DNA of 64,000 nucleotides from an uncultured Rhodospirillales bacterium (GTDB lineage Bacteria > Pseudomonadota > Alphaproteobacteria > Acetobacterales > Acetobacteraceae). The notes under the pieces were generated by a model. The model was not told where the DNA came from. It made no database searches and was given only the letters and a program-made list of their open reading frames with translations. How positions within the stretch are numbered: position 1 is the stretch's first letter; each line of letters begins with the position of its first letter. The stretch covers positions 1 to 64,000 of the forward strand of contig CAIPLM010000213.1 in the NCBI GenBank assembly GCA_903865895.1. The letters run 5' to 3'. Made by a program: the position numbers and the translations under genes. Below, one piece after another: positions 1 to 64,000 of the stretch.

Positions 1-737
1 TCTTCCGACCAGTAGGGCTTCAGCGGCTCCAGCGCGCGGGCGATCTGCTTGGCGACCGGGAGGTTCCACATCGAGTGGAACTCGCACATGATGTCGATCT
101 TGTCGCCGACGGCGGCGCGGATTTTCTCGAAGGGTTCCAGGCCCTTGCGCAGATCGGCGGGCGAGATATAGGCGCCGTTGGAGCGGCCGGCAAACACGTC
201 GAACGGCCAGATCTTCATCGCCGGGTAGCCTTCCTCCAGCAGGTTGATCGCCAGCTCCGCGGGGGTGGCGACGAAGGCGACCTGGTCGTCATAGCGGCCC
301 GACGGGCGCTCATTGCCGTCCGGGTCGATCTCGCGCTTGATGGCGTGGCGGTTGTTGTAGGTGTTGCCGGCGCAGGTGTTGTAGACGCGGATCTTGTCGT
401 GCGAGAGGCCGCCGAGCAGCTGGTGGATGGGCTGGCCGGTGGCCTGGCCGAAAATATCCCACAGCGCGATATCCACCGCCGAGGCGGCGCGGATTTCGGC
501 GCCGGTGCTGGCGAAACCGAGCATGGTATTGAGCAGCGCGTGGCTGTGCCGCTCGATATGCAGCGGGTCCTTGCCGAGGAGGTAGGGCGCCACCAGGCCG
601 TGCAGTTGCCCGGCCACCGCATCCGCGCCGCGGAAGGACTCGCCGAGGCCGACGATGCCCTCGTCGGTGTGCAGCTGCACCCAGAGGAGGTTGGGGTATT
701 CGCGGAGCTGGATGGTCTCGAGCGCGGTGATTTTCAT
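1..737 (-). CDS. Mandelate racemase/muconate lactonizing enzyme family protein (partial)
   Basis: This is the N-terminal part (about 245 residues) of an enolase-superfamily dehydratase or racemase; the C-terminal barrel with most metal ligands lies beyond the window. The protein begins MKITALETIQLREYPNLL and runs through the capping domain (ADAVAGQL..LGKDP, TGAEIRAASAVDIALWDI, LLGG) into the start of the barrel (YPAMKIWPFD, where the KxW segment is the usual place of the first catalytic Lys). These are family hallmarks, but the substrate cannot be told. The start ATG overlaps the stop of the upstream methyltransferase (ATGA), so the two are probably co-translated. A probable sugar-acid or hydroxy-acid catabolic role is inference from the family only. 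Confidence 0.85.
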   Translation of the reverse strand, partial: MKITALETIQLREYPNLLWVQLHTDEGIVGLGESFRGADAVAGQLHGLVAPYLLGKDPLHIERHSHALLNTMLGFASTGAEIRAASAVDIALWDIFGQATGQPIHQLLGGLSHDKIRVYNTCAGNTYNNRHAIKREIDPDGNERPSGRYDDQVAFVATPAELAINLLEEGYPAMKIWPFDVFAGRSNGAYISPADLRKGLEPFEKIRAAVGDKIDIMCEFHSMWNLPVAKQIARALEPLKPYWSE

Positions 738-1441
738 GGCGGTCCCTCCGTAATCGCGGCGCCATCGCGCAGGATGGCTTTTGCCTCCGCCGTGTAACCG
801 TCCGGCCCGTGCAGCACCAAGCCCGGCAGCAGGCGGAACGGGCCGCGCCCGCCCTTCACGCCCTGGATCAGCACCAGCTTGGCCGGCCGCCCGGCGCGCG
901 GCCACAGCGGCAGCAGGGTCAGCGAGCCGCAGCCGGCCGCCGTGAACGCCGCCAGGGCGGGGGGCACATGATCCGCCGCGATCACCCAGGTGAGCGTGCC
1001 GCGATGGCGCAGCGGGCGGGCGAGCGCGCGCGCCCAGGCCGCCAGCACCCCCTCCCCGGCCCGCTTCGCCCGCTCCTTCGCCTGATCCGGCGATTCGGTG
1101 CCCGGCGCGTGCCAGGGCGGATTGGCCATCGCGTGGTCGAACACGCCCTCGACGCCCTCCGTCAGATCGGCGGCGACGAAGGACAACCCGTTGAATCCAT
1201 TGGAAGCCGCATTCGCGGTGGCGAGGGCCGCGAGCGCGGGATCGATCTCAACCCCCAAGCCGGTTACAGCCACCCGCGCGCGCAGGCACAGCAGCCCGGC
1301 CCCGGCGCCCGATCCGCCCTCCAGCACGCGCTCACCCGGTTGCGCCGGCACGAAAGCCGCCAGCAGCACCGGCTCCACGCCGGTGCGATGCCCCTGCGCG
1401 GGCTGCGCATGCACAACCCGCCCGCCGAGCAGATGGCTCAC
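734..1441 (-). CDS. trmN6: tRNA1(Val) (adenine(37)-N6)-methyltransferase family protein
   Basis: SAM-dependent N6-adenine methyltransferase of the TrmN6/YfiC type, 235 residues, predicted to be cytosolic. A GTG start gives VSHLLGGRVVHAQPAQGHRT, the usual LLGGRV...QP..G.R opening of this family. Motif I is seen as VLEGGSGAGAGLLCL (about residues 39-53). The catalytic NPPW motif follows FDHAMA near residue 108, and GTLTWVIAADHVP is a later strand. The family methylates an adenine of a tRNA; the exact target here is inferred. The gene is followed with a 4-bp overlap by the enolase-superfamily gene. In many alphaproteobacteria this gene sits directly beside a DUF2007 gene. Here that partner is at 60.3 kb. 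Confidence 0.8.
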   Translation of the reverse strand: MSHLLGGRVVHAQPAQGHRTGVEPVLLAAFVPAQPGERVLEGGSGAGAGLLCLRARVAVTGLGVEIDPALAALATANAASNGFNGLSFVAADLTEGVEGVFDHAMANPPWHAPGTESPDQAKERAKRAGEGVLAAWARALARPLRHRGTLTWVIAADHVPPALAAFTAAGCGSLTLLPLWPRAGRPAKLVLIQGVKGGRGPFRLLPGLVLHGPDGYTAEAKAILRDGAAITEGPP

Positions 1442-1726
1442 CGCCCAGGGCCGCCGCGAGGCGGGACGGGCGCGGCCCCGGACCCGAAGGGCGGCGGCAA
1501 CGTGGACCGCAGGCCGTCCAATGCCTCGATCCAGGTCAGCACGGCAGGACTGTTGCGACCGTCGGCACTTGCCTCAACCCGATTTGTGAACGCCGGCTCG
1601 ATCCTCGCCCGCTCCGGGATGGCGCTGGTCCGGTCAGCCTCGGCCCGGGCGCTCGGGCGAAGCCAATCAGCGTTCTAGGCGGCGATGACCGCAGACGCCA
1701 GCGCTCACCGCTCAGCGCCCACCGCG

Positions 1727-2506
1727 CTACTGCCAGCGCAGTATCTCAATCACCTGCCCTGGTGACTCCGCGGACGGATCCGGCCGGACGATGACGAGCC
1801 TGCGCGCCGTGGCGTCGCGCAAGCGGACCACGACCTCGATCCGCACGACCTCGGGGCTGCCGTCGGCCCCCGGTGGCGGCTGGCTGTCGGCGGCGATGCT
1901 GTGCAGAATGCGGCGCACGAACGGCGATGCCGCGGCCGGATCGACCCGCCCGTCGCCATGGGCCGTCACATGCGGCCCGAGCCGCGCGATCAACCCGGCA
2001 TCGATGCCTGGAATCAGCCCGAGATCCTCGGTCGCGCGGAAAGCCGTGCCGGGCGGGGTATAGGGCAAGCCGGCCGCCCGATAGGGCGCGGCGTCACCGG
2101 GGCCGGGGAGATGGAACTGGTAGATCAGCATGGCCAGCGGGCGGGCGCGCGCCGAGGGCACGCCGACCGCCTCGAGCACGGCGGCGAGCAGGGCGGGAGG
2201 CGCGGTATTGAGGTTGATGCGCCCGGCTTCGCGGCTGGCGATCACCTCGGCCTCGCCCCGGGGCAGCCGGATCGGGCGCCGCTGGCCGTTCGGCTCCCAA
2301 TGGCCCGGTCCGGAATCGAGCAGATGGAAGATCGCCTCGCTGACCAGCCCATCCGCGGCGGCGGCGGCCACGGCGGCCGCGCGCAGGGCCGTCGCGCGCG
2401 CGGTCGAGAGGCGGGTGCCGCCGGTCATCTGCGTGGCGATCAGCGCCAGCAGCGCCATCGTCCACAGCACGACGACCAGGATGAAGCCGCCGTCGCGCGG
2501 GCGCAT
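1727..2506 (-). CDS. gspK: Type II secretion system minor pseudopilin GspK
   Basis: GspK is the large minor pseudopilin that caps the T2SS pseudopilus. The ATG at 2506 gives MRPRDGGFILVVVLWTMALL, a class III prepilin leader with a hydrophobic N-terminal helix; an in-frame extension upstream is out-of-frame gspD sequence and is rejected. Residues near 90-105 carry the GRINLNTAP segment typical of GspK, within a helix-hairpin-helix-like region. The length of 259 residues is slightly short for the family. The start lies one base after the gspD stop, so the genes are coupled. It is the last gene of the long tpsA-gsp operon; nothing that looks like a strong terminator follows it. Confidence 0.92.
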   Translation of the reverse strand: MRPRDGGFILVVVLWTMALLALIATQMTGGTRLSTARATALRAAAVAAAAADGLVSEAIFHLLDSGPGHWEPNGQRRPIRLPRGEAEVIASREAGRINLNTAPPALLAAVLEAVGVPSARARPLAMLIYQFHLPGPGDAAPYRAAGLPYTPPGTAFRATEDLGLIPGIDAGLIARLGPHVTAHGDGRVDPAAASPFVRRILHSIAADSQPPPGADGSPEVVRIEVVVRLRDATARRLVIVRPDPSAESPGQVIEILRWQ

Positions 2507-2507
2507 G

Positions 2508-4787
2508 TCATGGCGCCAGGTGCTGGCGCAACCGGGCCGACGGGTCAGCCGCGCCCGATGGCGGCAGCGCCCGCAGCCGCTGCGGCACCGCGGCGGCGTT
2601 CGGCAAGGCCTCGCGGAGATCATCCGTCAGGTCACGCACCTCGCGTTGGCTGCGGATGACGTGCGGGGTGATGAGAACCAGCAGTTCGGTGCGGCCGCGC
2701 TCATTGGTCTGGGTGCCGGCGAACAGGCCGAGCAGCGGAACATCCTTGAGCCACGGCAGCCCCTCATTGCCGCGGCTGGCGCTGTCGCGGATGAGCCCGG
2801 CGATGCCGATCGTCTGGCCGTCCTGAACGACGACCCGCGAACTGACGATGCGCTGCTGAAAGGTCGGGCTGTCGATGCCCGAGGCCTTGGGCGAGGTGGT
2901 ATCGACGTCACTCACTTCCTGGGTGACGTCGAGGGTGACGAGCCCGCCCGAGTTCACCCGCGGCGTGACGTCCAGGATGATGCCGGTGGGCTGGTAGTTG
3001 ATGGAATTGACCACCGGCGCGCCGGCGGTGAGGGTGCTTTGCGCCGAGGCGGTCAGGTAGGGGACGAGCGAGCCGACCTGCAGGCGGGCCGGTTCATTGT
3101 CGACGACCACCAGCTGTGGCGCGGAGAGCACATTGACGGAGGTGACGGCCTGCAGCAGCGACAGCGCCGCTGGCGCGCCGCCGGCCCCGTTCCCGCCCAG
3201 CACGAAGCCGGGAAAGCTGGTGCCGAGCACGGTCGCGGCGGGATTGCCGACGGCGGTGCTGGCGTTGTTGAGGATGCCGACGATACCGTTGCCTTTGAAG
3301 AAGAACTGGGTGCCGTATTTCAGCTGGTCATTCAGCGTCACCTCGGCGATCGTGGCATCTATGCGGACCTGCATCGGAAGAATATCGATCTTGCGCAGCA
3401 TGAGTTCGATGGTTTCGCCTTCCTGGGCGGTGCCGTTGATGAGCAGGGCGTTGTTCTGCTCGTCGGGCAGGATGCGGATGCCGTCGGCGGCGTCATTGCC
3501 GCTGCCGCCGCTCTGGTCGAGGCCGCCGAGCAGGGGATTGGCCGCCGATTGCGGTGCCGCCGATGCCGTGGCGCCGGCCTGGCCGGAGGCCAGCGGCGCG
3601 GCGCTGACGCCACCGCGCGCGAAGCTCCCGCCGGCACTCGCGCCCCCCGCGGCCGCCCCGCTGGCCCCGCCGCCGGTCGCCCCGCCGCCGGCGGCCGAAC
3701 TGCCCCGGCCGAGCGATTGCTGCAGCATGCCGGCCCGGGCGCTGCCGCCCTGGCGCGATTTCGGCACCGCAGTGACCGCGTTGGGCGTGAAGGCGGATTG
3801 CAGGATATAGGCGACATCCTCGGCGCTGCTGTTCTGCAGGTAGTAGATCCGCCAGTAGCGGACCACGGCGCGGCGCTGGCGATCGAGCACGGCATGTACC
3901 GAGCGCGCCGCCTCCAGATAGCTCGGCTGGCTGGCGATCACCAGGACGGCATTGAGCCGCGGCAGGGCGGTGACGCGAACCAGGCCGCCGGTCACCGCGC
4001 CCGCCTGGCCGCGCAGCGCCTCCTGCAAGGCTTCGGCATGCTCGCGCGCGCTGCCCACCGATACCGGCAGCAGCGCGTAGGACTGGCCGACCAGGGTATC
4101 GACATCGAAATTGCCGACCAGGGTCTCGATCATGTCGAGCTGGTTGGGGTCACCGGCGATCACCAGGGCATTCAGCCCGGGCTCCGCCGCAACGCGCACG
4201 CCCTGCCCGATCAGCGGCTGCAGCACCTTGGCAAGCCCCTCGGCCGCGACAAATCGCAGCGGCACGATGCGGCTGCCGGCGGCGCCCGCCTGGGCAGCCG
4301 GGACCACACGGTAGAGCCCGCCGGCCGAGACCAGCGCGGCGCCGTTGCTGGAGAGCAGGGACTGCACGGTTGCCAGCAGCTCCTCGCGGTTCTGCGGCCG
4401 GGCGGTGTGCAGGGTGGTGGTGCCCCGCACCGCGGGGTCGATCGTGAAGCTCAGTCCGAGCATGGGGCCGAGGATCTGCGAGACGACCTCACGCAGGTCG
4501 GCGTCCGCGAAGTCGAGCGAGTACGCGCCGGGCCCGCCCTGCGTGGCGCGCGCCGCCGCCACCTTCGGCGCTCCCTGCACGATCTGCACCCGCGGCTCCG
4601 CGCCCGGCGCGAGCAGCACCCCGTTCTGCCGAACGGGGGCCGCGGTACTGGAGGGGATGGCGGCCACCGGCGCCTGCTGCGGCGGCGGGCGGTCGCGGCC
4701 GGCCGTGTCGGGCGGCACGCATCCGGCAAGCTGGAGGCACGCGAGCGCGGTCACAAGGACCAGGGGGCGGCAACGCCGGAAGTTCAT
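2508..4787 (-). CDS. gspD: Type II secretion system secretin GspD (lipoprotein)
   Basis: Outer-membrane secretin of the T2SS, 759 residues. The N-terminus is a lipoprotein signal with lipobox LAGC (about residues 20-23), as in self-targeting liposecretins such as HxcQ of Pseudomonas. N0 (about 88-160; DFADADLREVV) and N1-N3 ring domains (LNALVIAGDPNQL, ARLNAVLVIA-type repeats) follow. A Gly/Ala/Ser-rich linker (about 350-435) comes next, and then the secretin core with the VPWLKD-like GLPWLKDVPLLG..F and TELLVLITPHVI signatures near the C-terminus. No S-domain for a separate pilotin is evident, consistent with the lipid anchor. It overlaps the upstream GspC-like gene by 4 bp. Confidence 0.95.
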   Translation of the reverse strand: MNFRRCRPLVLVTALACLQLAGCVPPDTAGRDRPPPQQAPVAAIPSSTAAPVRQNGVLLAPGAEPRVQIVQGAPKVAAARATQGGPGAYSLDFADADLREVVSQILGPMLGLSFTIDPAVRGTTTLHTARPQNREELLATVQSLLSSNGAALVSAGGLYRVVPAAQAGAAGSRIVPLRFVAAEGLAKVLQPLIGQGVRVAAEPGLNALVIAGDPNQLDMIETLVGNFDVDTLVGQSYALLPVSVGSAREHAEALQEALRGQAGAVTGGLVRVTALPRLNAVLVIASQPSYLEAARSVHAVLDRQRRAVVRYWRIYYLQNSSAEDVAYILQSAFTPNAVTAVPKSRQGGSARAGMLQQSLGRGSSAAGGGATGGGASGAAAGGASAGGSFARGGVSAAPLASGQAGATASAAPQSAANPLLGGLDQSGGSGNDAADGIRILPDEQNNALLINGTAQEGETIELMLRKIDILPMQVRIDATIAEVTLNDQLKYGTQFFFKGNGIVGILNNASTAVGNPAATVLGTSFPGFVLGGNGAGGAPAALSLLQAVTSVNVLSAPQLVVVDNEPARLQVGSLVPYLTASAQSTLTAGAPVVNSINYQPTGIILDVTPRVNSGGLVTLDVTQEVSDVDTTSPKASGIDSPTFQQRIVSSRVVVQDGQTIGIAGLIRDSASRGNEGLPWLKDVPLLGLFAGTQTNERGRTELLVLITPHVIRSQREVRDLTDDLREALPNAAAVPQRLRALPPSGAADPSARLRQHLAP

Positions 4788-5278
4788 CGGAGGGTTCCTG
4801 GAGTACGAGGCGGCGTGGTTGGCAGGGTGAAGCGCGGCCGGAGCGGCGTGTCACCCTCCTCGCCGGTGAGCATGACCTCGCCGGGCGAGATCGACTGGAT
4901 GGTGTAGCGGCCGATCGTCTCGCCCGCCCGGCGGCGCAGCGGCGGGCCGGCGGCGGGTGCGAACAGCGCGACGGCGCCATCGGGCCCGTGCAGAACGCCG
5001 GCCAGGCGCGGCAGGTCCTCCGCCGATGCCGTGCCGGACGCCGCGGGCGCCCGCGTGCCGCGCCGGCCGGGGGCGAGCGGCGGGCGATCGGTCAGGGCGG
5101 TGACCGCCGCGTCGATATCCTCCTCCGCCCGCTCGGCCGCGGCCGGCCGGGCGGGGGCGCGGCGCTCGGCCACCTCGGGCACCGGCGTGGCGCCGGGTGC
5201 CGGGTCAAGCCATTCCAGCGCCAACGCGGCCGCGAGGACGGCGGCGAGGCAGAGCAGCGGCAGTTCGCGCGCCATCAT
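4784..5278 (-). CDS. T2SS inner-membrane GspC/GspN-like HR-domain protein
   Basis: A small bitopic protein (164 residues) with one N-terminal membrane helix (about 6-22), a Pro/Ala/Glu-rich linker (about 25-85) and a compact periplasmic domain (about 90-150: LPRLAGVLHGPDGAVALFA...AGETIGRYTIQSISPGEVML). This layout matches the homology-region domain of GspC/PulC, which links the inner-membrane platform to the secretin. No PDZ or coiled-coil domain is present. Its position between gspM and gspD and the ATGA overlaps on both sides fit that role. It could equally be labelled GspN or PilP-like; family assignment rests on layout and context. Confidence 0.7.
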   Translation of the reverse strand: MMARELPLLCLAAVLAAALALEWLDPAPGATPVPEVAERRAPARPAAAERAEEDIDAAVTALTDRPPLAPGRRGTRAPAASGTASAEDLPRLAGVLHGPDGAVALFAPAAGPPLRRRAGETIGRYTIQSISPGEVMLTGEEGDTPLRPRFTLPTTPPRTPGTLR

Positions 5279-5856
5279 CCGCCCCCCGGCGCGCCATCGC
5301 GCGGGCGCCAGGCGGTGACGGTGACGACGGTATCGATCGTGTTGTCCTCGTCGCGCGCGGCCCGTGACAGGGCACGGAGCTGGACATTATCGGCCACCAT
5401 CACCGTATCATGCGTGGCGATCGCCGCGAGCAGCCGCACCAGCCCATCCCAGGGCACACTCAGCGTGAGCCGCAGGCCGATGACCTGGTGATCGCCGGCG
5501 GGCTCGGTGGGAAGCGTCTCGATACTGGCGATGCGCACGCCGGCATCGCGGGCGATGCCGTCGATCACCTGTTGCAGGGCGGCGGCGGCAAGCGCGTCGG
5601 TCGTCCCTTCGAGGGCGCCTCCCCCTGCCGGGGCATCCCCGCCTTCGGCCACCGCGCGGCGCAGCGCGGGCAAGGCCGCGGCGAGGCCGCGCATCCGCGC
5701 AAGCGCCGCCTCCTGCCGCTCGATCCGCGTCTCGCGCTCGCCGTAGAGGTCCAGCAATGGGGCGGCGATGGCGGCCCACAGGGCGGCGAGCAGCAGCGCG
5801 GCGACGCCGAGCGCCAGCAGCCGGCCACGGCGCCCCTCGGGCAGCGCGGGGCTCAC
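5275..5856 (-). CDS. gspM: Type II secretion system protein GspM
   Basis: Inner-membrane platform protein of the T2SS, 193 residues. One N-terminal membrane helix (about 12-33) is followed by a coiled-coil stretch (about 35-65, ERETRIERQEAALARMRGL) and a periplasmic ferredoxin-like domain (about 85-185; LQQVIDGIARDAGVRIASIE, then WDGLVRLLAAIATHDTVMVA). This is the subtype-b GspM (PilO-like) pattern. It starts inside the end of gspL (4-bp overlap) and its own end overlaps the GspC-like gene. GspM usually partners GspL, encoded just upstream here. Confidence 0.85.
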   Translation of the reverse strand: MSPALPEGRRGRLLALGVAALLLAALWAAIAAPLLDLYGERETRIERQEAALARMRGLAAALPALRRAVAEGGDAPAGGGALEGTTDALAAAALQQVIDGIARDAGVRIASIETLPTEPAGDHQVIGLRLTLSVPWDGLVRLLAAIATHDTVMVADNVQLRALSRAARDEDNTIDTVVTVTAWRPRDGAPGGG

Positions 5857-6857
5857 GGCACGAACTCCACCTGAAGCGCGAACAACTCGTTCCCGGCATC
5901 GCCGTGCACCACCGCGGCCGTGAAGGATGGGTTTCGCAGGTGCGGGCTGGCCGCCAGCAGGGGGATCAACCGGCTTGCCGCGCCGGTTGTCTGCCCCTCG
6001 CCCAGCATCTGGCCACGGCGCAGCGACAGGGAGGCCAGCCAGGTGTCATCCGGCAGCGCGTTGGCCATCGCGGCCAGCGCCCGCAGCGCGCCCGGCGCGG
6101 CACGCCGCCCGGCTGCGACCGGACCGGCGGCGGCCTCGCCGGAGAGGCGCGGGCGCAGCGCCTGCGCCTCGTTCACCGCGCCACGCAGCCGCGCCGTTTC
6201 CTCCGCGGCGGCGTCGAGCACGCGTTGCTGGCGGATAAAGGGCGTCGCGAGCGTGGCCAGGGCGAGCGCGGCACAGACGCAGCCGAGGATGGCGAGACGC
6301 TGGTGGCGGCGCCGGGCCGCCACCGGATCGGGCGTGGCCAGCGGCAGGTCGCGCGCCGTGCCGTCGGCGAGGTTCGCCTCGACGAGGAGCGGCCGCACCC
6401 CCAACCCCTCCAGTTCGGCCAAATCGGCGGCGATGCCGGCACGCGGCAGCACCAGGAGCTCCACATCCATCGATTCCGCCGTGGCGCCCCGCCTGGCCGG
6501 CTGTGCGCTCCAGATCGCGTTCTCGGCGGAGAACGGGGTGAGCCGGTCCAGCTCATAGCGGAACAGCGTCTCAAGCCCGCTGGCCGCGGCCGGCGGCAGC
6601 GCCACGATGCGGCGCAGCATCCGGTCCTGGCTGACCAGGATGAGCGGCCCGGGCCGGCGGCCGAGGCGCGCGCGGGCGAACGGCGTGGGGGCGAACGGCG
6701 TGGGGGCACGCAGCCGCCGCCCCTGGCGCCGCCGCACCTGCCAGCCGCCCTGCCCGCGGATCAGCAACAGCCCATCGACCGGCTGGCCGTGCGCCTGCGG
6801 GGCGGCAAACACGTCGGACATCTGCCCGAGCCACCAGCGGCAAAACTCAACCAGCAC
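5853..6857 (-). CDS. gspL: Type II secretion system protein GspL (PilM/PilN-like)
   Basis: T2SS inner-membrane protein, 334 residues, that normally ties the GspE ATPase to the membrane. The cytoplasmic part (about 1-180) is a shortened actin-like domain with the LPPAAASGLETLFRYELDRL segment typical of GspL/PilM. A membrane helix follows near 190-208 (LAILGCVCAALALATLA). The periplasmic part begins with a coiled coil and holds a PilN-like domain (PDDTWLASLSLRRGQMLGEG). It overlaps gspJ by 11 bp and gspM by 4 bp. A short duplicated segment, APTPFAPTPFA, lies near residues 51-61. Confidence 0.85.
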   Translation of the reverse strand: MLVEFCRWWLGQMSDVFAAPQAHGQPVDGLLLIRGQGGWQVRRRQGRRLRAPTPFAPTPFARARLGRRPGPLILVSQDRMLRRIVALPPAAASGLETLFRYELDRLTPFSAENAIWSAQPARRGATAESMDVELLVLPRAGIAADLAELEGLGVRPLLVEANLADGTARDLPLATPDPVAARRRHQRLAILGCVCAALALATLATPFIRQQRVLDAAAEETARLRGAVNEAQALRPRLSGEAAAGPVAAGRRAAPGALRALAAMANALPDDTWLASLSLRRGQMLGEGQTTGAASRLIPLLAASPHLRNPSFTAAVVHGDAGNELFALQVEFVP

Positions 6858-7464
6858 GCGGACCTCCGATCACGGCAATGGGAAATCCGGCCAGGGGCGC
6901 CGCCACGATGTCCGGCCAGCGCCGCCCATCGCCGGCGCGAAAGGCGAGGTGCAGCCGCACCAGCGCGGGCGGCTCCGGCTTGTCCCAGACATTGACCCAG
7001 GCCCCTGCGCCCGGGGCCGGCTGGCGGTAGCTGACATCCATATGGTCAAGCCCTTCCGCGAGTACCATCGAGCGGGCGGCCGGCGGTACGGTCCAACGCA
7101 CGTTCGGCCGCGGCAGCAGACGCAAGACCAGCCGCCCGCCCGCATCAACCAGCACCACCGCCTCGAACTCCGAGGGCGGGCCGCCTTGCGGTGACGGCAG
7201 CCGGGTGAGGACGACGAAGCGGTGACGGTCCCCGGTGATCGGGCCGGTTTCGGCGCTGGCATCGGCGGGCAGCGACTGCTCGATCAGGCGGCGCAACAGC
7301 CGGTCCAGCGGCTCGATCTGCGCCGGCCAGGCGCCAATCGCCGCCCGTGTCCGCCAGGCCCGGACCCCGAACTGCATCCCCTGGTTGAGGCTGAGCATGA
7401 CCATGCCGGCCACTGCCAGCATCGCCACCACCTCCACCAGGGTGAAACCCGCTTGCCGCCTCAT
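6847..7464 (-). CDS. gspJ: Type II secretion system minor pseudopilin GspJ
   Basis: Minor pseudopilin of the T2SS pseudopilus tip, 205 residues. The ATG at 7464 gives MRRQAGFTLVEVVAMLAVAG: a short basic leader, the G/FTLVE prepilin-peptidase site and the hydrophobic helix. A start ten codons upstream is possible but would give an unusual leader. The globular part (about 35-205) has GspJ features such as W-R-x-A near 32-36 and FVVLTRLPSPQGGP. The ATG overlaps the gspI stop by 4 bp. A prepilin peptidase gene (gspO/pilD) is not in the window, so processing must depend on an enzyme encoded elsewhere. Confidence 0.9.
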   Translation of the reverse strand: MRRQAGFTLVEVVAMLAVAGMVMLSLNQGMQFGVRAWRTRAAIGAWPAQIEPLDRLLRRLIEQSLPADASAETGPITGDRHRFVVLTRLPSPQGGPPSEFEAVVLVDAGGRLVLRLLPRPNVRWTVPPAARSMVLAEGLDHMDVSYRQPAPGAGAWVNVWDKPEPPALVRLHLAFRAGDGRRWPDIVAAPLAGFPIAVIGGPRAG

Positions 7465-7883
7465 GGCGTGCCCGCCAGGCCGACGGCGAGGCACGAGGAG
7501 GCGAGGCTCATTGTCCTGCCGGCGCGCCCGACCGTGACCTCCACGGCATAGAGCTTGACCCGCCGCGCACGCTGCTGCCCGGCATCATCGTCGCTGGCGA
7601 CGGTGGTGGAGGCGAGTTCTGACACGCGGGACGACCAGCGAAAGCCGCCGCCGTCATCACCCTCGGCGCGCGACGCCGCGAGCTGTCCGCCGTGGCACAG
7701 CGCGGTGAGCCGCGACTGCGCCCGCGACACCATTTCGATCGATCCCGCCGAGACGCTCTCCGCAAAGAGCGACTCCGCGCCGACCCGGTAGAGCAGGCTC
7801 AGCGCCACCGCCGCGATGGCGAAGGCCACCAGCGCCTCCAGAAGCGTGAATCCCGCCTCGCCGGACCACGAGGTACCGCTCAT
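7461..7883 (-). CDS. gspI: Type II secretion system minor pseudopilin GspI
   Basis: Minor pseudopilin, 140 residues, with leader MSGTSWSGEAGFTLLEALVA and the G/FTLLEA cleavage site near residues 11-12. GspI is the first protein of the tip complex with GspJ and GspK, whose genes follow here. The usual acidic leader residue and Glu at mature position 5 are present. The start overlaps the gspH stop (ATGA) and the stop overlaps the gspJ start. The C-terminal part is short and poorly conserved, as is normal for GspI. Confidence 0.9.
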   Translation of the reverse strand: MSGTSWSGEAGFTLLEALVAFAIAAVALSLLYRVGAESLFAESVSAGSIEMVSRAQSRLTALCHGGQLAASRAEGDDGGGFRWSSRVSELASTTVASDDDAGQQRARRVKLYAVEVTVGRAGRTMSLASSCLAVGLAGTP

Positions 7884-8302
7884 TGGGCGCCCCGGACATC
7901 CACCCGGCCGGTCAGCCAGTCCACCCCGACGGCGACCTGCCGCGCCGTGCCGACCACCAGCACCCGCCCGCCGGTCCCCGCGCCATCCGGGGTAAAGACG
8001 ATCGCCGCACGGTCAAGGACCTGCAGCGCCACGCCCGGCGGCAACCTGACCAGCAGCGCGCCGGCCCGGTAGCCGCCCTGTGCCGGCGCGACCGCGACGG
8101 GTTCCGCCTGGGCGATCGCGGTCGCCCGGGCCAGCCGAAGACGCGCCGCGATGCCCTCGGCCGCCGCGTCCACGTCGATCGACCCGCCACGGCGAGGCAG
8201 CGCCATGGCCGTCAGGGTCACGGCAAGGCCGAAGATCGCCACCACCACCAGCGTCTCGAGCAGGGTGAACCCGGCCGCGCCGGGGGGGGGGGCGGGTGTC
8301 AT
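7880..8302 (-). CDS. gspH: Type II secretion system pseudopilin GspH
   Basis: Minor pseudopilin GspH, 140 residues. The leader MTPAPPPGAAGFTLLETLVV carries the G/FTLLET prepilin-peptidase site, followed by the hydrophobic helix (about 12-33). The family segment AARLRLARATAIAQAEPVAV (about 51-70) is clear. It is coupled to gspF and gspI by 4-bp overlaps. The leader codons 4-8 are written as a run of eleven C residues (G on the plus strand, 8282-8292). One added or lost base would shift the frame before the membrane helix, which could switch the gene off or be a sequencing artefact. Confidence 0.9.
   Translation of the reverse strand: MTPAPPPGAAGFTLLETLVVVAIFGLAVTLTAMALPRRGGSIDVDAAAEGIAARLRLARATAIAQAEPVAVAPAQGGYRAGALLVRLPPGVALQVLDRAAIVFTPDGAGTGGRVLVVGTARQVAVGVDWLTGRVDVRGAQ
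8282..8292 (-). repeat. C11 homopolymer tract inside the gspH leader
   Basis: Eleven consecutive G on the plus strand (C on the coding strand) within codons 4-8 of gspH. It is the longest mononucleotide run I noticed in the window. Tracts of this kind are prone to slipped-strand change; no functional evidence is visible here. Confidence 0.9.
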
Positions 8303-9492
8303 TGCGCGAGGTCGTTCAGGCCGAGCATGGCCAGCAGCAGCGAGGAGACGATGCCGGCGATCACCGCGCCCATGATGATGGTGATGGCCGGCGTCAACAG
8401 CGACACCAGCCGCTGGCTGGCCTCGCGCGTCGCGGCCTCATGGATATCCGCGGCACGCAGCAGCACCTCGCCCAGCCGCGCGGTCTCCTCGCCGAGACGC
8501 ACGAGGTGGACCATGCGGGGGGGAAACAGCCCGGCCGTCTCCAGCGGCGCCGAGAGCGTGCCGCCGTTGCGCACCATCTCCGTCGCCCCGTCGAGTGCCG
8601 CGACCGCGGCGGCGTTGCCGACCACGACGCGCACGATGCCGAGCGCGGGGACCAGCGGAACGCCATTGGCCAGCAGGCTGCCGAGCGTGCGGCACAGCCG
8701 CGCCGCGACCGCCTCGCGCATCAGCCCGCCGAACAGCGGCAGGCGCAGGCACAGCCTGTCCAGGGCCAGCCGCGGCCCGGAACGGCGCAGCACCAGGCGC
8801 GCCAGCAGCACCAGTCCCAATAATCCGGCTCCCGCGGCGGCGCCGTAGCGCTCGACCGCCTCGCCGGCGCTGACCAGGAAGCGGGTGGAGGCGGGCAGTG
8901 CCGCGCCCGACTGCTCGAACAACGGCACGAACTGCGGCAGCACCTGGGTGAGCAGCAGCATGATGGCACCGATCGCGGCGACCAGCAGGAGGCTTGGGTA
9001 AATCATCGCCGACTGGATCGAGGCCGCCCGCGCGCGCTGGCGTTCGAGCAGCTCGGCCAGCCGGTCCAGCGTGGCGGCGAGGTTGCCGCCGGCCTCGCCG
9101 GCGCGCACCAGCCCGATGATCAGCGGCGGGAAGGTCGCGGGCCGGGCGGCCATGGCGGCGGCCAGTGCGTTGCCGTCGCGCACCGCATCGCGCAGCAGCG
9201 CGGCTTCGCGGCGGACACGGGGCGCGGCATGCTGCGCGATGAAGCGCAGCGCGCGGTCGAGGTCCTGGCCGGCGCTCAGCATGGTCGCCAGTTCGCGCAC
9301 GAGCTGGGCGAGATCTCCGGCCGCCAGCCCGCTGGCGCCGAGCAGGCTACCGCGGGTCCGCGCGATCGACAGTGGCACCGAGCCGGCCTTGCGCAGGCGC
9401 TGAGCGACGGTGGCTTCATCCGCCGCCTCCATCGAGCCGCTGACCGTCCGCCCCCCGCGTTCCAGCGCCGTGTAGCTCCAGTTGGCCATCAC
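8299..9492 (-). CDS. gspF: Type II secretion system inner-membrane platform protein GspF
   Basis: Polytopic platform protein, 397 residues, that couples the GspE ATPase to pseudopilus growth. It has two T2SSF domains (about 70-195 and 270-390), each with the GE-x-x-G motif (LVRAGEAGGNLA and LVRLGEETARLGE). Three membrane helices lie near 165-190, 215-235 and 370-390, and the N-terminal ANWSYTALERGGRTVSG opening is typical. The first of two ATG codons overlaps the gspE stop (ATGATGG); either could be used. The end overlaps gspH by 4 bp. Confidence 0.95.
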   Translation of the reverse strand: MMANWSYTALERGGRTVSGSMEAADEATVAQRLRKAGSVPLSIARTRGSLLGASGLAAGDLAQLVRELATMLSAGQDLDRALRFIAQHAAPRVRREAALLRDAVRDGNALAAAMAARPATFPPLIIGLVRAGEAGGNLAATLDRLAELLERQRARAASIQSAMIYPSLLLVAAIGAIMLLLTQVLPQFVPLFEQSGAALPASTRFLVSAGEAVERYGAAAGAGLLGLVLLARLVLRRSGPRLALDRLCLRLPLFGGLMREAVAARLCRTLGSLLANGVPLVPALGIVRVVVGNAAAVAALDGATEMVRNGGTLSAPLETAGLFPPRMVHLVRLGEETARLGEVLLRAADIHEAATREASQRLVSLLTPAITIIMGAVIAGIVSSLLLAMLGLNDLAQ

Positions 9493-11192
9493 GCGCGGTC
9501 GCCTGCGTCGTTCTCGGCGCGGATGCTGCGAGTCACCTCCTCCAGCGTCGTCACCCCCGCCAGCGCGGCGGCGACGCCGGCATCGAACATCGTCGTCATG
9601 CCCGCCGCCACCGCCGCCCGCTCGACGTCAACATGGTCCGCGCGGCGGAAGACGAGGCGCTCGATGGCGGTGTCCGGGGTCAGGAACTCAGCGATTGCCT
9701 GGCGGCCGCGATAGCCGGAGCCCCGGCATTGCGGGCAGCCAACCGCATGCCACAGCCGGATCGGCCGCTCCGCGACCAGACGGGTGAGCTGGAAGCGTTC
9801 GACCAGCTCCGGCGCCGCGATCTCCGATCGGCGGCACGCGGTGCAGAGCCGCCGGACCAAACGCTGCGCCAGCACGCCGCGCAGCACGGCCGTGATGAGG
9901 TAGTCCTCCAGCCCCATGTCGCGCAGCCGGGTGATCGAGGCGGCGGCGGAGTTGGTGTGCAGGGTCGAGAGCACCAGATGCCCGGTCAGCGCCGCCTGCA
10001 CGGCGATCTGCGCGGTCTCGGCGTCGCGGATTTCGCCGACCATGATCACATCGGGGTCCTGGCGCAGGATCGAACGGAGCAGGCTCGCGAAGGTCAGCCC
10101 GATTTGCGGCCGCACCTGGATCTGGTTGACCCCCGCCAGCTGGTATTCCACCGGGTCCTCGATGGTCACGATTTTGCGGCTGATGGCGTTCAGCGACATC
10201 AAACCGCTGTAAAGCGTGGTGGTTTTGCCGGAGCCGGTCGGCCCGGTCACCAGAAGGATCCCGTTCGGCATCTGCAAGACCTCGCCGAACCGGCCGGCAA
10301 CCTTGGGGGTGAGGCCGAGGCGGGCCATGTCGAATTGCACGGCGCTGCGGTCGAGCACCCGCATCACCACCGTCTCGCCCCACATCGAGGCAATCGTGGA
10401 GACGCGGAAATCGACGTCCTGGCCCCGTACCGGCAGGCGGATCCGGCCATCCTGCGGCAGGCGGCGTTCGCCGATGTCCAGCCGGGCCATGATCTTGATG
10501 CGCGAGGTGATGGCGGCCGCGAGGCTGGCGGGCTGGGATTCCGCCTCATGCAGCACCCCATCGTAGCGGTAGCGCACCTGAAGCCGGTCCTCGAAGGGTT
10601 CGATGTGGATGTCCGAGGCGCCGGTCTCCACCGCGCGGGCGATCAGCTGATTGACCAGCCGGATGATCGGCGCCTCGGACGCGAGGTCCTTGAGGCGCTC
10701 AGCATCCTCGGTTCCGCCTTGCGTGTCCTCGGCATCGGGCGCGTCCTCCTCCGGCAGCAGCCGCTGCAGCGCCGCCTCGATATCGATCGGCACCGCGACT
10801 TCGACCCGCACCTGCCGCCCGGTTGCCGCCTCGATCGCCTCGATGACGAAGCGGTCGAACGGATCGGCGAGCGCGACCGCCAGCATGCCGCCCTCCTCGG
10901 CCAGCGGCAGCGCCCGGCTGGCGCGCAGGAAGCGGTGCGTCAGCAGGCCGGTGCAGGGGATCGGCGGGGCGGCCGGGTAGCGGTCCGGCGTGGTCACCAC
11001 GGTGCCGAGCATGCGGGCGGTCGCGGCGGCGATGTCGCGCTCGCTGCACAGGCCCATTTGCAGCAGCACGCTGTCCAGCCGGCGGCCGGTCTCGCCGGCC
11101 AGCAGGCGGCCGCGCTCGATGCTGCGCGGATCAACCCCAAGCGCGGCCAGAGCCGCGGCAAGGCCATCGGCATCGCCGAGTGCCGCGGTCAT
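9489..11192 (-). CDS. gspE: Type II secretion system ATPase GspE
   Basis: Hexameric cytosolic ATPase that drives the pseudopilus, 567 residues. The N-terminal GspE_N domain (about 10-150) is followed by the ATPase domain with Walker A GPTGSGKTTTLY (about 317), the Asp box (TIEDPVEYQ), Walker B (DVIMVGEIRD) and the His box (STLHTN). A zinc-type region with CTAC and CPQC pairs (about 450-490) is intact. The ATG overlaps the stop codon of the giant tpsA gene upstream (ATGA at 11189-11192), so secretion ATPase synthesis appears coupled to that exoprotein. Gene order E-F-H-I-J-L-M-C-D-K lacks gspG, which is found at 40.6 kb. Confidence 0.96.
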   Translation of the reverse strand: MTAALGDADGLAAALAALGVDPRSIERGRLLAGETGRRLDSVLLQMGLCSERDIAAATARMLGTVVTTPDRYPAAPPIPCTGLLTHRFLRASRALPLAEEGGMLAVALADPFDRFVIEAIEAATGRQVRVEVAVPIDIEAALQRLLPEEDAPDAEDTQGGTEDAERLKDLASEAPIIRLVNQLIARAVETGASDIHIEPFEDRLQVRYRYDGVLHEAESQPASLAAAITSRIKIMARLDIGERRLPQDGRIRLPVRGQDVDFRVSTIASMWGETVVMRVLDRSAVQFDMARLGLTPKVAGRFGEVLQMPNGILLVTGPTGSGKTTTLYSGLMSLNAISRKIVTIEDPVEYQLAGVNQIQVRPQIGLTFASLLRSILRQDPDVIMVGEIRDAETAQIAVQAALTGHLVLSTLHTNSAAASITRLRDMGLEDYLITAVLRGVLAQRLVRRLCTACRRSEIAAPELVERFQLTRLVAERPIRLWHAVGCPQCRGSGYRGRQAIAEFLTPDTAIERLVFRRADHVDVERAAVAAGMTTMFDAGVAAALAGVTTLEEVTRSIRAENDAGDRA

Positions 11193-14100
11193 TCGAAGGT
11201 ATCCCCGCCGAAGCTGACCACCTCGACCGTGATGATGCCCGGGGCCTGCTGGCCACCGGCGCGCCGGCCGCCATCGCCCCCGCCGGCCGAAGCCGCCGCC
11301 GCCGCCGCGCCCGAGGAGGCCGCGGCGAGGGCGCCGACATTGGGAACCGACAGGCTCGGCAGGCCGAAACTGCCGCCGGCGGACGTCACGCCGCCGGTAC
11401 CCACCACGGCGCCGGTGAAGGAGGTGCGGCCGGAGGAGCGGATACCGGCCTCGCCGGTATCGATGACGCCGATTTCGACGACCAGCACGACATCGCCCGG
11501 CGGAATGCCGGAAACCGGCGCCAATGTGGCGATGCCGGCGCCGGTCGTCGGCGTGGTCGGCGAGAGGGCGATGGCGCCGGTATCGCTGTAGAGGATGCGC
11601 GGCGGCTGGTAGATCGAGGTGGTCTTGGAGCCGGTGCCGGCATTGATGTCACCGCCCTCGGACCAGATGTCGATCGAGCCGCCGAAGGTGGTGAAGATGC
11701 GGCTCTGCCCGAGCAGTACGCTGCTGTAGGTCGCGATGTCGATATTCCCGGAGCCGAAGGTGATCAACCCCGCCGCCGGCTGGCCGGCCGCGGGCGTGGG
11801 CGGGGCGAGGCTGCCGAGACCGAGAACCAGCCGCCCGCCGGGCGCAAGGACGCTGATATCCCCGCCAAACCCGGTCGATATGCCCGAGCCGCCAAACAGC
11901 GTGATGGCATCACCGGTGCCTGAAGGCGATGCGATGGCGGGGTCCGGTTCGAGCGCGGCATGCGCCGCGCGGCCGCGCGCCAACGAGCTGAGACGGCTGG
12001 CCGAGGTCGGCGCGTAGCGGGCATCATCGCGCCCCAGCGCGCCGGTCTGTTCCAGGCCGCTGGCGGCGAGTTCGTTGTCGTAGATCTTCAGCAGAAACGG
12101 CAGTCTCTGGTAGAGCGGCATCGCGTCGAATTGCCGCAGCGCGGACGCCTGGATGACCGATGGCCCGAAGGACGCCCATGTGCCGGCCGGCACCCCGGCC
12201 GGACGGACGGGGGCGACGAAGCCGGCATTGGCCTGCATCCAGGCGACGAGATCGCCGTCATAGCCGTGCGCCACGGTTTTGAACGGCGCCGCGGGAAGGG
12301 AGTGGTTGTCGCAGAACACCCGCCCGGCGATACAACCGAGCTCCTGGCCGGCGAGCGGCGGCTGGCGCTTGATGGAGGCGCCGATCGGCGCGGTCACATC
12401 CGTCAGCGTCCCGGTCAGGGCGGTGATGGCGCCGGCACCATCGGTGGCAAACGTGATCGCGGCCTCGGCCGCACCGGACACGCTCGGGGCGACGAACTGC
12501 ATCGCCGCCCCGGCATCGCTGACGGTGCCGAGATAGAGCGCGGAGAAGCCGTTCCAGTCCGGCGCGTTGTCGGCCAGGCCCGCCATCACCAGGATCGAGG
12601 CGCCGCCCGATTGCCCGCTGTTACCGCCCACCACCTGCCCCAGGCTGAACAGCGATCCGTGATCGCCCTGGTAGAGGTTGCGGCCGGCCATCACTTCCAG
12701 CGTGCCGGGGCCGGCGATGTCGATGTTGGCGTAGAAGACGTCCCGCCCGGCGCTGACGACGGTGACGTCGTCGGCGGCGAGGTTGAGCACGAGGTTGCGG
12801 GTCGTCCTCAGGGAGCCGGGGGCACGAACGGCCGCGCTCGGCAGCAGGTTGGGATTGCCGGCGGCGATGATATCGCGGCCGGCCAGGATCGTGGCCGGCT
12901 TTGCCGCCAGGTACCAGGTGCCAACCGCGTTGCCGCCGGACAGGAAGCGCCAGGTCTCGCCGAAGCCGAGATTCACGATGTCACCGGTGGCGGCGTAGAT
13001 GCGCGCGGGCTGCGTGTCGGCGGCGTGGATGGCGGTGGCGGGCGTGTCCGCGGTGAAGGCGAACAGCGAGGTGAAACCGCCGAAATTGAGCTTGTTGGTG
13101 ATATTGTCGATGCTGAACAGCGAACCTGGCGCCGGTTCGTAGGTTCCCTGGAACGCCGGCCGGAATGGGGTGGCAAGGTCCTGCGCGCCGGTGGGCGCGC
13201 CCGAAATATCAACCGCCATGGCCTGCTGCGAGGAGAGCGCGGCGAAGTTGACGCTGCCGTGCGCAAGCAGTTCCAATTGGCCCATCGGCGCCGGCGCAAG
13301 TTCCAGCGCGGGGCCGAGCGCGCCGCTGGTGCCCTCGATGCCGCCGAGCAGGATGTCGCCGCGCAAGGCGGCCACCCGCAGGGTCGGCGGGTAGGACAGG
13401 TTCATGTCGGCCTGCACCATGTCGCCGGTCACCGCCGTGGCGGGCACGACATCGCCGCCCGCCGAAACCAGCGTCACCGCGGTATCCTTGCGCCACAGGG
13501 TGAAGGACGACCGGCCGCCACCGGTGAAGCTGGTCTGCGATCCGTCCACGACGCCGCTCCACGGCGTCGTGGACGCGGTCGGCACCCGGGCCGGGTCGAT
13601 CACCGCGCCAAGCACGAGATCGCCGCGGCTGGCGATGCGCGCCGATGCATCCGCGAGGAGCAGCAGCGGTCCGCCCGAGACATCGACGGTCGCTTGAATG
13701 AGCGGGCCCGCCGAGGACAGCGTCGATGCCGGCGCGATGCGGCCAATGGCCCCCGCATCGATGTTGACCGTGCCGCGCATGGCGCCGATGACACCGAACA
13801 GCGCGCTGCCCACGCCGCTATTGGCGAACGACGTCGTCGCCCCGTTCAGCCGTCCGGCCACCTGGACAGTGACATCCCCGCCCCCGGTGCTGGTGATGGC
13901 ACCATCGATGACCCGGCCGCTGGCGGCGGCAACGACGTCGAGCGCGGTCGAGTTGTAGACGCTCGCCGCATTGGTGACTTGATGCCCGGCATCGCCACCC
14001 GCCACCAGCGTGACGTTGCCGCCCCCCAGCGTGCCAAATCCGGCGAAACCGGCCATTTCGAGGTAGTTGTTGCCGTCGGTGGAATCGACATAGGAAGCGA

Positions 14101-17100
14101 AGTTGATCCACCAGGCCGTCGCCTGGCCGGGGCTGCCACCCTGGCGCCATAGCCAGTTTCCAACGGCGTCGCTCTGATATGTTGCCGTCCCGCGCGTGCG
14201 GATGGTCACCACATTGCCGCCGACGCTGCCCTGGGCGGTGACTGCCAGATTGCCGCCATCGATCGGGAACCACGCCTGGTAGTTGGCCAGCAACGCGTTG
14301 TAATCGAAGGCCTTGCTCGATCCGGTGGCCAGTACCTGTCCGTTTGACTTGAAGCCGGTGCCCCGCGGCAGCTGGAAGTCGCTCGAAACGCCGGGGCTCT
14401 GCACGCCCGCGGTGTAGACGCCGAACAGCGAGTCCATGACGATATCGCCGCCGGCATTCAGCGCCAGATCGCCGGTACCGGTGCGGATGACGCTGAGGGC
14501 CGGGCGCAGCGCCTTCGGATTGGAGGTATTCACGTAGTGCGTGTCCGCCAGCGTTATGTTGCCGCCGGCACCGCTGGCCGACAACTGGCTCGCCGGCAGG
14601 ACCGCCGCATTATCGGCCGAGGCGAGATTGGCGCCCCCGACCAGGCGCATGGACCACGAGTCGCCGCCGGCGGCCAAGGCGCCGATGGCAATGACGCTCC
14701 CTTGAATCCCGTTGCTGATCGGCCGCAGCGCCGCCAGCGCGGCGTTATCGACGAAGTGCATGATCGTGCCGCCGGGGATCGTCGCGCCCGCCGGCACGGT
14801 GGCCGCCTTGGACAACCCGACCGAGGTGACCGCGAAGGCGGATAATGGCGCCCCCGCCGGCCAGACCGTGTCCGGCGCGAGCCGCGCCGTGAAGGGCAGG
14901 ATCGCGCCGGCATCGAGCATCACGCCGGCCAGACGGGTTCCGGCCGGGATCAGCGCCCCTTTTGCGAACAGGACCGAGCCGTCGGCGCGGCGGATGGCCG
15001 ATGTGGCGATCCAGCCGCCGCCGCTGATGACGTATTGCCCCGCCAGCGCCACCGGCCCGGGGATCAAGGTCTGCGCCCGGATGAGGCCGCCGGTGATGGT
15101 GATGGGAAAGCCGAGCGCCGCCCCGGAGGTGGTCAGGAAGCGCGTGCCGATGTCCAGCCGGACCGGGTTCGGCACCGTCACGCTTTGCCCGGCGGGCTCC
15201 ACACCCTTCGGCACCACCCAGCCCTGATCATCCGGATTGCGCCGCGTGCCAACCTCTGGCGCCGGCAGGAAACCGTCGGACAGGCTTCCGTAGACGTTCA
15301 GGTTGCCGCCCGCGCGGATGATCAGCGATCCGGGCTCGCTCGCCGTGCCCTGCCCCTGGGCACCCAGACCCTGGTAGCGCATTCCCATGAGGTTGATCTC
15401 GCCACGCAGCGTGAGGTCGCCCGCCGAGACCAGCGCGACGCCGGGGCGGAGATGGAACTGCGCATAGGCGGTCAACCCGGCCAGCCGCGACAGCAGGTCG
15501 GGATTCTGCGTCGCCGCGCTCATGAAAGCCTGGCTGTCGAAATCGGCCATCATCACCGTACCCTGCGTGACCTGGCTGCCGTCGGGTTGGTAGGTCGCCA
15601 TGCCGTACAGCGCGATGGAGGCCGCTCCCTTCACCACCAGAGGACCGGACGCGTCGATCGCGACGTCATTCGTCGTTGCGGCGCCGGCGCGGCGCGGCGC
15701 GTAGATGGACACCTGGCCAAAATCGGTGCCGGTGGCATTGGAGAGGTCGAGCGCCGCACCCGTGGCGAGGCTGAGAGTGCCGGCCGTCGAGGACAGGGTG
15801 ATGGTGCCACGATTGGCGGACGCGATCGCGACACCGTCGCTGTCGAGATGGGCTTGCGTCGCGTGCGCGTCGAGGATGGCGGAGCCCGCGATGGTGAGCG
15901 CGTCGCGGGCGGCCAGCGCGATGCTGCCGGGCGAAGCGCCGCTGGCATCGATGGTACCGCTGACGGTCAGGCGTCCGCCGCTCGCGGTGATTGCCACCAG
16001 CTGAGCCCGCACCGTGCCGGTGACGTCGATATCGCCGTTTGCCACGTCAATCCGGCGCGCGGCGGTGAAACCGCCGGCATTGAGCTGCGCGTTGAGGGCC
16101 GCGAAATCGTTCAGGGTTCCGGTGCGCAGGATGAATTGCCCCCCCGCGCCGGCCGGGGCCGTCCCATCGAGACTGCCGGCAATCTTGACCATGCCCGCCC
16201 ATGCCGTCAGCGACACGCTGCCGGCGTCGGCGGCCGCGGAGGCGACGGAGAGCGCGCTGCCATCGGCGATGATGACATTGCCGGCCGTGCTCTCAAGGCT
16301 GATCAAGCCGCCGGCCACGCCGCGGGTCTGGTCGAACAGGGTGGTCGCGGGCGCCGCCGCCGAGAGGGTTGCACCGGCGCCGATCGTCAGATCGCCGCCA
16401 GTCGCGGTCAGGGCGATCCGGCCACCCTCCATCGACAGCGTGTTCGCCACGCTCACCGTTGGTGCCCGCACCGTCAGGGTTGCGCCGAGGCTGGCATCGC
16501 TGGCAGCCGCGGGCAACGCGCCGGCCGGCGCCGCGAACGTCACCGACCCGCCGGCGGTGAGGCTCAACGCAGCGGCCGAACTGCCGACGACGCGCGGCGT
16601 CGAAACCAGCACCGCGCCGCCGGTGCCGGCAACCCCGGAACCGGGCAGGCTTGCATAGACCGACAGCGAGCCGTTGTTGTTGAATTCGAGCTGGTCCCGC
16701 GCGACCAGTCTGACGGCGCTGAAGCCGGCGATGACGCGATCCATCCGGACCGTCTGCGACGGCGCCACGCCATCGGCATAGCCAAGCACCAGCCGGCGCG
16801 TTTCGATGTCGAGCGTTCCGGTGCCCGACCCGGCCCCCCCGGCCACCACGCCGCGCGGCAGGATCGACGCCGCGGCGCTGCCGCTCGACGCAACGCCGTT
16901 CCACTCCAGCGTGTCGACCGTCAGGCGCGCCCGGTCCCCATTGCCGCCCTGCCCATAGATGGCAGGCGTGTTGAGGATCAGGGTCTGCAGCCCGCCAGTG
17001 GCGGTCGAGAGATCGACGCTGCCGTAGAAGCCCACCATGCCGGAGGCGGTGATGTTCAGCGCCTGCAGGCCGGGCACGCCATTCGCCGGGTCGCCGCCGA

Positions 17101-20100
17101 TCAGCCGCGCAAGCACCTGCGCGTCGAGCGTCAGCCCGCTGGGGAGCGGCACATTCGGGTCGGCCGGCACGCCAATATTGACGACCGGAACGGATAATTG
17201 GAGCGACCGGCTGCCGATCACCGAGGCAACGCCGATCGACACCGCCTGCTCGGTCGCGCCGATGACGCTGCCCTCGGAGCGCAGCGTGGCGCCATCCGCA
17301 ATCGTCAACGGACCGCTTGACGGGCGCTGGCTCAGATTGATCGGGGAGAGCGTCAGCAATCCGTTGCTGACCATCAGCGCGGTGCTGCGCTGGACGTCAT
17401 AGCTCAGCCCGGTCCGGGCACTGTCGTAGGAGGGCGCGCCCTGTCCGGTCGTATCGATCGTCGCGCCGGTCTGCACCGTGATCGCGCCCGGCGCCTGCTG
17501 GCTGGACGCGATCAGGAAGACCTCGGCCGCCTGCACCGTCGCCCCGGCGTCGATCGTCACGCCTCCGGAGACCGCACTCAGCAGCACGACGGGGAAACTG
17601 GCCGAGTTGGCGGTGCCGGGGCTGTAGGTTACGCCGCCGCCGATCACCAGGCGCGGCGCGGCAAGCCGGTCGAGCGACGCGGCGCTCACCGCCACCGTGC
17701 GGATGGAATGCGCTCCGGACGGGCCGGTGATTTCGATGATCGACTTGAGGCTTGACGTCAGCAGCACGGTGCCGCCGAACCCGCCCTCGGAGGCATCGAA
17801 TTCCGCCTGGCCGGCGAACGAGAGCGCCTGGTTGCGCAGCGGCGTCGTGGCATAGGACAGCACGAGCGATCCGGCATCGCGCGGCAAGAGCGGGCGCTGG
17901 CGCTGGAACGTCGATGCCTGGGCGATCTGGAAGTCGCTGTAGCTCTGCTCGTTGTATTGCGCATAGCTGCGCACCGCGGTGCCTGGCGTGACCAGGGCCG
18001 TGATCGGTACCGTGCCCTGCACCCTCGTATCGGCAATGCCGAGCGTGGCGGCGATCTGCCATGTCTGGTAGGCGACGGCCGCGGCGCCGGTGCCAGCCGG
18101 GCGCGCGGAGGATAATTCGATCCGGAACGCCCCCGGCAGCAGCGCGTAATACGACGGCAGCAGCGTATAGGTGCCGGCCGGCAATCCCGGCACGCCGCCG
18201 GCGATGTCCACACGCTGGCCGAGCGCGGGGAGCGAGCCATAATATGACGCGGAAAGGTCCAGCCCGCTCAGCGGGGCGGTCATGGCGGTGTAGCCCGGCA
18301 GGATGGCATAGACCGGATTGCTCGCCAGCGTCGCCGCGGGCGCCGTGGTCGAGTTCGGGTTGAACCGGGACAGCGGCGTCACGAGGAAGTCCGTCGAGCC
18401 GCCGCGGCCGGCCACGAAACCCTGGGACACGAGGCTGGTGGTGCCGCCGCTGTTGCTCTGCAACTCGCCCCCGCCACCGCTCAGCGTGCCGCCGCCCCGC
18501 ATGTCGAGCACCGCGCCCGCGCTGGCGATCACGCTGCGCGAGGCCAGCGTGATGGCCGGCGCGAATCCCGTCGCGGTGACGCCGTTGTAGTTGTACGAGA
18601 CGCCGTCGGACGTGCCGCCATACGGCAGCGTCAGCCCCAGGGCGCTGACCGAGGTCTCGGAGCCGGCAAGCAGCCGGACGCGCGTGGTATCGGCACTGCC
18701 GCCGGTGCCGGCACCGATCAGCCCGTTGCCGGACGTCGCGACGCCCAGATTGATGCTGCCAAGCGGCGCGCGCACCACGCCCCCCTGCACCACCTCACCC
18801 GCGGCCAGGGTGAGGCTGCCGCCGATGGACAGCGGCGCGGCGGGGCGCGGCCCCCGGGCGGCGGCGATGGTCAGCCGGCCGGAGCTCGAAAGGGGGTTGG
18901 CCGCGGCGCCGGCGGCATAGTCGTAACCGGCGACCACCAGCGCCGAGGCGCCGGCGGCGGGGTAGAGTTGCCCGGCGGTGATCGCGATGTCGCCATTGCT
19001 GACGAGGCTTGTCTTGTTCGACAGCGACCCGTTGGCGGGCAGGAAGCGCAGGTCGCCATGGCTGATCAGATCGATGCGCTTGAAGCCGGCATAGCCCGAC
19101 GCCGCGGCGCCGGCCGCGGCGCCCGTGCCAAACCGCACATCGTTGACGACATCGAGGGTGTCCGCATCGGCGAGGAACGTCGCGGACGATGACAGCGTCG
19201 GCGGTGTCCAGGGCTGCGTGAGCAACGCGGCCACCTCACCGGGCGCGATGCCGACCGAGGTCAGGCCACCCAGGTGGACATAGGGGGCGACGACGCGGAC
19301 CGCGCCGCCGGTGGCACTGTCGGCGATGATCCCATTATCAAAGCGGATCGCCTGCGAGGCGTGCAGCGCCACCTTGCCGACGAACGCGAAGAGTCCCCGG
19401 TTGGAGAGGGCAAGCGTGCCGAAGCCGCCGCTCGATATCGCCTCGGCGCTGATATTCGCCTGTCCGAAGACGGCCGCCGGGGTTGCCGCCCCTTCCGCGA
19501 GGTCCAACGGCAGAAGGTGTTCCGGTTGGGCGGAGATCGTCATCACCCGCGGCACCAGTTCACTCGCGGCGGGCACCGAGAAGGTGGTGTTGAAGATCGG
19601 CGTTTCCATCGTCACCGACAGCGTCCCGCCCGCGGCGCTGGTGCCGCCAGCCGCGGCGCGAAGCGTTCCGTCGAGGTAGATGCCGTTGTACGAGGAGAGC
19701 GCGATCGTGCCGCCATTGCCGGCCGCGATGACGGCTCCGGCGGCCACCACCGCATCGCCATTGCCCGCGGCCCGGCCGGCGGTCGGGTCGATGAGCCCCT
19801 GCGCCCCGCTGGCGGTGAGCACCGCGCCAGGGCGGATGAGTATCTGGGCGGCGGTGGTCCGCAAAGTGCCGTCGCCTGCCGTGCCGCCCAGGCCGCCGAG
19901 GCTGATCGATCCGCCGTTTTGCACGATGCCAAACGGACGGCCCCTATTATCGGCCTGCGTCACGGCGATGCCGCTGGCATCGAGCCGCCCCGTTCCGCCG
20001 ACCCGGATGGCCAGGCCTGGGGCATAGAGCGACGTACGCTGCGCGTCGGTGCCATCCTGAAAGCGCGTATTGACCAGGCTGATCGAACCGCCGTGCGCAA

Positions 20101-23100
20101 CAATCGCGCCGTCGACGAACAGCGAGCCATAGGCCCGCAGGACGACGGACTGGCCAGGGTCAGTCAGCAGCGCGGCGCCAGCGCCGATGCTGACATCGCC
20201 ACCGCCGCCGCCATTCGTCGATTCGAGGATGATGCCCGCCCCTGGCCGCTGGGTCAGTGTCGCGGCGGTCCGGTTGACCGCGAACAACGGGCCGAGCCCG
20301 GCTGTGGCCACCGCGTCGATCGGGCTGCCGCCGGCGAGGCCCGCGGCGCCAGGGCCGGCGATCAGCACCGGGGCGAGTACCGCCACGCGCGTGCCGGGCG
20401 CGACCGTGATGCCTGCGAGGCCGTTGATGTCATAGCTGCCGAAGCCGCTCGAAAAGAGCGACGGGGCGATGCCAAGCACGCCATCGGCGGCCGCGCCGCT
20501 CGCCGAGACCAGCACCCGCGGCGCGGTGACCGACAGGGTTCCACCTCCGGTGAAGCCATTGCCCAACACCGCCGCACCCAGCCGCAGCGGCATAAGCGCC
20601 CTGCCGCCGCGCGGATCATCGGCGATCAGCGTGACGCTGCCGCCGCGGGCGCCACTGACGGTACCATTCGGCGCCACGCTGGCCCCGGCGCGCACGTCGA
20701 TGACACTGCCAGGCGCAAGATCAAGACCTTGCGATGACGTGAGCGTCACGCTGCCGCCGGACTGGAAGGCGGCTCCGGTGGCATCCCCCGGCGCCAGTGC
20801 CCGGTTATTCCACAGGCCACCGGCGAGGATTGCGCCGGCAGCGCCGATCGCCACGCCGGCTGCCCCGTCGGCGTCGGTCAGGAAGCGGCCGTCAGCCGCC
20901 TGCCGGTTGCCGATCGACACCGTCGCGGCCGGCGCGCTCAGGGGGGCGGCAAGCTGGATATGCGGCGCGGTCAGGCTGACGCTCCCGCCCGGCGCGAGGA
21001 ACACCGGTGCGAGCACGTCGATCGATGCCGCGGTCGACACCTGCACGCCGGCGATACCGGCGCTGCTCAACATATCGGCACTGAGCCAGGCGGTTTGCAC
21101 GCGCCCCGCCGGCAGGGCGGAATCGGCAGCGAGAGCGGCAGCCAGGGCGCAGTCGCACGCACCGATCTGCACGCCGGTTGGATAGGTGCCATCCGCGCCG
21201 ACGGCATTGAACCGGCCAATCCGCAGCGATCCGCCGAGCGGCGCGACAGTCTGCGCGAGGGTAAATGGGTCCGGGACACTTGCCGGCCGCGCCGCCGTCT
21301 GCTGCGCCCCGGTGACCACGCCCGCCTGCAGGCTGGCCTCGAAGATCACAGTCGGCGCGTTGATGGTCAGTTGTCCGGCGTCACGGCCGACGGTGTACCC
21401 GTCCTGCCACACCCGGCTGTTGCCCGCCAGCGCGGCGCCGAAGGTTTGCGAGACCCCCCATTTGGGCTCCTGCTGCGTGAAGCCGCCGTACAAGCCGGTG
21501 AACGCGACCGTGGCCGGCGCCTTGGCGATGTTGTAGATCTGGCCGTTCGAGGCGGTCAGCCACGAGGTTGGCACGTAGCCGCCTTGGTAGTCGATCGTGC
21601 CTCCGGCGATGTTCAGCACCGCGGCGGGTTGCGCGACAAGCTGCCCGGAGGCCAGCGTGATCGTGCCTGCGATCGTCGACCATTCTGCAATCGTATGGCC
21701 GAGATTGGAGACATAGCCGCCGACCTCGAGCAGGCCGCCGGGCGTGTAGTAGCGGTCTTTCGGATCGGTGGTGCTGGCAGGGACGAAGGTGAGGTTGCGC
21801 AAATCGACATAGACATTTTTGCCGGCGAGCTTGCCTGCATCCCGGTTGGCCGGGCTGTCCCGCATCTCGGTCGGCTGGATGTTGACAGTCAGGATGTTGG
21901 CGCTGGCGGGCAGGCTGACACCGGCGACGCCGGAGACGTCCAGCCGCGCATCCGCCGCGATGAAGATCCGCCCTGCCACCGCCTGGACGGCGATCTGTCC
22001 GGACTGGGCAGCCGCGATGGCCCCCGTTCCGACGGTGACCGTGCCACCGGTGGTGACTTCGATCCGCGATAGGTCGAGCCGGTCACCCAGCCCCCCCACA
22101 TTGTCGAGCGCCGGCACGGCGTTCAGGCGCGCGGCATTGTTGCTCACCGACGTCGCGATCTGCGCCCCGCGCTGCGAATTGAGCGCCGTTGAGGTATCCT
22201 CCAGCGCGGGAACGACCATCGTCAGGCTGCCCGGTGCGAGCGTGACGGAGCCGGATCCATTGGATCGCGGCGTGAGCAGATGGATGGTGCCGCGCTGGGC
22301 CACCGTGGTGGTCGACAGCGCCACACCGGCCTGCTGCACCATCAGCCCGGCCAGGGTGATATCGCCCTGGCTGGCGGTGATCAGGCCGCTGTTCGCGGCA
22401 AGGCCGCCATCCCCCACCGCGACCTGGGTGCCGAGCGTGGTCGCCAGCGCGTCGCCGCTGCCGCTGCTGCTGTAGCCGGGTGTCAGGATGAACCGCTGTC
22501 CGGCCGCAAGCACGGTCTGGCCGCGCGGCGTTGCGATGCTGCCGGCGTTGCTGACCTGCCCGCCGAGCAGCATGACATACCCGCCGCCCTGAACGAGGGA
22601 GGCCGGCGGCGGCGTCGCAATCTGGGCACCGGCCTGGACGGTGATGGCGGCCTGGGCCGTCGAATCGCTGCCGGCGTCTCCGCCAAGGGCTGGTAGCAAG
22701 CCACTCGCCCCGGTGGCACTATAGATTCCACCGGCCGGAAAACCACCGTTCGCACCGGCGAAATCGGCGGTCGACACCAGCAGGGACCCGACATTGACCT
22801 GGGAGTTGGCGCCAAAGATCACGCCATTGCGATTGATGACGAACACCTGACCCGCGGCACGAATGGACCCGAGGATCCGGCTCGGCTGTGCGGTCGGATC
22901 GAGCACCCGATTCAGCGCCACCCAGCTGGAGGCCGCCGAGCCGCCAGCGCTCTGATCGAACACGAGGTCAGTCTGGGCGCCAATGTTGAAGCTGCTCCAG
23001 GTCATCACCGCGCGAGGGGCGGTCTGCGCCACCGTGACCTGTGTCCGGCCCGCCTGCACAGCCTGAGCCGGCGCCTTCGCGTTCTGCCATCCCGCGGTAT

Positions 23101-23455
23101 TGCTGGCTTGCAGACCGCCCGCACCGAGTCCATCGGGGAATTGCAGCGCCTGGGCGGCACTCCGCGCGGCGGACTGCTGCGTCTGCATGGCAGTGATCGC
23201 GCCAGCTGCCCGGCGCAGTGTGGTGAGCGACTCCTGCACCGCCTGGTTGGAGCCCTGCGGCGAGACGGCCGGCTGCCCGCCCCCCGTCGCGCCGCCGCGG
23301 GTGGCGAACCAGCTGGGGCTGAGCGGACGGGGCGGGTCAGCCGCCCAGGCAGAATTACTACTTGATACTGCGAACGTAATCGCCGTTATTACAGACACCA
23401 GCCGGCGACCGAGCGCCGGCAGCGTCTGCCGGTGATCACCGGAGCGCGTTGCCAT
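11189..23455 (-). CDS. Giant two-partner-secretion exoprotein, filamentous haemagglutinin family (TpsA, DUF3739)
   Basis: A 4088-residue surface or secreted beta-helix protein. The ATG at 23455 gives MATRSGDHRQTLPALGRRLV and a long signal peptide ending SNSAWA/AD, as in many TpsA proteins; in-frame starts upstream lack this. The TPS domain (about 60-330) has SWVALNRVL...QPSRILGSI and VFVINRNGVIFGA (equivalent of the NPNG motif). A very long body of Gly/Ala/Thr-rich beta-helix repeats follows. The C-terminal region (about 3300-4060) matches DUF3739 haemagglutinins: FGGSIDIWSEGGDINAG, KTTSIYQPPR, GAGIATLAPV, GEAGIRSSG. The likely transporter is the FhaC-type protein at 58.2-59.8 kb. The stop overlaps gspE, making this the first gene of the T2SS operon. 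Resembles PdtA-type proteins by context. Confidence 0.92.
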   Translation of the reverse strand: MATRSGDHRQTLPALGRRLVSVITAITFAVSSSNSAWAADPPRPLSPSWFATRGGATGGGQPAVSPQGSNQAVQESLTTLRRAAGAITAMQTQQSAARSAAQALQFPDGLGAGGLQASNTAGWQNAKAPAQAVQAGRTQVTVAQTAPRAVMTWSSFNIGAQTDLVFDQSAGGSAASSWVALNRVLDPTAQPSRILGSIRAAGQVFVINRNGVIFGANSQVNVGSLLVSTADFAGANGGFPAGGIYSATGASGLLPALGGDAGSDSTAQAAITVQAGAQIATPPPASLVQGGGYVMLLGGQVSNAGSIATPRGQTVLAAGQRFILTPGYSSSGSGDALATTLGTQVAVGDGGLAANSGLITASQGDITLAGLMVQQAGVALSTTTVAQRGTIHLLTPRSNGSGSVTLAPGSLTMVVPALEDTSTALNSQRGAQIATSVSNNAARLNAVPALDNVGGLGDRLDLSRIEVTTGGTVTVGTGAIAAAQSGQIAVQAVAGRIFIAADARLDVSGVAGVSLPASANILTVNIQPTEMRDSPANRDAGKLAGKNVYVDLRNLTFVPASTTDPKDRYYTPGGLLEVGGYVSNLGHTIAEWSTIAGTITLASGQLVAQPAAVLNIAGGTIDYQGGYVPTSWLTASNGQIYNIAKAPATVAFTGLYGGFTQQEPKWGVSQTFGAALAGNSRVWQDGYTVGRDAGQLTINAPTVIFEASLQAGVVTGAQQTAARPASVPDPFTLAQTVAPLGGSLRIGRFNAVGADGTYPTGVQIGACDCALAAALAADSALPAGRVQTAWLSADMLSSAGIAGVQVSTAASIDVLAPVFLAPGGSVSLTAPHIQLAAPLSAPAATVSIGNRQAADGRFLTDADGAAGVAIGAAGAILAGGLWNNRALAPGDATGAAFQSGGSVTLTSSQGLDLAPGSVIDVRAGASVAPNGTVSGARGGSVTLIADDPRGGRALMPLRLGAAVLGNGFTGGGTLSVTAPRVLVSASGAAADGVLGIAPSLFSSGFGSYDINGLAGITVAPGTRVAVLAPVLIAGPGAAGLAGGSPIDAVATAGLGPLFAVNRTAATLTQRPGAGIILESTNGGGGGDVSIGAGAALLTDPGQSVVLRAYGSLFVDGAIVAHGGSISLVNTRFQDGTDAQRTSLYAPGLAIRVGGTGRLDASGIAVTQADNRGRPFGIVQNGGSISLGGLGGTAGDGTLRTTAAQILIRPGAVLTASGAQGLIDPTAGRAAGNGDAVVAAGAVIAAGNGGTIALSSYNGIYLDGTLRAAAGGTSAAGGTLSVTMETPIFNTTFSVPAASELVPRVMTISAQPEHLLPLDLAEGAATPAAVFGQANISAEAISSGGFGTLALSNRGLFAFVGKVALHASQAIRFDNGIIADSATGGAVRVVAPYVHLGGLTSVGIAPGEVAALLTQPWTPPTLSSSATFLADADTLDVVNDVRFGTGAAAGAAASGYAGFKRIDLISHGDLRFLPANGSLSNKTSLVSNGDIAITAGQLYPAAGASALVVAGYDYAAGAAANPLSSSGRLTIAAARGPRPAAPLSIGGSLTLAAGEVVQGGVVRAPLGSINLGVATSGNGLIGAGTGGSADTTRVRLLAGSETSVSALGLTLPYGGTSDGVSYNYNGVTATGFAPAITLASRSVIASAGAVLDMRGGGTLSGGGGELQSNSGGTTSLVSQGFVAGRGGSTDFLVTPLSRFNPNSTTAPAATLASNPVYAILPGYTAMTAPLSGLDLSASYYGSLPALGQRVDIAGGVPGLPAGTYTLLPSYYALLPGAFRIELSSARPAGTGAAAVAYQTWQIAATLGIADTRVQGTVPITALVTPGTAVRSYAQYNEQSYSDFQIAQASTFQRQRPLLPRDAGSLVLSYATTPLRNQALSFAGQAEFDASEGGFGGTVLLTSSLKSIIEITGPSGAHSIRTVAVSAASLDRLAAPRLVIGGGVTYSPGTANSASFPVVLLSAVSGGVTIDAGATVQAAEVFLIASSQQAPGAITVQTGATIDTTGQGAPSYDSARTGLSYDVQRSTALMVSNGLLTLSPINLSQRPSSGPLTIADGATLRSEGSVIGATEQAVSIGVASVIGSRSLQLSVPVVNIGVPADPNVPLPSGLTLDAQVLARLIGGDPANGVPGLQALNITASGMVGFYGSVDLSTATGGLQTLILNTPAIYGQGGNGDRARLTVDTLEWNGVASSGSAAASILPRGVVAGGAGSGTGTLDIETRRLVLGYADGVAPSQTVRMDRVIAGFSAVRLVARDQLEFNNNGSLSVYASLPGSGVAGTGGAVLVSTPRVVGSSAAALSLTAGGSVTFAAPAGALPAAASDASLGATLTVRAPTVSVANTLSMEGGRIALTATGGDLTIGAGATLSAAAPATTLFDQTRGVAGGLISLESTAGNVIIADGSALSVASAAADAGSVSLTAWAGMVKIAGSLDGTAPAGAGGQFILRTGTLNDFAALNAQLNAGGFTAARRIDVANGDIDVTGTVRAQLVAITASGGRLTVSGTIDASGASPGSIALAARDALTIAGSAILDAHATQAHLDSDGVAIASANRGTITLSSTAGTLSLATGAALDLSNATGTDFGQVSIYAPRRAGAATTNDVAIDASGPLVVKGAASIALYGMATYQPDGSQVTQGTVMMADFDSQAFMSAATQNPDLLSRLAGLTAYAQFHLRPGVALVSAGDLTLRGEINLMGMRYQGLGAQGQGTASEPGSLIIRAGGNLNVYGSLSDGFLPAPEVGTRRNPDDQGWVVPKGVEPAGQSVTVPNPVRLDIGTRFLTTSGAALGFPITITGGLIRAQTLIPGPVALAGQYVISGGGWIATSAIRRADGSVLFAKGALIPAGTRLAGVMLDAGAILPFTARLAPDTVWPAGAPLSAFAVTSVGLSKAATVPAGATIPGGTIMHFVDNAALAALRPISNGIQGSVIAIGALAAGGDSWSMRLVGGANLASADNAAVLPASQLSASGAGGNITLADTHYVNTSNPKALRPALSVIRTGTGDLALNAGGDIVMDSLFGVYTAGVQSPGVSSDFQLPRGTGFKSNGQVLATGSSKAFDYNALLANYQAWFPIDGGNLAVTAQGSVGGNVVTIRTRGTATYQSDAVGNWLWRQGGSPGQATAWWINFASYVDSTDGNNYLEMAGFAGFGTLGGGNVTLVAGGDAGHQVTNAASVYNSTALDVVAAASGRVIDGAITSTGGGDVTVQVAGRLNGATTSFANSGVGSALFGVIGAMRGTVNIDAGAIGRIAPASTLSSAGPLIQATVDVSGGPLLLLADASARIASRGDLVLGAVIDPARVPTASTTPWSGVVDGSQTSFTGGGRSSFTLWRKDTAVTLVSAGGDVVPATAVTGDMVQADMNLSYPPTLRVAALRGDILLGGIEGTSGALGPALELAPAPMGQLELLAHGSVNFAALSSQQAMAVDISGAPTGAQDLATPFRPAFQGTYEPAPGSLFSIDNITNKLNFGGFTSLFAFTADTPATAIHAADTQPARIYAATGDIVNLGFGETWRFLSGGNAVGTWYLAAKPATILAGRDIIAAGNPNLLPSAAVRAPGSLRTTRNLVLNLAADDVTVVSAGRDVFYANIDIAGPGTLEVMAGRNLYQGDHGSLFSLGQVVGGNSGQSGGASILVMAGLADNAPDWNGFSALYLGTVSDAGAAMQFVAPSVSGAAEAAITFATDGAGAITALTGTLTDVTAPIGASIKRQPPLAGQELGCIAGRVFCDNHSLPAAPFKTVAHGYDGDLVAWMQANAGFVAPVRPAGVPAGTWASFGPSVIQASALRQFDAMPLYQRLPFLLKIYDNELAASGLEQTGALGRDDARYAPTSASRLSSLARGRAAHAALEPDPAIASPSGTGDAITLFGGSGISTGFGGDISVLAPGGRLVLGLGSLAPPTPAAGQPAAGLITFGSGNIDIATYSSVLLGQSRIFTTFGGSIDIWSEGGDINAGTGSKTTSIYQPPRILYSDTGAIALSPTTPTTGAGIATLAPVSGIPPGDVVLVVEIGVIDTGEAGIRSSGRTSFTGAVVGTGGVTSAGGSFGLPSLSVPNVGALAAASSGAAAAAASAGGGDGGRRAGGQQAPGIITVEVVSFGGDTFE

Positions 23456-23569
23456 GGGGGCACGCGCAGTGCAGCAAATGGTACCGCGGGCGGGATTGCA
23501 ACGATGGTCTCCGAGACAACGAGCGCCCGCTGTGTGGTCCAAGACCCCAATCATGTCAATGAACTCTGC

Positions 23570-23583
23570 GCTTGCGCGCAAGC
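23570..23583. promoter_or_regulatory. 14-bp perfect palindrome upstream of tpsA
   Basis: GCTTGCGCGCAAGC is a perfect palindrome about 115 bp upstream of the chosen tpsA start. It could be an operator for a dimeric regulator or a hairpin in the 5' leader. The role is unknown. Confidence 0.35.
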
Positions 23584-23749
23584 AAGCCGACCAGCGCCGT
23601 TCACGCCTCCGGTCCATTGACTCGCGAGTTGCAGGCCACCGCGGGGCCCGGATACCCAATTTTCCGGGCGTCCAACGGGCGGTAGAGGCTCACGCATGCG
23701 GGATTTATTTCGATAATAAAAATGTAAACAAGCGCGGTATGATGGTACA

Positions 23750-23782
23750 AAGTCATCGAATTGTCACGATTCTGCGTAATAC
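23750..23782 (+). promoter_or_regulatory. Candidate Pho box and -10 element
   Basis: AAGTCAT-cgaa-TTGTCAC (23750-23767) is two 7-mers in an 11-bp register. They match the PhoB half-site CTGTCA(T/C) at 5/7 and 6/7 positions. TAATAC begins nine bases later (23777), about where a PhoB-dependent -10 is expected. The element points toward the glycosyltransferase gene at 23917. Visual match only; no matrix score was computed. Confidence 0.4.
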
Positions 23783-23916
23783 AAATGTCACTTCATGTCG
23801 ATATTTACAGTTTTTTCACTACGACCTATAAGCAGCGCCATGAGGGCCGCGGCGTGTTCGCGCGTCGAATTGCTGATCGCGGCGACGCGATCCGATGCCG
23901 ATGGACATACCGAGGA

Positions 23917-26490
23917 ATGACTCTATTGCGAACCGATCAACAGCGGACTGGATCAAGCGGTCCGCTTGGTCTGCTTGCCCGCCTCGGTCGAGGCGGCGCG
24001 CGCCACGATAGCGCTCCCGCCGATCCAAGGCCTGGCGCGCAGCGTACCGCCGTGCCGGCGCTTTCGGAGGCCGAGCGCGCCATTCTCGCCCGCGCCGAAC
24101 CACTTTCCAGCAAGCCTGCTTGGGTGCGCATGCCTGATGCGGCGGCGCCGGTCATTGGCGGGGCCCGCATCGTCGAAGGCGAATTGTTGATCTGGGCGGT
24201 CGATACCCGCAAGCCCGCGCGCCCGCTGCCCCTCGCGCTGATCATCGACGGGCAGGTCGAATTCGAGGGCTTCAGCAGCCCGGCGGACGGCGTACTGGAA
24301 TGTTCGACGGGTTGGCGGCCGGCGAGCAATATCTCGTGCGAAATCATGATCGACGGCCGACGCGCGGTTGGCCCGGCAATGCAGACACTGCCGCTTTCGC
24401 GTCCGGCGGCCCGCGCTGCCTGCGCCGAATATCTGGAGACCTGCCGCCGCACGTGGCGCGAGCACAACCGGCGGCAGACGCTGCAACGCGCCATCTCCGC
24501 GAGCATCGAAAGACTCGGGCGGACCGGTGAGGAAGCAAACCCGCTGGCGCCATTCTTCCGGCAGATCGCCCGCGCCGCCGTCGGGCCGCGCGGCACCGGC
24601 CCCCTGGCGCTGGCGATGTGGATCATCTCTGATGTACTGGAGGACGGGTTCCGCCGCGACGTCTTTTGCCTCGACGACGCAACCGAGGCGGTACTCAACA
24701 TGCCGGCCTTCAACACCGAAGCCCTGCGCGACGACGTTTCCCTCGCGCTGCTCTGCTTCTGGCGGCGGCATTACCAGAGCCTGGACATCTTCTCCGACCA
24801 GGGGCTGCGGCACGTGCAGTACAAGTTCGTGACCGCGCCCTTCATCCGTTTGAAGACCAATGCGCGGCTGGTCACGCCCGGCATTCGCGCCAGCCTCTCC
24901 GGGCCGACAGGACGGCCTGGCAACGCGCCGCTGCCGTGGTCTTGGTATTGGAAGTTTCTGCACGAGGACCAGGGAAAGACGGACCAGCTTGCCGATGTTG
25001 ACCACCTGATCAGCACCAGCTTCCGCGAGGCAGTCGCCGATGCGCTCGATCCTGATCGGCTCTCGTTCAACCCGCCGTCATGGGAGGCGTGGTGGAGTGG
25101 CTGGGCAGCGGGTGACGAGGTGCCGTTCAGCCGCTTCGATCTCACGCTCGTCGGACTGCTCTGCGGCGATACCCCCCCGGTACTGGCGGTGGTCGAACAA
25201 GGTGGCGCCGCCTGGCGCGACCGGCTTGCCGCGACGTTCTACGACGCCATGCCGGGCCTGACCACCTTGTCGCTGGCCTGCACCGCCGCCGCCGATGAGG
25301 CCGATATGGCGCCGGACCGCTGCGACCTCGCCATCATCGGCCATGTCAACGGCACCGGTCTCGCCCGCAACATGGCGATGTTCGTCGACGCCCTGGCCCC
25401 CTTGCGGCCGCTCGTGTTTGACATGCGCGGCGGCCGCTGCGTCAATCGGCCCGGCATCGACCCGGTGACACAGCGGCCGCGCGTGGTCCTGCTCTGTGTC
25501 AACGCGAGTGACGCGCCTTCGGTGATCGGCCGTTTCGCCGCCTTGTGTGACGAGGCCCACATCATCGGCTTCTTCCTTTGGGAGACGGATCTGCCGCCCG
25601 AGAGCCATCGGCTCGGCGCCAGCGTGGTCGACGAGATCTGGAACCCGACCGAATTTGTCGCCGAGGCCTATCGCAGGTTCGTCGATACCCCCATCCACAT
25701 GGTCGGCAAGGGGCTTTCCGTGCCGGGCCCGGAGGTGGTAGCGCGCGCGGCCCGTCAATTTGCCGCCGGCGGCGCTTTCACCTTCCTGGCCGTGTGCGAC
25801 TTCGCCAGCTCCATCGTGCGCAAGCATCCGCTCGCTGTCGTGCAGGCATTCCAGGCGGCGTTCGACCACGACAACACCAATGTGCGGCTGATACTCAAGC
25901 TACGGGAAGTCGACCGCGGGCACTGGAGCAATATCGACGGCTACTGGGACACGGTCGAGGAACTGATCGGCGGCGACCCGCGCATCGAACTGCTCACCGG
26001 CGACCTTACCGAGGACGAGTATTGGGGACTGCTGGCGGCCTGCGACGCGTTGGTCTCGTTGCACCGGGGCGAAGGATTTTCCTATCCCGTTGCCGATGCC
26101 ATGCATCTCGGCCGCCCGGTGGTTGTCAGCGACTACTCAGGAACGACCGATTTTTGCAGCCAGGAGACCGCCTTTCCCGTTGCGGTCGACACCGTCCCGG
26201 CGCCACCGAACCACATGAATTGCGCCGGCCCGATCGGGCAATGGGCGGAGCCGCGGCATGCCAGCGCGGTCGCACAGATGCGCACGGTCGTCGCCAACCG
26301 GGCAGAGGCCGCCCGCCGTGGCGCGCGTGCGCGCGCCTTCATCGCCGAGCGCTATGACTTTCTGGCTTGGCGCGCGAGCTTGCTGTCGCGGCTCGACCAG
26401 CTGATCGACGGGCGTGCCAGCGCCTCCGGCCGCCTGACGTTGACCTCCCTGCCCGCGACCCTGATCGGCTCGGGCGGCCATGCGGACTAA
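23917..26490 (+). CDS. Large glycosyltransferase (GT4-like C-terminal domain), capsule locus
   Basis: An 857-residue protein with no signal peptide, predicted to be cytosolic. The C-terminal third is a GT-B fold of the GT4 type: FTFLAVCDFASSIVRKHPL and VRLILKLREVDRG, then the nucleotide-sugar site LLAACDALVSLHRGEGFSYP and ADAMHLGRPVVVSDYSGTTD. The middle part (about 150-520) is a family I do not recognise; it has an LWIWSxxD-poor, Trp-rich section around WSWYWKFLHEDQGKTD. The ATG at 23917 follows CGAGGA directly, so a start further upstream (for example 23761) is possible. The next gene, a KpsM-like permease, begins six bases after the stop. This suggests a role in building the exported polysaccharide. 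Confidence 0.8.
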   Translation: MTLLRTDQQRTGSSGPLGLLARLGRGGARHDSAPADPRPGAQRTAVPALSEAERAILARAEPLSSKPAWVRMPDAAAPVIGGARIVEGELLIWAVDTRKPARPLPLALIIDGQVEFEGFSSPADGVLECSTGWRPASNISCEIMIDGRRAVGPAMQTLPLSRPAARAACAEYLETCRRTWREHNRRQTLQRAISASIERLGRTGEEANPLAPFFRQIARAAVGPRGTGPLALAMWIISDVLEDGFRRDVFCLDDATEAVLNMPAFNTEALRDDVSLALLCFWRRHYQSLDIFSDQGLRHVQYKFVTAPFIRLKTNARLVTPGIRASLSGPTGRPGNAPLPWSWYWKFLHEDQGKTDQLADVDHLISTSFREAVADALDPDRLSFNPPSWEAWWSGWAAGDEVPFSRFDLTLVGLLCGDTPPVLAVVEQGGAAWRDRLAATFYDAMPGLTTLSLACTAAADEADMAPDRCDLAIIGHVNGTGLARNMAMFVDALAPLRPLVFDMRGGRCVNRPGIDPVTQRPRVVLLCVNASDAPSVIGRFAALCDEAHIIGFFLWETDLPPESHRLGASVVDEIWNPTEFVAEAYRRFVDTPIHMVGKGLSVPGPEVVARAARQFAAGGAFTFLAVCDFASSIVRKHPLAVVQAFQAAFDHDNTNVRLILKLREVDRGHWSNIDGYWDTVEELIGGDPRIELLTGDLTEDEYWGLLAACDALVSLHRGEGFSYPVADAMHLGRPVVVSDYSGTTDFCSQETAFPVAVDTVPAPPNHMNCAGPIGQWAEPRHASAVAQMRTVVANRAEAARRGARARAFIAERYDFLAWRASLLSRLDQLIDGRASASGRLTLTSLPATLIGSGGHAD

Positions 26491-26496
26491 CGGAGT

Positions 26497-27255
26497 ATGC
26501 TGATCGACCGGCCGCGTATCTGGCTGGCGCTGATGCTGCGCGACATTCGCTCGCGCCGCGGCCGCGCCGCCGAGAGCTTCCTGCTGACACTCGTGGAGCC
26601 GGCGGGGCAGCTCGCGCTGGTCTATTTCGTGTTCCTGGCGCTGCGCCGGGAGCCGGATTTCGGCAATAGCCTGCTGCTGTTCCTGACCACCGGAGTGCTG
26701 CCTTATTTCCTGTTCACTCATGTTGTCAGCCGCATCATGGCCGCCAGTCGCGTCGGCTTGCCGATGCTGCCGCTCGGGGCGCTCAGCATAGTCGATGTCG
26801 CCATCGCTCAGGTCATTCTCGAGACGCTCGTGATCATTATCGTCGGCACTGTCCTATTGGGCGGCATGTATTTGGGCGGTATCGACTCCGCTGCCCCGGC
26901 GGAACCGCTGCAACTTCTGATGGCCGTTGCCACCATCACCTGTGCTGCTTTCGGGCTTGGCCTCTTCAATCTCGCCATGCAGTCGTTCCTCTCGACCTAC
27001 CGGCTGATCTGGACACTGATTGCCCGCTCCCTCCTGTTTTTTTCCAGCGTGTTCTTTGTTGTCGACAATCTCGTGCCCTGGCTACGCGAAGTGCTGTCGT
27101 GGAACCCGCTGTTGCATGGCGTGGTCTGGTTCCGCCTCGGTCTTTTCCGCGGCTATCCAACGGAAATATTAAATGTCTCCTACTTCGTTGGCTTTGCGCT
27201 GCTGATCAATGCGCTCGGTCTTTCGGCCGAGGCGCTGATGCGCCGGCGCGCCTGA
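26497..27255 (+). CDS. kpsM: ABC-2 type polysaccharide export permease, KpsM-like
   Basis: Integral membrane permease, 252 residues, of the KpsM/BexB/CtrC type that moves lipid-linked capsular polysaccharide across the inner membrane. It opens with an amphipathic helix (WLALMLRDIRSRRGRAAESF). About six membrane helices follow (near 30-50, 58-78, 105-125, 140-165, 170-190, 228-246), and it has the family loop NPLLHGVVWFR. The ATPase gene follows after eight bases. It belongs to the group-2 capsule exporter set with the KpsT-, KpsE- and KpsD-like genes in this window. Confidence 0.9.
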   Translation: MLIDRPRIWLALMLRDIRSRRGRAAESFLLTLVEPAGQLALVYFVFLALRREPDFGNSLLLFLTTGVLPYFLFTHVVSRIMAASRVGLPMLPLGALSIVDVAIAQVILETLVIIIVGTVLLGGMYLGGIDSAAPAEPLQLLMAVATITCAAFGLGLFNLAMQSFLSTYRLIWTLIARSLLFFSSVFFVVDNLVPWLREVLSWNPLLHGVVWFRLGLFRGYPTEILNVSYFVGFALLINALGLSAEALMRRRA

Positions 27256-27263
27256 GCCGCGGG

Positions 27264-28010
27264 ATGACGATTTCGCTCCACCGCCTCACACGCATCAACG
27301 GGCTCGACGGCGCGCATCCCCATGTGGTGCTCAACGATGTCACGCTCTCCTTCCCCGCCGGCGCGACCATCGGCGTGCTTGGTCTGCGCGGAGCCGGCAA
27401 GAGCACGGTTGTGAAGCTCCTCACTGGCGCCCTGAAGCCGACCCACGGCCATGTCCAGCGGCACGGCAGGGTGTCCTTTCCGATCGGCTCATTCGGCTGG
27501 ATGAACCGCTTCATGACCGGACGCGAAAACATCCACTTCCTTGCCCGCCTCTACGGGCTCGACGCGCCGCCCCTGATTGACTTCATCAACGAGGCAGCGG
27601 ATCTCGGCCCGGCGCTCGACCAGCACGTGGCGGCTTACTCCGGAGACAAGCGGTCCCGGCTCGCCTTCGCGGCGGCCTATGCATTCCCATTTGACGTTTA
27701 TGTGGCCGACGAGTTCCTAGTCGGCGGGCCTCCGGCGTTCCGCGACGTCTGCAAATCGCTCGTCCGCGCCCGCCAGGGCGACAGTACGATCATCCTCTTT
27801 ACACGCAGCCCGTCGCTGGTCCGGCTGTTCTGCAATGTCGGCGGCGTCATGCATGATGGCACCATCTCGCTCTACGATCATGTGGAGGATGCCATCGGGC
27901 ACTTCTACGAGATCGACTCAATGGCGCGCGACAGTGCGGCAACGCAGACATGGTCTGGCGGCAACGATGGCGGCTTCTGGTCCGAGGAGATGCCGGCAGA
28001 TGCGATCTGA
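27264..28010 (+). CDS. kpsT: Polysaccharide export ABC transporter ATPase, KpsT-like
   Basis: Cytosolic ATPase partner of the KpsM-like permease, 248 residues. Walker A is GLRGAGKST (residues 40-48), the signature loop is YSGDKRSRLAFA, a degenerate LSGGQ as is usual for KpsT, and Walker B is FDVYVADEFLVGG. The sequence GSFGWMNRFMTGRENIHFLARLYG is characteristic of capsule and LPS exporters. The ATG at 27264 is used because an upstream extension would lie inside kpsM. Its end overlaps a small ORF that leads to kpsE. Confidence 0.9.
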   Translation: MTISLHRLTRINGLDGAHPHVVLNDVTLSFPAGATIGVLGLRGAGKSTVVKLLTGALKPTHGHVQRHGRVSFPIGSFGWMNRFMTGRENIHFLARLYGLDAPPLIDFINEAADLGPALDQHVAAYSGDKRSRLAFAAAYAFPFDVYVADEFLVGGPPAFRDVCKSLVRARQGDSTIILFTRSPSLVRLFCNVGGVMHDGTISLYDHVEDAIGHFYEIDSMARDSAATQTWSGGNDGGFWSEEMPADAI

Positions 28011-28194
28011 GTTGTCATTCCCATCGCCCCCGCCCGGCGGCGCGGCCTCGCCCGTCCGGCCCCGAGATATGTCCGACCTCATGCGCCCCCCCCTATGCTC
28101 GCCGCTGACCTGGCCGCTCATGCCCAAAGCCAACCTCTCGCTGGTCAGCCGGCGGTCCGATGGCCCGCGGCTGCGTGAGGCACTCGATCAATGA
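28000..28194 (+). CDS. Small coupled ORF between kpsT and kpsE, unknown
   Basis: A 64-residue ORF that begins inside the end of kpsT and whose TGA overlaps the kpsE ATG (ATGA at 28191-28194). The predicted protein is Pro/Ser/Arg-rich with no membrane helix (MRSELSFPSPPPGGAAS...LMPKANLSLVSRRSDG). The spacing on both sides suggests that it is translated, at least as a coupling peptide. I recognise no family. It includes a C8 run at 28086-28093. Confidence 0.45.
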   Translation: MRSELSFPSPPPGGAASPVRPRDMSDLMRPPLCSPLTWPLMPKANLSLVSRRSDGPRLREALDQ

Positions 28195-29348
28195 CGGTCG
28201 CCCTCGATCCGGTCTCCGTTCGTCGCGCCCTGCCGGGGCGTCAGCGTGGCGGTCTGCGGCTGATCAGCTGGCTGGTCATCGTCGCCGTGCCGACGGTGCT
28301 GCTAGGGCTCTACCTCCAGTTTATCGCCTTGCCGCAATATTCTGTCCAATTCCATTATTCCGTCTTCACGGAGGATTCATCATTCTCGTCGAGCCCCACC
28401 CTCACGCTCGGCACCGGAACACCAACGCGGCACTATGATTTCGTGATCACCGACTACATGCAGAGCGAGCAGGTCATTGCCGATCTGTCGCAGCGGTTCC
28501 GCCTGCCGCAAATGTTCAACCCGCCTGGATGGGACTTCATCTTCCGCTTCTGGTGGGGCGACGGTTCGCCGCAGCGCCTGCTGCGGTACTGGCGCAACTG
28601 GATCGCCGAGGCGCACTTCGATACCTATAGCGGACTGGGTGCGGTGAGCGTCCGGGCGTTCAACCCGCAGGAGGCGCTGCAGCTTGCGCTGGGTGTTCAG
28701 GAACTCTGCGAAAAGTTGATCAACGAGCTGGGCAAGCCCGCACGCGAGGCCCATGTCGAGGCGGCCCGCGAGCAGCTCCGCCGCTCCGACACCCGCCTGC
28801 ACGAGGCGCAGCGGCAGATCTCGGAGTTCCGCAAAGCACAGCGGACGCTGGCGCCATTGCGGCCGGCCGAGGCGATCGAGTCGCTCGCGTCGAACCTGCG
28901 CCGCGATATTTCGGCGATGCGCACGCAGCTTGCCGCCTTGGGCCGCAACCTGAGCCCCACCGCACCGGCGATCGTCAATCTCAAGTCGCAGATCGAATCC
29001 TCCGAGCGAGAACTCGCGCGTGTCCTGGGCGGCTTTGCCGGGGTCGCTGAGGGGGAGGCGCCTTCGGTTGGCCTCCTTCCCGACCAGATCGGCGTCTTCG
29101 AGTCCCTCCAGAGCGAGCTCACCTATGCCGCCTCGGCCCGCGAGACATCGATGCGGCTGCTCGATGACGCCCTGTTCAACACGCGCGTGCAGCACCTCTA
29201 CCTGCGCTTGCACGCCCGCCCGCAGCTACAGCGCGAGCCGGCCGGGCCGCGCACCATCACCTGGACATTCATGACCTTTATCGGCCTCAACCTCGCCTGG
29301 CTCAGCAGCATGCTGATGGTCTTCGCCATGCGGGATCACACGCGATGA
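28191..29348 (+). CDS. kpsE: Capsule polysaccharide export inner-membrane protein, KpsE-like
   Basis: A 385-residue polysaccharide co-polymerase/adaptor of the KpsE/CtrB/BexC type, joining the ABC exporter to the outer-membrane channel. There is a membrane helix near each end (about 23-45 and 355-378). Between them lies a large periplasmic region with a coiled coil (about 190-310, EAAREQLRRSDTRLHEAQRQ). Length and layout fit the family. It starts within the stop of the small ORF. The OM partner KpsD is encoded on the opposite strand at 32.5-33.8 kb. Confidence 0.88.
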   Translation: MTVALDPVSVRRALPGRQRGGLRLISWLVIVAVPTVLLGLYLQFIALPQYSVQFHYSVFTEDSSFSSSPTLTLGTGTPTRHYDFVITDYMQSEQVIADLSQRFRLPQMFNPPGWDFIFRFWWGDGSPQRLLRYWRNWIAEAHFDTYSGLGAVSVRAFNPQEALQLALGVQELCEKLINELGKPAREAHVEAAREQLRRSDTRLHEAQRQISEFRKAQRTLAPLRPAEAIESLASNLRRDISAMRTQLAALGRNLSPTAPAIVNLKSQIESSERELARVLGGFAGVAEGEAPSVGLLPDQIGVFESLQSELTYAASARETSMRLLDDALFNTRVQHLYLRLHARPQLQREPAGPRTITWTFMTFIGLNLAWLSSMLMVFAMRDHTR

Positions 29349-29408
29349 CAACAGGGCGCCGCAGGCGGCGCTCGTGACGGTACCTGCATCTAGGGGAAGA
29401 TCAGAGCC

Positions 29409-29624
29409 ATGACCGACGATGGGACAAGGAGTCCGCCACCCGGCCGCCGTGCCGGGGCTGATCGGACCGTGCAAGTCAGCTTGCGCCTGCCGGCCAAATG
29501 GATCTCGCAGCTCAGGACCCGCGCGCTCGCCGCCTCGGCGAACGAGCAGAGCACAATCACACCGCAGGAAATCGTCCGCCGCATCCTGGGCAGTGCGCTT
29601 GGGCAGGACACGCCGAAAGAGTGA
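29409..29624 (+). CDS. Small ribbon-helix-helix-like protein (paralogue 1)
   Basis: A 71-residue protein with a flexible Pro/Arg-rich start and the core VQVSLRLPAKWISQLRTRAL...STITPQEIVRRIL. One beta-strand followed by helices looks like a short ribbon-helix-helix or Arc-type fold, which would bind DNA or a partner protein; this is inference. A close paralogue lies at 48029-48295, sharing the SLRLPA-WI--LR and ITPQEIVRR blocks. It stands 60 bp after the kpsE-like gene and 217 bp before the Hint gene. Confidence 0.65.
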   Translation: MTDDGTRSPPPGRRAGADRTVQVSLRLPAKWISQLRTRALAASANEQSTITPQEIVRRILGSALGQDTPKE

Positions 29625-29841
29625 GTGTCTGCCTGGGTCGGTCGCACCGATCGCGTGCGCCCACCGGAAACAGTCGGCGGTCGGCAGAACTGCCACCCAC
29701 AATCCGGTGTCATCGTACCCAGTCATCGTAACTTCGCAGTATTTTGGCAGCATCCGGCGTTCAACGAGAACAAGAACGGACGTAGTAGGTCGCGTTGTCT
29801 GTTGACCTGCTCGGGCAATAGAAAAATCGGAGATAGGGCAC

Positions 29842-31923
29842 GTGGCAACTTTCACTTGGAGCAATCCCGCCGGCGGTGGCGATTGGAACGACCCGACACA
29901 GTGGATCAGCTCGGCGCCCGGCGCGCCGTCGATCAGCGATACGGCCATCGTCAACAATGCCGCCGGCACGATGACCGCGACATCGCCCGACTTGGGGGTG
30001 GTGTCGCTCACCTCGCCCTTGCTGACATTGCAATTCCTACCCGATATCAATGCCCAGCTCGCCAACGTCGTCGGCACCCTCACGATCGCCTCCGGCACCC
30101 TGACGCTCGGTCCCGACCTCACCGCCAATGGCGGCGACGCCACAGGCGTGACCCCAACCAGCGCCTTCCAGGTCATCGGCACCGGAACTATCGACAATTC
30201 CGGCACGATTATCCTCGACCAATCCGCACTGAGCTCAACGACCACAGGCCAGACGATCGAGTTCAAGCCCGTGCTGAAGGTCGAAAGCGGCGGCCTGGTT
30301 CAGGGGATCGGCGGCACCGGAATCCGCCTCGATCGGACGCTCTTTGTCTCGGCCGGCGGCTCCATGGAGCTGCACGGCAACTCCGCCAGCTACTCGCCGG
30401 TTCTCTACGGCGGAGCAATCAGCAATTCGGGAACGATCACAATCACCGATGCTGGCACGGCAGAAATCACCACCAGGCTCGGCATCGCCAAGAACGCCAT
30501 CGTCAACATCAGCGGTGTCTACTCGACCGTCCAGCTCTACGCCGGCGCGACCATGACCAATGCCGGCAAGATCAGCATTGACCATGGGGGCACCCTCTCC
30601 GCACCGTCGATGCTGACGCCGAGCGGGACCATCAGCTTCGCCGATGGACGCAACAATCTGCTGCAAATCACCGGCCAAACCATCACGCTCGAAGCGCAGG
30701 CGACCATCGAGAACCTGGTGACTGGAACGACGATCGACTTTACGGGCTTTCCCTTCAATGGCACCGAGACGCTCAGGGCAACGGGCAACACCCTGAGTGT
30801 GACGCACAGCGGCACCATTATCGGCAGCTTCACGATTGCCAACCTGTCGAGCAAGCTGGCGTCCTTCTCCGTCGTCGATGACGGCAACGCCAATTTCTTC
30901 ATCGGCGGCAACGCCATCGGCGGCGTTTCGCTCATCTCCTCCGCTGCCGCCTGCTTTGCCGCCGGGACCCGTATCCTGACCGCGCGCGGCGAGACCCCAA
31001 TCGAGAGTATCGCACCGGGAGACCTGGTACCGACCCGGCTGGCCCGGAAATTGCGGAAAGTCATCTGGACCGGATCCCGCCGCGTCCGGCCGGGCACCCA
31101 CCCGCGGCCCTGGGATGTTCAGCCCGTCCGCGTCCGGGCCGGCGCCTTTGGCGATGGCCTGCCACGTCGCGATCTCATCCTGTCACCTGACCATTCCCTG
31201 TTCATCGAGCGCACGCGGAACCTTGTGCCCGTGCGCTATCTCCTGAATGGCGCCAGCATCGCGCAGGAGGAAGTCGATGCGATCACCTGGCACCACCTCG
31301 AACTGGACGCGCATGACGCCGTGCTCGCCGAGGGATTGGCGGCCGAGAGCTATCTCGACACCGGGAACCGCAGCGCGTTTGGCGATGCAGGCCTGGTCGT
31401 CATGCATTTCGCGCCGGATGCGATGGAGCGCTGGGCCAAGGCTGGTTGCGCGCCCCTCCTGACCTCGGGCCCCGACCTCGTGGCCGAGCGGCAGCGGCTG
31501 CGGGTGATCGCGCAAGCGCTCGGCCACGAGACCACGGATGATCCTGCGTTTCGCCTGCTCGACGATCGCCGCCTGGACGTGCCCTGCTTCCGGGGTGGCG
31601 CGCTAATCGAGGCACCCCTCCAGGGCCTGCGCCGGGTCACGCTTGCCTCAAGGTGGAGCCGGCCGGCGGAAATGGATCCGGCCCGGGATGACTGGCGCCG
31701 TCTCGGCGTCGCGGTGCGGGATATCCGGCTCGATGACCGGCCGATCGATGACGCACGCCTCATGGAAGGATGGCACGCGCCCGAGCCCGGCATGCGCTGG
31801 ACGGACGGCGCGGCTGTCATCAATGTCGCTGGCGCTCGGCGGCTGTCGTTCCGCCTGGTACCGGCCGGCTTGCCCTACTGGTCGTCCCCGGTCGGCAATG
31901 CAGTGCGCGCGGTGCCAGGATAG
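29842..31923 (+). CDS. Beta-helix protein with C-terminal Hint (Hedgehog/intein-type) domain
   Basis: A 693-residue protein with a GTG start after GGAGATAGGG. It has no classical signal peptide. Residues 1-360 are autotransporter-like repeats beginning ATFTWSNPAGGGDWNDPTQW, with many NSGTI- and G-TITI-type turns. Residues about 368-590 are a Hint_2 domain: CFAAGTRILTARGETPIESI with the splice-site Cys at 371, then RKVIWTGSRRV, LILSPDHSLFIE and HHLELDAHDAVLAEGLAAES. Hint_2 domains are common in surface proteins of Acetobacteraceae and may self-cleave. The last 49 bp overlap the convergent lipoprotein gene. A paralogue lacking the Hint domain lies at 42.3-44.6 kb. Confidence 0.88.
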   Translation: MATFTWSNPAGGGDWNDPTQWISSAPGAPSISDTAIVNNAAGTMTATSPDLGVVSLTSPLLTLQFLPDINAQLANVVGTLTIASGTLTLGPDLTANGGDATGVTPTSAFQVIGTGTIDNSGTIILDQSALSSTTTGQTIEFKPVLKVESGGLVQGIGGTGIRLDRTLFVSAGGSMELHGNSASYSPVLYGGAISNSGTITITDAGTAEITTRLGIAKNAIVNISGVYSTVQLYAGATMTNAGKISIDHGGTLSAPSMLTPSGTISFADGRNNLLQITGQTITLEAQATIENLVTGTTIDFTGFPFNGTETLRATGNTLSVTHSGTIIGSFTIANLSSKLASFSVVDDGNANFFIGGNAIGGVSLISSAAACFAAGTRILTARGETPIESIAPGDLVPTRLARKLRKVIWTGSRRVRPGTHPRPWDVQPVRVRAGAFGDGLPRRDLILSPDHSLFIERTRNLVPVRYLLNGASIAQEEVDAITWHHLELDAHDAVLAEGLAAESYLDTGNRSAFGDAGLVVMHFAPDAMERWAKAGCAPLLTSGPDLVAERQRLRVIAQALGHETTDDPAFRLLDDRRLDVPCFRGGALIEAPLQGLRRVTLASRWSRPAEMDPARDDWRRLGVAVRDIRLDDRPIDDARLMEGWHAPEPGMRWTDGAAVINVAGARRLSFRLVPAGLPYWSSPVGNAVRAVPG

Positions 31924-32588
31924 CGTTCCACCAGGCGCGCCGCCTCCGCGGCGTCCCAGGGGAAAGCCGCGATGAAGGACACCGTCTCGCGGGCAGCATC
32001 GAGCCCCGGGCGGTAGCGAAACCGCATCTCCACGACCTCGCGACGGGTGGTGCAGCAGACGATGTCGATATCCATCACCGCGTCCGGCAACAGGGGATTC
32101 TCAGCATCCCGGAAATGGACCGTCACGTGCCGGCCGGGGCGCATCATACCCGAATGAAACACCAGGAACCCACGCGGCGTCGCCGCTTCCATCGCGGGAT
32201 AAAACCGGCGCACCTGGGCGAGGCTGCGGGCCAGTTCGTCATCGAGGATCGCATCGCTCCGCGGTGAGAGCAGGTCGTAATCGGGCAGGAGAGACGTGCT
32301 GCGCAGTTGGCGGCGCTGTGCGGTCGCCAGAACTGGCGCGCCGTCGATGATCGCCTGATATCCCACCGTGCGCGCCCCGCGGCCCTCGACCGGCGCTTCG
32401 ACCACGGTGAAGACGCCGACCTGGCGCGGCATAGGCGGCACGGGCGGCACCAGCGCAGGCGCCGGCGCACAGGCCGAGAGCCCGATCGCCGAAAGCCACG
32501 CCGTAGCGATCAGAAGCTGCGCGCGGCGGTGGCGCTGGAGGCGACGGGGTTGGCCGTCAAGCGGATGATGTCGAGGAATTTTTGCCAT
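31875..32588 (-). CDS. Putative outer-membrane lipoprotein of the capsule locus
   Basis: A 237-residue protein with a basic N-terminus, a hydrophobic stretch LLIATAWLSAIGLSAC and a lipobox LSAC near residue 39. The mature part (RSTSLLPDYDLLSPRSDAIL, PGRHVTVHFRDAENPLLPDA) resembles no family I can name. The annotated start lies 79 bp inside the kpsD-like gene; a start nearer the signal core without ATG is possible. It is transcribed with kpsD and is likely to be part of the polysaccharide export or surface module, by context. Confidence 0.65.
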   Translation of the reverse strand: MAKIPRHHPLDGQPRRLQRHRRAQLLIATAWLSAIGLSACAPAPALVPPVPPMPRQVGVFTVVEAPVEGRGARTVGYQAIIDGAPVLATAQRRQLRSTSLLPDYDLLSPRSDAILDDELARSLAQVRRFYPAMEAATPRGFLVFHSGMMRPGRHVTVHFRDAENPLLPDAVMDIDIVCCTTRREVVEMRFRYRPGLDAARETVSFIAAFPWDAAEAARLVERYPGTARTALPTGDDQ

Positions 32589-33751
32589 TGGGTATATTCG
32601 GAATTGGGTGCATAGATCAGATCACGATCTCTCACATCGATCGCCTCGGCCATGAAGAAGCCGCTGGCACTGCGCAGATTGAGGACGAAGACGACCGGCT
32701 GCGGCGCGTCCTGCGCCGTCCGGCGGGGCGTGTCGGGAATTGGCACGTCTTCCCCTCTCGCCCGCGCAAGCCGGGCATCGATGGCCGCAATACGGTCGAG
32801 GATTTCGGGCGTCTCGTAGCGGAACAGCATGACCGATTGCGCATCGGCGCGATAGTCCAGCAGGCCACCGGCCCGCGCGAGGGCACCCGCCATCGTAGTT
32901 CGGTCGGCGGTCAGCCTCTCCTCGTTCACCCGGCCCGTCGCGCCGAGGACCATGTAGCGGCGCGGGTCAGCAAGCACGTGGATATAGTCTCCCAGCCGAA
33001 CCTGGATATTGGTCTCTGGCCGGTCGATCAGGGTGCCCATCCGCACGCGGTGGGGCTGGGCGAACCGGATGAGTTGGACCACCAGGGCTTCCGGCACGTC
33101 AGTCACGCCGCCGGCCCGCGCGATGGCCTCGAGGATCGACTCCCCGCCGTAGCGCAGCGGCAACGGCCCCGGCGTCTTCACCGCCCCGGCTACGGTGATA
33201 CCGCTGGCACCCGATGCGGCGGTGCTGACAATGACTTGGGGGGTAATCGCCTGATCGGCCAGCGCCCCGCGAATCCGCTCCGCCGCGGCCACATGGGTCA
33301 GGCCATTGACCGAGATCGGGCCGGTAAACGGCATGCTGACGCGCCCATCGGTGTCGACTGTGACCTCGGGCAGCGTCACCACGCGGGCCCCGGCCTCGGC
33401 AGACGGCATGGCTGGGTTCGGCAGGGCAGAAAACAGGCCGCCGGCGCTGGGCTCGACGATCGTTACCACAAGCTTGTCGCCAGGCCCGATGCGCGGCGCG
33501 GCCGGCCCGAGATCGGTGATGAAATGCTCGGGCCCCGGCCCTCCCTCTCGCAAGATGGGCACCATGTCTGGATAGAGGCGCACGAGGCGGAAAGGCACAC
33601 GCTGCCGCAGCGTGAGTTCGCCACGCACATCCGAGGCCAATGGGCCATCGATCGGCAATTGCTGGCAACCGCTGAGCGCCGCCGCGCCGATCCAGGCGAG
33701 CAGTGCCCGGCGATTTGTCCCCGCTTGGGTGAAATAATCCTTGAACATCAT
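32510..33751 (-). CDS. kpsD: Polysaccharide export outer-membrane lipoprotein, KpsD/Wza-like
   Basis: Outer-membrane polysaccharide export protein, 413 residues, with lipoprotein signal and lipobox LSGC (about residues 26-29). The Poly_export domain (about 88-180) includes IGPGDKLVVTIVEPS and VTVDTDGRVSMPFTGPISVNGLT. Two SLBB-type domains follow: GAVKTPGPLPLRYGGESILEAI and MVLGATGRVNEERLTADRTT. It would form the OM channel for the KpsMTE-like exporter. Divergent from the pyruvyltransferase-like gene at 33.9 kb. KpsC and KpsS (Kdo-linker synthesis) are not found in the window. Confidence 0.9.
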   Translation of the reverse strand: MMFKDYFTQAGTNRRALLAWIGAAALSGCQQLPIDGPLASDVRGELTLRQRVPFRLVRLYPDMVPILREGGPGPEHFITDLGPAAPRIGPGDKLVVTIVEPSAGGLFSALPNPAMPSAEAGARVVTLPEVTVDTDGRVSMPFTGPISVNGLTHVAAAERIRGALADQAITPQVIVSTAASGASGITVAGAVKTPGPLPLRYGGESILEAIARAGGVTDVPEALVVQLIRFAQPHRVRMGTLIDRPETNIQVRLGDYIHVLADPRRYMVLGATGRVNEERLTADRTTMAGALARAGGLLDYRADAQSVMLFRYETPEILDRIAAIDARLARARGEDVPIPDTPRRTAQDAPQPVVFVLNLRSASGFFMAEAIDVRDRDLIYAPNSEYTQWQKFLDIIRLTANPVASSATAARSF

Positions 33752-33811
33752 GCTCTTAACACCAGGCCCCTTCCCGTGCGGATGCGGACGGATACACCGA
33801 AAGCTGGCGTC

Positions 33812-33830
33812 GTCAAAGTTTCATTTTGAC
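33812..33830. promoter_or_regulatory. Inverted repeat in the kpsD / pyruvyltransferase divergent promoter
   Basis: GTCAAA-N7-TTTGAC within an AT-rich stretch of the 159-bp divergent region (33752-33910). It has the form of a small operator for a dimeric regulator. No further support. Confidence 0.3.
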
Positions 33831-33910
33831 TTTCTTAAATGCAGCGGCGTTATGCGGCCGGGTTCGTCTGAATGATGTGAGTTGAGTTAAGTATTGATGA
33901 CAATTCTGGG

Positions 33911-35011
33911 ATGGCATTGATGACGACGACTGACGCAAATGCGTTGCACAATATCGCAGATGAACTGGGCGCCGTGCCGATGGGATGGGCGGGCGCTAAC
34001 CTGGAGTCGCCCTACGTCAATTTCGGTGACGCGCTCAGTCCCGTGATGGTGGCGCTGTGCAGCGGCCGCCCGATCGCGCGGGTGCCGTTCGGATCCACCG
34101 CGCCGCGCATGGCCGCGGTCGGCACCATCGGCCACGGATTCACTGGCGGCTCGGTCTGGTTCTGGGGCACCGGCACGTCGCTGTATCGCAATCCGTTCGC
34201 ACCGGCCGATCAGAAGGAGATCTATCGCAGCCCGGCCAACACCGAGATCCAGGTCTGCGCCACCCGGGGGCCGATCTCGGCCAATGTGCTGAGCGATGGC
34301 GGCCAGCGGCCCCATACCGGGGTATATGGTGACCCGGTGTGGCTGTTGACCCGCTTCCACTCCAAGCCGGTTGCGCAGGAATGGGACCTCGGCGTCATCC
34401 TGCATTTGTCCGACCTGACCGATCGCAGCTTCGATGTGCATTTCAATCCGCTCCACGAGCGCTATGTCATCGACCCCGCCTTCGCCGGACGGGTAAAGCT
34501 GATCAACACCGTTACACCCGTCGGCGTGCGCGCGGTGATGGACAAGGTGGACGAGATCCGCTCCTGCCGGCGCATCGTCTCGACGAGCCTGCATGGGTTA
34601 GTGATCCCGGAAATCTACGGCATTCCGTGCCTTTACTTCGGCGTGCGCGGGCAACAAGGGCTGTCCGAAGTGCCGCCGGATCTCGATACCGGGATCGATC
34701 CGCGGATTCTTGACCTGTATGGCGGGCTTCGCCAGGAGCGCTTCCCGATTTACGTGCAGCCGCGCCGGCGCCGCACCGATTGGGCCGACGTGATGGAGGC
34801 CGTGGATGCCTCCTGGCGCCCGAAGTCGCTGGACGAGGCGGCGCTGCTCCAGTCGCTGCCGGTGGGCGCCAATCCCGTGGTTGTGCCACCGGGCACCCAT
34901 CTGGCCGACCTGCCGCTCATTCGCGATCTCGCGCTCGCCCATACCTCCGACCAGGTGTCCGAAAATGCGCGCCGTTTCGCCGTCGCGGCCAGGGCCGCAG
35001 CGCGGCGATGA
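33911..35011 (+). CDS. Polysaccharide pyruvyl transferase-like protein
   Basis: A 366-residue cytosolic GT-B-like protein of the polysaccharide pyruvyl transferase (CsaB/WcaK) type, which adds pyruvate ketals to sugars from PEP. Seen are NFGDALSPVMVALCSGRP (about 37-54), AVGTIGHGF, VWFWGTGTS, ATRGPISANVL, YGDPVWLL and the diagnostic RRIVSTSLHGLVIPEIYGIP with the family His. Either ATG at 33911 or 33920 may be used. The stop overlaps the next gene (ATGA). The gene product resembles the C-terminal half of the double protein at 45965-47824. It probably modifies the polysaccharide made by this locus. Confidence 0.85.
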   Translation: MALMTTTDANALHNIADELGAVPMGWAGANLESPYVNFGDALSPVMVALCSGRPIARVPFGSTAPRMAAVGTIGHGFTGGSVWFWGTGTSLYRNPFAPADQKEIYRSPANTEIQVCATRGPISANVLSDGGQRPHTGVYGDPVWLLTRFHSKPVAQEWDLGVILHLSDLTDRSFDVHFNPLHERYVIDPAFAGRVKLINTVTPVGVRAVMDKVDEIRSCRRIVSTSLHGLVIPEIYGIPCLYFGVRGQQGLSEVPPDLDTGIDPRILDLYGGLRQERFPIYVQPRRRRTDWADVMEAVDASWRPKSLDEAALLQSLPVGANPVVVPPGTHLADLPLIRDLALAHTSDQVSENARRFAVAARAAARR

Positions 35012-36699
35012 GCTCCTTGCCGCGGCCGCGGGAGAGCACAGCTGCGGCATTCGCCGCGGCATCGCGGGCACTTTCGGCGGGTCGGTTGGCCGAGGCCGAG
35101 CAGTTGTTTCGCTCCGTGCTCGCCGTGGACCCGGGCCATGCGGACTGCCTGCACCGGCTCGGCGTCATCTCCCTGGCGCGCGGTGACGCCGAATCGGCAC
35201 TCGCGGCCTGCGACGCCGCCATCGCCCGGCGCTCGCGCGTGAGCGCATATCACGACAGCCGTGGCGACGCGCTGGAAGCGCTGGGCCGCGATACGGACGC
35301 GATCGCGGCGTGGCGGCAGGCAATCAAGATTGAGCCCTCGGCGCTGGCACCCCTCGTCAGCCTGGGGCTCGCGCTCACCCGGGAGGATGACTCGGCGGAA
35401 CCCCGCGCCGAAGCGATCCGCTGCTTTCGCCGCGCACTCGCCACGGATCCCGCCTCCTTCCCCGCGCTGAACGGCCTCGGGCTGGCGCTGCAGGCCGACG
35501 GGCGGCTCGACGAGGCCGAGGCCGCGCTGCGCGCCGCGCTGCGGATCGCGCCGGGCTATGCGGCCTTGCATCTCAATCTCGGCGCCCTGCTGTGCGAACG
35601 CGGGCAGCGCGGCGACCACGGCCGATGGTTTGCCGACTCGGAGGAGGCGCTAACCCGCGCGCTGGCGCTCCAGCCGGGCAATCCCGCCGCCCAGGTTGCA
35701 CTTGCCCGCCTGCGCTGCTGCCAGGAGCGCTACGAGGAGGCGGAAGCGCTGCTGCGCGCGGCACTCACCGCCACACCCGAATCACGCAACGCGCGGTTGC
35801 TGCTTGCCTTCATCCTGATCAGCTCCGAACGCTACACCGAAGGCTGGCAGCATTACGCCTGGCGCAAGGGCGGGCCGGGGCGCCTCGCGCCCTTGCCCGG
35901 CCCCGCGTGGGATGGCTCCGACCTCGCCGGCCGCACTCTGCTCGTGGTGAGCGACGAAGGGTTTGGCGACTGGCTGCAAATGTCCCGTTTCCTGCCGCTT
36001 GCCGCGCGCGGCGGCCGCGTGGCGGTGCAGGTGCCCAAGCCGCTGATGCGCCTCGCCCTGTTGATGGACGGTATCGACGTCGTTCAGTCCGGCCCCGACG
36101 CGCCGGCGCACGACGTCTGGTGCTCGGCGACCGATTTGCCGGAGCTGTTCCGCGTCGGGATCGAGGCCATCCCCGCCGAAACGCCGTACCTGCGCCCCGC
36201 TCCCGCCGACGCCGCGCAGTGGCGCGAACGCCTCGCCGGGCTGCCGGGCCGGCGGGTCGGCCTCGTCTGGGGTGGCAGCCGCACCCAGAAGGCCGACCCG
36301 CTGCGATCCATACCGCTGGAGGGCTTCCTCCCGCTCGCCGGCGTGGCCGGCGTGAGCTTCGTCAGCCTGCAGAAGGACCGCCCCGCCAGCGTGCCGGCCG
36401 GGCTCGCCTTGCACGACTGGACCGCCGAATTGGCCGACTTCGCCGATACCGCCGCGCTGGTCAGCGCGCTTGATCTCGTAGTCACCGTCGATACCGCGGT
36501 CGCCCATCTCGCCGGAGCGCTTGGCAGACCGGTATGGATGCTCAATCGCTGGGATGGCGCCACCGATCCGCGCTGGCTGCGCGGCCGCGCCGGCACGCCG
36601 TGGTACCCGTCCATGCGCATCTTCCGCCAGGGCCTGCCCGGCGCGTGGGCCCCGGTGCTCGAAGCTGTCCGCGAGGCATTGACCGAGTTCGCGGCATGA
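35008..36699 (+). CDS. TPR-repeat glycosyltransferase (GT9/GT41-like C-terminus)
   Basis: A 563-residue cytosolic protein. About seven TPR units occupy residues 10-270 (LSAGRLAEAEQLFRSVLAVD, ALGRDTDAIAAWRQAIKIEP and others). The C-terminal domain is of the heptosyltransferase-like GT-B type: ASDEGFGDWLQMSRFLPLAA-like helix, RRVGLVWGGSRTQ, FVSLQKDRP, TVDTAVAHLAGALGRPVWML. Donor and acceptor are unknown. The ATG at 35008 overlaps the upstream stop; the longer upstream reading lies inside the previous gene. Coupled likewise to the next paralogue. Confidence 0.85.
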   Translation: MSSLPRPRESTAAAFAAASRALSAGRLAEAEQLFRSVLAVDPGHADCLHRLGVISLARGDAESALAACDAAIARRSRVSAYHDSRGDALEALGRDTDAIAAWRQAIKIEPSALAPLVSLGLALTREDDSAEPRAEAIRCFRRALATDPASFPALNGLGLALQADGRLDEAEAALRAALRIAPGYAALHLNLGALLCERGQRGDHGRWFADSEEALTRALALQPGNPAAQVALARLRCCQERYEEAEALLRAALTATPESRNARLLLAFILISSERYTEGWQHYAWRKGGPGRLAPLPGPAWDGSDLAGRTLLVVSDEGFGDWLQMSRFLPLAARGGRVAVQVPKPLMRLALLMDGIDVVQSGPDAPAHDVWCSATDLPELFRVGIEAIPAETPYLRPAPADAAQWRERLAGLPGRRVGLVWGGSRTQKADPLRSIPLEGFLPLAGVAGVSFVSLQKDRPASVPAGLALHDWTAELADFADTAALVSALDLVVTVDTAVAHLAGALGRPVWMLNRWDGATDPRWLRGRAGTPWYPSMRIFRQGLPGAWAPVLEAVREALTEFAA

Positions 36700-38564
36700 A
36701 CCGGCCCCTTAGGCCCCGCCCGCTTGACCTCGCGCGTGAGCGGCACGCCGCGGGGGACGCCGCGGGGGCGGAGACGCTCTACCGCGCGGCCCTCGCCCTC
36801 CGCGCTGATGACCCTGAGGCGCTCCGCCTGTTGGCCATGCTGCTGCATGAGACCGGCCGCGACCAGGCGGCACGGCCGCTGATCGCGCGCGCCGCCGCCC
36901 TTCGCCCCGCCGATTCGGCGACGCTCGATCTGCTCGGCGTCGTCCTGCGCGCCTGCGGTGAGCCCGAGGCGGCCGTCATCGCGCTCGGCAAGGCCGCCGC
37001 GCTGGCGGGGGATGATTTCGCGCCGCACTTCAATCTCGGCAACGCGCTCCACGCGCTGCGGCGCGACGACGAGGCCACGCTCGCCTACCGCGCCGCGCTG
37101 CGCCTCGCGCCGGACCGCGCGCAGATCTGGAACAACCTCGGGGACGTCCATTTCGCCGACGGCGCGGCATCCGCGGCCATATTGTGCTACCGGGCCGCCA
37201 CCCGGCTGGACCCGGCGGCGGCACAGTATCATTTCAATCTTGCCCAGACCCACCGGCTTGCCGGCGACAAGCCGGCCGCGGTGGCGGCATATGACCGGGC
37301 GGCCGCGCTGGCGCCGGACAACGCGGTCATCCGCCATCACCAGGGCCAATTCCACAAGGAACTCGGCAACCTCGATGCAGCCGTGCTCGCTCTCGTCGCC
37401 GCCGTGCGGGCGCAGCCGGAGGATGCCGGGCTGAAGAACGACCTCGCCGGTGTGCTACAGAATCTCGGCCGTTTCGACGAGGCTGAGACTCTGCTGCGCG
37501 AGGTGGCGGCCGCCAATCCGGATGCCCCGGCGGTGCTCAGCAATCTCGGTCAGCTGATCGCCGATACCGGCAGGCTTACCGAAGCCGACTCCCTCTATCG
37601 TCGCGCGCTGGAGATCGCCCCAGGCTTCCCCGGCGCGCGCTACAATCTCTGCATGAGTCTGCTGGCGCAGGGCCGCTGGCGCGCGGGATTCGCCGACTAC
37701 CATGTCCGCTGGGAGGCGCTCGGCTGGGCGCCACGCTTCGCCACCCCGCCCTGGCAGGGCGAGGGCACCAAGGCAACGCGCGTGCTGGTGCATGAGGACC
37801 AGGGGCTTGGCGACTTCGTCAATCTCTGCCGCCTCGTTTCCGCCGCTTCACAGCGGGCACGCGTTCTGTTGCAGGTTCCCCGCCCGCTCCGGCGCCTGAT
37901 GCTGACGCTGGCTGGGGATTTCGAGACCATCCATCCCGAGGACTACAAAGACCGGACCGGACCGGACTACGACTACCAGTGCCCGATGATGGACCTCCCC
38001 GCTGCGCTCGGCCTGCCGGACGACGCCCTGACAGCCGGCGTGCCCTACCTGGCCGCCGATCCTGCGTTGACGGCCGCCTGGCGGGAGCGGCTCGCGGCCT
38101 TGCCGGGCCGCAAGATCGGCCTCGTCTGGGCCGGCAATCCCGACTATCCGAACGACCGTGCCCGCTCCTTGCCGTTCGACACCCTGTTGCCGCTCGCGGA
38201 TGTGCCGGGCGTCACCTTTATTTCCCTGCAGAAAGGTGGCGCGCCCTGGACCCGGCGCGACCCGGCCTCCGCGCGGCGGCTCGGCCTGGTGGATTGGAGC
38301 GACGATCTCGCTGACTTCGCCGACACCGCCGCCTTGATCGCGGCGCTCGATCTGCTGATTTCCGTCGACACTTCGGTGGCGCACGTCGCCGGAGCGATCG
38401 GCGCGCCGGTATGGATGTTGAACCGTGTGGATACCGACTGGCGTTGGGGACATGCCGGCACATCGAGCGCCTGGTATCCAACCATGCGGCTGTTTCGCCA
38501 GACCGTGCCGCGCCAGTGGCGTTCGGTGATCGCTGACATCCGGGCGGCGCTGATTGCCGGTTAA
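36696..38564 (+). CDS. TPR-repeat glycosyltransferase (paralogue)
   Basis: A 622-residue protein. Eight or nine TPRs span residues 10-325 (HAAGDAAGAETLYRAALALR, NLGNALHALRRDDEATLAYR, GRLTEADSLYRRALEIAPGF). A GT-B domain follows with HEDQGLGDFVNLCRLVSAAS, IGLVWAGNPDYPNDRARSLP, FISLQKGGAPW and SVDTSVAHVAGAIGAPVWML. Its C-terminal domain is closest, by eye, to the protein at 41088-42278 (shared AGNPDYPNDR). Start chosen at the ATG overlapping the previous stop. It closes a three-gene coupled set followed by an 18-bp hairpin at 38624. Confidence 0.87.
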   Translation: MNRPLRPRPLDLARERHAAGDAAGAETLYRAALALRADDPEALRLLAMLLHETGRDQAARPLIARAAALRPADSATLDLLGVVLRACGEPEAAVIALGKAAALAGDDFAPHFNLGNALHALRRDDEATLAYRAALRLAPDRAQIWNNLGDVHFADGAASAAILCYRAATRLDPAAAQYHFNLAQTHRLAGDKPAAVAAYDRAAALAPDNAVIRHHQGQFHKELGNLDAAVLALVAAVRAQPEDAGLKNDLAGVLQNLGRFDEAETLLREVAAANPDAPAVLSNLGQLIADTGRLTEADSLYRRALEIAPGFPGARYNLCMSLLAQGRWRAGFADYHVRWEALGWAPRFATPPWQGEGTKATRVLVHEDQGLGDFVNLCRLVSAASQRARVLLQVPRPLRRLMLTLAGDFETIHPEDYKDRTGPDYDYQCPMMDLPAALGLPDDALTAGVPYLAADPALTAAWRERLAALPGRKIGLVWAGNPDYPNDRARSLPFDTLLPLADVPGVTFISLQKGGAPWTRRDPASARRLGLVDWSDDLADFADTAALIAALDLLISVDTSVAHVAGAIGAPVWMLNRVDTDWRWGHAGTSSAWYPTMRLFRQTVPRQWRSVIADIRAALIAG

Positions 38565-38623
38565 CACCGGCTCCACCACACGTGAAACCGCCTTATACCG
38601 ACCCGCCAACCCCACGCGCGATA

Positions 38624-38668
38624 CCAACCCGCACAATGCGTGGAGGAGTGACGCATTGTGCGGGTTGG
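38624..38668. terminator. Perfect 18-bp hairpin, candidate terminator
   Basis: The arms CCAACCCGCACAATGCGT (38624-38641) and ACGCATTGTGCGGGTTGG (38651-38668) pair without mismatch around a 9-base loop. It lies 60 bp after the TPR-glycosyltransferase stop. No T-run follows, so it may instead be a Rho-assisted stop, an RNA-stabilising hairpin or a palindromic repeat element. Confidence 0.55.
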
Positions 38669-38708
38669 CATTATTCAGGTTTACGGTACGCTGAGTTTAT
38701 CAAGTCGA

Positions 38709-38745
38709 AAAATCATGACTTCTAAAAACTATAAAATCATGACTT
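38709..38745. repeat. Two 13-bp direct repeats, 24-bp period
   Basis: AAAATCATGACTT occurs at 38709-38721 and 38733-38745, in the AT-rich promoter of the PstS-like gene. Read on the other strand each contains AAGTCAT, the same half-site seen in the tpsA/capsule and tpsB upstream regions. They may be regulator-binding sites. Confidence 0.5.
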
Positions 38746-38794
38746 TTGAATAAAACGAATTTTATCTTGAATCTCATGATCGGTTTATCAAGTT

Positions 38795-38828
38795 ATGTCA
38801 TAAAAGTGTATTTGAATTAACGTGATAA
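38795..38828 (+). promoter_or_regulatory. Candidate Pho box and -10 for the PstS-like gene
   Basis: ATGTCAT-aaaa-GTGTATT (38795-38812) is in the 11-bp PhoB register, with 6/7 and 4/7 matches to CTGTCAT. GATAAA begins at about 38824, roughly eleven bases later, in the position of a -10 element. This would give a 5' leader of about 100 bp. The second half-site is weak. Confidence 0.4.
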
Positions 38829-38936
38829 ATCTATCGTCAATGAGTCGCCGATTGGGTATCCAGCACCCGCAGCCGAACAGCTCCAGTCCTCGGCGGCACC
38901 AAGTTCGCCTATCAAATCAATCGGAGAGATCTCGAA

Positions 38937-40505
38937 ATGAACCGCAATATCCTGCTCGCCACCACCGTGGTGGCGGGTCTGGCTGGCTTCGCCTCCATGG
39001 CGTCCGCCCAGATCACCTATGACGCCACGACCAACCCGAACGGCGCTCAAGGCACCCCGAAGATCTATGGCGGCGGCTCCTCGCTCGCCGTCAACATGTA
39101 CAACCGCACCGCCTCGTTCATCGCCACCGCGACGAACGTCGGCACCGCGACGCTGAACCAGGGCCTGAACACCCCCGGCGCCATCGCCGGCTCCACCCAG
39201 GGTGAACTCTGGTACCAGGCCGATGGCTCGGGTGCCGGCCAGAAGGCGTTCCTGACGCAGACCCCCACGGTCCACACCCAGGAGACCGACGCGGGCGCCG
39301 TTGTCGCCTTCGGCGCCACGGACGCCTATCTGAGCACGAGCCAGATCGCCTGCTGGAACACCGGCTCGGCGACCGACTGCTCCGCCGCCGGCTACAGCAC
39401 GCCGACCGCTTCCGCGAAGTCCAAGGGCGGCCCGCTCATCCAGCTGCCGGCCTTCGGCACCGCGATCGCCATCGCCCACACCAACTTCGCCTTCACCAAG
39501 GGCATCCAGCTCGACGACAACGACATCTGCGGCATCTTCTCGGGCAAGATCACGGATTGGTCGGGCATCGAGACCAAGCCGGGCGGGACCGCCCCCAAGG
39601 GTCTCGGCGGCGCCATCAAGGTGTACTACCGCCAGGACGGCTCGGGCACCAGCTTCCTCTTCACCCAGCACCTTGCCGCGGTTTGCAACAGCACGAACTC
39701 GGCTTCGGGCGTGACCTTCACCGCCACCAAGCTGTTCGCTGACGTCTTCGGCGCCACCTCCTCGGGCGGCACCTGGACGGCGGGCGCGTTCACGACCAAC
39801 ACGTCGGGCCATCACTTCATCGGCGCCGGCCACACCCCGGCCGGCTCGACCTTCGTTGCGGCCAGCGGCTCCGGCGGCGTCGCCGACGGTCTCATCGGCG
39901 GCACCAACAACGTCGCCTATCTGACGCCGGACTACACCTCGATCGCGCCGAAGGGCCTCGTTCACTACGCCGCGGTGGCCGCTCTCGCCCACACGACGAT
40001 CAACACCGCGACGATCGACCCGTCGCTCTCCGTCTATCAGAACATCAAGGTCGCCAAGGTCTACAACAGCACCGAAGGCAAGGCCTATCTTCCGAACGCC
40101 GGCGGCGCCTATGTCGGCCTGATCAACCCGGCCCCGACCGACTTCAACCCGGGTTACCCCGCCAGCCTCGCGGCCGCGCAGAACCCCACCCAGTGGGTGC
40201 CGGCGATCGCCACTCCGCTGAAGGGCTACCCCATCGTCGGCTACACCACCCTCGAACTGCCGACCTGCTACTATGACGCCGGCACCGCCAACTACATGAA
40301 GGCGTTCCTGACCCAGCTCTACAGCGCGGGCAACAAGCCGAACCTCGTCGCTGAAGGCTTCACCGGCGTGCCGTCGGCGTTCTCGACCATCATCAAGAAC
40401 GTCTTCATCACCGGCAAGGCGATCTATCAGCTCAACATCCAGAACCCGACGGTTTGCAACCAGACGACCCTGGCTGGCACCTTCAAGGGCCTCGGCGCGC
40501 CCTGA
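38937..40505 (+). CDS. PstS/DING-type phosphate-binding protein, exported
   Basis: A 522-residue exported protein with signal peptide MNRNILLATTVVAGLAGFAS...ASA/Q. Phosphate-binding PBP features are IYGGGSSLAVNMYNR (start of lobe 1), DDNDICGIFSGKITDWSGI and YYRQDGSGTSFLFTQHLA, like the SGKITNW and R-DGSGT-F-FT motifs of PstS. It is much longer than PstS (about 350) and no pst transporter genes are near. It may be a secreted DING/LapC-like binding protein or phosphatase-related protein. Codon choice is extreme (almost only AAC, AAG, ATC, GGC, CTG), which suggests very high expression. The gspG pseudopilin gene follows. I infer that it is a substrate of the T2SS; this is untested. Confidence 0.82.
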   Translation: MNRNILLATTVVAGLAGFASMASAQITYDATTNPNGAQGTPKIYGGGSSLAVNMYNRTASFIATATNVGTATLNQGLNTPGAIAGSTQGELWYQADGSGAGQKAFLTQTPTVHTQETDAGAVVAFGATDAYLSTSQIACWNTGSATDCSAAGYSTPTASAKSKGGPLIQLPAFGTAIAIAHTNFAFTKGIQLDDNDICGIFSGKITDWSGIETKPGGTAPKGLGGAIKVYYRQDGSGTSFLFTQHLAAVCNSTNSASGVTFTATKLFADVFGATSSGGTWTAGAFTTNTSGHHFIGAGHTPAGSTFVAASGSGGVADGLIGGTNNVAYLTPDYTSIAPKGLVHYAAVAALAHTTINTATIDPSLSVYQNIKVAKVYNSTEGKAYLPNAGGAYVGLINPAPTDFNPGYPASLAAAQNPTQWVPAIATPLKGYPIVGYTTLELPTCYYDAGTANYMKAFLTQLYSAGNKPNLVAEGFTGVPSAFSTIIKNVFITGKAIYQLNIQNPTVCNQTTLAGTFKGLGAP

Positions 40506-40532
40506 TCCACGCCTAGCCTGACGACGGTTGGG

Positions 40533-40558
40533 CGGGCGGCTCCTTCGGGGGCCGCCCG
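40533..40558 (+). terminator. Rho-independent-type terminator with UUCG loop
   Basis: CGGGCGGCtcc-TTCG-gggGCCGCCCG forms an 11-bp stem capped by a UUCG tetraloop, followed by TTCGATTCATCTGTCTT. It lies 28 bp after the PstS-like stop and would limit read-through into gspG. Confidence 0.8.
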
Positions 40559-40640
40559 TTCGATTCATCTGTCTTACAACAGCAACTTGCGGCCAGCCCG
40601 GCCAGGCAATAGATGGGCGCGGACACCACGCGGACATGCC

Positions 40641-41081
40641 ATGACGCTCGGACCAGACACGAACGACGCACCCCACGCAGCGCAGCGGCAGGCCGGTTTT
40701 ACCCTGCTCGAAATCCTGGTGGTGATCGCTATTCTCGGCCTGCTGATCGGCCTGGTCGCCCCGGCCGCGCTGCGCCAGCTCGGCGGCGCGAAGTTGTCGA
40801 TCGCGAAGCAGTCAATCGAGCGAATCGGCGCCGCGCTCGATCTCTACAAGCTCGATGTCGGCCGCTACCCTGGCACCGAGCATGGCCTCGGCGCCCTGTC
40901 CGACAAGCCGTCCGGCATCAACGGCTGGAACGGCCCCTACGTCAAAGGCGCCATCGCGGCCGATCCTTGGGGGCGTAACTGGGAGTACCGCGCGCCCTCC
41001 AGCCGGACCGGCCATGATTATGACCTCTGCTCCGCCGGCCCCTCCGGCACCGGTGGCGGCGAGCAGATCTGCAATCCCTGA
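40641..41081 (+). CDS. gspG: Type II secretion system major pseudopilin GspG
   Basis: Major pseudopilin that polymerises into the T2SS pseudopilus, 146 residues. The leader ends QAGFTLLEILVVIAILGLLI with the G/FTLLE cleavage site. The family block KLDVGRYPGTEHGLGAL and the C-terminal DPWGRNWEYRAPS...DYDLCSAG (calcium-site region) are clear. The ATG at 40641 gives a 25-residue leader; an ATG at 40587 would lengthen it. This gene is missing from the main gsp operon and is the only gspG seen, so it probably serves that system from a separate transcript behind the PstS-like gene. Stops 6 bp from the convergent glycosyltransferase. Confidence 0.93.
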   Translation: MTLGPDTNDAPHAAQRQAGFTLLEILVVIAILGLLIGLVAPAALRQLGGAKLSIAKQSIERIGAALDLYKLDVGRYPGTEHGLGALSDKPSGINGWNGPYVKGAIAADPWGRNWEYRAPSSRTGHDYDLCSAGPSGTGGGEQICNP

Positions 41082-41087
41082 AGCCGC

Positions 41088-42278
41088 TTAGATCGCCGCG
41101 CACTCACCGCGGGCGAATCGGCCGAGTTGCGCCGCGGCCGCGGCGATCGCCGGGGTCCAGTCGCCCAGAGCGGGCTGGCGGAACTGCCGCAGCGTCGGAT
41201 ACCATGCGCAATCGTCGCGGCCGATGCCCCAGCGCCAGTCGGTGGCGAACCGGTTGAGCAGCCACACCGGTGCCGCCAGCGCACCGGCGAGATGGGCGAC
41301 GGAGGTGTCGACCGTGATCACCAGGTCCAGCGCCGTCACCAGCGCGGCGGTATCGGCGAAATCCCCGAGTTCACCGGTCCAGTCGACCAGGCCAAACCCC
41401 TCCGCCTCGCCCGGCGCGGGCTGCGTCCAATCGGCACCGCCCTTCTGCAGGGAAACGAAGGTGACGCCGCCAATATCGGCGAGCGGACGCAGTGCTTCGA
41501 AGGCCAGCGACCGGCCGCGATCATTGGGATAATCGGGGTTGCCGGCCCAGCAGATTCCCACCTTGATGCCCGGCAGCGCACCCAGCCGGGCCCGCCAGGC
41601 CGCGACCGCGACGGGGTCAGCGGCCAAATAGGGCGAGGCCGGCACGTTGGCCGGCGTGGTCCCCCATAGCAGGGGCAGATGCTCGATCGCCAACTGCCGG
41701 TGGAACCGCAGGGGCTGCGGGCCGGGGATGAAGCGGTCGAGCCCGGCCAGACTGCCGAACAACCGCTCCAGCGGCGGCGGCCCCGCGAAGGCCACCTTCG
41801 CGCGGGGCGCGCACAGCCCGGCATAGCGGGCGAGCATGATGGTATCGCCGAGCCCGCCATCGCTGTGCAGCAACAGCGTGCCCGGCCCGCCATATTCATC
41901 CCGCAGGTATTCACCCCGCCACGCCGGCACCTCCAGGCGGTTTTCGGAGATCACGGAATGCCGCCCGGCGAGACGGGCAGGCAACCCGTTTTCATAGTCG
42001 CCGAGGGTGAGCAGGACGCATCCCAGATTGTAGCGCGCATAGGCATGGTCCGGCGCGGCGGCCACGGCGCGGGCCAGCGAGTCGCGCGCCCCTTCCCAGT
42101 CCCCGAGGTCACGCTGCACGAGCCCGCGGCTGACCAGCGTATCGGCATCGGCCGGCCGCAGCGCGAGCGATTGGTCGAACAGCGGCAGGCTGTCCGCCAG
42201 GCGGCCGGCATAGGCGAGTTCCAGGGCAGCTTCCGCCAGCGCGCCGGCGGTACGGGCAGGCTGCGTGATCTCGTTCAT
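41088..42278 (-). CDS. Short TPR-repeat glycosyltransferase (GT9-like)
   Basis: A 396-residue protein. Three TPR units (about 12-115) precede a GT-B domain of the same type as at 35-38.6 kb: LLHSDGGLGDTIMLARYAGL, KVGICWAGNPDYPNDRGRSL, TFVSLQKGGADW, TVDTSVAHLAGALAAPVWLL. Its ATG overlaps the stop of the beta-helix gene upstream (ATGA at 42275-42278), so it may modify that protein or a shared surface glycan; this is inference from coupling. Confidence 0.85.
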   Translation of the reverse strand: MNEITQPARTAGALAEAALELAYAGRLADSLPLFDQSLALRPADADTLVSRGLVQRDLGDWEGARDSLARAVAAAPDHAYARYNLGCVLLTLGDYENGLPARLAGRHSVISENRLEVPAWRGEYLRDEYGGPGTLLLHSDGGLGDTIMLARYAGLCAPRAKVAFAGPPPLERLFGSLAGLDRFIPGPQPLRFHRQLAIEHLPLLWGTTPANVPASPYLAADPVAVAAWRARLGALPGIKVGICWAGNPDYPNDRGRSLAFEALRPLADIGGVTFVSLQKGGADWTQPAPGEAEGFGLVDWTGELGDFADTAALVTALDLVITVDTSVAHLAGALAAPVWLLNRFATDWRWGIGRDDCAWYPTLRQFRQPALGDWTPAIAAAAAQLGRFARGECAAI

Positions 42279-44584
42279 GTCAGGTAGAATCCCCCGTGCC
42301 CATCGCTGCTGGTGCCGAAACCATGGCTGGTGAGGTCGCCAGAGAAGAGAAGCTGCGCTGCCCCTCCGGTTCCTCCGACGCTCAGCGTGCCGCCGGTGGC
42401 ATCGCCGGTGTAGCTGAGGCTGGGAGTGGTGATGCCGACGAGGTCGATCACACTGCCGCCGCCAAAGCCCGAAATGGTACCCGCGAACCGGCTGGGCGCC
42501 TCGATCACCACCGTACCGGCATTGCCGACGAAGGAGACCGTGCCGCTGTTGACGGCGCCGAGGAAGTCCAGCACGCAGCCGTCGTCAGCGACGAAACTCC
42601 CCGTTCCGGCCACCGCAGCCAGCGCCAGCGTTCCGGAGGAAACCTCGACACTGCCCTCGTTCACGATGGCAACGCCGACGGTGCTGGTACCGCTGCCGGC
42701 CGACTTCACGAATGCGCCGTAATTGGTGATCCCGGCATAGCCGCCTGCCGCAACGGCGAGCGTGCCGTCGGCAAGGATCTGATATGAACCGAGATTGACC
42801 ATCGAGGCGTCGCCAACCGGCGTGCCGGACGGCAAACCGCCGAGGTGCCAAATGGCGCCATTGTCCAGGATCGTGCCCGCATTCTCGACCTGGCGCCCGC
42901 CATCGAGCCAGATCTGCGCGCCGGCATCGAGCGTCGTCGCCGTGCCGAGCACGGTGGCGCCGGAGCCGGTCTCGATATCCACTCCGCGGATATGCGCGGC
43001 CCCGGAGATCGCGTAGATGCCGACACCGTTGACCACGCTCGTGCCGGTTTGCTCCAGCGCACCGGCGCCGAAATAGTGGCTGCCGAGCACAAGAGTGCCG
43101 CCGGAAGCGGTGAAGGCGCCGTTGACGACGGTGGTTGCGCGCTGCGTATCGAGGACGCCGCCGGACAGGGCGAGCCCGCCGGACAAGGAGAACGCACCGA
43201 CCAGGGAGAGCGTCCCTCCTCCGATGCCGAGCGCGCCGGTGGGGTCAACGGTGATGTGAGATGCGAGGAGCTTGCCACCCTGCTGCAATTGGATTGTGCC
43301 GGAGCCGACATGAAGGCGGCCGCCGCCCGTCAGCGGCATGCCGATCACCGCGGTGCCGCTGCCGGTAGGCTTGTCGATCATCCCGAGATTGGTCAGCGCG
43401 ATCGTGCCGGCGCCGCCGAAGATTGCGGCACCGTCCTGCATCACCAGGGTGCCCGCGGTCGCATTGGCCAGGGTGCCGCTGCCAAGCACGTCTCCGGACG
43501 GCTCGCCGCCAACCACGATCGTGCCGCCCGCCAGCGTCAACGTCCCGCGGTTGACCAGCTTCATGCCACCATCGAGATACAGTGCCGCGGCATCGCCAGG
43601 GGTGCCGGTGCCGACGACGCCAGATCGCCAAACCGTGGTTGCCGCGGGGCCTTGCAGTACCGCCGGGCCATCGACGGCGAGTTGGAAGGTTGCAATCGAA
43701 TGCTCGGTGATGACGCTGCTGCCCGCGTGCAGGTCAAGCAGGAAGGCCGACCCGGTGTGCACGGCGAGCCGCAAGACGGCATCGTCGAGCACCACTGAGC
43801 TGTCGGGCGCGTTGAGCCAGCCGGCGCTGAAATCGATCGTCCCGCCGGTTGCCGATAGCGTGCCGGCCGAGCGGAAAATCCCGTTGGTGATGGTCAACCC
43901 GGCACTGCCCACCGCAAGCGTCGCCGCCGCCCCGATGACCAGCCCGGCACCGCTCGAATGCAGCGCGCCGAGGACGCGCAACTCGCCCTCCCCTACCGTC
44001 AACGTGCCGCTGTTTGTCAGCGGCGCGGTAATGGTCGCGCTACCTGGGCCATCAAAGGCGAGCGAACCGGCATTGACCACGCCGATGCTCCCGCTGCCGC
44101 CTGCGATGACGGTCCCGGTGGTCTTAATTTCCAGCGCCGCGCCGCCCTGGATGATGAAGTTTCCTCCGCCGGTGCCGCCGCCGGGGGCGGCGCCGAGCAC
44201 GATCGCGCCATCTGCCAGGAGCATGGTGCCGTAGTTTCGGACGGTGCGGCCGGCGTCGAGCCAGAGGGTACCGGCGACGCCGACATCACCGAGCAGCGTA
44301 GGGCCATGCAGTTCGGTCGTCCCGACACTTGAATGGACAACATCGCCAAACAGCGTTGTGGTGCCATAGACGCCGACGAACGGCGCGCCTGTCAGCACCG
44401 ATGGGGCCGCGGAACCGTCTTGGGTGAGCCCGGCAATGACGACGCTGACATCGTCGAAGATGGTTCCGGCGCCAATAACCGCGGTATCAAAAATGTCCGG
44501 TACCGTGGTACCGGTGCCACCCACCCAATTGGATGCCCGTGACCATAAATTGTTGATACCGGAAGCCCAAGTCAACGTTGCCAT
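42275..44584 (-). CDS. Beta-helix/autotransporter-repeat surface protein without Hint domain
   Basis: A 769-residue protein rich in Gly, Thr, Ala and Val with low charge. It begins MATLTWASGINNLWSRASNW, like the opening of the Hint protein at 29842. Repeats of the type NAGSLAFDG, NSGTLTVGEG, NLGMIDKPTG, NYGAFVKSAG suggest a right-handed beta-helix. It ends with FLGAVNSGTVSFVG, APSRFAGTISGFGGGSVIDL and a short tail typical of proteins exported by T1SS- or autotransporter-like routes in acetic acid bacteria. No signal peptide is seen. The ATG at 44584 is preferred to the one 13 codons upstream because of the matching opening in the paralogue. Confidence 0.8.
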   Translation of the reverse strand: MATLTWASGINNLWSRASNWVGGTGTTVPDIFDTAVIGAGTIFDDVSVVIAGLTQDGSAAPSVLTGAPFVGVYGTTTLFGDVVHSSVGTTELHGPTLLGDVGVAGTLWLDAGRTVRNYGTMLLADGAIVLGAAPGGGTGGGNFIIQGGAALEIKTTGTVIAGGSGSIGVVNAGSLAFDGPGSATITAPLTNSGTLTVGEGELRVLGALHSSGAGLVIGAAATLAVGSAGLTITNGIFRSAGTLSATGGTIDFSAGWLNAPDSSVVLDDAVLRLAVHTGSAFLLDLHAGSSVITEHSIATFQLAVDGPAVLQGPAATTVWRSGVVGTGTPGDAAALYLDGGMKLVNRGTLTLAGGTIVVGGEPSGDVLGSGTLANATAGTLVMQDGAAIFGGAGTIALTNLGMIDKPTGSGTAVIGMPLTGGGRLHVGSGTIQLQQGGKLLASHITVDPTGALGIGGGTLSLVGAFSLSGGLALSGGVLDTQRATTVVNGAFTASGGTLVLGSHYFGAGALEQTGTSVVNGVGIYAISGAAHIRGVDIETGSGATVLGTATTLDAGAQIWLDGGRQVENAGTILDNGAIWHLGGLPSGTPVGDASMVNLGSYQILADGTLAVAAGGYAGITNYGAFVKSAGSGTSTVGVAIVNEGSVEVSSGTLALAAVAGTGSFVADDGCVLDFLGAVNSGTVSFVGNAGTVVIEAPSRFAGTISGFGGGSVIDLVGITTPSLSYTGDATGGTLSVGGTGGAAQLLFSGDLTSHGFGTSSDGHGGFYLT

Positions 44585-44718
44585 CAAAAATTCCGTATCA
44601 TGCGGTTTGCAGTTCCCAATCACTGAACCGGATCGCTATATACCGCCCGACATTCGGACGATCGATGAATTTCGTGAGTCCTTCCGGTCAAAATGGACAT
44701 GAAAAAGGCAGACGTGAC

Positions 44719-45960
44719 ATGCGCTTGAACCGATTGGCGGCCTGCGTCACCGTGACGCTGCTCCTTGCGGCGATGGTTCCTCGGGCGCAGGCGCAGGTCG
44801 GCGGCCCGATGAGCGACTACATGCTCATGCGCGTGTGCACCGCTTCGGCAAGCCCAGGGGCCGCGATCCTTCAGGGCGTCGTGCCCGGTGATGCCGCCTG
44901 TGTCTACTCGCGGCAAATCGCCAACGGCGAGACGCCTCCGTACACCATGCGCGACTTTGCGCCGAACTATCAGATCCCGACTTCGTCCTGCCCGGCGAGC
45001 TACGGGCCTTTGCTCCGCGGCAATGTCCCGGTGACGATCGGCGGAGTCACCCGCAATGTGACGTTCTCCCAGACGGCGAGCAACGCGATTTGCAACAAGG
45101 CCAGCCTCCTCAGTGGCGCCGTGTTCCCTGATCAAACTTCGGTGCAGTACTACGACCCATCCACCGGCTACGGGTCGATTATGGGCAGTTCGGGGCCCAA
45201 TGGCGTGACCTTGAATGATTCATATAACCTGTTTGCCCAGGGCGCGACGACGGGTGGGATACCGTCGACGCCCATTTGCAAGACGTCGAACCCCTTCGTC
45301 GCGGCGCGGTTCACCAATAGTTGGGTCGTCGGCAAGTCACCGGTCTCAGCCAAGATACCTGGGCCGATCGAGTATGCGACGGTCAATTTGCAGTTGCTCA
45401 CGCCGGATCGGTACAGCATCCAGCAAGCCGCCGGCACGGCCTGCTCGACGCCTTATGTCGGGAGCTTCCATATCTGGCGGATCGATTGGTTCCTGTTTTT
45501 CTCCGGACGGCATTTGCCGGCAGTGATCAACACCCATTACACCCAGGCGGCCAGCAACAACGCCGGCCCCGGCTCCGCGCAGCAATTCGAACGCACCTAT
45601 TGGACCCGTGAATTCGGCCTCTCACGCTGGGAAAAATGGACCCGCGGGGACCTGATAACGAGCGGCCCTTCGCCGGCGACGCAGGCGAAGGCGCTATTGC
45701 AGCACGCCACCTGCGCCCAGGTGGGCCGCTCGGCGGGAGTGCCGCACTCCATCATCACCAACCCGGCGGACAGCCACGTCACCAGCAGCGTTGTCCTCAG
45801 CAACGTCAACGGGGTGTACCAACGGGTCGTCGGTCCGGACGGCGTCACCCAGACCTGGTACATGACCCTGTGTTCGGATTATACGAACATCGACCGCTCA
45901 ACCACTGGCCAGTCGTTGCCGGCCATTGCCCCGGCTTATCTCCTGCTTTGGGCGCCCTGA
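44719..45960 (+). CDS. Secreted protein of unknown function (paralogue A)
   Basis: A 413-residue protein with signal peptide MRLNRLAACVTVTLLLAAMV..AQA/Q. I recognise no family. It shares with the protein at 48827-49939 a start block (DYMLMRVCT ... PG/A-C), GV-TRNV, the block QQFERTYWTREFGLSRWEKW and a final CSDYTNIDR. Seven or eight cysteines in the mature part suggest disulfides. It is divergent from the beta-helix gene and convergent with the double pyruvyltransferase-like gene. Export by Sec is clear; further secretion through the T2SS is a guess from context. The start at 44719 was picked because it gives the signal peptide. Confidence 0.75.
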   Translation: MRLNRLAACVTVTLLLAAMVPRAQAQVGGPMSDYMLMRVCTASASPGAAILQGVVPGDAACVYSRQIANGETPPYTMRDFAPNYQIPTSSCPASYGPLLRGNVPVTIGGVTRNVTFSQTASNAICNKASLLSGAVFPDQTSVQYYDPSTGYGSIMGSSGPNGVTLNDSYNLFAQGATTGGIPSTPICKTSNPFVAARFTNSWVVGKSPVSAKIPGPIEYATVNLQLLTPDRYSIQQAAGTACSTPYVGSFHIWRIDWFLFFSGRHLPAVINTHYTQAASNNAGPGSAQQFERTYWTREFGLSRWEKWTRGDLITSGPSPATQAKALLQHATCAQVGRSAGVPHSIITNPADSHVTSSVVLSNVNGVYQRVVGPDGVTQTWYMTLCSDYTNIDRSTTGQSLPAIAPAYLLLWAP

Positions 45961-45964
45961 CGCG

Positions 45965-47824
45965 TCAGTAGGCCGCGCCATCGAACAGCGCGGGATGGAG
46001 CGGCCAGTGCGGGGCGTCGAAGCTCACCGCCGGGCGGAGGGGGAATGCGTCGAACAGGCCGCGCGAGTCGATCCGCAGCGGCTCCCAAGCCCGGTCGAGC
46101 CAGCGGATCACCTGGTCCCAGCGCGTCGGCAGGTGGCGCTGAGCACCGAAAACCGGGACATGGCGCCGCGTGGTACCGGAGTACCAGTCCCGCACGCGAT
46201 GGTCCATCGGCAGGTCGAGGTTCTCGACATCGGCCATGAACCCGGCGCCGGGATGCGTGCTGAACCAGGCGTTGGGAATCCCGAAGGTCTCGGGAATCAC
46301 CAGGCCGTGGAAGCTCGTCGAGACGATCCGGCGGCACGCACGGATATCGTCGATGCGGGCGAGCAATCCTTCGATTCCCTGCTCGGTATAGGTGTTGATG
46401 ATACGAATGGCGCCGGATAGGCCGGGTGGGATGTCATATCGGCGATAGGCCGCGACAACGGGCGACTCAGGCGCGAGGCGCTCCAGTTCGGTGATGTGCA
46501 CGATCACGCCAAGCTCCCAGCGCGGCGTTACCGGCCGGTGGCCGGCGATCCGGTCGATGAAACAGACCGGGTCGCCAAATACGTCAGGCGCCTCGATCCC
46601 GGCCGCGCGAAGTTGCCGCGCGCTGTTCCGCCCGCGCATGGCGTGGGCGTGAAACCGAGTGTCCGGAGGTGCGGCGAAACGGCCGAGGCCCGGGTCAAAG
46701 GCGTTTCGCTTGGCATCGAGACCGGTGCCCCAGAAATGGACGATGCCGTTGCGCAAGGTATGCCCGATCGTGCCGACGGCGGCCAGTCGCTCTCCCCGGT
46801 CGTCGAAATTCCGGCGGACCAGCGGCCGGCCGGAGATTGCCGACACCAATACCGCGCTCAGCGCGTCGCCAAGATTGGGATAGGGTGCGGCCTCGGACGT
46901 CGCCGCCCAGCAAAGCGGCACCCCCCCGGCGGCGTCGGCCACGTCGTCGAGCGTCACCGGGACGGCCTTTGCCGTGTGTACCGCGGGCGCTCCACCCGCA
47001 TGACCGGTGTCGCGCGGCAGGGCGGCGATCAGGTCATCCTCGCGCAACCAGGCTGGGCTCCATGCCCGGTCGATCGCGGAAATCACGGCGTCGGGATCCA
47101 GTAGCCGATCACCCGGCGGGGCAAACACCGGGACCGTTTTGCGCCGCAGGCCCGCGTAGAAGTCGGCCATTTCGTGGGGCAGAAAGTCGGGGGTCGCGCT
47201 GACGCGATGCATGCCGGCGGAGGCATCGGTGACGAGTGCCAGGCAAGGAATGCCGTAGGCCTCCGCAATCGCCAGCCCGTCGACCGTGGTCGCCAGGATC
47301 CGGCGGCAGGCACGAAACCGGTCAAGCCAGCCGATCACACCGGCCTCATCGTCGGGCGCATTCCCCGCCATCACCGCGACCCAGTCCGGCAGGCCGCGCG
47401 GCACCGCCTCTCCAGGCCGCAGCACGAGCCCAAGGTCATGAGATGGCGTGCTGTCCGTATTGTGCAGCCATGGCACCAGCCAGGCGGGATGACCATAGAT
47501 CTCCGGCCCGCCGATGATCGCACGTGTGAAGGGGCCCAGGCTGGCACGGGCATCCCACTCCGCGGAGCCACCTTTGCCGCTCACGTGGCAACCCCAGGCA
47601 ATGATGGGGCCATGGAGGTCGCCCGCCGTGAGCGCGACCCCGGCCGCCAGCGGCCGCAGCGCCAGTCGCGCCGCGCACCGTGTTACCGGGTGGCCACCGA
47701 GATGGGCGACAACGAGCGCGGCAACCGCCGCGCCGATGCCGGCGCCTTCGGTCCAGAGCAGGGGGACCGTCCCGTCATCGAGGAGGGGGAGGCCGGGAAG
47801 ACTGGGGATACACATAATCCCCAT
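45965..47824 (-). CDS. Double polysaccharide pyruvyl transferase-like protein
   Basis: A 619-residue protein made of two tandem pyruvyltransferase-like domains. The C-terminal one (about 295-600) is complete: NLGDALSAVLVSAISGRPLV, AVGTIGHTL, HFWGTGLD, AMRGRNSAR, FGDPVCFI, RRIVSTSFHGLVIPETFGIP. The N-terminal one (about 10-280) retains HLGGHPVTR, IIAWGCHVSG, GGPEIYGHP and RRILATTVDGLAIAEAYGIP, in which the family His is Asp. It is probably a non-catalytic or changed domain. The C-terminal domain is closest by eye to the protein at 33911-35011. An internal duplication and decay of one copy is the simplest reading. Confidence 0.82.
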   Translation of the reverse strand: MGIMCIPSLPGLPLLDDGTVPLLWTEGAGIGAAVAALVVAHLGGHPVTRCAARLALRPLAAGVALTAGDLHGPIIAWGCHVSGKGGSAEWDARASLGPFTRAIIGGPEIYGHPAWLVPWLHNTDSTPSHDLGLVLRPGEAVPRGLPDWVAVMAGNAPDDEAGVIGWLDRFRACRRILATTVDGLAIAEAYGIPCLALVTDASAGMHRVSATPDFLPHEMADFYAGLRRKTVPVFAPPGDRLLDPDAVISAIDRAWSPAWLREDDLIAALPRDTGHAGGAPAVHTAKAVPVTLDDVADAAGGVPLCWAATSEAAPYPNLGDALSAVLVSAISGRPLVRRNFDDRGERLAAVGTIGHTLRNGIVHFWGTGLDAKRNAFDPGLGRFAAPPDTRFHAHAMRGRNSARQLRAAGIEAPDVFGDPVCFIDRIAGHRPVTPRWELGVIVHITELERLAPESPVVAAYRRYDIPPGLSGAIRIINTYTEQGIEGLLARIDDIRACRRIVSTSFHGLVIPETFGIPNAWFSTHPGAGFMADVENLDLPMDHRVRDWYSGTTRRHVPVFGAQRHLPTRWDQVIRWLDRAWEPLRIDSRGLFDAFPLRPAVSFDAPHWPLHPALFDGAAY

Positions 47825-48028
47825 GAGGCTTACCCCGATCAGTCATGGCAAGAACACCGCCCAGTTGCCCGGCAGCGAGGAAAAATCGTATTCGCGCAAA
47901 GGTTTAAACTTTCTGTAACACGAATCCCTTGCAGCGCGGATGCAGGCCCGGCAAAGGACAGCCGGGAACAGGCCCAGATCCGTCCATTGCCATTCAATGG
48001 ACGGCAGCACCAGGACCGGAGCGGATAT

Positions 48029-48295
48029 ATGGACGCATCGAAGCCACCACCGTTTGCCGTCGCGCCGCTGACCGGTCAGCGCGGCCGCCCGACAAGCGCG
48101 GGTGGCCCAAAGGTGCAACTTAGCCTGCGTTTGCCCGCAAATTGGATCTATCTGTTGCGGAAATTGGCGATCGAGGCATCGGACCGCGAGGACCGTATGA
48201 TCACGCCGCAGGAGATCGTGCGCCGCCTGGTCGAACTCTCGCTCGACAGCGACGCCGCGCGCGATCAGCGCCTCGGGGCGACCGGCGAGGCGTAG
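48029..48295 (+). CDS. Small ribbon-helix-helix-like protein (paralogue 2)
   Basis: An 88-residue protein, longer at the N-terminus than its paralogue at 29409-29624, with core VQLSLRLPANWIYLLRKLAI...MITPQEIVRRLVELSL. A beta-strand-helix-helix fold is likely. It is divergent from the double pyruvyltransferase-like gene, with a 204-bp intergenic region containing AAAGGTTTAAACTTT near 47900. Its last 31 bp overlap the convergent small secreted protein gene. Function unknown; DNA binding is inference. Confidence 0.65.
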   Translation: MDASKPPPFAVAPLTGQRGRPTSAGGPKVQLSLRLPANWIYLLRKLAIEASDREDRMITPQEIVRRLVELSLDSDAARDQRLGATGEA

Positions 48296-48609
48296 TCGGG
48301 CGCTGCCGGCCGCTGTGGCCGGGCGCTGCGACCGAAATTGTCACCAAGCTGGTTCGCTGTCGCCGCGGCGCTGAACGTGCCTGCCGCCGCCGGCGCCACG
48401 TTCGGCAGCACCGGCAGGCTGCTGCCGGCGCCGAACCGCCGCGGCGGCACATCGCGCACAAGCCATGCGCTCAGGCACTCAAGCGAGCGATCCGGGGGTG
48501 GCCGGTCGCTGCCGATCTCGACCTCGACGCAGGGCACGGCCTCAGCCATCGCCCCTGCCGGCGACAGCCAAGCGATAATCACGGCGGCAAGGCAGGCTTG
48601 GCGGCGCAT
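48265..48609 (-). CDS. Small secreted protein, unknown
   Basis: A 114-residue protein with signal peptide MRRQACLAAVIIAWLSPAGA/MA. The mature part has the block CVEVEIGSDRPPPDRSLECL with two Cys and then a Pro/Ala-rich tail. Similar short proteins with a C--VEIG----..LDCLN block exist in this bacterial group, as I recall, but no function is known to me. The 3' end overlaps the ribbon-helix-helix-like gene on the other strand. Confidence 0.6.
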   Translation of the reverse strand: MRRQACLAAVIIAWLSPAGAMAEAVPCVEVEIGSDRPPPDRSLECLSAWLVRDVPPRRFGAGSSLPVLPNVAPAAAGTFSAAATANQLGDNFGRSARPQRPAAPDYASPVAPRR

Positions 48610-48826
48610 CGGTCTCCATTCCGCTGGCTGACGGCCACATCATAGAGCATTGATTGGCGTCCCTGAATGGCCGGCAGCGCCGATTCACTGTTTTTTCAGA
48701 TCGCCGCGGTCAACTGAGGCCGCCTCCAGGACGGAGGCCTGAAGCGCCCGGATCGGCGCCGCCACCGCCACCGGCGGGCCGAGGCGGCCGACACTCCGGC
48801 GCGTCTTGCGCAAGGGTCTCCCGTCC

Positions 48827-49939
48827 ATGCAAGGCTCCGTCCTCACGGCTCTTACCCGTGCCAGTCAGTTCGCCGCGCTGTTGACCTTCCTCCTGCCCAC
48901 CGGCGCGGCTCAGGCAGCCAGCATCACAGACTTCATGGTTATGACCGTCTGTACCGACGCGGCGGGCGCACTCCAGACAGCGATGGCGCCGATCGATCCG
49001 GGTTGCCGGAGCCGCCGCAAGCTCCTGCCGGGCGAGCCGGCCCCCTATCGGCTGACGACATTCAGCGCGGCCAACGATGTTTGCGCCAATCGCCAGGGTG
49101 TTGTCGTCCGCCACAACATGCCCGTTGTCGTCAACGGCGTTACACGAATCGTCAGCTACGATGACCATATTCCCCGCTCCGGCTGCCGCCTCTCCGGCGA
49201 GCAGCTTTCGTATGGGGCCTCGATCCAGGGAACCGACGGCCTGTTCGGCTTCATCCTCGGTGATGACGGGCCAACCGGGCAGATCAACTTCGAATCGCCG
49301 CCGATCTGCCGGGCCTTCCCGGCCTCGGCCCGCCGCTTCAGCCGCGGCTGGGTTATCGGCCCGGTCAATCTCCCCTCGCCGGGCGGCAGCGGGTTCGTCG
49401 CGATGCCCGCCGTGCTGGGGATCGGTGATCCCGGCGTGGTCCTGTCCCGGCCTTGCCCGCAGGGCGGGCCGCTGGCGTTGACCACCTGGACGATGGACCG
49501 CATGATCTTCACCGGCGGTCTGACCCTCGATGCCCTGGTCTCCGACCATTTCAGCCGTGCCAATCTCGTCGGAACCGGCCCCGGCGCGGCACAGCAGATG
49601 GAACGTACCTACTGGACCACTGAATTCGGCCTGACCCGTTGGGAGAAATGGGCGCGGGCAGACTGGACCGGCGGCGGCACACCGGTTCCGGCACTGGGCC
49701 GGGCGGCCTGGGCGACGCCCACCTGCTCGCCTCCCCATGGTATGGCGATGACAGGCGACCAGCAGCCGGGCGCGCTGCGCACCCAGGGCGAATGGAGCCA
49801 GATCATGCGCGATGCGCGCACCGGCCAGCAATTCACCTGGTTCCTGCTTGATTGCCGTGACTACAGCAACATCGACCGCACCGCGCAAAGCGCGCCGCCG
49901 GCGGTCCCCGCGCGCTACTTGCCGTGGTGGAAGGGTTAG
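48827..49939 (+). CDS. Secreted protein of unknown function (paralogue B)
   Basis: A 370-residue protein with signal peptide MQGSVLTALTRASQFAALLT..GAAQA/A. A start seven codons upstream (48806) is also possible. It is a paralogue of the protein at 44719-45960: DFMVMTVCT near the mature start, PGC, GVTRIVSY, QQMERTYWTTEFGLTRWEKW and CRDYSNIDR at the end. About eight cysteines are present. It is convergent with the GT41 gene that ends the tpsB operon. No known family recognised. Confidence 0.75.
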   Translation: MQGSVLTALTRASQFAALLTFLLPTGAAQAASITDFMVMTVCTDAAGALQTAMAPIDPGCRSRRKLLPGEPAPYRLTTFSAANDVCANRQGVVVRHNMPVVVNGVTRIVSYDDHIPRSGCRLSGEQLSYGASIQGTDGLFGFILGDDGPTGQINFESPPICRAFPASARRFSRGWVIGPVNLPSPGGSGFVAMPAVLGIGDPGVVLSRPCPQGGPLALTTWTMDRMIFTGGLTLDALVSDHFSRANLVGTGPGAAQQMERTYWTTEFGLTRWEKWARADWTGGGTPVPALGRAAWATPTCSPPHGMAMTGDQQPGALRTQGEWSQIMRDARTGQQFTWFLLDCRDYSNIDRTAQSAPPAVPARYLPWWKG

Positions 49940-50027
49940 GGCTCCGCTCTCACGACCTCGCCGGCCGCAATCGGCTGTCGCGTGCAGTCCGTTCCGGCGC
50001 GACGGCGGCCACTGGCTGGAGGCAGGC

Positions 50028-52004
50028 CTAGCCCGGTGCTACCGCAAAGCCGGCCGGTGGCAGGCCGGTGCGGTGCCGGTCGATCATCGTCTGGTAGGCC
50101 GCCTCGAGGTGCCGGGCGAATGCGATGGCGTCAAACAACGGCGCTGCCGTGCGGGCTGCAAGCAGATGCTCTCTGATCCGCCCTCGCCGTAGCGGATCGG
50201 CGGCGAGGGCGCGCACCAGCGCGTGATATCCCTCAGGATCCGCGGCGACCAGTTCATCCAATCCCACCGCGCGCAGCAGGCTGGCCGCAACGCGCGAGGC
50301 GAAGCAGCGCCCGCTCCAGGTGACCACCGGTAAGCCCGCCCAAAGCGCATCGGCGGCGGTAGTGTGGCCGCCATAGGGCCAGGTGTCGAGGAACAGATCG
50401 GCCGCAGCGTGCCTGGCGATATGGGCGGCGAGTTCGACCGGCGGCGCGAAAAACAGGCGGTCCTGCGCGATTCCATGTCCCTCCGCATGGGCGCGCAAGG
50501 CCGCGGTGGCTAACGGATTGGATTCGTAGATCCAAAGCACGGCCTGTGGCAATCCGGCAAGAAGCGACATCCAGAGCGCAAAGGCATCCGCGTCGATCTT
50601 GTAGCTGTTGTTGAACACGGCCAAAACAAGCGCATCCTCGGGCAAGCCGAGTTCGGCCCGGGAGGGGGGAGACGCCGGAATCGCGCGGCTGCGGTCGTTC
50701 GGCTGGTAGCTGCCGGGCAGATGGACAATCCGCTCGGACCAATTGGCCTGTTCCGCCATCGGAAGTACGGTCGCATCGGCGATCACGTAGTCATAGGCAT
50801 TACCGCCCATGCTCGCGGGATAGCCGAGATGGCTGACCTGGATCGGCGCTGGACGGAGTGCCGCGATCTCGGGCCGGGCGCCGGTGGTATAGCCCTTCAG
50901 GTCGATAAGGATGTCGATGCCCGCTGCCGCGATGCGCCGTGCGGACGCGGCGGGGGGTTCGAGGCCCAACCGCTCCACCCGGTCGAACGCCGCCAGCGTT
51001 CGGGTCCGGGTCGCCGACCCATCATCGGCACTGTAGCAAAAGGCGACCGCCTCGAAGCGATCGCGGTCGTGGTGCGCGAAGACCTCGGCCATCAACAGCG
51101 CGGTGGCATGCTGGTTGAAATCGCCGGAGAGGTAGCCGAGCCGAATGCGCGCCCCCTCCCCCACAGGCCGCGCGGCCAGCGACGGGCCGGCGTGGGAGCG
51201 GACACTGGCAGCGAGATGCCAGGCAAGACGGCCATGCACTGCCGGGTCATCCACCGTCGCCAGCAACGCGAAAGGATCGAGGAAGCAGGGCATGTCCTGC
51301 TCCAGGCGCTGCCGGAGGCGGGCCACGAGAGCCGCGCGGCATGACCAGTCGCACGCATGGGCCATGGCCAGCACGGTCTCGCCAAGTTCGCGCGTGATAT
51401 CCGCCCCGGCCGCCTCGGCGCGATCAAAAGCGGCAAGCGCAGCGGCGAAGCGATGCCGCCGCCCTTCGACCCAGCCGAGCCCCTTGAGCGCCTCGATATC
51501 GCCAGGGCGTCGCTTGAGCAGGGCCTCGAAGGCGGCGGCGGCCTCATCAATACGGCCCAGCTCAGCAAGCGTCCGGGCCAATGCATGGCGGGCGGCGATA
51601 TGCTCGGGATCGGTGCGGGACGCCGCGCGAAACCGTTCGACGGCCAGGTCAGGACGGCCCCTTGCGCGCTCCAGCCGGCCGGTGAGGTAAGCAACGCCGG
51701 CGCTGCGGACCGCACGCTGTGCCGCCTGTCGTACGAGCGGCTCGGCTTCGCCCGGCCGTCCGGCATCGAGCAACAGGTCGGCGAGATCGAGCAGCGCGGC
51801 CGGCCCGGCGCCCAGCGCCATGGCCCTATGTTGTAGATCCAGCGCCGCAGTAAGGTCCCCCACATCGCGGCGCACCCGCGCCCAGGCAGCGAAGGTGGCG
51901 GCATCGCCGGGGAGTTGCGCGAGGCGCGCCCGGCAGGCCGCCTCGGCGTCGGCCAGACGCCCGGCGCGGCGCTGCGCCTCGATATCGGCGACGGACGGGC
52001 CCAC
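50028..52004 (-). CDS. SPINDLY/OGT-type (GT41) glycosyltransferase with TPRs
   Basis: A 658-residue cytosolic glycosyltransferase. TPR-like helices fill residues 1-240. The GT41 catalytic region has RLGYLSGDFNQHATALLMAE (catalytic-type His), LIDLKGYTTGARPEI, PIQVSHLGYPASMGGNAYDY, NNSYKIDADAF and the UDP-site segment DTWPYGGHTTAADALWAGLP. GT41 enzymes add single sugars to Ser/Thr or, in the HMW1C subgroup, Asn of proteins. It starts three bases after the parvulin gene, at the end of the tpsB-exbB-exbD-tonB operon, so an envelope protein such as the TpsA exoprotein is a plausible acceptor. Confidence 0.88.
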   Translation of the reverse strand: MGPSVADIEAQRRAGRLADAEAACRARLAQLPGDAATFAAWARVRRDVGDLTAALDLQHRAMALGAGPAALLDLADLLLDAGRPGEAEPLVRQAAQRAVRSAGVAYLTGRLERARGRPDLAVERFRAASRTDPEHIAARHALARTLAELGRIDEAAAAFEALLKRRPGDIEALKGLGWVEGRRHRFAAALAAFDRAEAAGADITRELGETVLAMAHACDWSCRAALVARLRQRLEQDMPCFLDPFALLATVDDPAVHGRLAWHLAASVRSHAGPSLAARPVGEGARIRLGYLSGDFNQHATALLMAEVFAHHDRDRFEAVAFCYSADDGSATRTRTLAAFDRVERLGLEPPAASARRIAAAGIDILIDLKGYTTGARPEIAALRPAPIQVSHLGYPASMGGNAYDYVIADATVLPMAEQANWSERIVHLPGSYQPNDRSRAIPASPPSRAELGLPEDALVLAVFNNSYKIDADAFALWMSLLAGLPQAVLWIYESNPLATAALRAHAEGHGIAQDRLFFAPPVELAAHIARHAAADLFLDTWPYGGHTTAADALWAGLPVVTWSGRCFASRVAASLLRAVGLDELVAADPEGYHALVRALAADPLRRGRIREHLLAARTAAPLFDAIAFARHLEAAYQTMIDRHRTGLPPAGFAVAPG

Positions 52005-52007
52005 CGA

Positions 52008-52901
52008 TCAGCGCGGCGCCACGGCGCGCGCGAGGTCGATTTCATTGATCTGCACCGGTTCGCGCCGGAGCATTTCGTCGATATAGGCGCGCGCCGCTTG
52101 CTGCGCACGGCTCTGGCGCAGCGCCTGCACAATCTGATCACGCACCTCAGGCAGTGCCGCCGGCCCTGGCGGCTTGACGGCAATCAGCTTGACGACGTGC
52201 CACCCGGTATCGCCCCGCACGGGTTCGCTGATCGCCCCATCGGCGAGGGCGGCGACGGCATCGCGGATACCGGGCAAGAGCTGATCCTCGCGTACCCACC
52301 CGATCGACCCGCCGCGCTCCGCCGCGCCGCGTTCCTGGGAAAATCGCTTTGCAAGATCCGCGAAATCCGCCTTCGGCCGCACAGCTTGGCTCCGGATGTC
52401 TTGCGCCTTGCGTCGCGCCTCATCCTCAACCTCCCGTGCCGCGCCGGCGGGCACCAGGATGGCGATCTGCGCAAGGTTGTATTGCCGAGGCACGGTGAAG
52501 CGCGCCTTGTTGGCGTTGTAGGCCGCCGTGACATCGGCCTCCGCCGGGAAAGCCGGATCGTTGGGCACCAGCGTGGCGAGATAGGCCTGCACCAGCACCG
52601 CCTCCTGCGCCTCGGCCATGCGCTGTGCCACATCGGGCCGCTGATCGATGCCCTTTGCCCGTGCCTCGGCGGCAAGGCCGAGCTGCGCGATGCGCTCTCG
52701 CACCAGCAGTGCCAGTGTCTGCGGCGACGCCGCAAGCTGCGCTTTCAGCGACGGATCGGCACGGTCCACCAGATCGCGCACATCGGCGGCCGACAGCCGA
52801 AGCGTGCCGCGTTGAGCCACCACATCGCCTTGCGCGTATGCTGCTGCGGCACTCAGCGTCAATGCCAGGGTCGCGAGGCGAAAAGGCAGACGGATCTTCA
52901 T
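52008..52901 (-). CDS. Periplasmic parvulin-type peptidyl-prolyl isomerase
   Basis: A 297-residue periplasmic folding factor of the SurA/PpiC group. The ATG at 52901 gives MKIRLPFRLATLALTLSAAA..AYA/Q. A SurA_N-like helical part (about 30-125) is followed by a rotamase domain (about 135-240) with YNLAQIAILVPAGA, FADLAKRFSQERGAAERGGS, IGWVREDQLLPGI and GDTGWHVVKLI. Such proteins help OMPs and TPS exoproteins fold (compare Par27 of Bordetella, which assists FHA; from the literature). It is coupled to the preceding small periplasmic protein gene by a 4-bp overlap. Confidence 0.9.
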   Translation of the reverse strand: MKIRLPFRLATLALTLSAAAAYAQGDVVAQRGTLRLSAADVRDLVDRADPSLKAQLAASPQTLALLVRERIAQLGLAAEARAKGIDQRPDVAQRMAEAQEAVLVQAYLATLVPNDPAFPAEADVTAAYNANKARFTVPRQYNLAQIAILVPAGAAREVEDEARRKAQDIRSQAVRPKADFADLAKRFSQERGAAERGGSIGWVREDQLLPGIRDAVAALADGAISEPVRGDTGWHVVKLIAVKPPGPAALPEVRDQIVQALRQSRAQQAARAYIDEMLRREPVQINEIDLARAVAPR

Positions 52902-53392
52902 TGGGCAGGCCCCTTGGTCTCGGGTAGGCATTCAAGATCGCGGATTTTCTCGTCCATATCCTGCACAAGGTTCTCGAGTTCAACGCGCCAGAGCCCAAGC
53001 AGCGGCTCGTAGGAGCGCACCAGCAACGCCCGGAAGCTCTGGCTCTCGTAGAGGTGCAGGATGTCGTGCGCCACTGTCAGCAGGCGCGTATTGAGCGAGC
53101 GGCAGGTCTCGGCGGGTGCCGCCGCACCTGGCGCGCTGAGCGCGGCCATGCGGGACTGCAACTGCCCGAGCGCCTTCTGGAACGCGGGGTCGCTGGCACC
53201 GCGCGCGGCGGTCTTGTCGGACTGGAGGGCGGCGAGCGCGGTGTCAGCGGCCTGGATCGCCGCCATCGCCTGCACCAGAGCGGCCGGCGGCCCCGCGGCC
53301 GCCTGGGCGAGCACGGGCATCGGCATCATGCCCGCGAGGGCAAGCAGGCTCGCGGCGGCGGCAAGCGGCACGGCGTTTGGCAGAACACGCAT
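52898..53392 (-). CDS. Small periplasmic helical protein, unknown
   Basis: A 164-residue protein with signal peptide ending VLA/Q near residue 30. It is predicted to be almost all helix (VQAMAAIQAADTALAALQSD, LNTRLLTVAHDILHLYESQS, LWRVELENLVQDMDEKIRDL) with two Cys (about 96 and 156). No family recognised. It lies between the putative porin (3-bp gap) and the parvulin gene (ATGA overlap), so it is likely to be a chaperone-like or structural part of the same envelope module. Confidence 0.7.
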   Translation of the reverse strand: MRVLPNAVPLAAAASLLALAGMMPMPVLAQAAAGPPAALVQAMAAIQAADTALAALQSDKTAARGASDPAFQKALGQLQSRMAALSAPGAAAPAETCRSLNTRLLTVAHDILHLYESQSFRALLVRSYEPLLGLWRVELENLVQDMDEKIRDLECLPETKGPAQ

Positions 53393-53395
53393 GGG

Positions 53396-55075
53396 TCAGA
53401 ACCGCGCGCTCAGGTCGAACACGAGCGTGTCGATGGAGTGCGGCGGGCCGGACACGGCGTCGGTACTCGACCAGGACCCGGTGAGCCAGATATTGGGCCC
53501 GAGTGCGAGATTGCCTGTCAGCACATATCCCTTGGCATTGGTGCCGCCGAGATGGAAGCGCCCGTCGGTCAACGCGTCGATGACCGCGTCGGAGCCGACA
53601 TATTTGTAGGCGATCGCGGTATTCCAGTCCCAGGCTTGCGTGAGGGTCAACTGGCCTGCGGTCAGCCGCATCATGTAGCCGGTGCCGCTGCCGACGAAGG
53701 CATTATTGGCGCCGAGATTATTCACCGGCCCACGCTGCGCGATACGCGTCCGATTGAAACCAATGTTCTGCACAACATCGATCTCGGGGCGCAGGGCAAC
53801 CGCGCCGAAACCGCGATAGACGGCCTCGGCGTGCAGGTTGATCAGGTTGAACCTTGATGCGAGGCCATAAAACTGCGGTTGCGCCGTCGTTGCTCCGGAG
53901 CTTGCGACGATGCTGCGCACCGGGAAGACGGTGTTGCCGTACTGGATCCATGGCGCGCGCGTGTAGTCGGTGTCGCAACTGCCATAGGAGGTCGGGGCAA
54001 CGCAGGGTGACGAGAGCTTTCCATCGATGTTGGTGAACGCAAAGAAGCCGAGGGCGACGCGCGCCGTATAGGCACGCTCGGGCGGCTTCCACTCAGTGCC
54101 GCCCTGAATGGCAAGCAGCCAAGAATCCCGGCTCCTTGTCTTGGTGAGATTGGTGGAGCCGAAGCTGAAATCGGTGTTGAAAACGGGGAAGCCGCCCATG
54201 GTGAGGAAGCCGCCAAGACCGTCAGCGACGTTGAAGCGCCAGTTAGCCGCGCCGCCATCCATGCCCAGATCGTCGTCGAAGACCAGGTCGGAGGTCCAGA
54301 ACGGGTTGTTGACCCTGCCTGCCGACAGCGTGACGCTCTCCGCCGGACGTAGCACGATCGCAGCACGATCGAGCCACAATGTGTATTTGGAGAAGTCGCC
54401 ACCCGCGCCCAGCGTCTGATTGGTCGAGATCGGGCTGCGGTCGCTGCCAGTGGCAATGCGGATCTCAGTGCTCACCCAGTCCGTCACCTGTGCGGCGACA
54501 CCGAGGCGGACGCGCAGGCGGGTGCGGGTGCGGTCCTGGGCGCTGTTGAGGGTCGGCGGATTGACGCCGCTATTGGAGTCGTAGCCGTTCGACGTCGCAT
54601 TGATGGCGTTGAAGTCGGGAAAGGCGTTGAAGTTGCCGCGGGGGTACTTGTCGAACTCGCCGCGAACACGGACATCGCCCAGCACGCGGATACGCTGGGT
54701 CCAACCCGGAATAGTATTGGGTTCGGCCCAACCCTCCTCGGTCGCCTGCTGCATCACCTGCTGCTTGACCTCGGCGACGATCTGCTTGCGCACCGTCTCC
54801 GGAACATGGGTCACCCGCACCGTACCAGGACCGACCGGCTTGGGCTTGGATGTGCCGCCGGGACTACCGGGCGACGCAGCGCCAGCCGCGCCCTCGCCGG
54901 CGCTCGCCTCGCTGCGCGCTTGAGCGGCGAGGCTCTTGGCCTGGTCCGGCGTCAGCACCCCGTTCTTCACGAGAAGCTGGACCAGCCGCTCCATCGCGCT
55001 CTCATCGCTCTGCGCTGCGGCGGGGAGCGCGGTCAGAGTCAGGGCGAGGGCAACCCAGCATATGAGCCGTATCAT
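53396..55075 (-). CDS. Putative outer-membrane porin (Porin_5-like)
   Basis: A 559-residue outer-membrane beta-barrel. The ATG at 55075 gives MIRLICWVALALTLTALPAAA/Q. A short helical segment MERLVQLLVKNGVLTPDQAK and an Ala-rich linker follow, and then a barrel of alternating strands ending FDLSARF with terminal Phe, as required for OMP assembly. Motifs such as WTQRIRVLGDVRVRGEFDKY and RTRTRLRVRLGVAAQVTDWV are typical of the putative porin family. The substrate is unknown. It starts four bases after tonB, and is the only barrel besides TpsB in the operon. Confidence 0.82.
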   Translation of the reverse strand: MIRLICWVALALTLTALPAAAQSDESAMERLVQLLVKNGVLTPDQAKSLAAQARSEASAGEGAAGAASPGSPGGTSKPKPVGPGTVRVTHVPETVRKQIVAEVKQQVMQQATEEGWAEPNTIPGWTQRIRVLGDVRVRGEFDKYPRGNFNAFPDFNAINATSNGYDSNSGVNPPTLNSAQDRTRTRLRVRLGVAAQVTDWVSTEIRIATGSDRSPISTNQTLGAGGDFSKYTLWLDRAAIVLRPAESVTLSAGRVNNPFWTSDLVFDDDLGMDGGAANWRFNVADGLGGFLTMGGFPVFNTDFSFGSTNLTKTRSRDSWLLAIQGGTEWKPPERAYTARVALGFFAFTNIDGKLSSPCVAPTSYGSCDTDYTRAPWIQYGNTVFPVRSIVASSGATTAQPQFYGLASRFNLINLHAEAVYRGFGAVALRPEIDVVQNIGFNRTRIAQRGPVNNLGANNAFVGSGTGYMMRLTAGQLTLTQAWDWNTAIAYKYVGSDAVIDALTDGRFHLGGTNAKGYVLTGNLALGPNIWLTGSWSSTDAVSGPPHSIDTLVFDLSARF

Positions 55076-55079
55076 CGCC

Positions 55080-55784
55080 TCAACTCGCCCGCGCCCGCAC
55101 ACGCAAATTCACCGGCTGCGGCATGTCCGCGGGCGGCGCGCTGGCGACCATCGCGCTCAGCACGCGCACGACCTCCCGGTCGAGCGCCTGATCGCCCGTC
55201 GAACCCGATACGGCGACCCTTTGCACCGCGCCCGAGGGGGTGAGCCATATCCGTAGCGACAAATGGTAACTGCCGGATTGTGTTTTCTCGTCGCGCCGGA
55301 GCGCCTGCTCGATGAGCACCTGGAGCTGCCCGGCATAGGCACCGAAGCGGCTGCCGCCACCACCGCCGCCACCGCCGCCTCCCCCGATCGATCCCCCCCC
55401 GCCATTGCCGACCGCAAGACCGTACGCATTGGCGCCAGCCCCCGCGGCGGCCGTCAGGGGCGCGCTCTTCGGCGCCGGGTTCGGCTTGGAGTCCGGCTTG
55501 TTCTCCATCGGTTTGTTGACCGGAGACGGGTCGTTGTTCTTCACCACCTCGGTCTGCTTTTGCGGTTCCGGCTCGGGTGGCTTCTTCGGCGGCGGCGGTG
55601 GCGGCGGTAGCACGACCCGCATGGTCTGCTGCTGAGGCGGCGGCGGCTTGTGCGACGGCATCATCAATGCGGTCACCATGCCGCCAACCGCGGCCACTGC
55701 GCCGAGCCCGCCGATGATGCGCCAGACCCGTCCCTTGTTGGGCGCGTCCTCGTCGGCATCCTCGTCCTCGATGTCGTTCAGCAC
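55080..55784 (-). CDS. tonB: TonB-like energy transducer
   Basis: A 234-residue bitopic protein. There is a cytoplasmic acidic start, a membrane helix (about 21-42), a Pro/Lys/Glu-rich periplasmic linker (PPPPPPPKKPPEPEPQKQTE) and then an unusual Gly-rich tract (about 125-145, mostly Gly, written by GGC-type repeats at 55351-55400). The C-terminal TonB-type domain (about 150-232) has LEVLIEQALRRDE-like sequence, SLRIWLTPSGAVQRVAVSGS and a TGDQALDREVVRVL helix. It would pass proton-motive energy from ExbB-ExbD to an OM protein. No TonB-dependent receptor with plug is in the window. Confidence 0.9.
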   Translation of the reverse strand: MLNDIEDEDADEDAPNKGRVWRIIGGLGAVAAVGGMVTALMMPSHKPPPPQQQTMRVVLPPPPPPPKKPPEPEPQKQTEVVKNNDPSPVNKPMENKPDSKPNPAPKSAPLTAAAGAGANAYGLAVGNGGGGSIGGGGGGGGGGGSRFGAYAGQLQVLIEQALRRDEKTQSGSYHLSLRIWLTPSGAVQRVAVSGSTGDQALDREVVRVLSAMVASAPPADMPQPVNLRVRARAS

Positions 55785-55799
55785 CGCGCAAGGCTCCGC

Positions 55800-56207
55800 T
55801 CACGATCCCGGCACACGCGTCGAGGCCAGGCCAATCGAGGAAATCCCGACACGCGAACACAGATCGAGCACGATCATGATCCGATCGTACTGCACCGCAC
55901 GGTCACCTTTGAGGATCACCGGCAGATCGGGCATATTTGCCTTGGCATCGCGCAGCTTTACCTCGAGGTCCGACAGCGACACTGGCACGGTGTCGAGGAA
56001 TACCTGACCATTATCAGATATGCTGATCACCTTAGTCTTCGGCACGGCAAGGTTTTGCGAGCTGCTGGCCTTCGGCAGATCGACCTTCACCCCAGACACC
56101 GACGCCGTCGTCATGATGATGAAAATCACCAACAACACGTAGGCGAGGTCAAGCATCGGAGTAATGTTGATGTCGTCGTACGGCTTGTCATCGCCTTGTA
56201 CCTGCAT
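55800..56207 (-). CDS. exbD: ExbD/TolR-family proton channel subunit
   Basis: A 135-residue bitopic protein with the conserved proton-binding Asp at residue 20 in INITPMLDLAYVLLVIFIIM and a periplasmic domain (VKVDLPKASSSQ..., VILKGDRAVQYDRIMIVLDL, GISSIGLAS). It forms the stator with the ExbB-like fusion protein encoded just upstream (12-bp gap) and serves the TonB protein downstream. Confidence 0.95.
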   Translation of the reverse strand: MQVQGDDKPYDDINITPMLDLAYVLLVIFIIMTTASVSGVKVDLPKASSSQNLAVPKTKVISISDNGQVFLDTVPVSLSDLEVKLRDAKANMPDLPVILKGDRAVQYDRIMIVLDLCSRVGISSIGLASTRVPGS

Positions 56208-56219
56208 CGCAAAAGCCTC

Positions 56220-58202
56220 CTATCGCTCGCCCGAAGTCGGTTTGGTAGGAACACGGCTCGGCGGCCGGGCGGCCCCCGGTAGCCGCGGCTGCGGCCTGCC
56301 TGGCCGGGCGGTGAGCGGATCGGCCGGGGGCGGCGCGGCTGATGCCGTCGCGGCCTGAGGCTTGGCGGCGGCAGGCTTCACGGCTGGCGCCGCCTGAGGT
56401 TCGGCTGACGCCGCGGCGGCTGGGCGCATAGCGGCGCGCGCCTCGCCCATGCGGGTCACGGTCTCGTTGACGAAGGCCGCCATGTCGGTGCTGGCATCCT
56501 TGATGCGCAGCAGCAGATAGTTGTAGCCAAACATCGCGGGAATGGCGACGAACATACCCGCGGCAGTGGCGAGCAGCGCGGCCCCAATGCCCGGCGCAAT
56601 GGCGTTGATGTTCACGTCACCCGCGGCGGCAATCGCGGCGAATGTGATCATCACACCAACAACCGTGCCCAGCAGCCCAAGGAACGGCCCGCCGGAGATC
56701 GACACCACCAGCATCACCATCAAATTGCTCAGCCGGTGCTGCTCATGCGCCTGCCCGGTTTCCAAACTCGCCCGGATCGCGGCGAGCGATTCCGGTGCCA
56801 GCCTTGCCCCTGGTTTCACCATGCCATTGGCCAGCCGCTCGTCGAGCTCACGGACGGCTATGCGCGACAGCCGGTGCAGCGACGAATGGCGCATCGTCTT
56901 CGCACTCTCGCCAGCGAGTTCGGCCAATACCGCCATGTGATCGCCGCCGTTTTCGCCCAGGCGCTTGCGATATGCCGCTTGGTAGGCCGAATTTCCCTTG
57001 CCGAGCCGGTTGAGATAGGCCGTTTTGGAATACATCACATACCAGCTCATCATCGCCATGATGCCGAGCAGCACAATCACCACCCAGGCATCGACGGTGA
57101 CGGACCGGAAGATGATCACAAAAGGGTTCGGCTCGCCCGAGTCCGAGCGCTCCGGCTGGTCGAATGCCACCAGCTTGGCATCGGGGCCTTGCGAGCCGAT
57201 GGCGGCGGCAAGCGCCCCCAACGGCCGGGCGATCTTCGCGATCTGCAATTCGTCGATCAGGCCGACATAGCGCGCCGTTCCCGCCAACTCGGACGCGCCC
57301 AGCATTGCCTGACCGTTGATCACCGGCAGCGGGCCGGATGCGGAGCCGACCGGCTGCCCATCGAGATAGACGGTGATCCGCTCAGCCGCGATCATCGCAA
57401 TATGGTGCCACCCCTCGGCCGGCAGTTCCCGCGTGCCATCGGTGCGCCGCGTTCCCGAAGGGCCGTCGACCTGCGCGTATGGCACCCCGTTGGCCAGCCC
57501 GATCGTAAGGCCCGCTGCCCCCTCCCTGATCGACAGCAGCACCGAGGTCCGGGCCGATGGATCGGGCTGGACCCACATCCCCACCGTCAGAGCCTGATTG
57601 TCCTGGAAGGCCATCGACGGATTTTTCGCGATGCGCAGCGGCGGCTTCTCGCGGTCAAGCCGGAGCGCGAAGCCGATCAAACCGGCCTCATCGCGGGTGC
57701 CGGCGGTCAGCGCGTTATTGCCGAAGCCAGTGGTATCCTTTGGCAGCCCGTTTTCCTCGCCGAAGTGATAGACCAGCAGCTGGTCAGGATCGAAGCTGCC
57801 GCGCGGGTCAGCACCGTCGGTCGCCTTCTCGTTGCCGAAATAGAGGTAGAACGGCGTTGCGGTGCCTGGCGCGAGGTCGGGGATATCAACCCAGACCAGC
57901 GCGAGCTGCGCCTGCTGGCTGAACCGTTCGACATGGAAGCGAAGCGGCGTCTTATCGTCTGCCGCGACAAATCGCAGGTCACTGCCATCGGGCTTCAGTT
58001 TGGCGAAATCGAAGTTACCCTGATGCATCCGCAGCAAGATCGTCGTCCGGCCGATCGGTTCGGTGATGTTTCCCCCTTGGGGCGAGGCGTCGGCGGTCAG
58101 CTTTGCGCGGAACTGCCAATCCTTGTTCCACCAAGCCTGGGCTGGGGTGAACGACAGCATGACAAGGCCGAGAACAGCGGCAAGAAGGGCAGCAAGGCGC
58201 AT
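56220..58202 (-). CDS. exbB: DUF2341-LamG-MotA/TolQ/ExbB fusion protein
   Basis: A 660-residue ExbB-type proton channel with a large periplasmic N-terminus. The signal peptide ends AQA/W. DUF2341 (about 24-160; WWNKDWQFRAKLTADAS, LRFVAADDKTPLRFHVE, FYLYFGNEKATDG) is followed by a concanavalin/LamG-like domain (about 165-330; VGMWVQPDPSA, GWHHIAMIAAERITVYLDGQ). The first ExbB helix lies near 375-395, and the MotA_ExbB domain (about 440-610) has the GGPFLGLLGTVVGVMITFAA and GIGAALLATAAGMFVAIPAM helices. A Pro/Ala tail ends the protein. This fusion is known from TPS-linked TonB loci. The carbohydrate-like fold suggests an interaction in the periplasm, partner unknown. The start directly follows the tpsB stop. 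Confidence 0.92.
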   Translation of the reverse strand: MRLAALLAAVLGLVMLSFTPAQAWWNKDWQFRAKLTADASPQGGNITEPIGRTTILLRMHQGNFDFAKLKPDGSDLRFVAADDKTPLRFHVERFSQQAQLALVWVDIPDLAPGTATPFYLYFGNEKATDGADPRGSFDPDQLLVYHFGEENGLPKDTTGFGNNALTAGTRDEAGLIGFALRLDREKPPLRIAKNPSMAFQDNQALTVGMWVQPDPSARTSVLLSIREGAAGLTIGLANGVPYAQVDGPSGTRRTDGTRELPAEGWHHIAMIAAERITVYLDGQPVGSASGPLPVINGQAMLGASELAGTARYVGLIDELQIAKIARPLGALAAAIGSQGPDAKLVAFDQPERSDSGEPNPFVIIFRSVTVDAWVVIVLLGIMAMMSWYVMYSKTAYLNRLGKGNSAYQAAYRKRLGENGGDHMAVLAELAGESAKTMRHSSLHRLSRIAVRELDERLANGMVKPGARLAPESLAAIRASLETGQAHEQHRLSNLMVMLVVSISGGPFLGLLGTVVGVMITFAAIAAAGDVNINAIAPGIGAALLATAAGMFVAIPAMFGYNYLLLRIKDASTDMAAFVNETVTRMGEARAAMRPAAAASAEPQAAPAVKPAAAKPQAATASAAPPPADPLTARPGRPQPRLPGAARPPSRVPTKPTSGER

Positions 58203-59771
58203 TTAGAGGGACCCGTTCACGCGAAAGAGAAACCGCCCGGCACCCGCCCTGCTGCCCGTCCCGCTGGCGAGCAGGTTGGCGCCTGTGAGATCGAGGCCGA
58301 TCGCATCAAACAAACGCATGCGCATGCCGACCCCGGCCGAGGAGAGCGCATAGCCCCGGCGTTGTCCTGGCAGGGTGTCGCGTGAACCGGCACGCCCGGT
58401 ATCGGCAAATGAAAAGGGTCGTACGTCGTTGCCCGCCCACACCAGATCGGTGAAGGCTGGGCCGCGCAGTTCCGTCTGCGCGGCGTATCCCCAGTCCCCA
58501 AGCGCTTCGGATTCCAGGTAGCCACGCACCGAATCGACACCGCCGATGGCGAATTGCTCGTTGCTGATCAGCGGTTCGCCGGCGATCTGGCCGGTGAGCC
58601 GAAGCGAGGTCTGCCACCCCCGCGGCCAATCGTCGCGGCGGGTTATGTCGCCTTTCACCAACGCGAAATCCGGCTTGGCCTGGTAGCGCTTGAGGTCGAA
58701 CGCGGCGGCATCACTGCCGAGCCCGCGCGTGCCAAGCGACATGGTCCCGGAGGCAAGCGTCTCGCTCTGCTTTTCCAGCCACGAGGCCTGGTACTGCGCG
58801 ACAAGAGGCACGTAGGTTACCGGCGTCACCGAGCGGTCAGCCCCGAGCAGGATCGTGTCCCGGAAGGACTTCACATCCAGACCGACGCTCAGGCTGTGGT
58901 TGAACGGCCCTTCGGTTCCCAGCGGAACCTGCAGCCGGAGCCCATAGACCTCGCCCTTGCCGACCACGCCCGTGCCACCCAAGGTGGTGACGTTGCTGTC
59001 GGAGTTGAGATAGGAGAACAGCAGGGCCATGCCGCCATTGCCGATCCGGTGCAGGTAGGTGACGCTCATCACCGCGGTGTCACCAAACCGCTGCGGCGCG
59101 AACTGGTATGAAATTGAGGCTGCATCGCCGCGCTGCCAAAGGTTGCCATAGCTGAGCGAGGCCGAACCGCGCAGCGCGGTGGTGTTGGCGCTGCGGCGGT
59201 TGGTGAACTCAAGGCTTGCCTGTGCCGGCAGGGTGTCCTTCACATTGAGATCGACATCGATCGTGCCCGGCTTCACGCCCGGCCGTAAAACCGGCGTCAC
59301 CTGGCGGTCCGGCCATTGGTTGAGCGCGACGATCTCCTTTTGCACCGCATTGAGATTCGGCACCTCGCCGGCGGCCAATGACGGCACCGCGGCGCGAATG
59401 TCGCCGGGCGAGAAATAGCGCGCGCCGACCACGCGCAGTCGTCCCACCCGCCGCTCGACGACGCGCAGCTGAATGACCCCGTCGCTCGGGTCCTGCTCGG
59501 GAATATCGGCCGCAGCCGTCGGATAGCCATGCTTCGCATAGAGAATATCGAGCGCGGCCCGCGCTTTCTCGACGTCGTCCACCGTTCGTCCTGGACCAAG
59601 AAACGGCATCACCGCCTCTTCGAGCAACGCAACGGGGAGCAGCGTGTTGCCGTCGATCCTGAACTCCAGGATGTCGAATTGACGCTTCTCCTCTGCCGAC
59701 GCCATCGGCGCGACAAGTGCGCCGACCACCGCCGCAAGCACAAGTCTGGTCGGCATGATGAATACGGGCAT
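58203..59771 (-). CDS. Two-partner-secretion transporter, FhaC/ShlB/HecB family (TpsB)
   Basis: Omp85-type outer-membrane transporter that exports and folds a TpsA partner, 522 residues. The ATG at 59771 gives MPVFIMPTRLVLAAVVGALV..ASA/E; a TTG eight codons upstream and an ATG at 59756 are alternatives. Two POTRA domains (about 30-105 and 106-180) are seen: ILEFRIDGNTLLPVALLEEA and VVERRVGRLRVVGARYFSPG. The 16-strand barrel contains LEFTNRRSANTTALRGSASL and the loop-6 motif GGVDSVRGYLESE (VRGY), and ends with a C-terminal strand RFLFRVNGSL. No tpsA is adjacent. The giant exoprotein at 11-23 kb is the evident partner. Confidence 0.93.
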   Translation of the reverse strand: MPVFIMPTRLVLAAVVGALVAPMASAEEKRQFDILEFRIDGNTLLPVALLEEAVMPFLGPGRTVDDVEKARAALDILYAKHGYPTAAADIPEQDPSDGVIQLRVVERRVGRLRVVGARYFSPGDIRAAVPSLAAGEVPNLNAVQKEIVALNQWPDRQVTPVLRPGVKPGTIDVDLNVKDTLPAQASLEFTNRRSANTTALRGSASLSYGNLWQRGDAASISYQFAPQRFGDTAVMSVTYLHRIGNGGMALLFSYLNSDSNVTTLGGTGVVGKGEVYGLRLQVPLGTEGPFNHSLSVGLDVKSFRDTILLGADRSVTPVTYVPLVAQYQASWLEKQSETLASGTMSLGTRGLGSDAAAFDLKRYQAKPDFALVKGDITRRDDWPRGWQTSLRLTGQIAGEPLISNEQFAIGGVDSVRGYLESEALGDWGYAAQTELRGPAFTDLVWAGNDVRPFSFADTGRAGSRDTLPGQRRGYALSSAGVGMRMRLFDAIGLDLTGANLLASGTGSRAGAGRFLFRVNGSL

Positions 59772-59795
59772 GTCGGTCAAGTGATCGCGCTTCAA

Positions 59796-60265
59796 TGGAT
59801 TGGACGCCTGAGCGTGGGTGTCCTGTCACACGGTGGCCTTCTCGCGGCAATGCCGTCGCGAAGGCATTTATATAAAAATTTGATGACTTTGTTTTTTGGT
59901 ACCTCGAACTCGCCGTTTCCTCCGACTGCTCCTTCACCCGCGCGACCGGGCCGATTGCCCCTTGTACAGAGCGTGGGATGGACCCCGCTTCGATTTTGAC
60001 CCGTCCCGCGATGATCGATGTTTTGGTACGATGGGAGGCACGCAGTTGGCGCCAGCGTTCGGCGACGATGCGAAACCGCAGGGTCCCGCCGAATCCACGA
60101 TCGATGCCCGGGCGACGGTGATCCTGATGCGTTTCACTGTTGGATCAGCGGGCCGCACCAGGCTCCGACTATTCGGTCAATGAGGCTCCATGCCCCAGAG
60201 GCTGCCGGGAGCGGAGAGCGCCCGCGCGGTCCTCCCCTTCCGCACGCTCCGCGAGGGGCGGTTGG
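59796..60265. other. Gene-free stretch upstream of the tpsB operon and beyond DUF2007
   Basis: About 470 bp with no gene I can support. The first 100 bp are AT-rich and must hold the tpsB operon promoter. The remainder is GC-rich with only short shadow ORFs. Nothing that resembles a transposase, integrase or tRNA was seen, although this would be one edge of a possible inserted island. Confidence 0.5.
59872..59889 (-). promoter_or_regulatory. Pho-box-like element upstream of tpsB
   Basis: On the coding strand AAGTCAT-caaa-TTTTTAT agrees at 14 of 18 positions with the element at 23750-23767 upstream of the capsule operon. The second half-site is weak against the PhoB consensus. A TATAAA lies at its downstream edge. 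It is about 100 bp upstream of the chosen tpsB start. Confidence 0.35.
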
Positions 60266-60472
60266 TCATGCCAATCCGGCTTCGTGGAGGATCCGGAGGG
60301 CGTCGGGTTCATCGCTGCTCGCCACCGCCAGCCGGCGCGGAATGGCGCCGATGCTGCCTTCCACCGCGCTGGTGTGGTTGTCCAGCACCAGGCTGTCGAT
60401 ACCGGCATCGCGGAGCAGGGCGGCGATAAAGGAGAGGCGGACGGGGTCGTTGGTGGTTTCTATGATGCGCAT
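60266..60472 (-). CDS. DUF2007 domain protein (putative signal-transducing protein)
   Basis: A 68-residue protein: MRIIETTNDPVRLSFIAALL, then DAGIDSLVLDNHTSAVEGSI and LAVASSDEPDALRILHEAGL. This is the complete DUF2007 pattern (a small alpha/beta fold of unknown role, named as a putative signalling protein in databases). It is divergent from ispB, sharing an intergenic region of about 100 bp. In many relatives it is followed directly by the trmN6-type methyltransferase gene; here it is followed by the tpsB operon instead. Confidence 0.85.
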   Translation of the reverse strand: MRIIETTNDPVRLSFIAALLRDAGIDSLVLDNHTSAVEGSIGAIPRRLAVASSDEPDALRILHEAGLA

Positions 60473-60571
60473 GGCGCCAGCATGGGCAGTTTGCCGCGCG
60501 CCCGCAATCGCCTTGCCTTGACCCCCCGTACCCCCCGCCGATATGCTGGGGGCACTGACCAGGAGATCACG

Positions 60572-61594
60572 TTGGGCGTTGTCGCCAGCCTCGAACCCCC
60601 CATCGCCGCCGCGCCCGAGGATGCGTTGACCCGCCTGATCGCCCTCGTCGAGGACGATCTGCAGGCCTGCAACCAGGCGATCGTGGCGCGGATGCATAGC
60701 CCGGTCGCGCTGATCCCACAGCTCGCCGCCCATATCGTGGCGGCCGGCGGCAAGCGCATTCGCCCACTGCTGACCCTCGCCGCCGCGCGCATGTGCGGCT
60801 ACGCCGGTGACCGCCACATCCAGCTCGCCGCCTGCGTCGAGTTCATCCACACCGCCACGCTGCTGCATGATGACGTCGTCGATGAAAGCCTGCTCCGCCG
60901 CGGGCTCGCCAGCGCCAATGCGGTGTTCGGCAACAAGGCGAGCGTGCTGGTCGGCGATTTCCTGTTCGCCCGCAGCTTTCAGCTGATGGTCGAAGACGGC
61001 TCGCTGCGCGTGCTGGAAATCCTCTCTTGCGCCTCCGCCACCATCAGCGAAGGCGAGGTGCTGCAACTCGTCACCCAGAACGACCTCTCGACCGACGAAG
61101 CCCGCTATCTCGACGTCATCAAGGGCAAAACCGCCGCCCTCTTCGCCGCCGCCTGCCAGGTCGGCGCCGTGGTCGCCGCCCGCCCGCCCGCCGAAGAACA
61201 GGCGCTGGCCAGCTACGGCATGAACCTCGGCATCGCTTTCCAGCTGGTCGATGATGCGCTGGACTATGCGGCCGACCAGGCCACGCTGGGCAAAACCGTC
61301 GGCGATGATTTCCGCGAGGGCAAGATCACCCTCCCCATCCTCGCCGCCTACGCCGCCGGCGATGAAGCCGAGCGCGAATTTTGGCGCCGCACGATCGAGA
61401 CGCTCGATCAGACCGAGGCCGACCTCGATCACGCCATGGAGTTGATCGCCCGGCACGGCGCCATCGCGCTCACCCTCGCCCGCGCGGCGGATTTCGCGGC
61501 GCAGGCGAAGGCGGATCTCGCGATGTTCCCCGCCAGCGCGTTGAAGGACACGCTGGCGGCGGTGGCGGACTATACGGTCAGCCGGCTGCGCTGA
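60572..61594 (+). CDS. ispB: Polyprenyl (octaprenyl-type) diphosphate synthase
   Basis: A 340-residue trans-prenyltransferase that makes the long isoprenoid tail of ubiquinone. The first Asp-rich motif is ATLLHDDVVDES (DDxxD) and the second is AFQLVDDALDYAAD. GGKRIRPLLTLAAARM and GKTVGDDFREGKITLPIL are family blocks. The best start is the TTG at 60572, six bases after AGGAG; upstream in-frame ATGs would give an unrelated N-terminus. Chain length is inferred from the family and cannot be read directly. It ends 7 bp from a convergent small gene. Confidence 0.92.
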   Translation: MGVVASLEPPIAAAPEDALTRLIALVEDDLQACNQAIVARMHSPVALIPQLAAHIVAAGGKRIRPLLTLAAARMCGYAGDRHIQLAACVEFIHTATLLHDDVVDESLLRRGLASANAVFGNKASVLVGDFLFARSFQLMVEDGSLRVLEILSCASATISEGEVLQLVTQNDLSTDEARYLDVIKGKTAALFAAACQVGAVVAARPPAEEQALASYGMNLGIAFQLVDDALDYAADQATLGKTVGDDFREGKITLPILAAYAAGDEAEREFWRRTIETLDQTEADLDHAMELIARHGAIALTLARAADFAAQAKADLAMFPASALKDTLAAVADYTVSRLR

Positions 61595-61601
61595 GGCGCG
61601 G

Positions 61602-61862
61602 TTAGAGCTTCTTGGCGCGGGCCATGAGGTCCCCGAGCTTCTTGCAGGTCTCGTCGGTCGGCGTGGTTTCGCCGGCGACGGTGGCGAGTTCCATGGTGAT
61701 CTTGGTCGCATCGGCCATTTTCGCCTGCGCCTTTTCGAGCAGCACGCCGGAAATCTCGTCGGTCTTCATGGCGACGTCATCGAGCGTGCAGGCGGCGAAG
61801 GCCTGGGCATGCAGGGTCAGGGCAATCAAAGTCGCGGCGGCGTAGATTTTCAACACACTCAT
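61602..61862 (-). CDS. Small periplasmic protein, unknown
   Basis: An 86-residue protein with signal peptide MSVLKIYAAATLIALTLHAQ..AFA/A, then a helical mature part with two Cys (ACTLDDVAMK ... DETCKKLGDL), which probably form a disulfide. No family known to me. Preceded by an AT-rich 98-bp region that should hold its promoter. Convergent with ispB. Confidence 0.7.
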   Translation of the reverse strand: MSVLKIYAAATLIALTLHAQAFAACTLDDVAMKTDEISGVLLEKAQAKMADATKITMELATVAGETTPTDETCKKLGDLMARAKKL

Positions 61863-61960
61863 TTTTCCCGGGGAAGTGAAGGTGCAGATTTACTTTTCGT
61901 CACAGAAAGTCAAACGAAATATTGTGGAATTTTAGTGTGCGGGCGGACGGGCTACGCGCC

Positions 61961-62509
61961 TCAATGCTGATGCGGGTTTGCGCCGCGGGCGAGCATGAGA
62001 TGGTGCATCTGGTGATGCATGCCGCGCGTCATCACCCCGATGAAGCCCAGCGCGCGCAGCTTGGCTTCGTCCTCGGGCGGGGTCTGCACCAGGAGGGTCG
62101 CGCCGGTGTCGGTGGGGGCGGCGGTGAAGCGCCAGGCGCCGTTCATCGTCGCGGCATGGGCCATCACCATGCGCTGGATCGAGTCCCGCGTGGCGCCGGT
62201 GCCGGAGACGGTGAAGCGCATGCCGCCCTCGGCCGGCTCGGCCGTCACCGTGGCATGGAGCGTGACATTATCCATGTCGATGAGGTGCTGGCGCAGCGCC
62301 TCGATGTTCACCTTGCTCCAATCGGTCTTGGGGTCCGCCTCCAGCAGGGCGACGATCTCCTGGATGGCGGCGAAGGCGCCTTGGCCGGGCTGGCTGGGCA
62401 TGGCGGCCATCGGCGCGGCCGTCATGCCGGGGTGATGGCCGGGCATGGTTTGCGCCGCCGCGAGGGCGGGGAGGAAGAGTGCGGCGAGGAGGAGGGTGGG
62501 GCGAAGCAT
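61961..62509 (-). CDS. Exported His/Met-rich protein, unknown
   Basis: A 182-residue protein. The ATG at 62509 gives signal peptide MLRPTLLLAALFLPALAAA/Q; a start 19 codons upstream would hide it. The mature start is Met/His/Pro-rich (TMPGHHPGMTAAPMAAMPSQ) and the end is RGMHHQMHHLMLARGANPHQ, so metal binding is possible. The middle has DWSKVNIEALRQHLIDMDNV and an alpha/beta region. Function unknown. Confidence 0.72.
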   Translation of the reverse strand: MLRPTLLLAALFLPALAAAQTMPGHHPGMTAAPMAAMPSQPGQGAFAAIQEIVALLEADPKTDWSKVNIEALRQHLIDMDNVTLHATVTAEPAEGGMRFTVSGTGATRDSIQRMVMAHAATMNGAWRFTAAPTDTGATLLVQTPPEDEAKLRALGFIGVMTRGMHHQMHHLMLARGANPHQH

Positions 62510-62582
62510 GGTCTCCCCTAGGCGCTCCGCCAGTCGCGCGCAATCATGGGCGCGCTTCGCCTTCATCCCTCCGCGTCCGCCA

Positions 62583-62879
62583 TCACTCGAAAACGCCCGG
62601 CCTGACCTCCCGCGCCTGGTGCAGAACCGCGCGGATCAGGATGAAATCCGGTTCCTCCGTGTAGAAGACGGCATGCGCCTGGAAGCGAAAACGTCGAAAT
62701 CCCGGTGCGATCTCATCGATCGGAGTCCCGATCCGGGGAAAATCGGCGAGCAGGGCGAAGCTATGCGCGAGCCCGGCGTGGTAGGCTTCCGCCTGATAGG
62801 CGCCGAAGGTCTGCTCGGTGTGGTCATAGATCTCGATCAGGTCTCGTTCCGCCCGTTCCGACAGCCGGAAGTCAGCCAC
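62583..62879 (-). CDS. parE: ParE/RelE-family toxin
   Basis: A 98-residue ParE-like toxin: FRLSERAERDLIEIYDHTEQ, RIGTPIDEIAPGFRRFRFQA, AVFYTEEPDFILIRAVLHQA. The family blocks gyrase or acts as an RNase; which one is not readable here. It overlaps the antitoxin gene by 8 bp, the usual order antitoxin-toxin on this strand. Complete and apparently intact. Confidence 0.88.
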   Translation of the reverse strand: MADFRLSERAERDLIEIYDHTEQTFGAYQAEAYHAGLAHSFALLADFPRIGTPIDEIAPGFRRFRFQAHAVFYTEEPDFILIRAVLHQAREVRPGVFE

Positions 62880-63078
62880 GGCGGGCGGCGACTCGCTTGC
62901 GGGCCGCGATCAGCACGTCATCCATGGTGGCGTCGCTGACGCGGCCGGCCTCGGGGGCGAGGAGCGTGTCGCGGGTGCGGGCGATCTGCTCGTCCCGGGT
63001 GAGGGATTGCCAGGCGGCAAGCTCCGCCGCGGAGGGCGGCAGCGCGGAGGGAACCGGGCGCGTGTCGATCTTGCTCAT
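62872..63078 (-). CDS. Antitoxin of the ParE pair
   Basis: A 68-residue protein upstream of the ParE-like toxin. It has a proline-rich start, a helical middle WQSLTRDEQIARTRDTLLAP and a basic end VLIAARKRVAARRG. It is likely to be the cognate antitoxin and autorepressor, by position and size; the DNA-binding fold is not obvious and it is not a typical ParD. Confidence 0.72.
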   Translation of the reverse strand: MSKIDTRPVPSALPPSAAELAAWQSLTRDEQIARTRDTLLAPEAGRVSDATMDDVLIAARKRVAARRG

Positions 63079-63106
63079 GGCCGCATCATATCCTCGCCCT
63101 CCGCAT

Positions 63107-63124
63107 CACGGAACCATTTCCGTG
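63107..63124 (-). terminator. Short hairpin after the amidohydrolase-like gene
   Basis: CACGGAA-CCAT-TTCCGTG pairs over 7 bp, 5 bp downstream of the stop of the leftward amidohydrolase-like gene and before the antitoxin gene. No T-run follows, so it is a weak terminator candidate. Confidence 0.4.
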
Positions 63125-63128
63125 CGCC

Positions 63129-64000
63129 CTACACCCCCAGCAATGCCGACGCGTTGGCACTCACCAGCGTCCTGATCTCCGCCTCGCTGAATTGCAGGTC
63201 GATCAGATGGCGCACGATGGTGCGGAAGCCTTCCACCGGCAGTGGCGCGTCGGTCAGCCCGAGGTCGGAGCCGAGGATGGTGCGATCGACGCCGGCGACG
63301 CGGATGAGGTGGGCGAGGTCTTCCGGCTCCCAGTGCTTCACGCGGGAATTGTCGATGAACATGCAGATGGAGTGCTCGTGATAGGCGCCCATCGCCACGA
63401 GATCGCGGATTTCCTGGTCGGTGCAGCCGACGATGTAGCTGGGGTGGTTCACCATCAACTTCTGCACGCCGCGGCGCTTGGCCTCTGTGAACAGCAGGAA
63501 GATCTCGTTGGCATCGAGATGCCCGCCGGCCAGGATGATGTCGGCGGCGGCGATGAGGTCGAGGCATTGCTTGGCGGCATCGAGCAGTTGGCCGTTGGCG
63601 TCCAGCACCGTGAGCGGCGTGGACTCGAGCATCTTGGTCGCCGTCTTGGGGAAGCTGCTGGCGCCGGCGCCATGGGCCTTTTTGGCGGCATCGCGCAAAT
63701 GGTTGGCGGCCGAGAAGGTGGGCATCCAGACGATTTTGCCGCCGAGCTTCACGCAGTGCTCCACCGCGTAGGGGTTCACCCCGCCGACGGCGTTGTTGAG
63801 CGCGACGCCGGAGAACAGCTTCACCTTCAACTCGGGATGATCGCGCTGGATCATCTGCACATGGGACATGCCGGGGTAGTAGTGGTCCTTGGTGACCAGC
63901 GCCTTGAACCCGGCGGCCTCGGCCTGCATGGCGGCATCGATATGGTCGAGAATGCGCGGCATCACCGAGGGGCCGCTATGGCAATGCAGGTCCACCGCGC
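63129..64000 (-). CDS. Amidohydrolase-like metal-dependent hydrolase, DUF6282-type (partial)
   Basis: At least 290 residues; the N-terminus lies beyond the window (a GTG at 63995 reads VDLHCHSGPS but probably continues upstream). The HxH motif DLHCHSGPS, LVTKDHYYPGM, IILAGGHLDANEIF, VNHPSYIVG and DRTILGSDLGL (Asp near the end) are the metal-site elements of an amidohydrolase-type TIM barrel. The substrate is unknown. With the enolase-superfamily gene at the other end of the window it may belong to a catabolic neighbourhood of the core chromosome; this is inference. Confidence 0.8.
   Translation of the reverse strand, partial: AVDLHCHSGPSVMPRILDHIDAAMQAEAAGFKALVTKDHYYPGMSHVQMIQRDHPELKVKLFSGVALNNAVGGVNPYAVEHCVKLGGKIVWMPTFSAANHLRDAAKKAHGAGASSFPKTATKMLESTPLTVLDANGQLLDAAKQCLDLIAAADIILAGGHLDANEIFLLFTEAKRRGVQKLMVNHPSYIVGCTDQEIRDLVAMGAYHEHSICMFIDNSRVKHWEPEDLAHLIRVAGVDRTILGSDLGLTDAPLPVEGFRTIVRHLIDLQFSEAEIRTLVSANASALLGV

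Follow-up and report, generated by a model that had tools for sequence, protein, structure and literature searches.

The window, a 64,000-nucleotide stretch of contig CAIPLM010000213.1 from an uncultured bacterium of the Acetobacteraceae, contains the genes of a type II secretion system (T2SS) together with those of a type Vb (TPS) system with a giant exoprotein (Table 1). The genes tpsA-gspE-F-H-I-J-L-M-C-D-K all lie on the minus strand and form a run of 21.7 kb that begins with the ATG at 23455 and ends with gspK at 1727. The product of tpsA comprises 4,088 amino acids from this ATG, where it has a signal-peptide-like start, or 4,156 amino acids from the TTG at 23659; alignment of the upstream nucleotides did not fix the start, the sequences being too diverged. 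Both partners of a type Vb system are present, TpsA with an N-terminal TPS domain and TpsB with POTRA and a ShlB-type barrel, with tpsB located 35 kb from tpsA. As shown by Pfam, the core of the T2SS is also present, namely the ATPase E, the inner-membrane protein F, the secretin D and the major pseudopilin G. The run is nevertheless not a whole T2SS, because gspG lies elsewhere, on the strand opposite to the run and 135 bp behind a gene encoding a phosphate-binding protein. Among solved structures, DING proteins and a putative alkaline phosphatase match the latter protein best, and it is likely to be a cargo of the T2SS.

Table 1. Features of the tpsA-T2SS locus, in window coordinates.
Feature	Position	Strand	Evidence or remark
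gspK	1727..2506	-	Pfam T2SSK_1st 7e-6
gspD secretin	2508..4787	-	Pfam Secretin 7e-44
gspC-like	4784..5278	-	Position only, without Pfam match; homologues in the same place in G003 and Acidisphaera
gspM	5275..5856	-	Pfam T2SSM_b 1.5e-17
gspL (alternative GTG start 6857)	5853..6821	-	PilN/GspL-type match
gspJ pseudopilin	6847..7464	-	Position and N-methylation motif (sole Pfam match)
gspI pseudopilin	7461..7883	-	Position and N-methylation motif (sole Pfam match)
gspH	7880..8302	-	Pfam GspH
gspF	8299..9489	-	Pfam T2SSF 5e-49
gspE, T2SS ATPase, 567 aa	9489..11192	-	Pfam T2SSE 1e-141
ATGA overlap	11189..11192	-	ATG, gspE start; TGA, tpsA stop
tpsA, giant TPS exoprotein	11189..23455	-	TPS PF05860 8e-21; C-terminal DUF3739 PF12545 1.5e-21
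AT-rich (33-42% GC) promoter-like stretch upstream of tpsA	23661..23860	.	Common to the divergent glycosyltransferase gene
PstS/DING-type phosphate-binding or phosphatase protein	38937..40505	+	Pfam PBP_like_2; PDB DING matches 2q9t 1e-24, 4f18
gspG, major pseudopilin, outside the run	40641..41081	+	Pfam T2SSG 1e-28
PpiC-type peptidyl-prolyl isomerase	52008..52901	-	
Small exported protein, retained in the module in different genera	52898..53392	-	Without Pfam match; position conserved
Porin_5 outer-membrane porin	53396..55075	-	Pfam 4e-170
TonB-like	55080..55784	-	
ExbD	55800..56207	-	
DUF2341-LamG-ExbB fusion	56220..58202	-	
tpsB, outer-membrane TPS transporter	58203..59771	-	Pfam ShlB 1e-21, POTRA_2

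Seven of the ten junctions of the run (tpsA/E, F/H, H/I, I/J, L/M, M/C and C/D) are 4-nt overlaps, whereas E and F overlap by 1 nt (4 nt if a GTG start is used), J and L overlap by 11 nt if gspL starts at GTG and are 25 nt apart if it starts at ATG, and the D/K gap is only 1 nt, so that gspK belongs to the run. The original prediction that the junctions of E, F, H, I, J, L, M, C and D all overlap agrees with most of these, with the reservation that J/L may be a gap; it did not name gspK. At the tpsA/gspE junction the minus strand reads ATGA (TCAT on the plus strand), with the tpsA stop TGA at 11191-11189 and the gspE ATG at 11192-11190, just as predicted. The gspE frame has no other ATG, GTG or TTG between 11192 and the preceding stop at about 11648; the start is unambiguous and the overlap is therefore independent of the choice of start. 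We rejected the notion that ATGA is remarkable in itself, since 4-nt overlaps make up most junctions of the run; as the commonest junction of the operon it is ordinary, whereas the pair of genes that it connects is not.

Promoter-like, AT-rich stretches precede tpsA, pstS and tpsB, whereas the tpsA-gsp run has none in its interior; the stretch upstream of tpsA contains a weak sigma70-like match at 23767-23739 (minus strand). The scan of the tpsA/gspE junction, which has a GC content of 63%, returned no promoter or terminator match, and an AT-rich gap is also absent. Because gspG-pstS and tpsB are placed apart from the run and have their own AT-rich upstream stretches, the locus as predicted from these signals is made up of at least three transcripts. 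Co-transcription of tpsA with the gsp genes is likely, given the overlaps, the retention of ATGA in the sister genome G003 and the location of the sole AT-rich promoter-like stretch of the run upstream of tpsA. The earlier idea of joint control holds to this extent, and the suggestion that an early stop in tpsA lowers the T2SS would apply to gspE to gspK and not to gspG, on its predicted separate transcript.

The element AAAGTCATSRNWTT occurs at 23749-23762 (+), 38733-38746 (-) and 59877-59890 (-), in the promoter regions of tpsA, pstS-gspG and tpsB, and these are its only three exact matches in the 5.69-Mb genome. The pattern was derived from the same sites, so that the fair test is a shuffle, and a result as good was reached in 9 of 300 three-way shuffles and 4 of 500 pairwise ones, which is weak to moderate support. 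It was not found upstream of tpsA in G003, and may be regarded as a candidate shared element, a lead rather than a result.

ATGA overlaps are described (PMC6728339, PMC10666635) as able to couple translation by termination-reinitiation, and tpsA-gspE resembles the coupled overlapping pairs described there, which are co-directional with a spacing of -4 or -1 nt. Translational coupling from tpsA to gspE is plausible. An SD-like GGCGGGG of moderate strength (-5.7 kcal/mol) precedes gspE and is identical in G003, and through it gspE could also be initiated independently. A comparison of the window genome (G000) with G003 along tpsA indicated somewhat higher conservation of synonymous sites over the last ~180 codons (z about 2.8, the top of 115 windows, weak after correction), that is, codons ~3900-4088 or window positions ~11189-11750, where a promoter or ribosome site for gspE could be hidden. 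These two features would suit a different arrangement, with separate control of the two systems: a promoter for the T2SS genes would lie within the 3' end of tpsA, and the ATGA would reflect the usual tight packing of GC-rich genomes. Variovorax, G408 and Bordetella ansorpii would likewise fit, since hairpins or regulator genes intervene there and T2SS and tpsA have the appearance of separate units. We consider this arrangement unlikely, although it deserves some weight: the other promoter regions of the window are clearly AT-rich, whereas the junction has neither such a stretch nor a promoter-like match, as far as sigma70-type signals are concerned.

The gene pair tpsA-gspE was found in one of the four other genomes of the genus, G003 (record Kiruna_bin-10730), the TpsA of which has 59% identity to that of the window genome. 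The junction in G003 is the same ATGA with differing flanks (TTCGAATGACC versus TTCCAATGATT), so the overlap is kept in the sole other genome of the genus that has the pair. In more distant relatives the T2SS is still linked to tpsA, but the exact junction differs, and the direct fusion was seen in one genus only, in two metagenome-assembled genomes. Outside the genus, terminator-like hairpins, regulators or other genes intervene: the co-directional tpsA and gspE of Acidisphaera sp. S103 are separated by a TPR-glycosyltransferase gene, those of the alphaproteobacterium G630 by 2.8 kb and an antisense pstS, the T2SS lies upstream of tpsA at a distance of ~1 kb in G019, a hairpin lies between tpsA and gspG in Variovorax OK212, and ~200 nt lie between pstS and tpsA in G408 and B. 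ansorpii.

Scanning 84,980 species genomes for the DUF3739 tail yielded 54 loci with a common module, tpsA-tpsB-DUF2341/ExbB-ExbD-TonB-Porin_5-PPIase, and the order tpsB-exbB-exbD-tonB-porin-p52898-PPIase is kept in Janthinobacterium, Variovorax, Stenotrophomonas, G019, G052 and G630. The window has the same parts, in this order, as the modules of Janthinobacterium, Variovorax and Stenotrophomonas, but those mostly have no adjoining T2SS, and most DUF3739 loci likewise have tpsB-exbBD without a T2SS alongside. A T2SS adjoins tpsA in alphaproteobacteria, namely the genus of the window (including G003), Acidisphaera, G019 and G630, and also in Variovorax (two strains), B. ansorpii (two loci), Mitsuaria and G408. 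The linkage thus extends over Alpha-, Beta- and Gammaproteobacteria, usually on the same strand, and a PstS/DING gene is nearly always present in the linked loci. In beta and gamma members, genes for an STN protein, an ECF sigma factor and FecR accompany gspG K L D E F - pstS - tpsA, and in Variovorax the parts of this set are supported by Pfam. A close counterpart is the supercluster of G630 (tpsA - pstS - gspE F G H I J L M K - tpsB - exbB - exbD - tonB - porin - PPIase), which has the same parts and a T2SS co-directional with tpsA, and which differs from the window in the intervening 2.8 kb with antisense pstS and in its other T2SS lineage.

Among 369 genomes drawn evenly from the class of G110, 23 were over the DUF3739 cut-off, and 22 of these were new to the sample. 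In this gamma sample a gspE-family gene lies ≤15 kb from tpsA in 5 of 22 genomes against 0.92 expected (P about 0.002), an estimate that includes G155, G411 and G241, some of whose 'T2SS' matches are possibly T2SS-like pilus systems. In the alpha set, which mixes near relatives with a class sample and is not fully independent, four of nine genomes are linked against 0.26 expected (P = 0.0007 with the window removed). Both estimates assume random placement and include PilB-like hits, so that the expected number is higher. Among 100 relatives, a full-length gspD is present in all five DUF3739-positive genomes, against 28 of the 100 overall.

Several of the loci surveyed have features of their own. 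The Methylomagnum plasmid locus L148 combines a pstS-type gene with tpsB and tpsA, and two alkaline phosphatase genes and TonB-ExbD-DUF2341 lie in the vicinity. It adds to the phosphate theme, and contains a Cys-every-fifth RiPP cluster as well. In G253:C3:145001-160000 (L099), a gspD-E-F set precedes a second DUF2341/ExbB-ExbD-TonB set, divergent from the tpsB-tpsA-exbBD module. The alphaproteobacterium G815 has nine DUF3739 genes, none of which shares a contig with its three T2SS gspE hits. L046 (JAHREJ010000011.1), titled Bacillus subtilis, contains a proteobacterial DUF3739 TPS module similar to the Stenotrophomonas one, and the assembly is mislabelled or contaminated.

In the GspE trees, the window and G003 sequences (100/100) fall inside a clade of the ordinary T2SSs of the same family, most of which are unlinked to tpsA, while Variovorax, Bordetella, Mitsuaria and G408 form a separate clade (100/100) and G019 and G630 a third group. 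The window GspE lies outside the Burkholderiales vreAIR-linked clade, in a tree without P. aeruginosa Hxc sequences. Nor is an inherited Hxc lineage supported as the source of the T2SS, a single clade of TPS-linked GspE being rejected: holding the 11 confident linked GspE together, a group defined by linkage before the tree was inspected and from which the doubtful G155, G411 and G241 hits were left out, costs 509 log-likelihood units (AU test, p-AU 0.00045). One origin being rejected, the linkage was made, or remade, more than once. Judged from these trees, different T2SS lineages came beside DUF3739 TPS genes or were exchanged in place, and this repeated joining of distinct lineages is the strongest sign of a useful pairing. 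That a T2SS copy merely landed behind tpsA by chance, with no functional link, would fit the confinement of the direct fusion to one genus and the position of its T2SS in the ordinary clade of the family; it is very unlikely in view of the repeated pairing, the association with several T2SS lineages, which far exceeds expectation and is mostly same-strand, and the co-regulation already known in P. aeruginosa (PMC2729926).

The P. aeruginosa PAO1 locus comprises vreA-vreI-vreR, the hxc T2SS, lapA, pdtA, pdtB, exbB2, exbD2 and tonB4, followed by the porin PA0696, PA0697, PA0698 and the PpiC protein PA0699 (PMC7035377). Its hxc-pdt set belongs to the sigmaVreI regulon and is PhoB-dependent (PMC7035377, PMC2729926), and hxc-like genes with tpsA occur also in P. 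fluorescens and Burkholderia vietnamiensis (PMC2729926). The window resembles PA0674-PA0701 (PUMA3) in having a T2SS, a DING-like phosphatase, a giant TpsA and TpsB in one region, together with ExbB, ExbD, TonB, a porin and a PpiC PPIase; the likeness to PA0692-PA0699 is by gene list (PMC7035377) and not by sequence. Since T2SS and TPS share one control in P. aeruginosa, the idea of two export routes under one control has a precedent and is already known in kind. The two routes had been called unrelated, a description that calls for revision, as DUF3739-type TPS and T2SS are recurrently linked and, in P. aeruginosa, co-regulated (PMC2729926, PMC7035377).

The control itself differs, however. 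Unlike the P. aeruginosa locus, the window has none of the vreA-vreI-vreR regulators, and a genome search for FecR-family (VreR-type) regulators found none in G000, G003, G019, G046 and Acidisphaera, so that sigmaVreI-type control as in P. aeruginosa is impossible in the loci of this family. PhoB boxes are at chance level in the window (three sites at three mismatches, 2.5 expected), in contrast to the PhoB-dependent Pseudomonas set, and the T2SS is joined to tpsA by ATGA. By comparison of the two loci, the operon itself would be the obvious replacement for sigmaVreI-type control in the genus of the window. What is new here is the genome-wide absence of VreR/FecR, the joining of the T2SS to tpsA as one operon and the rejection of one GspE origin.

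We therefore favour, with a probability of roughly 0.6, the reading that the window contains the Acetobacteraceae counterpart of the hxc-lapA-pdtAB-exbBD2-tonB4 locus, with tpsA and the T2SS co-expressed at the operon level. The TPS system would put the giant DUF3739 exoprotein on the surface, accompanied by the ExbB/ExbD/TonB-porin-PPIase set and a dedicated T2SS, the probable cargo of which is the DING/PstS-type phosphate protein. Since the ten T2SS genes trail tpsA co-directionally and with overlaps, a message of ~21.7 kb covering all of them is probably driven from the AT-rich promoter ahead of tpsA, and ribosomes ending tpsA probably help to start gspE. The VreR/FecR family being absent from the genome, the two routes would be co-expressed at the operon level, a task performed in P. 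aeruginosa by sigmaVreI and PhoB, while gspG-pstS and tpsB-exbBD-tonB would stay on two further transcripts.

It is usual to regard T2SS and TPS as export routes that are independent of each other. Their repeated linkage, from the regulon level in P. aeruginosa to the operon level in the genus of the window, suggests that each delivers part of a single surface function, plausibly acquisition of phosphate together with adhesion, and the locus would be a natural case of an operon connection replacing a regulon connection. We regard this linkage as the most valuable part of the study, since it makes a functional dependence of the two routes testable. A stronger, speculative version, to which we attach a low probability, is that the T2SS and the DUF3739-type TPS are interdependent, with the T2SS or ExbB/ExbD/TonB exporting or energizing what the exoprotein needs at the surface and selection repeatedly joining unrelated T2SS lineages to tpsA; if so, the start/stop fusion in the window would be the extreme of selection drawing the T2SS next to tpsA. 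It is most unlikely that the two form a single export route in which the T2SS or the ExbBD-TonB complex helps to move or anchor the exoprotein: the repeated linkage, the conserved C-terminal DUF3739 tail and the dedicated ExbB/ExbD/TonB set adjoining tpsB would be consistent with it, but most DUF3739 loci with tpsB-exbBD have no adjoining T2SS, and PdtAB has been described as a TPS that functions by itself (PMC7035377).

Further genes lie within the locus. TPR-glycosyltransferase genes (GT9-like and GT41/OGT-like) are located at 35086-38564, 41088-42278 and 50028-52004; a GT41-like gene adjoins tpsA in G052, and a TPR-glycosyltransferase gene has the same neighbour in Acidisphaera, as described above. 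Glycosylation of the exoprotein by these enzymes is possible. A Hint (hedgehog/intein-type) domain protein is encoded at 29842-31923, with relatives in the linked Acidisphaera locus beside pstS-gspG, and two related exported proteins without a Pfam match are encoded at 44752-45960 and 48827-49939, with a homologue in the G003 locus. A long near-perfect inverted repeat (CCAACCCGCACAATGCGT ... ACGCATTGTGCGGGTTGG) at 38620-38675, flanked on one side by a TPR-glycosyltransferase gene and on the other by the pstS promoter region, which is very rich in AT (25% GC), may be a terminator or a mobile-element remnant.
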